DNA of 23,201 bases from the IMG/VR virus record IMGVR_UViG_3300010885_056870, positions 1 through 23,201 of that record. One strand, 5' to 3'. The translations under genes and the position numbers were made by a program. The notes under the pieces are model-generated. The model had not been told where the DNA came from and did no database searches. It worked only from the letters and a program-made list of their open reading frames with translations. Source of the DNA: a virus. Below are positions 1 through 23,201 of the stretch, piece by piece (position 1 is the first letter of the stretch; each line of letters begins with the position of its first letter).

Positions 1-408
1 AAAATAAGTACCCCCAATATTTTTATTGTACCACTTATCTGAATCCTCAAGAACTTCATTGATGAACATAAACTTTTCTTCGTAATAACTTAATTCTTTT
101 TTACTTGTACAAAGTCTTAAAATTGTTCTTTTAAAATTATTTTTTCCTAAAGTTTCTACGTCTTGCTTTAGTTCATCATCTGATCCCCAATACCTTTGCC
201 AATCAGACTCTCGTACTACCGTTTCTTTTGTCTTCTTACGGCCTTTCTTTCCTTCTTGAGCAGCCATGGCCCTAACACCTAATTTCTTCGTTCTAGTGGA
301 GATTAATGACTTCTTACCAATATATTTCTTACCGGTTTGTATATTTTCTATTTGATACACAAAACCAATATGTTCTTCCATATTAATTTGATCTTCGTTT
401 ATCCACAT
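1..408 (-). CDS. SegE-like GIY-YIG endonuclease, partial (C-terminus beyond left edge)
   Basis: The minus strand is open without a stop from an ATG at 408 to the left edge, giving 136 residues of an unfinished protein. GFVY at residues 15-18 and YIG at 29-31 match the two halves of a GIY-YIG nuclease core. A downstream WQRYWGS at 70-76, then GKNNFKR at 88-94, and YYEEKF at 108-113 holding the probable metal-binding glutamate (E110), resemble the SegE subgroup of phage GIY-YIG proteins. Family knowledge: such proteins are free-standing homing-type endonucleases that cut DNA of related phages. The start lies one base after the stop of the fibre gene at 410; an alternative start is Met10. A very basic stretch near residues 53-61 (KKGRKKTK) could contact DNA. 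The GIY-YIG assignment is fairly sure; actual homing activity is inference. Confidence 0.8.
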   Translation of the reverse strand, partial: MWINEDQINMEEHIGFVYQIENIQTGKKYIGKKSLISTRTKKLGVRAMAAQEGKKGRKKTKETVVRESDWQRYWGSDDELKQDVETLGKNNFKRTILRLCTSKKELSYYEEKFMFINEVLEDSDKWYNKNIGGTYF

Positions 409-409
409 A

Positions 410-1117
410 TTATTCTGGTTGGCCTAATGTAATATCAATTGTACTTATTCCACCCGATAACACTCCGTATCCAGATACGTTCATAGTTCCATAGTAAGAT
501 GTTTGGAATTCCCCAGTATTAGTAGATATTGAAGTATAAGCTGGTTGACCATCTACTTTGAAAATACTTTGTAAATAAACTTGGTAAGGTCCTGAGTATG
601 GTGTTATTCCATATGAGTTTGAGCCAACTGATAATCCAAATGTATCTAATGATAATACTTTTATATTATTAGTATTCCAAACTTCAATAGTTCCTCCCCC
701 TTGAACTTGTGGATACTTAGTGATCTGAATAGATGTAGTAAATACAGGTGTTCTAGAAGGGGTTATGCTAGGAGTTGCTGTTGGACTTAATGAAATTGGT
801 GGTTTACTTGGTGTAACACTTGGTGTAGCACTAGCTGATCCTGGGGGGTTAGCACTTTTTGAAGGAGTAATACTAGGTGTAGGCGATGGACTTCCAGGTA
901 TACAATTTGGTATTGCAACTGTTTCTTGAATAACCTTGTTCATGTCATATGGATCCATAGAATACAAAGTATAACTTCCAGCAGGTAATGAATTTGGCAA
1001 TGTTATTGACTGGGCACCACTTGATATTATTGCATCATAAACAATAACTCCTTCAAAGCTTAATAGCATGTAGTGAACTAGTGAAGAAGAATGCGTATAA
1101 TTAACTGATAATATCAT
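410..1117 (-). CDS. Small fibre/adhesin-like protein with Thr-Pro-Ser linker
   Basis: This 235-residue protein has three parts: an N-terminal region of about 75 residues ending in an isolated cysteine (C72), a Pro/Ser/Thr-rich linker at residues 76-124 starting SPSPTPSITPS, and a C-terminal beta-rich, Gly/Ser/Tyr-rich domain of about 110 residues. The linker is of the same kind as in the 1539- and 1078-residue proteins encoded upstream, so it probably belongs to the same virion appendage set. The N-terminal segment (YDAIISSGAQSITLPNSLPAG) reads like a small beta-sandwich. No signal peptide or membrane helix is evident. It follows the gene at 1119 by one base and precedes the endonuclease gene by one base. 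Function is inferred only from the linker and the neighbours; I do not recognise either end domain. Confidence 0.75.
   Translation of the reverse strand: MILSVNYTHSSSLVHYMLLSFEGVIVYDAIISSGAQSITLPNSLPAGSYTLYSMDPYDMNKVIQETVAIPNCIPGSPSPTPSITPSKSANPPGSASATPSVTPSKPPISLSPTATPSITPSRTPVFTTSIQITKYPQVQGGGTIEVWNTNNIKVLSLDTFGLSVGSNSYGITPYSGPYQVYLQSIFKVDGQPAYTSISTNTGEFQTSYYGTMNVSGYGVLSGGISTIDITLGQPE
746..892 (-). repeat. Thr/Pro/Ser-rich linker-coding region (short)
   Basis: It codes for residues 76-124 of the 235-residue protein and consists of degenerate TPSI/TPSV-type tetrapeptides. At DNA level the plus strand shows imperfect 12-base units of the type actaggagtaat. It shares the run gtaggcgatggactt exactly with the start of a linker in the 1539-residue gene near 2998-3012. 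Confidence 0.8.
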
Positions 1118-1118
1118 A

Positions 1119-1631
1119 TTAACAAGTTGCTGTTGAAATTGAAACTTTTACTGGTACTGTATATGGATCTATTATTGCATTAGGTGCTTTAGGGCAAAGC
1201 ATTGCTTGTCTAAATATATCATCTAATCTATCCTGTAAATCACTATAACCAACTCCTCTAAACCCCCCATTAGTATTTGTTATCCTTGGATTTCCATTTG
1301 TATCCAAATCTAAGTAATTTTTTTTAGAAATATGGCTTGTATCAAATTTTAATACAAAATTCATGTCAGTTTTTTTTGACATTGGTACAGGCTTTCCAAA
1401 TTTACCTACTGCTAATAGATTACCATCATCATCATAAAGACCTAATCCAGTTGAATATGGAGTAAACTCAGATCCTGTAGCAAAATCAACCAATGAACTA
1501 CTATGATTTACCTTGTCAATTAATAAGCTTGGATTATAAGACATATTAAATTCATCCTCATGTACTGTACATTGTACAGAGGTTTCCTGAATCGTATGCT
1601 CATTCTTAAAGCTTATAGTGTATGGTATCAT
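1119..1631 (-). CDS. Fibre-associated protein sharing a C-terminal cassette with the 339-residue protein
   Basis: A 170-residue protein. Residues about 27-100 (EFNMSYNPSLL then GLYDDDGNLLAVGKFGKPV) match the last 67 residues of the protein encoded at 9769-10788 (DLNYTTNPSII then GLLNDDGDLLAVAKISKPI). This cassette recurs, from memory, in structural proteins of marine T4-like phages, where it closes fibre or tail-associated proteins. The protein adds about 70 further residues with two Cys (C147 region and the terminal C170). It probably sits at the base of a fibre or is a fibre-attachment piece; the exact role is unknown. The start codon is preceded by an A/T-rich leader with the word TATTTATA four bases before the ATG (coding strand). 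The stop is one base before the next start. Confidence 0.75.
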   Translation of the reverse strand: MIPYTISFKNEHTIQETSVQCTVHEDEFNMSYNPSLLIDKVNHSSSLVDFATGSEFTPYSTGLGLYDDDGNLLAVGKFGKPVPMSKKTDMNFVLKFDTSHISKKNYLDLDTNGNPRITNTNGGFRGVGYSDLQDRLDDIFRQAMLCPKAPNAIIDPYTVPVKVSISTATC

Positions 1632-1635
1632 CTTT

Positions 1636-1645
1636 TATAAATATT
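1636..1645. promoter_or_regulatory. TATAAATATT junction motif (function unknown)
   Basis: TATAAATATT is read on the plus strand in the 27-base gap between the genes at 1119 and 1659. On the coding strand it reads AATATTTATA and ends four bases before the ATG at 1631. It looks like the T4 late promoter word TATAAATA but points away from the genes. Confidence 0.35.
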
Positions 1646-1658
1646 TTTTATATTTTGA

Positions 1659-1856
1659 CTATATGCTTATGATAGGTAAATTATTTTGTAAAGATGTTAA
1701 TACTTGATTTGCCGTATTGATTGCCGCTTGAATATTTTGAATTTTTTGTTCCTCGGTCATAGATGCTTTTTCGGCAGCTATCCTTGGATTTATTATTAAT
1801 TGAATTTGCTTATTAATAGCATTTAATTCAGCTTGTAATATTTCTAACTCTATCAT
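1659..1856 (-). CDS. Small helical protein of unknown function
   Basis: A 65-residue protein that appears helical almost throughout: it has a heptad-like spacing of Leu/Ile residues (IELEILQAELNAINKQIQLI) and a second Ala/Asn/Gln-rich helix ending in a short hydrophobic tail (NNLPIISI). There is a predicted break at NPRIA. It lies between the 1539-residue fibre gene and the 170-residue fibre-associated gene, with the stop before an A/T-rich gap holding the junction motif. A short coiled-coil connector or a fibre chaperone would fit the location, but this is inference from position and composition. The A-rich leader (aataaaataaaa before the ATG) lacks a Shine-Dalgarno sequence. The reading frame has the same strand and style as its neighbours, which supports it being real. 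Confidence 0.65.
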   Translation of the reverse strand: MIELEILQAELNAINKQIQLIINPRIAAEKASMTEEQKIQNIQAAINTANQVLTSLQNNLPIISI

Positions 1857-1879
1857 TTTTATTTTATTTAATTATATTT

Positions 1880-4800
1880 TTAACCGATGCAAGATTCATT
1901 AAATGTATATGGATTGTCTCCCGATGATCCTACACTAGGAGTTGTTCCTCTTTTTACACAAGCTGTATTAATATCGTCATCGTATACATAAACATAATGA
2001 GATTCTCCATCACAACCAATATATGCAAATGCTTCTGATAAAGGAGGAGGAGTACCGCCACTATTATGGAAGTAGTAAGTAACTCCACATGATACACATC
2101 CATGAGTAACTGAGTTGTATTCAATTACTCTATCTGAACAACCTGCACTTGAACAAGAGTTGATATCACTTTGACTAATTACCCAGTTTGGACCTGAACA
2201 ACGTGCCGTTCCTATGTCATAACAGTCAGGAGATGTATTTGGTGAACCAACGGGATTTGACTGCCGCCATGTTCCGATTGCATAATAAATATTAGGTCCA
2301 GTATAACATGTATTAACGTTTTGATAAACAGGATAATATGTTATAACACCTGCACTACAACTAAAGGTAGTTCCTATACTAGTAGAACCTGCAACTTGGG
2401 ATGTATTAGCCCCACAACTTGGACTACATGTCTGAATAGTCTCTGTAGTTCCTGCATAATTTCCTGTACAGTTATAACGAGAGTCACGTTTTTGAGTTGT
2501 TCCATCACAATATGTGTACCAATATGTACCGTTAAAGTTTTGATTACATGTACAACTATCAGGAAGTACTCTATAAGAATTAGCTCCACAATCATTTTGA
2601 GTTGGCTGCCTATTTTCAGTCCCTACACAACTAGGAGATCCTACATCAAAATAATGATCAGCATTGAAAAATTCAAAAGTTTGTACACTATTTCCAGAAG
2701 GTGAAATTGAAGTACCATTTGTATATGCACTGCCATTAAGTGTTACATTACAAGCAGGTGGGTTGTTATAATATATAGCTATTGTTGTTCCCACCTCATA
2801 ACTTCTAGAACCGGATTTCCAAGTTCCATCCCCAACTCCGTTGATATACACTACATAGCTATCTCCATTTAAACTATTTCGTGGATTTAAAATTACAGTT
2901 GCATAATTTTTAGATGGTGTAGGAGTAATACTTGGAGTTCTAGTTGGAGTTAAACTAGGTGTAACACTAGGTGTTTTACTTGGAGTTATACTTGGAGTAG
3001 GCGATGGACTTGGAACTACACCAAAGTAAACTTTGATAGTTTCAAATTCATTTGCTTGAGTACCACCACTATTCATAAATAATGTTCCAAATGTATAAGA
3101 AAGATTGCCAACACCAAGAGTAATTACCGTTGTAGGATTTACGTTATAAGGGACATATCTCTCGATTTTATCAATATAGTATCCAATATTAGCTGAAATT
3201 GTACTTCCTACTACATTGTATTGATTTTGACCAGCTAATATCAAGCTATAGTTAGTACTAAATGCTGCACTATTTCCAGTAGCATTTAATGTCATAACAC
3301 CATTAGGGCTTTGAAGCTCAAAATAATACTTATACATTATCATACTTGGACTTGGTGTAGGAGTAGGAGTTCTAGTAGGAGTAATACTTGGTGTAGGAGT
3401 AATACTTGGAGTAATACTTGGAGTTAAACTAATACTTGGTGTAGGAGTAATACTTGGAGTAATACTTGGAGTTAAACTAATACTTGGTGTAGGTGTTAAG
3501 CTAGGTGTTGTACTCGGAGTAATACTTATACTTGGAGTAGGAGTTACACTAGGTGTTGCAGTTAAACTAGGAGTAATTGAAGGAGTAACACTCGGAGTTA
3601 TACTAGGTGCTGGTGTTGTACTCGGAGTAACACTTGGAGTAATACTAATACTAGGAGTTACTGTCGGAGTAACAGTCATACTTGGAGTAGGAGTAACACT
3701 AGGACTAGGATTAATACAGTTAGTAAAACTACCAGTAACGTAACTTATCTTATTAATTGGATTGGTAGAATCTATTGATGCTATTTTAATAGCAGTAATA
3801 TCATAAGAAGCTGAAACTACATTTCCGTATGGAACATATGTTTTAACATCACTAGAAGAAGCTGTTACTGGGAATGAAGCAACAAAAGTCTCACTTCCAG
3901 ATACTGTTTGATAAACATTTGCAGTTAATCTGACTTCATTATATAAAGGTGTTTGAAAACTTGCAGAAGTTCCATAAATATAAAATCCATAAAGCTGGTC
4001 ATTTGTTGGATAAGAAACTAAACATATTTCTTCAGCATTTATTGCTATTGTTTGAGATGGATTATAGTAAAAAGGATTAGTTATTCCCCATCTACTTATT
4101 GGTTGATACCATCCAGCTATACCAGATTCAACAGTTGTTATAGCTGTATTGCTAGGGAATAATTTTAAAGATGTTTTTAAATCAGAAGTTGCATATCCCC
4201 TTCTTATAAATGAATTAGAAATATCTAAATTAATGTCAAAACATCTAAATGATGAACTATAATATTTAACGTAATAATGTATTACATTATCATCCATTCC
4301 ATAAAAATACCAATCACTTGTGTGATCTAAATCTGTCGTAACAAGTGAAAAAGTATTGCTATTAGAATCAGTAACAGTTGTGGAACCCGAAGATGCCATT
4401 GTATAAATATTTGTTACCGTACCATTTACTGTTTGATAAAAAGTTCTGTATGGACTTGTTCCACTTATTGTATAATATCCATTAGCTACCTCATATCTAC
4501 CTTCTGTATCATAAAATAATTTTTTACCAATTGTTAAACCAGCACCATTTGTGTTACTATATAATGTACTTACATAATTTGGGTTTGTTTCAACCTTAAG
4601 CTCATGAGTAAAAACTGACTGCAAAGAACCAAGAGAGCTTCCTGATAATGTTGAAGAATAACTATATTTTGCTACAGCATTTGCCTTTGCTTTATTCCAT
4701 GTAACTAATGCTTTATTATTTGCATCAACACCGCTTATACAACTCACCGATGAACTTGCTTCTAAAGTTAAACTTATATATCCTGGATTTGTAGTTAATT

Positions 4801-6499
4801 CAGCACATTCAGATAATGCAATTGTTTCATTAAAGACTTCACTGTAATAAATTGGGTTACCTTCTCCGCAATATGGGATTGGTTTTCCTGATGTATAAGG
4901 AAGTAATAATAATTTATTTATTCTTTCTACAAGGACAGGTGAATCGGCTTGTAATGAATTTTGAAATGAAAGTTTTAATGGATTTTCTGTTAATAATGCT
5001 TTTGGCGATGATGATAATGTTTTTGAAGATATAACACCACCCGACTGTTGATAGAAGTAAACTCCATCTGAATAATAGCCATTATTATTTGTTGTAAGTA
5101 AAACATTCCTTGATAAAACTGATCCATTTTCTATATATGGAGTTGTTGTATAATGGTGAAGAAAACTAGGACATGCATTTTCATTATAATCTTTAGAAGA
5201 ATTAAGAACAACCAAAGCTACGATTAACACAATTATACCAAGTACAATAGCAAGAGGTCCTAATGTTCCTGCCAAAGCAGCCGCAGCTGAATATGTAAAT
5301 GTAACACCTTCAATAAAACATCCACCCGTAACAACAAATGAAGCCAATATAGGACCTGCAAAGAAACCAGCAACAATTGAAATTCCAGCTCCTATAGCTA
5401 TTCCTGCTTGTAAACCCAAAGAAACATTTGTATCAAAACCTTTAACAAATCCATCTGACATTTTTAATCCAGCATGTGTTTCTCCTGTTACCGCATAAAA
5501 ATTTTCTTGTGTTTCAACATATTTTTGGAAATGATTGTCATTTGAATTCTGTCTAGAGCTAGCATGATAACCCATGTAATACTTGTACTTTTGTGGTTGT
5601 ACTATTGTACTAGCAGTTATTACTTCTTTTACTAAACCAACGCCAGACATAAATACATTTACACATGCATCTGTGCCATCACTAACTGATAAGCTTGGCC
5701 ATTTTTGTGGACCATATACATAATCAGTTACACTAGGAGCTACGCCAAATATAGCTCTCCAAGCAGTTTGATATACTGTTTTTCTTTTTTTTATTCCGTA
5801 AGCTCTGTCAAGTTCTCCTCCAACTTTATATACCTTTCCAGTTGAAGAATATCCATAATAATAAGGAAATGCAGGATTATCAAATGATGATTTTGACCAT
5901 ACTTTTGTATCTGTTGACCAACTTGTTATAGGTATTCTTGAATATAGATTTGTTGTTAGCTTAGGGCTATTTATAGAATCCCATGCAGAATAAACATGAA
6001 GACCCATATTATATTTGTATAAAGGAGTATAACAGTCATAACTAACTGTTGTAGAACTACTTAGCCCAGATGAACGGGATATTACACCAATGGATGCATG
6101 TATTTTTAAAAAATTGGTTTTATTTGTTTGATCTCCATTAACAATGACATATAATCTTTGTGTTACGCCACTTATTAATTTTACATCATAACCTGCAACA
6201 GGTTTTCCATCTGAAAAGGGAACAAACAAATCATCTATATTACTTCCTACTGATATTTCGCCAATATTAGACTCAAAAGTTATTGAAGCTATTTCTGCAG
6301 AACCTGTATATAATACATCAAATGTAAGATATCCATAATCTGTAGTTGATAGTTTAATTGTTTTAGACTTGTTATTATAAACTTTACCTATATAATTCTT
6401 AGTTACATTTGTATCTGTTTTAGGTACATATGCCGGCAAGCTAGATTTATAATCAGCAGCCGTAGAAAAAGAAAATGAAGAACTATAAGGTAATGGCAT
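1880..6499 (-). CDS. Giant multidomain fibre/adhesin-like protein with hydrophobic block, two TP-rich linkers and Cys-rich end
   Basis: A 1539-residue protein in a receptor-binding gene cluster. Residues 1-350 are beta-rich and Tyr/Ser-rich. Residues about 358-432 form a 75-residue hydrophobic block (AGIAIGAGISIVAGFFAG and LAIVLGIIVLIVALVVL) able to make two to three membrane helices. Residues 661-680 carry LFYDTEGRYEVANGYYTISG, like a motif in the 1078-residue protein. A Thr/Pro/Ser linker fills 931-1052, followed by a small beta domain at 1053-1162, a second linker at 1163-1196, and a C-terminal region with 20 cysteines. I recognise no enzyme motif. It most likely forms or decorates a tail fibre or other surface appendage and binds host or environmental glycans, by inference from context. 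The hydrophobic block is unusual for such a protein. No signal peptide is seen, as expected for a phage virion protein. Confidence 0.8.
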   Translation of the reverse strand: MPLPYSSSFSFSTAADYKSSLPAYVPKTDTNVTKNYIGKVYNNKSKTIKLSTTDYGYLTFDVLYTGSAEIASITFESNIGEISVGSNIDDLFVPFSDGKPVAGYDVKLISGVTQRLYVIVNGDQTNKTNFLKIHASIGVISRSSGLSSSTTVSYDCYTPLYKYNMGLHVYSAWDSINSPKLTTNLYSRIPITSWSTDTKVWSKSSFDNPAFPYYYGYSSTGKVYKVGGELDRAYGIKKRKTVYQTAWRAIFGVAPSVTDYVYGPQKWPSLSVSDGTDACVNVFMSGVGLVKEVITASTIVQPQKYKYYMGYHASSRQNSNDNHFQKYVETQENFYAVTGETHAGLKMSDGFVKGFDTNVSLGLQAGIAIGAGISIVAGFFAGPILASFVVTGGCFIEGVTFTYSAAAALAGTLGPLAIVLGIIVLIVALVVLNSSKDYNENACPSFLHHYTTTPYIENGSVLSRNVLLTTNNNGYYSDGVYFYQQSGGVISSKTLSSSPKALLTENPLKLSFQNSLQADSPVLVERINKLLLLPYTSGKPIPYCGEGNPIYYSEVFNETIALSECAELTTNPGYISLTLEASSSVSCISGVDANNKALVTWNKAKANAVAKYSYSSTLSGSSLGSLQSVFTHELKVETNPNYVSTLYSNTNGAGLTIGKKLFYDTEGRYEVANGYYTISGTSPYRTFYQTVNGTVTNIYTMASSGSTTVTDSNSNTFSLVTTDLDHTSDWYFYGMDDNVIHYYVKYYSSSFRCFDINLDISNSFIRRGYATSDLKTSLKLFPSNTAITTVESGIAGWYQPISRWGITNPFYYNPSQTIAINAEEICLVSYPTNDQLYGFYIYGTSASFQTPLYNEVRLTANVYQTVSGSETFVASFPVTASSSDVKTYVPYGNVVSASYDITAIKIASIDSTNPINKISYVTGSFTNCINPSPSVTPTPSMTVTPTVTPSISITPSVTPSTTPAPSITPSVTPSITPSLTATPSVTPTPSISITPSTTPSLTPTPSISLTPSITPSITPTPSISLTPSITPSITPTPSITPTRTPTPTPSPSMIMYKYYFELQSPNGVMTLNATGNSAAFSTNYSLILAGQNQYNVVGSTISANIGYYIDKIERYVPYNVNPTTVITLGVGNLSYTFGTLFMNSGGTQANEFETIKVYFGVVPSPSPTPSITPSKTPSVTPSLTPTRTPSITPTPSKNYATVILNPRNSLNGDSYVVYINGVGDGTWKSGSRSYEVGTTIAIYYNNPPACNVTLNGSAYTNGTSISPSGNSVQTFEFFNADHYFDVGSPSCVGTENRQPTQNDCGANSYRVLPDSCTCNQNFNGTYWYTYCDGTTQKRDSRYNCTGNYAGTTETIQTCSPSCGANTSQVAGSTSIGTTFSCSAGVITYYPVYQNVNTCYTGPNIYYAIGTWRQSNPVGSPNTSPDCYDIGTARCSGPNWVISQSDINSCSSAGCSDRVIEYNSVTHGCVSCGVTYYFHNSGGTPPPLSEAFAYIGCDGESHYVYVYDDDINTACVKRGTTPSVGSSGDNPYTFNESCIG
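2912..3013 (-). repeat. Second Thr/Pro/Ser linker of the 1539-residue protein
   Basis: It encodes residues 1163-1196, beginning PSPSPTPSITPSKTPS and leading into the Cys-rich C-terminal region. It has the same head sequence as the linkers in the 235- and 1078-residue proteins. Confidence 0.85.
3344..3709 (-). repeat. First Thr/Pro/Ser linker of the 1539-residue protein
   Basis: It encodes residues 931-1052, about 122 residues of PSIT/PSVT/PTPS tetrapeptides. On the plus strand the DNA has 12-base imperfect tandem units such as acttggagtaat, and a longer block (near 3403-3452 and again near 3448-3498) is repeated almost exactly, so at least one recent local duplication is visible. Confidence 0.85.
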
Positions 6500-6505
6500 A
6501 TCAAA

Positions 6506-6515
6506 TATAAATATT
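6506..6515. promoter_or_regulatory. TATAAATATT junction motif (function unknown)
   Basis: Plus-strand TATAAATATT in the 23-base gap between the two giant fibre genes. On the coding strand it ends six bases before the ATG at 6499. Same word and orientation as at 1636, 18166, 18179 and 20678. Confidence 0.35.
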
Positions 6516-6522
6516 CATTATT

Positions 6523-9500
6523 TTAAAAACAGTAGATTAATGTACCGTCACAGATCGCATAAGGGGCAGATCCACTTACAGACCCACTAATTAAACTATA
6601 AATGTTAGTGTTTGGTGTGCTTCCACTTGCAGTTTGTTGTTTATAATATCCGTTAGCAACAGTTTGAGTAAATGTAGAATCTTGGTACCAAGTAGAAGAT
6701 ATCATACCACTTCCGCTATATTGAGCATTATTGAAGAAAACAGAAGCAGTTGTGTTGCATGTAGCACACATAGCATCAGGTAATGTTGAACCAGTATAGT
6801 AACAGAAGTTCATTACTGTTACATTTGGTTTTTCAATAGCAGCATAGATAGTAGTATTAACATCAAATGTATGATCATACATACTAGAAGTTGTTATAAA
6901 CGGATTATTTTTAACATTTACTCCGTGTTTAGTCCATCCTAATAAGTTACTTCCAGATGCTAAACTAGCTGTTACAGGAACAACGGTTCCATATGCCCTG
7001 GTTAATGAGAATGATGATGTAGTTTGAAGGCTACCAGAATTTATACTTCCACTTGCCACAGAATTAACTTTTAATAAAGCAAATGTTACCGTTATGCTGC
7101 AATCAATTTGTGGCCATGAATTAATATATCCTCTTGAATCTTTAACTACTGGGCTAATTGAACTCGCACTAACACCAGTAAATACATAAGATGTACTACT
7201 TGTTGGAGAAGTGTAAATTGATCCAGAATTTAGACTATATTCATATGGTCCTACACCACCGCTTACCGTAATAGTAGCAATTGATCCTGTACAATCAAAA
7301 GATGATGTTACTATATTGAAAGTTGGAATTGGTGAAGTAGAAGGTGTAATACTAGGTGTTAAACTTACACTAATACTAGGTGTAACAGTTATGCTAGGAG
7401 TAACAGTAACACTTGGTGTTATAGTAACACTTGGAGTAATACTAGGAGTTCTAGTAACACTAGGTGTAATGCTTATACTAGGTGTAATGCTTATACTAGG
7501 TGTGATACTTGGACTCGGGGTAATACTTGGAGTAATAGTTGGAGTAATACTTGGAGTAATACTTACACTAGGGGTAATGCTTATGCTAGGTGTTATAGTT
7601 ACACTAGGAGTAACAGTAACACTTGGAGTAATGGTAATACTTGGAGTAATACTAATACTAGGAGTTAAACTAGGAGTAGCAGTAATACTTGGAGTAATAC
7701 TTGGTGTTGTACTCGGAGTAATGCTTGGAGTAATACTAATACTTGGAGTAATACTAGGTGTTATACTTGGAGTAATACTTACACTTGGAGTAATACTTGG
7801 GGTAACACTTGGAGTAATACTAATACTTGGAGTAGGTGTAGGGCTAGTACTTACGGCCGGCGTTCTAGTAGGAGTAAGTGTAGGTGTTAAGCTAGGTGTT
7901 ATACTTGGGGTAATACTTATACTTGGAGTAATACTAGGAGTAATACTTGGAGTAATACTAATACTTGGAGTAGTAGTAATACTTGGAGTAATACTTGGTG
8001 TAACCGTAATACTTGGAGTAATACTAGGAGTAATACTTGGAGTAATACTTGGGGTTAAACTAGGAGTAGCAGTTGTGCTTGGAGTAATAGTTATACTAGG
8101 AGTAATACTTGGTGTAGCCGTAATACTTGGTGTAATAGTAATGCTTGGAGTAATGGTTATACTTGGAGTAATACTTGGAGTAATACTTGGAGTTTTTGTT
8201 ACTGTCGGTGTTACCGAAGGAGTAGGTGTTAAACTAGAAAACGGTGTCATTGTTACACTAGGAGTAACAGTTATACTTGGTGTAACTGTAATACTTGGAG
8301 TAATACTTGGAGTAGCCGTAGCTGATGGTGTTCTTGTTACTGTTGGCGTAGGTGTAGGAGTTCCAGTAGGAGTAATACTAGGTGTTATAGTAGGAGTTAT
8401 GCTAATAGTTGGTGTAACACTTGGAGTAGCACTTGGAGTAATACTAATACTTGGAGTAATACTTATACTAACCGTTATAGTAGGCGTAGGGGTTACGCTA
8501 GGACTTCCTGTAATATCAGGGGTTCTACTTGGAGTTACGCTAATACTTGTAGTTACACTAGGTGTAGGCGTAATACTTAATCCAGGAGTAGAACTAGGAC
8601 TTACTGAAGGTGTTAAGCTTGGTGTTCTACTTGGAGTTGCCGTAGGACTTAATCCAGGGGTAGCACTAGGACTTGGACTTGCTGTTTTAGTAGGTGTTAA
8701 ACTAGGTGTTACCGTAATACTTGGAGTAATACTTGGAGTAGGTGATGGGGAAGCAAATATTGCCGTAAGATCATCACATCTTCTACAAATATCTACTTTA
8801 ATATACCTGTAATCACTATAAAAACCTTCTGTTGTTTTTACTCTGTACAATGCTTCATAAGCAGATATTTGAGTATTTGTAATCCTAATTACAGTTGAAG
8901 AAGGAGTTTGCCATGCAAATCCAGTTGAAGGTTGTACTATTTCATATAAAGCAATAGAAATTGCTGGATGTATAGTTGCTAAATTAATATCATAGTATCC
9001 ACCATTGCTGATAATATCTTGATCATATAATTTATAGTACAATTGCTTGATACCAGGAACTTGGGGTAGTATAAGTGTATATTCCCCAGTAATTATTGTA
9101 TAAATACCATTTATAGTAATAACAAATCCTGGTGAAAGATCAGCAACCCATGTAGGAAGTTGAGAAGTTAAATAAGTTCTTACTAAAGGTATTTTACCAT
9201 TTATGCTTGATATTCCTTCTTCATAAAATATATTTCCTACATGAACACTTCCTGAAGAAATATCATATAAATTTCCATTTCCATCATCAGTAATATAAAA
9301 TAAAGAAGAAGAAACAACATATGATCCAGGCTTAATTCTATTTCCAAATAAAGACTTTGGAACCCCAACAACTCTAACTTTGTCTAGTGATCTAGTTGGA
9401 TAGTTTTTGATAATTCCCTCATATACTTTTTGTGAATACCCAAAGGCATTTCTTAGTCCGGTCTGATTATCAAAATAAGGAGATAAATTATATGAACCAG

Positions 9501-9759
9501 ATGAAACATTAGATCCGCTATAATTAGCTTGATAGTATAATTGATTTATTGAATCGTAAAGTGTTTTATTAAAGGATCCAAAACTCGTATCTGATGTAGA
9601 TGGATCAAAAAATCCTGGTATGTTTTGTGCTGTATAAAACTTAATATCCGTACTATTGTTAAAGTCTTCCGCATTAGAAACAGTATATGAATACTGCTTG
9701 TTTAATGTGATAGGCGATAATACAACATCCCCGGATGAAAGTTTCTTAAGTACATACAT
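6523..9759 (-). CDS. Giant tail fibre/adhesin-like protein with ~476-residue TP-rich stalk and SprB-like repeat
   Basis: A 1078-residue protein. Residues 1-336 form an N-terminal domain whose opening and GYSQKVYEGI (107-116) resemble the 339-residue protein encoded just upstream, so this end probably attaches to the virion. Residues 337-812 are an uninterrupted Thr/Pro/Ser/Ile linker built of PSIT-type tetrapeptides. Residues about 815-890 (ITVSGGVGPYEYSLNSG, then VKDSRGY) resemble a SprB repeat, a module known from Bacteroidota gliding adhesins. Residues about 890-980 (GWTKHG, then NTTIYAAIE) resemble bacterial InlB-type B repeats. The last 55 residues hold WYQDSTFTQTVANGYY (1024-1039), also seen in the 1539-residue protein. 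Overall it reads as base, stalk and distal binding head. Receptor binding is inferred; the domain resemblances were judged by eye. Confidence 0.8.
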   Translation of the reverse strand: MYVLKKLSSGDVVLSPITLNKQYSYTVSNAEDFNNSTDIKFYTAQNIPGFFDPSTSDTSFGSFNKTLYDSINQLYYQANYSGSNVSSGSYNLSPYFDNQTGLRNAFGYSQKVYEGIIKNYPTRSLDKVRVVGVPKSLFGNRIKPGSYVVSSSLFYITDDGNGNLYDISSGSVHVGNIFYEEGISSINGKIPLVRTYLTSQLPTWVADLSPGFVITINGIYTIITGEYTLILPQVPGIKQLYYKLYDQDIISNGGYYDINLATIHPAISIALYEIVQPSTGFAWQTPSSTVIRITNTQISAYEALYRVKTTEGFYSDYRYIKVDICRRCDDLTAIFASPSPTPSITPSITVTPSLTPTKTASPSPSATPGLSPTATPSRTPSLTPSVSPSSTPGLSITPTPSVTTSISVTPSRTPDITGSPSVTPTPTITVSISITPSISITPSATPSVTPTISITPTITPSITPTGTPTPTPTVTRTPSATATPSITPSITVTPSITVTPSVTMTPFSSLTPTPSVTPTVTKTPSITPSITPSITITPSITITPSITATPSITPSITITPSTTATPSLTPSITPSITPSITPSITVTPSITPSITTTPSISITPSITPSITPSISITPSITPSLTPTLTPTRTPAVSTSPTPTPSISITPSVTPSITPSVSITPSITPSITPSISITPSITPSTTPSITPSITATPSLTPSISITPSITITPSVTVTPSVTITPSISITPSVSITPSITPTITPSITPSPSITPSISITPSISITPSVTRTPSITPSVTITPSVTVTPSITVTPSISVSLTPSITPSTSPIPTFNIVTSSFDCTGSIATITVSGGVGPYEYSLNSGSIYTSPTSSTSYVFTGVSASSISPVVKDSRGYINSWPQIDCSITVTFALLKVNSVASGSINSGSLQTTSSFSLTRAYGTVVPVTASLASGSNLLGWTKHGVNVKNNPFITTSSMYDHTFDVNTTIYAAIEKPNVTVMNFCYYTGSTLPDAMCATCNTTASVFFNNAQYSGSGMISSTWYQDSTFTQTVANGYYKQQTASGSTPNTNIYSLISGSVSGSAPYAICDGTLIYCF
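7324..8751 (-). repeat. Long Thr/Pro/Ser tetrapeptide-repeat region
   Basis: About 1.43 kb coding for residues 337-812 of the 1078-residue protein. The basic unit is 12 bases (acttggagtaat on the plus strand; Ile-Thr-Pro-Ser in protein), varied at third codon positions and by Val, Ala, Leu, Arg or Lys substitutions. The regularity leaves the opposite strand open for almost 500 codons, which is a by-product. The protein segment should be extended, uncharged and unable to form a compact fold. The tract is prone to length change by slippage or recombination, by general knowledge of tandem repeats. Confidence 0.92.
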
Positions 9760-9768
9760 ATACTAAGA

Positions 9769-10788
9769 CTAGTAGTCTAATTTGACTTGAATTAATGCTT
9801 CTTTAGTAAAATCCTTTACTATTGGTTTTGATATCTTAGCAACAGCCAATAAATCACCATCATCATTAAGTAATCCTACAGTTGTAATGTATGTTTGAGG
9901 ATTATTTATTAAATCTGGGTAAATAAAGCTACCAGTACTATCTATAATACTAGGATTTGTAGTGTAGTTTAAATCTCCGTTTTTAACTCGAACATAAACA
10001 AACTTAGAATGAATTGTCTCTTGACTTCTAGCTGAAAGAGTTGTGAAAAAAGAAACTAAACGACCTGCATTATTTACATTTCCTGTTTGAGGAACTATTC
10101 CAAGACCTTTGTTAGCTGTACTTAATGCAAATGCATCGCCATTAATAACAACCATTCCCAAGTCAGGAAATACATATCCATAACTTCCACTAACAGTATT
10201 TGAAATAGCTTGTCCAGATCCTAAATTTCCGTTGCTACCTGAAACTAAATCAAAATAACGTCTTGAATTTATAAACTTATTTGTATTAAGATCTTTACTG
10301 TTATCAGTTAAATTCATTGTTACTCCTCCATTAACTATTGTTAAGTTAAAAGATGATGGTAATAAAGTTTCTTTATATTGTCTTCTAGCAAAAGAAAGAA
10401 CGTAGATATTACTAACTTGAGATATACCAGAAAAACTTACATTTACACTTTCATCTCCATAAATTAAGTTTCGAATACTATTATAAACAATTTGACTATA
10501 TCCAACTCCTTGTGGAGTACTTAATTTTGAATAAGATCCGCTAATATTTCCATATTGCATTGAAAATTGATTGTACCCAACAAAAATATCATTTGGATGT
10601 GCATATACCGAAGTATTTTTTTCATCTTCAATTGTATGAGTACTAGAGAAAACGTTTCCCGCTGATCCGGATGCATAAAACCTTACAATTGTTCCTGCAT
10701 CTGCACTTCCAGTTGTAAATAATGGTCTTGTAACTGTTTCAGAAGCTACTACCGAGTCATCAGTTGCTAATTTAATATATGAGGTCAT
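9769..10788 (-). CDS. Conserved T4-like marine-phage fibre/tail structural protein
   Basis: A 339-residue protein. The region at residues 96-105 (GYSQIVYNSI) and the N-terminus resemble the N-terminal domain of the giant fibre encoded next, while residues 273-339 (DLNYTTNPSII to the C-terminal VKLDY) match the cassette in the 170-residue protein. The ending TKEALIQVKLDY is, from memory, common in structural proteins of marine T4-like phages that lie next to the baseplate genes. It therefore looks like the conserved core version of this fibre family, possibly the piece that attaches to the baseplate. It starts six bases after the end of the 206-residue gene and ends nine bases before the giant fibre start. 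There are no cysteines and no membrane segments. Precise virion location unknown. Confidence 0.78.
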   Translation of the reverse strand: MTSYIKLATDDSVVASETVTRPLFTTGSADAGTIVRFYASGSAGNVFSSTHTIEDEKNTSVYAHPNDIFVGYNQFSMQYGNISGSYSKLSTPQGVGYSQIVYNSIRNLIYGDESVNVSFSGISQVSNIYVLSFARRQYKETLLPSSFNLTIVNGGVTMNLTDNSKDLNTNKFINSRRYFDLVSGSNGNLGSGQAISNTVSGSYGYVFPDLGMVVINGDAFALSTANKGLGIVPQTGNVNNAGRLVSFFTTLSARSQETIHSKFVYVRVKNGDLNYTTNPSIIDSTGSFIYPDLINNPQTYITTVGLLNDDGDLLAVAKISKPIVKDFTKEALIQVKLDY

Positions 10789-10794
10789 GTCTTA

Positions 10795-11415
10795 TTATTT
10801 GCTTATAGTTAATACAGCATTATATCTTGCACCAGAATCTTTACCCATTACCTCTAAAGTAGTACTTACAGTAGTTGCGGTACCAAATAATGCTGTTGAA
10901 TCAGTTGCTTTAATTGTAAATTTAGTTCCGCTAATACTTGTAGAAATCCTAGTTCCAATAGTTGCGTTAGGAGTTTGTGAAGAATTTGCCATATCACTAA
11001 CTACAGAGAATAATCTAGAATCACCAATAGTAATAACATATCCACTTTCTATATTACTTGTAAAGTTTAAAGTAGATGGTTGGATTGTCTTAGATTCGCT
11101 TAACTTAAATGTATATGTTGAGTTAATATTTGATATAACCGGCAACTTAGTAGTTGTTGATCTACTAGCAGTAAACAATTTATATCTCATTAGTTGAGAA
11201 TCATCTGGAAATGCCTCAATAACAGGTGTCAATTCTATTGATTCACCATAAAAAGCGGACCCAGATGGATGATTTGGATTATATAAAGTATAATCAATTT
11301 CATCATCAGATAATGCAAATTGAGTTATGTTGAAGTTACCTTTTGCCAACATCTCCCTTCCTTTTTTAGTTAAGATGGCATCAACTGTAACATACGTTGA
11401 ATTAAGAATACCCAT
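10795..11415 (-). CDS. Conserved marine-phage structural protein of unknown role
   Basis: A 206-residue protein opening MGILNSTYVTVDAILTKKGR, followed by a helix-like segment and NFNITQFALSDDEIDY at about residues 28-43. This opening (a short strand, DAILT..GR..LA, then FALGDDEIDY) is, from memory, recurrent in marine T4-like phages, where the gene sits next to fibre and baseplate genes; no function is known to me. The rest of the protein is beta-rich and Ser/Thr-rich, ending in a plausible immunoglobulin-like domain (SGTKFTIKATDS, then TTVSTTLEVMG). It is preceded by a 43-base A/T-rich gap, one of the longest in the window, which could be where a transcript begins. A virion role is inferred from its position. 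Confidence 0.75.
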   Translation of the reverse strand: MGILNSTYVTVDAILTKKGREMLAKGNFNITQFALSDDEIDYTLYNPNHPSGSAFYGESIELTPVIEAFPDDSQLMRYKLFTASRSTTTKLPVISNINSTYTFKLSESKTIQPSTLNFTSNIESGYVITIGDSRLFSVVSDMANSSQTPNATIGTRISTSISGTKFTIKATDSTALFGTATTVSTTLEVMGKDSGARYNAVLTISK

Positions 11416-11429
11416 AATATTGTTTTATT

Positions 11430-11441
11430 TATTTATAAATA
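11430..11441. promoter_or_regulatory. Palindromic TATTTATAAATA: candidate late promoter or junction motif
   Basis: TATAAATA is present on both strands: minus strand at 11437-11430 (correct T4 late orientation for the gene at 11415) and plus strand at 11434-11441. If used as a T4-type late -10 element on the minus strand, the transcript would start only about 8-10 bases before the ATG, so the leader would be very short. It lies in a 43-base gap between two structural genes. Confidence 0.4.
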
Positions 11442-11458
11442 TAGTTTTTTTAAAAAAT

Positions 11459-13966
11459 TTATATATTAGTAACAAGATTAGTCTTGTTCTTGATTGTAGC
11501 AACCACTGTATCTAAGTTGGACTGTATTTCTGTATTAAGGTTTTGTGGTATAATGAATCCAGAATTATTAGTTATCGTACCAAATTCGTTATCCGTGAAT
11601 GTATAATTTAGTATAATAGAGGTTTCATCTAAAAATCTTGACAAAAAACATACTTTATACTCAACTTGTTTAATTATCAAATCTGTTGCAAGATCTGCTG
11701 GAATAGAATCAGTATTTAAGATCCATTTACCTTGATTTTTTGAATAAACAATGTCCTTTATTCGTATTAATCTTTTTTGAACTCCACCTGGATTTGTAGG
11801 ATCTCCTGTGTATGAATTGTATACAAATAAAACAAAGCTATTTTTATTAATAATAAAGTCCTCTGATATAGTACCAAATGTAGACCAAGCTTTACTATTA
11901 TTATTTTCTGGATTTGAAAATGGTATAAATCTTGTAGATCCATAAACAAAACTTAGTCCAGATGATAATGTTATAGTTGGATTTGTTATACTTGGATCGA
12001 TAGTAATACCAATTGAATTTACAACAGATGATCCTTTAATAGAAAAATCACCACTTTGTATTGTTTCATAAAGCATATTTCCCGAAGATATTGTCTTTAA
12101 TAGTTGAAACTCTAATATATCAGTAGAAATTAAAGGAATACTTTCGTTAACGTTCATTAAAATACTTATTTGCAAATTAGAATTAGATGAATCTAAACCA
12201 CTAATACTATTATCCGGAAAATAAATATTTACGGCACCTCCACCAGCGGTTGGTTTTCTATAATAAGAAACAAATAATGAATTCGCCGTAGAGTTTGTAG
12301 TGCTATAAACCGATTGTCTTATGATTTCAACATTAGAAACATATCCAGCACCATTATCATAAGTAAATAATTTTGCTTCACTCTTTACCATAAATGAATC
12401 TGATACTCCATTATTTTGTAATGTTGTTATTAATCCACCAATTCGGCTAGGATCTCTTAAGCTATCTGTTACACCAAATATATTAATTTTTGAATAATAT
12501 TTTGTATTTCCGTCCCAGCTCCAATTAGTAGAGTTAGGGATATAAGTTGCTGATGAGTTGTCAGTATCTCTCTCAAGAAAGCTATTAAGCCTTGGTAAAA
12601 TATCATCATCGGCTACATTAAAAACATAAAAATCAACTTCAGCTTTATTTTGAGCACTTTGTGTTATTGTTTTAAATTCCGTTCCGTTTTTAATTATTTT
12701 TATACTATAAGAAACACTTCCTCCAGAAGAAAATACGGGTTCAATTTTAAATTGAGAGCTAACTACATAAGATGTTGTAGAAGATGCTAAAAATTTGCTG
12801 TTTGTTATGTTACTATAAGACGAATTAATATATTTTCCATTTGCATTAGTTTCACCAATTTGATTATGATAATCAAATACACCATAAATTGGTACAAGAG
12901 ATCCTGTTGTAAAGTCTGTTTGATAATCAGGATATGTGCTTCTAAACGAAGTCTTACCAGAGGCTATCTTAATAATAACATTTCCATTATTACCACTTGA
13001 ATCATTTGGATTATATCCATTAAGATACTCAAAATTTAATTTAGTATCATTTGGGCTAGAAAAATAAAATACAGGACGGTATGAATAACCTGTCTCATAA
13101 ATAAATCTTTTGTCGTTCTTGTTTTGTGAATTTCTAAAAAATCCAATAGTTAACTTATCATTAGGTCTAAATATCTTTTGAAGATCTCCTAAATTTTTAT
13201 TAGAACTATTTAGTACATTTAAGTTTCCATCCTTATCACTTAGATACTTAAGTTCTAGGACAGTCTTGTTTGGAAGAAAAGAATCTTTCTTAAAATTATT
13301 AAAAACGCCAACTTTATTAGTTACAGTACTAACAGATCCAGATACAGAATAAGATGTCAAATAATTAGAATCTTTATTCTTTGTACCATCATATCTTGGT
13401 CCTGTATATGAGGTCATGTTTGTATATGAATCTTGAAACTTAAATGATCCTGTTATAAATGCGTTTATTCCTCGAACAAAAACATTATTTGATGTTATTG
13501 GATTTAAGTACTCTACTTTGCTATAAATTGAAGATATCTTTTCGTTAGAAACATTGTTTAAGAGAGCTTTATATTTTGAGTGGTTAAAAGCATAAGTATC
13601 ATCTGATGTAAATGATCTATTAGTAGCGTATTTATTTTCATTTAAAGTTTGGAAATCACGATAGTAAGTAACATTAGATCCGGAAATACGTCCAGTAAAA
13701 TATGGCATCCTATTACCTTCTAATTGAGAGTAATATTTAGCCTCATTGTGCCCAACAGTAGGTTTTATCCTAATTCTTTTAGAAGCAAAATGAGTAAGTT
13801 TGACTCCTGATTTAATCTCGGATCCTTTGCCACGTTCTAAAATAGAAGGCTCAACAATAACACCGACTGTAGTAGTAGATCTAGCTGGAGAAGAATCACT
13901 AGTAACCTTGAAAATTGTATTATCAAGAAACTCACTAAGTCTTATAAAATCTTTAAAATCTATCAT
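11459..13966 (-). CDS. Large baseplate/tail structural protein
   Basis: An 835-residue protein in the gene series that follows the gp25 and gp6 homologues. It opens with a helical segment (IDFKDFIRLSEFLDNTIF) and then SPARSTTTVGVIVEPSILER, followed by repeated Tyr/Ser/Asn-rich beta regions. SYTGPRYDGTKN near residues 182-193 resembles a phrase I associate with large structural proteins of marine T4-like phages. No enzymatic motif, signal peptide or membrane helix was seen. The ATGA overlap with the stop of the 921-residue gene suggests translational coupling and probably roughly matched amounts. A baseplate-wedge or proximal fibre-attachment role in the position of T4 gp7 to gp10 is plausible by order only; I cannot match it to a T4 gene by sequence. 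Confidence 0.75.
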   Translation of the reverse strand: MIDFKDFIRLSEFLDNTIFKVTSDSSPARSTTTVGVIVEPSILERGKGSEIKSGVKLTHFASKRIRIKPTVGHNEAKYYSQLEGNRMPYFTGRISGSNVTYYRDFQTLNENKYATNRSFTSDDTYAFNHSKYKALLNNVSNEKISSIYSKVEYLNPITSNNVFVRGINAFITGSFKFQDSYTNMTSYTGPRYDGTKNKDSNYLTSYSVSGSVSTVTNKVGVFNNFKKDSFLPNKTVLELKYLSDKDGNLNVLNSSNKNLGDLQKIFRPNDKLTIGFFRNSQNKNDKRFIYETGYSYRPVFYFSSPNDTKLNFEYLNGYNPNDSSGNNGNVIIKIASGKTSFRSTYPDYQTDFTTGSLVPIYGVFDYHNQIGETNANGKYINSSYSNITNSKFLASSTTSYVVSSQFKIEPVFSSGGSVSYSIKIIKNGTEFKTITQSAQNKAEVDFYVFNVADDDILPRLNSFLERDTDNSSATYIPNSTNWSWDGNTKYYSKINIFGVTDSLRDPSRIGGLITTLQNNGVSDSFMVKSEAKLFTYDNGAGYVSNVEIIRQSVYSTTNSTANSLFVSYYRKPTAGGGAVNIYFPDNSISGLDSSNSNLQISILMNVNESIPLISTDILEFQLLKTISSGNMLYETIQSGDFSIKGSSVVNSIGITIDPSITNPTITLSSGLSFVYGSTRFIPFSNPENNNSKAWSTFGTISEDFIINKNSFVLFVYNSYTGDPTNPGGVQKRLIRIKDIVYSKNQGKWILNTDSIPADLATDLIIKQVEYKVCFLSRFLDETSIILNYTFTDNEFGTITNNSGFIIPQNLNTEIQSNLDTVVATIKNKTNLVTNI

Positions 13967-16728
13967 TTGGTGTACTTGCTAAAATATTCTATCTTTAATT
14001 GATCTAAACCATAATAACTTCCCGATTTATTAGGATCTCCTAAGTATTTAGATATGTCAAAATTACCATACGTTGATGCAATATCTCTGTTTATTGCTTT
14101 TGCCGTTGAATTAGCAATACTTAGTGAAGCTAAAGAAGGTTCTAAAACTAAATTTTTACCTAATTTATTACTATAAACAAGAACCTTGTCAGTTATAGTA
14201 CTTTTATTTATGTATATTTTGTTACTAACAGTTGTTCCTATACCTGTATATGGAGCACTATAGTAAAAAGTATCTACTGACCCTGTTATCATAGGATTAA
14301 CTTGAGTCCCAACTATATCTTTGTACGTTATATAGCCAGTACTTCCATTAATTGGATTGTAAGGAGTATAAAATTTATCGATAAATGAAGCAGTTCCTAT
14401 GTTTAAATCTGTTCCAATAGGAAATCTAACATTTAAACTAGCCGTTGGACCATACACGTTTTCTTGAATAGATCTTGGATTTAATACAAAAGCGTTAAAA
14501 TCAGACTCTAAAATGGGGTAGTTCCATAATCTAATGTCAGAAATTGATCCTTTTAGTCTTTCACCAAACTTTGTTATTGTATATTGATCAGTATAATTTG
14601 CCCTATATGAAGCTGAAATATTATTATCTATTACATAAGATGCACTTCCACTAAAAGCTATTTGACCATTTATTTGATTTTTAACAATTAATTTATAAGT
14701 ATCTATGTTAGCTGACTGAGATTGTTGCATCATTAATGACCACCAACTACCTGTGTATGCAAATATTGGTAGGTTTCCCATGGAAGCAGTAACTATTCCA
14801 TTACTTCCACTAAGCTTCATTATTATATTTGCATTTGAGCTTGTAGCATTATTACCATGAATTAGGACTTCAACCGGGTATGTGTAATAAATTTGACTTT
14901 GTACAGCAAATAAACTCTTGGTAGTAGCCGATTCTATTGAACTTGACAGCATAAACCTGAATTCTGTTGTATATGTAGGTTTTCCAGAATTACGCCAATC
15001 ATATTGAAAGTATGAACTTCCAGTCATAAATGTAAAATAATTGAATGTATTTGCCTTATAGGTATACATATCATTCTCATCACGATAGGATCTACCATGT
15101 TCTAGTGGAGCAACAATAGTATCGGGTATGCCTAAAGTCAATAAAAGTAATCTAAGACCTTCGTATGTTCCTTTTGTCTTTGAAAGAAGGGCTAAGTTAT
15201 GGTGCAGTCTTTTGTATATTTCATTTACGTAAGTACTCTGTGAATCTTGAGTATCTGTTTTTAACAAATAATCGGTAATACTTTTACCAGAATCAGAATT
15301 TCTTACGTCTATGCCATGTGACTTTAATAACTCGTACATAATCTCATTTGACAACTTATTGTCATGTTTGGTGTTATGTATCTCGGTCATGTTCTTTATG
15401 ATAATCCATATGTTATCATAATGATGTCCAATCATATCTACAAACTTTTCTAAGTTTGCATTGTCTTCATTATTTCTAATGAACTCTGGCATGGTATACC
15501 AAAGATAGTTATTGTTCCATGAATCAAATAAACTGCCCGTAGAGAGCATGTTTTGGTACCAAGTATTAGTAGCGTTATTAGAACCAATTAAACTCGTAGA
15601 AGCCAAAGTATAGGGCCTTGTAGAGTTTGTTTTGGGCCAAGAACTAGATCCAGATTGAAAATACAAATATTGCTCATAGTGGTCAAAATTGTTTACACTA
15701 GAACTTATTTGCATATCTACTGATGCAGTACTTATATTGTTTACGCCATTACTTGTTTTCTTTGCAATATATCCTTCTAGATCACTTAATTTTTGTTTAA
15801 AAACTTGAAGTCTTCTATTTGCTGAACCAAAGTTCATGAATTTAGCAAAACTATCTCTTTCAGTAATTGTATAATCAATATTAAGCTTTATGTTATTATT
15901 AGAAATAAGATTATTTATTTCCTGCAATGATGTAGCATTAATAAGACTAGTTAAATTATACTGAGATGTATTCTGGCCTGTTATTTGATACCCACTATTG
16001 ATAGGTACATTAAAGTTAGTTCCTTTTAATTCTAAGCCAGGACTAGGGGTTATTACCGTATTTAGATTTACGCTGAATGAATTAGCTAGAGAAAGCTCTT
16101 CAAACAAGCTAATTACAGATTTACTTTCTACTTCTAATCCTAATGGCTTATATAACTTAATACCAATCTCTATCTGATTGGTAGTAGTATTTATTCTTGG
16201 TTTTAGATTATTTGCAAGATAAAAAGTTGATCCATCTATTTCTAAAATAAAATCTTTTATGTCCTGATTACTATCTAGTCTTGTTTTAAAACTAGTAGCA
16301 TCATCTAGCAACATAGGATCATCCATCACTTTTACAATGATGATTTCATCTCTTTTTGAGAATATTTCTTTTATATAAAATTGAGGAGTATTGTTATTAA
16401 GAATTGGTCTTAATACTGAGTACTTCAATATATAATTACCTTCCTTAAATCCAAACTGCTTTAAATCCTCAACAGGATCAACTGATATTTCAGAGAAAGA
16501 TCCATCTTCGTTAAGATCAGAAAATACAGTTTGAGAATAGCTTTGGTAATTTTGTATATTGGCAACTTCTACCCCATTTACATCCTGAATTGATAATAAT
16601 ATGGAATCTGTCTTTTGATTATACGATCTTTTTGAAAGAACCTCTTCAAGCAAATTACTATCCTTGGAGTCGTAGGATGACACCATTGATTTATTTGAAA
16701 CGTTACCTACTACATTAATAATTGCCAT
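13963..16728 (-). CDS. Baseplate/tail protein with P2 gpI-like region and LamG-like domain
   Basis: A 921-residue protein. Residues 1-400 are a mostly beta N-terminal half. Residues about 413-540 (EFIRNNEDNANLEKFVDMIG, then NEIYKRLHHNLALLSKTKGT and LRLLLLTLGIP) look like the helical core of phage tail protein I (P2 gpI-type) and of similar regions in marine T4-like phages. Residues about 548-750 look like a LamG/concanavalin-type domain, closing with GSISDIRLWNYPILESDF. In P2-like phages gpI is a baseplate wedge component that helps attach tail fibres, so this may be the analogue of T4 gp7 or a fibre-network hub, with the lectin-like domain exposed. The LamG domain could bind cell-surface glycans at an early stage of contact; that is inference. 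The four-base ATGA overlap ties it to the following 835-residue gene. Confidence 0.75.
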   Translation of the reverse strand: MAIINVVGNVSNKSMVSSYDSKDSNLLEEVLSKRSYNQKTDSILLSIQDVNGVEVANIQNYQSYSQTVFSDLNEDGSFSEISVDPVEDLKQFGFKEGNYILKYSVLRPILNNNTPQFYIKEIFSKRDEIIIVKVMDDPMLLDDATSFKTRLDSNQDIKDFILEIDGSTFYLANNLKPRINTTTNQIEIGIKLYKPLGLEVESKSVISLFEELSLANSFSVNLNTVITPSPGLELKGTNFNVPINSGYQITGQNTSQYNLTSLINATSLQEINNLISNNNIKLNIDYTITERDSFAKFMNFGSANRRLQVFKQKLSDLEGYIAKKTSNGVNNISTASVDMQISSSVNNFDHYEQYLYFQSGSSSWPKTNSTRPYTLASTSLIGSNNATNTWYQNMLSTGSLFDSWNNNYLWYTMPEFIRNNEDNANLEKFVDMIGHHYDNIWIIIKNMTEIHNTKHDNKLSNEIMYELLKSHGIDVRNSDSGKSITDYLLKTDTQDSQSTYVNEIYKRLHHNLALLSKTKGTYEGLRLLLLTLGIPDTIVAPLEHGRSYRDENDMYTYKANTFNYFTFMTGSSYFQYDWRNSGKPTYTTEFRFMLSSSIESATTKSLFAVQSQIYYTYPVEVLIHGNNATSSNANIIMKLSGSNGIVTASMGNLPIFAYTGSWWSLMMQQSQSANIDTYKLIVKNQINGQIAFSGSASYVIDNNISASYRANYTDQYTITKFGERLKGSISDIRLWNYPILESDFNAFVLNPRSIQENVYGPTASLNVRFPIGTDLNIGTASFIDKFYTPYNPINGSTGYITYKDIVGTQVNPMITGSVDTFYYSAPYTGIGTTVSNKIYINKSTITDKVLVYSNKLGKNLVLEPSLASLSIANSTAKAINRDIASTYGNFDISKYLGDPNKSGSYYGLDQLKIEYFSKYTK

Positions 16729-16731
16729 CTA

Positions 16732-17061
16732 CTATATTTTAATTGATGATGCGGTTGCAGCATCTAGTATTTGCTGTCTTAAAGATGTAACCTCGTCAAT
16801 AAGAGCTTGTATACTATTATTTGATACATTTACCCCTAAATAATTTGCACTTTTGTCTAGTAAAACACGATGACTGTTTGAGTCTCCTTCTTTTGGAATG
16901 TCATAAAAAAGCTCATTGTAGATAGTAAAAAACTCATCAACAGTAGGTCTTGTTTGTGCTGTTATATCAGTTGTTGTATCAAATTCTTTAAATTCTCTAT
17001 CTATTACGTTAGAGTAAGACTTGTCAATATAAACATCTTTGAGCAACTCTATCTTCTCCAT
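16732..17061 (-). CDS. Small baseplate-region protein, unknown
   Basis: A 109-residue acidic protein with helical ends. The N-terminal half reads ELLKDVYIDKSYSNVIDREF, the middle has a conserved-looking PTVDEFFTIYNELFYDIP, and the C-terminal helix is QALIDEVTSLRQQILDAAT. The PTVDEFF..YNELFYDIP phrase with a following SHR.LL..S..YLG pattern recurs, from memory, in small proteins encoded between baseplate genes of marine T4-like phages. It begins on the last base of the 360-residue gene and ends three bases before the 921-residue gene, so it is tightly built into the baseplate operon. It may be a small wedge subunit like T4 gp53, or a connector; the sequence alone does not settle this. Confidence 0.7.
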   Translation of the reverse strand: MEKIELLKDVYIDKSYSNVIDREFKEFDTTTDITAQTRPTVDEFFTIYNELFYDIPKEGDSNSHRVLLDKSANYLGVNVSNNSIQALIDEVTSLRQQILDAATASSIKI

Positions 17062-18143
17062 TAGATTCTAATTTTAAAATAGCTCTTATTGTCAATCAAA
17101 ACTGTACTTCCATTGATTGTTGTCTTAACAATTAGCTTATAATATCTTTCTGGTTGCAGACCATTCATGTATAAATCTACATAATTTCCCGTTGAATCAC
17201 AAGATATTTTGTTTAGAGTTTCAAAATTAATTACAAACTCGTCAGTCTTAACATCCTTTAGTGCCCATTGAGATGATTTAGGTAGTGCTTTATTTGTAGA
17301 GTAAAAAGAAGATGTTGTAAATACTCTTCTTGGATATTGTTCTCTGCAGAATAATCTCATCCTAACAACTTCCTCTTGATTATATGATTCCTTTAAGTTT
17401 GAAACAGAAAGTAAAATATTAGGTGTTGTTAATACTGATAATGAGCCAGTAACATATGAAGAATCATCCCAAACAAACTCAATATGTGGTGGATAAACTG
17501 TATGTGTATCTTTTGAAAAGAATTTAATTGATGTATTTGATCCTGTTGTAAACTCCAATGATGAAGTAAACTTTAATATTATTCCTTGATTTGGTACTGA
17601 TGCTGAATAGTGAGACTCTACAATATCACTTATATCCATTTTAATATCTTTGTTATCGGAATAAGCAAAAGATTGGCTAGCAATCAAAGTCGTATACCAA
17701 GAGCAACCACCAACATTACTTCTATAATTCATCTCGGTATAAGGATCAAGATGAGTTAATGGATTAAACCAAACTGTTCCTGTTTTTCTATTTGTCCAAG
17801 TTACGTCTTCTGTTATGTAAGGAGAATATAAAAACTTACCAATACCCATGTCCCATGATTGTGAGACCGCAAAAGCATTTACTGTGTATTTAAATGGTAG
17901 TTCTCTAGTTTCGGTATTATATAATTTAAGATATACTGTATAATCAACTCCTTTTACTCTATTAGCAAAAATATCAGTAATATCTGCTTGAGAAAACTGC
18001 ATCAAAACCCTAGAAACTTCATTATAATTACTGCTTCCAGCAACATTTCTTATCTCTAATATCTCATCAAGTCCAGTATTTAAATTAGGAGTATCCGAGT
18101 ATATTGTTGCATCAGCATCTGGAAATAATTTATATGAAGCCAT
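17061..18143 (-). CDS. Baseplate-associated protein with DNRLRE-like domain
   Basis: A 360-residue protein. Its first ~200 residues follow the pattern of DNRLRE (disaggregatase-related) beta-sandwich domains: FPDADATIYSDTPNLNTGLDE near the start, then a conserved-type RVLMQFS strand, then VTWTNRKTGTVW and MDISDIVESHYSAS. The remaining ~150 residues form a second beta region (ending GLQPERYYKLIVKTTINGS) like a fibronectin-type fold. Family knowledge: DNRLRE domains are found in large secreted or surface proteins and are thought to have structural or carbohydrate-related roles. Directly after the gp6 homologue, it takes the place held by gp7 and gp8 in T4. It is preceded by 43 bases of A/T-rich spacer with two junction motifs. 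A peripheral baseplate component is the best guess. Confidence 0.75.
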   Translation of the reverse strand: MASYKLFPDADATIYSDTPNLNTGLDEILEIRNVAGSSNYNEVSRVLMQFSQADITDIFANRVKGVDYTVYLKLYNTETRELPFKYTVNAFAVSQSWDMGIGKFLYSPYITEDVTWTNRKTGTVWFNPLTHLDPYTEMNYRSNVGGCSWYTTLIASQSFAYSDNKDIKMDISDIVESHYSASVPNQGIILKFTSSLEFTTGSNTSIKFFSKDTHTVYPPHIEFVWDDSSYVTGSLSVLTTPNILLSVSNLKESYNQEEVVRMRLFCREQYPRRVFTTSSFYSTNKALPKSSQWALKDVKTDEFVINFETLNKISCDSTGNYVDLYMNGLQPERYYKLIVKTTINGSTVLIDNKSYFKIRI

Positions 18144-18165
18144 TTTAATTAATTGTCTATTATTT

Positions 18166-18175
18166 TATAAATATT
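18166..18175. promoter_or_regulatory. TATAAATATT junction motif, copy 1 of 2
   Basis: Plus-strand TATAAATATT in the 43-base gap between the gp6-like gene and the DNRLRE-like gene, 22 bases before the ATG at 18143 on the coding strand. A second copy follows 13 bases away. Confidence 0.35.
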
Positions 18176-18178
18176 TGA

Positions 18179-18188
18179 TATAAATATT
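18179..18188. promoter_or_regulatory. TATAAATATT junction motif, copy 2 of 2
   Basis: Second plus-strand TATAAATATT in the same gap. Its last two bases fall within the stop codon of the gp6-like gene. With copy 1 it makes a direct repeat with a 13-base period. Confidence 0.35.
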
Positions 18189-19959
18189 ATTTGGAAACAG
18201 ATCTTCCTTTAATATCATTATCTAAAAATCTAACCTCAAAACAACTTGGGTCTTTCGGTGGATATATAATGTTATTCTTTGTAGCAGATTTTACATCATA
18301 CCCATATGGTGAATAATCACCTCCACTTATGTTTACAACTTCTACGTTTGTCACAACCTGAACACCTTTTATTTTGCTGATAGTGTTGTAAATATCAGAC
18401 ATAACAATTGGTTGGTTAATCTGCCAGTTGTCAATAGCAAAAAATGTCTTAAGTTCTATAATAGAATTCATAATAACTTCAGATGCATTAAAGCTAGGGT
18501 AAACTACAATGTCAAAATTGACTCCTACATTAACATAGTAGGCATTATTTATCGTCAAAGTGTCATTTACAGCTCTATAATAGCTTAAATATTCCTTTAG
18601 GTTCTCTTTTAAAACTAAAGAAGGAACTGCTAATTTCTTATTACTATCATAAGCAAGGGTATATAAATTCAATAAAAGAGGGTCTTTGTCATCTTTTTCT
18701 ATATGAACTTTAGAAATTGCACCAAATTCAGAAGGCATCATCATTGATCTAGCAATATAATCTCGCTTTGTGACCGTTCTTTCTTGCTCAGAAAATGAGT
18801 TTACAATGTTTAACTTAAGCTCATCTTTAGTGTCACCATCACGACCTCCTACACTTGGCTGATCATTTGTAATAGTTACGGTAGATCTTCTATCTGTTTC
18901 TGTTGTATATTTTCTTATAATATCCGCAGAATTAAATCCTGTTATTGTATCACTTGGAAGGTTTGATTGAATCCCACCACCAGTTATATATCTGACGGTT
19001 AGAGAAGTATTTCCTGGAGCTATGCCATAACTCTTACTTGATAGGTAATCAAATCTATTATATGAGTCAAATATTCTTGAAATACCAGCAACAGTACCTA
19101 AAGAAGCTAAGTCTGCATTTGGAAGTAATTCCTCTGTCTCTTTATAGTTAGTACCTGCTCCAAATTCTAGTACAAGTTGATTGTAATCAGAAAATCTAGA
19201 AGTATATCTTCTAGGAACCTTAACATATTTAAGCAAATAATCAGATCCATCAGTAGCACTGTATTTTGGATTGCTCAGCTTATTATTCTGAACACGTTGC
19301 ATGATTGTATCTTGTGCAAGATAGGGAACCTCATACCATGGATTTCCTAAAGAATCAGTAACATCAAGTATACCAATAATATTCTCATCATTGATTTTTA
19401 CTTGAGAATATTTCTGAGGAGATCCAAAATTAAAGGAAGTAGTTTTTATCTCTGCTGATATTACATTAACGTATTTTGTCAACGTATATCCACTTCCATT
19501 TTTTATGATAGTTGTTCCACTGCTTATGCTGAAATCAACCTCATCCATTGTTATAAATGATTGTTGAGTATTTGATTTAACTATAGTATTTTTAGGCAAA
19601 ACAATAGCTTCCAATAAGTTCGGAGCTGAATTTAAAGTTCCTACATATTGAGAAACTGCAATTTCTGCAACAGATGCATATGTTACTTTTGGACGATATC
19701 CTTTCTCATAGGCCAAAGAAAACAAAGCTTCCCTTGTTCTAGCATATTGTACAAAGTTCTCAAGTATTTGATTATTAATGTAGAACGAAAGTACATCACC
19801 AATATACGATGCTTGCTCAATAAAAATATTTCCAACAGAGTTTGATGTGAAATCTCCATAGCTATCCGGAAAGTAGGTCTTTGTATACTCGGTTAATGAA
19901 GACTTAAAATCTGTAAAGTTCTTCCCTATATATGAAATATTTTTTGTTTCGTTTTTCAT
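18187..19959 (-). CDS. 6: Baseplate wedge protein, gp6-like (baseplate J family)
   Basis: A 590-residue protein (T4 gp6 is about 660). The N-terminus (TDFKSSLTEYTKTYFPDSYG, then SVGNIFIEQASYIGDVLSFY, NNQILENFVQYARTREALF and AYEKGYRP) is the typical start of gp6 in T4-like phages. The middle contains ERTVTKRDYIARSMMMPSEF with the preceding strand-rich region, as in baseplate J proteins. The end has the repeated-fold region AYYVNVGVNFDIVVYPSFN and closes with DPSCFEVRFLDNDIKGRSV, again like gp6. In T4, gp6 dimerises and forms the inner ring joining the six wedges around the hub; gp25 and gp53 clamp it. It starts two bases after the end of the gp25-like gene, so the two are probably co-translated. 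This is one of the most secure assignments in the window. Confidence 0.93.
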   Translation of the reverse strand: MKNETKNISYIGKNFTDFKSSLTEYTKTYFPDSYGDFTSNSVGNIFIEQASYIGDVLSFYINNQILENFVQYARTREALFSLAYEKGYRPKVTYASVAEIAVSQYVGTLNSAPNLLEAIVLPKNTIVKSNTQQSFITMDEVDFSISSGTTIIKNGSGYTLTKYVNVISAEIKTTSFNFGSPQKYSQVKINDENIIGILDVTDSLGNPWYEVPYLAQDTIMQRVQNNKLSNPKYSATDGSDYLLKYVKVPRRYTSRFSDYNQLVLEFGAGTNYKETEELLPNADLASLGTVAGISRIFDSYNRFDYLSSKSYGIAPGNTSLTVRYITGGGIQSNLPSDTITGFNSADIIRKYTTETDRRSTVTITNDQPSVGGRDGDTKDELKLNIVNSFSEQERTVTKRDYIARSMMMPSEFGAISKVHIEKDDKDPLLLNLYTLAYDSNKKLAVPSLVLKENLKEYLSYYRAVNDTLTINNAYYVNVGVNFDIVVYPSFNASEVIMNSIIELKTFFAIDNWQINQPIVMSDIYNTISKIKGVQVVTNVEVVNISGGDYSPYGYDVKSATKNNIIYPPKDPSCFEVRFLDNDIKGRSVSK

Positions 19960-19961
19960 TT

Positions 19962-20363
19962 TTATTGTATACCTAAAGTAATTGAATCAACCGTATTGGA
20001 TACCTGATATGTCATATTTAATAGCAAGGTGTTCTCGTAGTTGTCATCCATCATCAGACTAAATTCTAATATGTTGATCTGCGGAAAGTTAGCCTGTATC
20101 TTTGACTTAATTTCACCTTCCCTGTCAGAAATTGTACTTTCTGATTCAAATATTAAATTCCTTAATCCAAGTCCATACCCAGGATTTAACATTCTTTCAC
20201 CTTGACCAGTTAAGGTATAGTTTATAATATTGGCTTTTATCTGTTCTTTGGTAGCATATACTGGCTTAAATACGTTTCCAGCGTTAAATAATAAACTCAT
20301 CCCAACAATTTTGTTAGGATTAAGATCATCTACGTTAATATTTCTACCAATTATATACGCCAT
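19962..20363 (-). CDS. 25: Baseplate wedge protein, gp25-like (GPW/gp25 family)
   Basis: A 133-residue protein, the same size as T4 gp25 (132). QIKANIINYTLTGQ at residues 41-54 and GERMLNPGYGLGLRNLIFE at 55-73 carry the family signature (a conserved Glu-Arg, a Pro..Gly, and a Leu-Phe-Glu-like ending). The C-terminal part, INILEFSLMMDD and then LLLNMTYQVSNT, matches the alternating strands of the fold, which resembles lysozyme but has no lysozyme activity. In T4 it is part of the wedge core with gp6 and gp53 and helps trigger sheath contraction. It begins with TAATG, overlapping the stop of the 103-residue gene by one base, and lies two bases before gp6, an order common in T4-like phages of marine origin. 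Confidence 0.92.
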   Translation of the reverse strand: MAYIIGRNINVDDLNPNKIVGMSLLFNAGNVFKPVYATKEQIKANIINYTLTGQGERMLNPGYGLGLRNLIFESESTISDREGEIKSKIQANFPQINILEFSLMMDDNYENTLLLNMTYQVSNTVDSITLGIQ

Positions 20364-20674
20364 TATTCATTTCTAAAGTTTGCTAATTCAGCAGGATTTA
20401 TTGTCTTTGCAAATTCGTCCAAGATAGATAAAGCTGGGTTTTTACCAGGTTGTGGTACAAATTTCTTAACCGGGGTATTGTCAATAAGACCCATCTTATT
20501 TGCCATTTGTGCTCTCATCTCTTGTTGATTTACACCAGGGTTTCTGTTTACATCCGAAGAAGTAAAGTTAAGGGTCTGTATAGACTCATTAATACGTTGG
20601 TTCTCAAGAAGTACTTCTCTGAATCCTTCTTTAACTGCCTCTTTGATTATTTTTTTAAAAGCTTTCGCATCCAT
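20363..20674 (-). CDS. Small helical baseplate-operon protein, unknown
   Basis: A 103-residue protein. It opens with an amphipathic helix of the form KAFKKIIKEAVKEGFREVLL followed by a Ser/Asn-rich middle and a Met/Lys-containing segment (MRAQMANKMG). A proline-containing stretch (KKFVPQPGKNPALSILDEF) then leads to a helical end. The same kind of KIIKEAV.E..REVL opening is found in small unnamed genes beside gp25 in other T4-like phages, from memory; there is no known function. It overlaps the gp25-like start by one base (TAATG), and its own start lies 12 bases after the end of the 367-residue gene, with a palindromic TATAAATATTTATA just before the ATG. A role in baseplate assembly is suggested by location only. 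Confidence 0.7.
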   Translation of the reverse strand: MDAKAFKKIIKEAVKEGFREVLLENQRINESIQTLNFTSSDVNRNPGVNQQEMRAQMANKMGLIDNTPVKKFVPQPGKNPALSILDEFAKTINPAELANFRNE

Positions 20675-20677
20675 AAT

Positions 20678-20691
20678 TATAAATATTTATA
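20678..20691. promoter_or_regulatory. Perfect palindrome TATAAATATTTATA between genes
   Basis: TATAAATATTTATA is a perfect 14-base inverted repeat, giving TATAAATA on both strands (plus 20678-20685, minus 20691-20684). It spans the gap and the stop codon of the 367-residue gene, and ends three bases before the ATG at 20674 on the coding strand. It could be a late promoter, a protein-binding site or the same junction motif in symmetric form. Confidence 0.4.
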
Positions 20692-21790
20692 TTTTAAAAT
20701 TGTTACCGTCTATTTTTAGTTTTAATTCTTCTACCAATACATTTGGATCAGATGTATAAGATAGTTTACTGGTGTAAGCCTCTACATTATCTGTGTCTAG
20801 GGCAACCGCAAAATGTCTTTTGTATCCACTTATTTCAAATTTAAGATCTGGATCCTCCTTAATAAAGAATCTGTAGCCCTTATAATCAGCTCCTTGAAGA
20901 TATCCAAGAGGAATTGAATTCATTTGATTTGCTTCAATAGCTCTTGATACGTTTTCAGGATTCTCTATAACATCGTCAATTGAGTCTAATCTAAGCTTTA
21001 ATGCCTTGATTTTTGATAGTATTGCTTCAAGTATTGGCAATATAATACCAATAATCAACAATAACTTAGAACTTATCTCTAGTATCTTATCAATGACATC
21101 CTTGACAGTAATTCTTGTATTAACAGCCGTTGTTATGGCACCAGGTACAATTGGACTAGGTGTAGCAGCTGTAACTAATGCACTGAGAGCTGTATACAAA
21201 ACTTCTAATGCTAATAGTATAAATGTTATAACCTCGACATAAGATGCTATAGTATCCATCAACTTTATAATAAGTTCTAGATCTGACTCCATTTTAGTCA
21301 ATCTATTCCTTGCCGCAAATATTCTAGCTCTTAATGGAATGATATCATCCTTGGACTTAGCATCATCTATGGCTTTAAGTAAGTCTTCATAGCTTCTAAA
21401 TGCACCACCAAAGTCAGCTACAATCTCAGAAATCTTAGGATATAACAAAGCACTCATTATGCCTATTATCATGCCCTTATTAGCTTTAAAAAACTTTCCA
21501 GCTGCCTTTAGTTTATCAGCAAAACTCATAGACTTTAACTCAGCATACTTTTGTTTTAGATCAGCAATCTTCTTTTTTGTCTTTCCTTTTTGCTTCTTCT
21601 TTTTAGTGAACAATGGATCATTTTCAAAGAAAGATTTGCCTGCTACAAGAACAGATGTTCCTATTGCTACATAAGCAGTAGCTTTAGCAATATCACCGGT
21701 GGCTACACTAGCTACCTTTTTTAAATCTGGTTCAGGAACCGAATTCATATTCGGCTGAACATTATTCAGACTATCTGTTTCTGTTCCCAT
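20687..21790 (-). CDS. Protein with several hydrophobic segments, conserved-looking C-terminus; virion or lysis-related role unknown
   Basis: A 367-residue protein. Hydrophobic segments lie near residues 29-50 (VASVATGDIAKATAYVAIG and on), 106-117, 181-209 (IASYVEVITFILLALEVLYT and on) and 241-258 (SKLLLIIGIILPILEAIL). A Lys-rich stretch (TKKKKQKGKTKKK, residues 62-74) and charged helices separate them. The last 70 residues (GYKRHFAVALDTDNVEAYTS, then SDPNVLVEELKLKID) form a compact conserved-looking domain that I have the impression of seeing in flavobacterial and other marine phages. Its place between the spike gene and gp25 suggests a tail-tip or tail-tube component. A membrane-active tail protein that contacts the host inner membrane, or a tape-measure-like cargo, would fit the hydrophobic helices, but it is short for a tape measure. 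I do not assign a function. Confidence 0.72.
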   Translation of the reverse strand: MGTETDSLNNVQPNMNSVPEPDLKKVASVATGDIAKATAYVAIGTSVLVAGKSFFENDPLFTKKKKQKGKTKKKIADLKQKYAELKSMSFADKLKAAGKFFKANKGMIIGIMSALLYPKISEIVADFGGAFRSYEDLLKAIDDAKSKDDIIPLRARIFAARNRLTKMESDLELIIKLMDTIASYVEVITFILLALEVLYTALSALVTAATPSPIVPGAITTAVNTRITVKDVIDKILEISSKLLLIIGIILPILEAILSKIKALKLRLDSIDDVIENPENVSRAIEANQMNSIPLGYLQGADYKGYRFFIKEDPDLKFEISGYKRHFAVALDTDNVEAYTSKLSYTSDPNVLVEELKLKIDGNNFKI

Positions 21791-21791
21791 T

Positions 21792-22904
21792 TTACTCTAT
21801 AAATACTTGTTCTGACAATATGGAATTTATGTCCTTTTCTAAAATTTCTTTTATATCTTGTTGCAATAAAGAAGCAGCTGCTGTTATATTTACTATCTCA
21901 GTTCCTTCTGGTCCATTAAATGATTTAGAAAGAGAATCAGTAAAATCACCTAATTTTTCGCATAATTTACATAAAACAAAAACTAAATTATCTCCTCTGA
22001 CAGCGGCTTGACTTGGGGCCTGATTGTCTGCATTTTTTCCAATAAAGACATTATCTGAATTTATATGGGTATAAACTCCTGAGTTAAGAGTTAGTATTTT
22101 TTCACCATAAATCTCCGTGCTACGTCTTGAATACAACACAATGTCATCTACATGGGATAATATATTTACCCTATCTGATTCCATAACAATCTGATGGCCT
22201 TTGTATTTTCCAATAGCATCTGGTTTTGTATGATACTTTGTAAGATAGTTGGATCCCGTGGTTGGAAAGTTAAATTCATGGTTAGAAGTCATCCAGATAG
22301 TAGAACTTCCCGGTGAAACTGATTCACTTACATGATCTAAATTTTTGGTATCATACTGCCCATTATTGATAATAGTTCCTAAATCAGAAAATCTAATTGA
22401 GTTTCCAAATCTACCTTCTAAAGAGATATCACCCTTCTTTAATCTTAGTGGCCTTATATAATTCTTAATATCTTTAACACCAGTTGTAGAGTTATGTTGG
22501 GTGTCATTCCATGTATTTATAGGCCCTTTGTAATATACAAGTGGTTCTGAAAATCCATTATTAGATCCTACATTTTCAATCTGAACTAACTCTCCAGGTT
22601 GTGGATAATGCCTGAAGTTGGATGAATATGGCTTTGCAGGCTTAGCAATCTTTTCAAAATCATTGAAACTAAGAGATGATACCGTAGTTGATGAGTTAGC
22701 TGGTAGATAATAGATGTTTCCTATGCCTGCTTGCGATCCATTTTTCTTATAAATTTGCTTTGCAGTTTCTTTATTGTCTACACCAAGAACATCCCCATCA
22801 CCAAGAATAACAGCTATAACTTTTCCAATGGTTGGTTTATTATAGCTGGTAGGGTGTTGGGTAGATATTTGACTTATGCTAGCTGCTAAAGTAGGCTCAT
22901 TCAT
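21792..22904 (-). CDS. Baseplate hub/spike candidate, gp5-like (OB-fold and beta stalk, no lysozyme domain)
   Basis: A 370-residue protein. IGKVIAVILGDGD (residues 26-38) and the later PQPGELVQIEN (101-111) look like strands of an OB-fold as in gp5/VgrG spike proteins. GDISLEGRFGNSIRF at 158-172 is a phrase I associate with spike-like proteins of marine T4-like phages. Residues about 236-290 (IVMESDRVNILSHVDDIVLY, then INSDNVFIGKN) show the short repeated strands of a gp5-type trimeric beta-prism. The last 60 residues are helical. The T4 gp5 lysozyme domain is missing, which is common outside enteric T4 relatives. In T4, gp5 is the cell-puncturing needle below gp27. It overlaps the upstream gene by eight bases and begins without a Shine-Dalgarno sequence. 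Moderately sure of a spike-like role. Confidence 0.68.
   Translation of the reverse strand: MNEPTLAASISQISTQHPTSYNKPTIGKVIAVILGDGDVLGVDNKETAKQIYKKNGSQAGIGNIYYLPANSSTTVSSLSFNDFEKIAKPAKPYSSNFRHYPQPGELVQIENVGSNNGFSEPLVYYKGPINTWNDTQHNSTTGVKDIKNYIRPLRLKKGDISLEGRFGNSIRFSDLGTIINNGQYDTKNLDHVSESVSPGSSTIWMTSNHEFNFPTTGSNYLTKYHTKPDAIGKYKGHQIVMESDRVNILSHVDDIVLYSRRSTEIYGEKILTLNSGVYTHINSDNVFIGKNADNQAPSQAAVRGDNLVFVLCKLCEKLGDFTDSLSKSFNGPEGTEIVNITAAASLLQQDIKEILEKDINSILSEQVFIE
21798..21805. promoter_or_regulatory. TATAAATA near gene junction, within coding sequence
   Basis: Plus-strand TATAAATA lies inside the last codons of the spike-like gene (coding Val-Phe-Ile-Glu), seven bases upstream of the ATG at 21790 on the coding strand. 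The placement copies the junction motif though it also has to encode protein here. Weaker than the other sites. Confidence 0.25.
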
Positions 22905-23201
22905 TAGGCAATTGTTGCTTATCTACTGGTTTTGAAACCTCATTGTTAATCGAGCTAACTTGCTTTAAGATAAGCTCTCTTTCTTCATCACTCATAGAAA
23001 AGTCATCGGATCCTGAAGAATCTGGTGCCATTGTTCTTTGAACTAATGTAGCCAGTTTAATCAAGTTATCATCATTCTTTAATGAACTATTTAGATAATT
23101 GGAAATCAATGGAACGACCATAATAGCAGAGTTTACCGTATCTCCGATCAATGGTTTAAGTTGATCAATCAATGCGGTAATCTGTTTGTCTTTATCTTTT
23201 G
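22897..23201 (-). CDS. Unknown phage protein, partial (N-terminus beyond right edge)
   Basis: The frame stays open to the right edge (…KDKDKQITALIDQLKPLIGD), and no ATG is needed within the window. The visible TTG at 23172 is only the first alternative start, so the true N-terminus is probably outside. About 101 residues are visible: an amphipathic helix LIDQLKPLIGDTVNSAIMVV, a possible hydrophobic stretch near VPLISNYL, a helical LIKLATLVQRTM, then an acidic Ser-rich turn (DSSGSDDFSMSDEERELI). The end overlaps the spike-like gene by eight bases. I do not recognise the family. Its location just before the hub/spike gene suggests a hub or tail-tip component. Confidence 0.65.
   Translation of the reverse strand, partial: KDKDKQITALIDQLKPLIGDTVNSAIMVVPLISNYLNSSLKNDDNLIKLATLVQRTMAPDSSGSDDFSMSDEERELILKQVSSINNEVSKPVDKQQLPNE

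Follow-up and report, generated by a model that had tools for sequence, protein, structure and literature searches.

SprB-type repeats are contained in the SprB gliding adhesin of Flavobacterium johnsoniae, a very large protein that is exported by the T9SS and carries a type B CTD. Accessory Ig-like domains of tailed phages, such as those of T4 Hoc, form a sandwich that is thought to aid contact with surfaces or glycans. The tail-linked BACON arrays of crAss-like phages are divergent from the bacterial ones and have been hypothesised, in passages of PMC6949934, to bind the Bacteroides surface; the same passages state that the BACON domains of bacteria have no carbohydrate binding of their own, so a tip domain can be structural. 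For Flavobacteria, part of PMC7345892 relates a suggestion that phage receptors belong to the gliding machinery, and according to an excerpt of PMC13288928, SprB and RemA may serve as phage receptors. The text of PMC12635249 makes no mention of ‘SprB repeat’, ‘Ig-like’ or ‘phage’, and searches of an open-licence library listed no title or abstract opening concerned with phage tails that carry SprB repeats or T9SS CTDs.

The window analysed here is a virus record of 23,201 bases. It encodes a stalked protein of 1078 aa, in which a SprB-like module follows directly after the stalk in the ORF reading, among the features below.

1..408, minus strand: SegE-type GIY-YIG endonuclease, cut by the window end (PF19835, E 4.1e-30)
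410..1117, minus strand: 235-aa protein with a short T/P/S stalk (ORF and linker scan)
1119..1631, minus strand: 170-aa protein, 40% identical over 109 aa to residues 248-356 of immuto gp105 (its C-terminal part)
1880..6499, minus strand: partner gene, 1539 aa, with an N-terminal region of ~930 aa followed by two stalks and Cys-rich parts; adjoins the tip gene
2909..3025, minus strand: second T/P/S stalk of the partner gene (linker scan)
3335..3718, minus strand: first T/P/S stalk of the partner gene (linker scan), inside which homology to L063 resumes
6523..9759, minus strand: stalked tail protein of 1078 aa, with base, T/P/S stalk and tip (ORF; synteny with the immuto tail genes)
6526..6825, minus strand: Cys-rich C-terminal tip module, residues 979-1078 (alignment of nine tips)
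6826..7095, minus strand: second tip domain, residues 889-978, very weakly like the InlB B-repeat (PF18998; conserved in nine tips)
7099..7329, minus strand: SprB-like Ig/FN3-like module, residues 811-887 (PF13573; own profile with shuffles; model of pLDDT 87)
7336..8766, minus strand: Thr/Pro/Ser-rich stalk, residues 332-808 (linker scan, tandem repeats); its end at 7336 was set by eye, the linker scan itself giving 7297-8766
8767..9759, minus strand: N-terminal base ‘A’, residues 1-331, a putative tail anchor (likeness to L063, L002/L003 and immuto gp105)
9769..10788, minus strand: 339-aa tail-region protein, homologue of immuto gp106 (36.9% over 347 columns)
18187..19959, minus strand: baseplate wedge protein, 590 aa (phrog_219, E 1.1e-14; immuto gp112, 40.6%)
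19962..20363, minus strand: baseplate wedge subunit (phrog_43, E 3.5e-6)

An antisense frame of 498 aa at 7316-8812 was read as an artefact of the stalk repeat and rejected.

The initial annotation had noted a likeness to the SprB repeat at residues of about 815-890, quoting peptides that fall at residues ~817-890 (window 7090-7310). This likeness was borne out as a single SprB-type module at residues ~811-887. The match to the Pfam SprB model, PF13573, is significant by E value but lies below the curated cut-off of 28 bits: with the C-terminal 150 aa as query it scored 26.9 bits (E 3.7e-6) and covered only profile positions 15-36 of 37, and with the C-terminal 275 aa it scored 25.1 bits (E 1.4e-5). 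Searched with the whole 1078-aa protein, Pfam returned no family at E <= 1, PF13573 included. A six-frame PF13573 scan of the window record gave a sole match (26.6 bits, E 1.5e-7), and none of 14 control genomes matched in the same scan. Against a profile of 28 Bacteroidota domains the window module scored 58.9 bits, aligned at positions 9-66 of 80, and the whole ORF 54.3 bits, figures that are flattered, since likeness to the window module was the basis on which the bacterial rows had been collected. The phage copies of L002 and L003, which lay outside that fetch, scored 33.9 and 36.6 bits, the best shuffle reached 16.8 bits (4918 of 5000 shuffles were given a score), and the next-best open frame of the window 7.9 bits.

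A search of genome_contigs with the 80-residue window domain yielded 399 candidate stretches, with matches at 43 loci. As the initial annotation implied, the affinity of the module is with Bacteroidota: 41 of the 43 loci carry Bacteroidota titles, and the remaining two are MAGs titled beta proteobacterium. The match lies within an ORF of >1000 aa in 41 of 42 loci examined (L039, on the same contig as L037, was left out), and by eye several of these ORFs have ends resembling T9SS CTDs. In building the profile, L029, L034, L033 and L041 were dropped; removal of duplicates and X rows left 35 rows, and removal of near-identical Arenibacter rows left 28. When alignment A1 was searched against genome_contigs, none of 97 candidates was confirmed.

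An AlphaFold2 model of the module alone, made with 35 sequences, is an all-strand, Ig/FN3-like sandwich with a pLDDT of 87. Foldseek searches of the PDB with this model gave no chain at E <= 0.001 (best 0.06). VIA-align found mostly FN3 and some Ig-like domains, with Z <= 8.5 and 3.1 Å over 80 residues, a level of Z that may reflect only the common sandwich arrangement. The model agrees with an Ig/FN3-like sandwich and is by itself no proof of SprB membership. PDB sequence searches found no solved relative for comparison. An initial model covering the entire tip was of low quality (pLDDT 63), with a strand-rich second tip domain, and a fold search from it was not used.

The initial annotation did not recognise that the SprB-like module belongs to a longer tip, which is exchangeable. 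This tip of ~270 residues is present in nine distinct phage sequences: the window, L002 and L003 (54% and 52% identical to the window tip), and L052, L053, L056, L059, L060 and L061 (34-36%). The nine include one close pair, L052/L053 (95%), and do not count L054, L055, L057 and L058, which are >99% copies. Seven Cys are invariant across the nine tips, five of them within the C-terminal module. PF13573 at E <= 0.001 matched the tip ORF in eight of the nine record scans (window, L002, L003, L052, L053, L056, L059 and L061), and in L060 the only match at this threshold falls in the partner gene, not the tip. The curated cut-off was reached in none of the nine tip-bearing records, and a Pfam library scan at E <= 1 matched SprB in only two of nine tips. 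On the second tip domain, PF18998 (divergent InlB B-repeat) gave E 0.063-0.47 only, with two of the nine tips matched at E <= 1. A renewed scan with the nine tips returned 12 loci, namely 11 known contigs and L068, the match figures of which are identical to those of L061; the tip scans are not exhaustive, since this one missed L061 itself. Among phage records the window tip found nothing at E 0.01, nor with the limit relaxed to E 10, and another tip found nothing at E 0.1.

Phylogenetic analysis of 40 domains over 86 columns, with L053 left out, grouped the eight tips as a single long-branched clade (support 99/97). This tree does not allow the donor to be located, since 19 of its 37 inner branches are open and likeness to the window guided the choice of bacterial rows. 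Three further phage contigs, L004-L006, have SprB modules that lie outside the tip clade, so that SprB repeats have come into phages either repeatedly or at an early date. The tip appears to be long established in phages, and not something captured recently. The idea that the module was captured from the host surface is thus only partly supported: given the single long-branched phage clade of the eight tips, capture, if it took place, happened long ago and from a donor that cannot be named; a recent capture from a named host was rejected on these grounds.

Two further phage proteins came to our attention. Immuto gp015 (L065 1192-1923; NC_055915.1 12691-13422) combines a cohesin domain (36.7 bits) with a C-terminal T9SS sorting domain (34.6 bits), both over cut-off, and is apparently a phage protein marked for export by the host T9SS. 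In LR756502.1, a 642-kb uncultured phage, the stretch 516832-518190 matches the Bacteroidota SprB-repeat protein L048 in eight places (best 43.6%), and weaker matches beside this one include the fibritin of RB43-type phages.

The gene for the 1078-aa protein lies among tail and baseplate genes with its module at the far end of the stalked product, in agreement with the proposed position in the distal part of a phage fibre. A Bacteroidota host had likewise been suggested, and among cultured phages it is Flavobacterium phage immuto that the baseplate wedge gene matches best (40.6% over 99%); the host is probably a member of the Bacteroidota. The next matches of the wedge protein are Microcystis phage Mel-JY01 (36.5%; labelled a cyanophage) and then a 484-kb uncultured phage. 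The tail genes of Mel-JY01 (L008, PP395634.1) are close to those of immuto and the window, and it may be worth re-examining the host assigned to it.

From the wedge genes to the 339-aa gene, the gene order is that of immuto gp113-gp106. Immuto gp105 is one protein of 357 aa, with a base-A-like N-terminus and a C-terminus like the separate 170-aa protein of the window; a base-A profile finds it at E 1.3e-11 (best domain 2.2e-9), and BLAST only at E 0.014. A 591-aa protein of Mel-JY01 shares the C-terminal part found in the 170-aa protein and gp105 (E 4.9e-13), preceded by a laminin-G domain; its N-terminus compares with base A at E 0.011 only, and the base-A profile did not find it at E <= 0.01. 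The 484-kb phage encodes an unbroken protein of 306 aa with base-A-like and 170-aa-protein-like parts (L078 15836-16753; LR756508.1), perhaps the ancestral form. Given that gp105 and this 306-aa protein are unbroken and that the halves are separate in the window, we infer that, in the window’s group, an adhesin island of ~7 kb separates the two parts of what was formerly one tail protein. SegE homologues occur at the same island end in L063, L002 and L003, and a GIY-YIG gene follows the gene for the 591-aa protein in Mel-JY01; a SegE-type endonuclease beside the island might promote its exchange.

Other features of this region stand apart. The 170-aa protein (1119-1631) and the C-terminal part of the 339-aa protein (9769-10788) look paralogous (34% over 86 columns). 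By eye, the partner protein has a hydrophobic stretch rich in Gly/Ala/Val/Ile at residues ~364-432 (window 5204-5410), which is odd for a fibre. The 951-aa N-terminal part of the partner gave no useful match among phage records.

The SprB tip was found on at least two N-terminal bases, and the window’s base with at least three kinds of tip. Base A of the window is 88% identical to that of L063 over 336 aa and 31-32% identical to proteins of 448-450 aa in L002/L003. The arrangement of the window, a base-A-like N-terminus with a SprB tip, recurs in L052/L053 (profile E ~4e-10; BLAST 42% over 50 aa). In L002, L003, L056 and L059-L061, base A belongs to a protein of its own, 441-454 aa long and ending in a short tip, of two kinds by eye (L059/L060 versus L002, L003, L056 and L061), and the SprB tip is carried by another N-terminus, ‘base B’. 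L068 has both genes as in these six loci. The tip gene directly precedes the partner gene in all 13 loci that have both (nine distinct), and also in L068; outside this count are L062, which begins inside the partner, and L063, which is without SprB tip and partner.

L063 represents a sister phage, in which seven proteins along the stretch from wedge gene to 339-aa gene are 71-98% identical to those of the window. It has kept base A and the stalk, and its tip is unrelated to that of the window: used as a query, this tip matches its own contig only, and an internal segment matches Por_Secre_tail (T9SS-CTD-like) at 21.7 bits (E 2.5e-4), under the cut-off of 27. L063 also lacks the N-terminal ~930 aa of the partner, although a 749-aa protein of L063 shares a later part of the partner (42% over 417 columns). 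The DNA of the pair is colinear over window positions 7338-19797 (81.5%), stops at the window’s stalk end and resumes at 3469, inside the first stalk of the partner. Because both breakpoints are at stalks, the differing block in this pair is the tip plus the partner N-terminus, stalk to stalk; the exact breakpoint within the repeat is not fixed, as the L063 stalk runs ~100 bases past the aligned part. Exchange of the distal part with a conserved base is thus seen between the window and L063 as well as in the base/tip combinations.

The stalks are alike within genomes and unlike between them. Median cosines of 4-mer profiles were 0.82 for stalks of different genes in one genome (23 pairs, 0.47-0.99; nine genomes) and 0.05 for the same gene class in unlike genomes (71 pairs, up to 0.87), with L053 dropped as a near copy of L052 and the pairs L056/L061 and L059/L060 left out. 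None of 2000 label shuffles, which ignore relatedness, reached the observed mean, and the medians for stalk DNA 9-mers were 0.46 within and 0.06 between genomes. Stalk motifs differ between genomes with folded tips 79-88% identical, as in L060/L061, where the tips are 87% identical and the stalks have a cosine of 0.00; in the close pair of the window and L063 the cosine is 0.55. Exact identity between the stalk DNA of the 1078-aa gene and that of the 1539-aa gene extends over at most 30 bases (200 synonymous shuffles: mean 25.3, maximum 35), and DNA-level gene conversion between the window’s stalks was set aside as unproven because the shared DNA is within this range. The longest internal stalk repeat, 41 bases, is slightly over the shuffle maximum of 39. 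The likeness within genomes has the pattern of concerted evolution, for which shared expansion bias, selection on composition and recombination are all possible; searches of an open-licence library listed no title or abstract opening on concerted evolution of fibre stalks. Quite tentatively, and with more doubt than confidence, we suggest that the T/P/S stalks serve both as spacers and as landing pads for recombination that are homogenised in each genome, that cassettes of tip plus partner (some Bacteroidota-like: SprB, perhaps T9SS-CTD-like) are exchanged between phages and bases, and that a SegE-type homing endonuclease may provoke the exchange.

On balance, we consider it probable that the module is the first domain of a putative surface-binding tip on a stalked tail protein of a Bacteroidota phage with a T4-like baseplate, and that it is an old acquisition, with tips exchanged at the stalks. 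Base A would anchor the protein to the tail, as suggested by synteny, and the T/P/S stalk of ~480 residues would hold the tip away from the virion. The tip, consisting of the SprB-like sandwich, the strand-rich second domain and the Cys-rich cap, may contact the cell surface or its glycans and could in this way contribute to host specificity. The SprB-like part would descend from repeats of Bacteroidota surface proteins and would long since have become the phages’ own. Tips would pass by recombination between phages and between bases at the stalks, and a phage could therefore change its tip while keeping its tail. We read the tip as an exchangeable host-surface adhesin, parallel to the BACON domains of crAssphage.

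Were GGxGPYxYS and DxxG generic Ig-like motifs, the phage domain would not be homologous to SprB repeats, and the Pfam match, partial (15-36), under cut-off and missing from seven of nine tips in the library scan at E <= 1, could be taken that way; we consider this highly improbable, given that most of the module aligns, at 58.9 bits (an optimistic score, as noted above) against <= 16.8 in shuffles, and that two Arenibacter domains are 41-42% identical to it. It is also unlikely that the window joins two phages at repetitive stalks, which would make both the fusion of base A with the SprB tip and the L063 ‘swap’ false. Such an error would require two false joins, and a base-A-like N-terminus with a SprB tip is found as well in L052-L055, from four IMG datasets and in two distinct sequences; in addition, both stalks flanking the exchanged block share the window’s motif style (cosine 0.83). 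The concern arises because the compared virus contigs are metagenomic and because chimeric joins would be expected at repetitive stalks, which here are near-tandem DNA with an exact 41-base repeat inside them.

Concerning function, the SprB-like sandwich might merely join stalk and cap, with binding left to the Cys-rich C-terminal part. This is possible, if somewhat doubtful: the sandwich directly follows the stalk, five of the seven invariant Cys fall within the C-terminal part, and in the passages of PMC6949934 cited above the nearest parallel, the BACON domains of bacteria, are treated as linkers. Only one copy of the module is present, and throughout the nine sequences the tip has been conserved as a set with all of its parts, which speaks against a spacer without separating the roles of the parts. 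A different proposal, the bolder one in the initial annotation, has the module imitate SprB so as to engage the gliding/T9SS machinery or travel on moving adhesin tracks; it draws on the discussion of the gliding machinery, with SprB and RemA named, as a receptor of Flavobacteria phages (parts of PMC7345892 and PMC13288928) and on the sub-threshold T9SS-CTD-like domain in the L063 tip. We find it improbable. SprB-type repeats are common to many large Bacteroidota proteins, so the module does not point to gliding, and the L063 domain ends ~175 residues before the end of its protein and is therefore unlikely to be a sorting signal. The PF18962 sorting-domain model had no match in the window record, a Pfam scan of the window tip found no other CTD family, and nothing observed ties the module to gliding machinery. 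The preferred reading, a surface-binding tip of old acquisition, offers a test case for tip change, since base, stalk and tip are separable and a sister pair differs at the tip; with a cultured relative available (immuto, on Flavobacterium sp. LMO8), bench tests are possible.

Compared with the SprB repeat of PF13573, the window module has a similar extent of ~77 residues and a core of GGxGPYxYS and VxDxxG, and it is itself predicted to be a sandwich; it differs in being a single phage-borne copy with a sub-threshold score, joined to two further tip parts, and, by eye, in the second Cys, which lies away from the DxxGC position. It has the repeat kind in common with the F. johnsoniae SprB adhesin, but with one SprB match in the record it lacks the tandem repetition of SprB-type adhesins, and that copy lies in a phage tail operon. 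Domains of the T4 Hoc type are also Ig-like sandwiches thought to aid surface or glycan contact, whereas the window module is related in sequence to a mainly Bacteroidota repeat and is placed at a fibre tip. Immuto (vB_FspM_immuto, NC_055915.1) shares the tail gene order and homologous baseplate genes with the window, but its gp105 is one unbroken 357-aa protein and its genome is without a SprB match. The BACON domains of crAss-like phages, as portrayed in passages of PMC6949934, likewise represent an Ig-like domain of Bacteroidota surface proteins that was kept, and diverged, in a tail-linked phage protein; the window has another domain family, in single copy on a T/P/S stalk rather than in a tandem array, and with exchange of base and tip. 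The pattern of a Bacteroidota surface domain in a phage tail is thereby extended to another family, in phages that have a T4-like baseplate and are related to a Flavobacterium phage.
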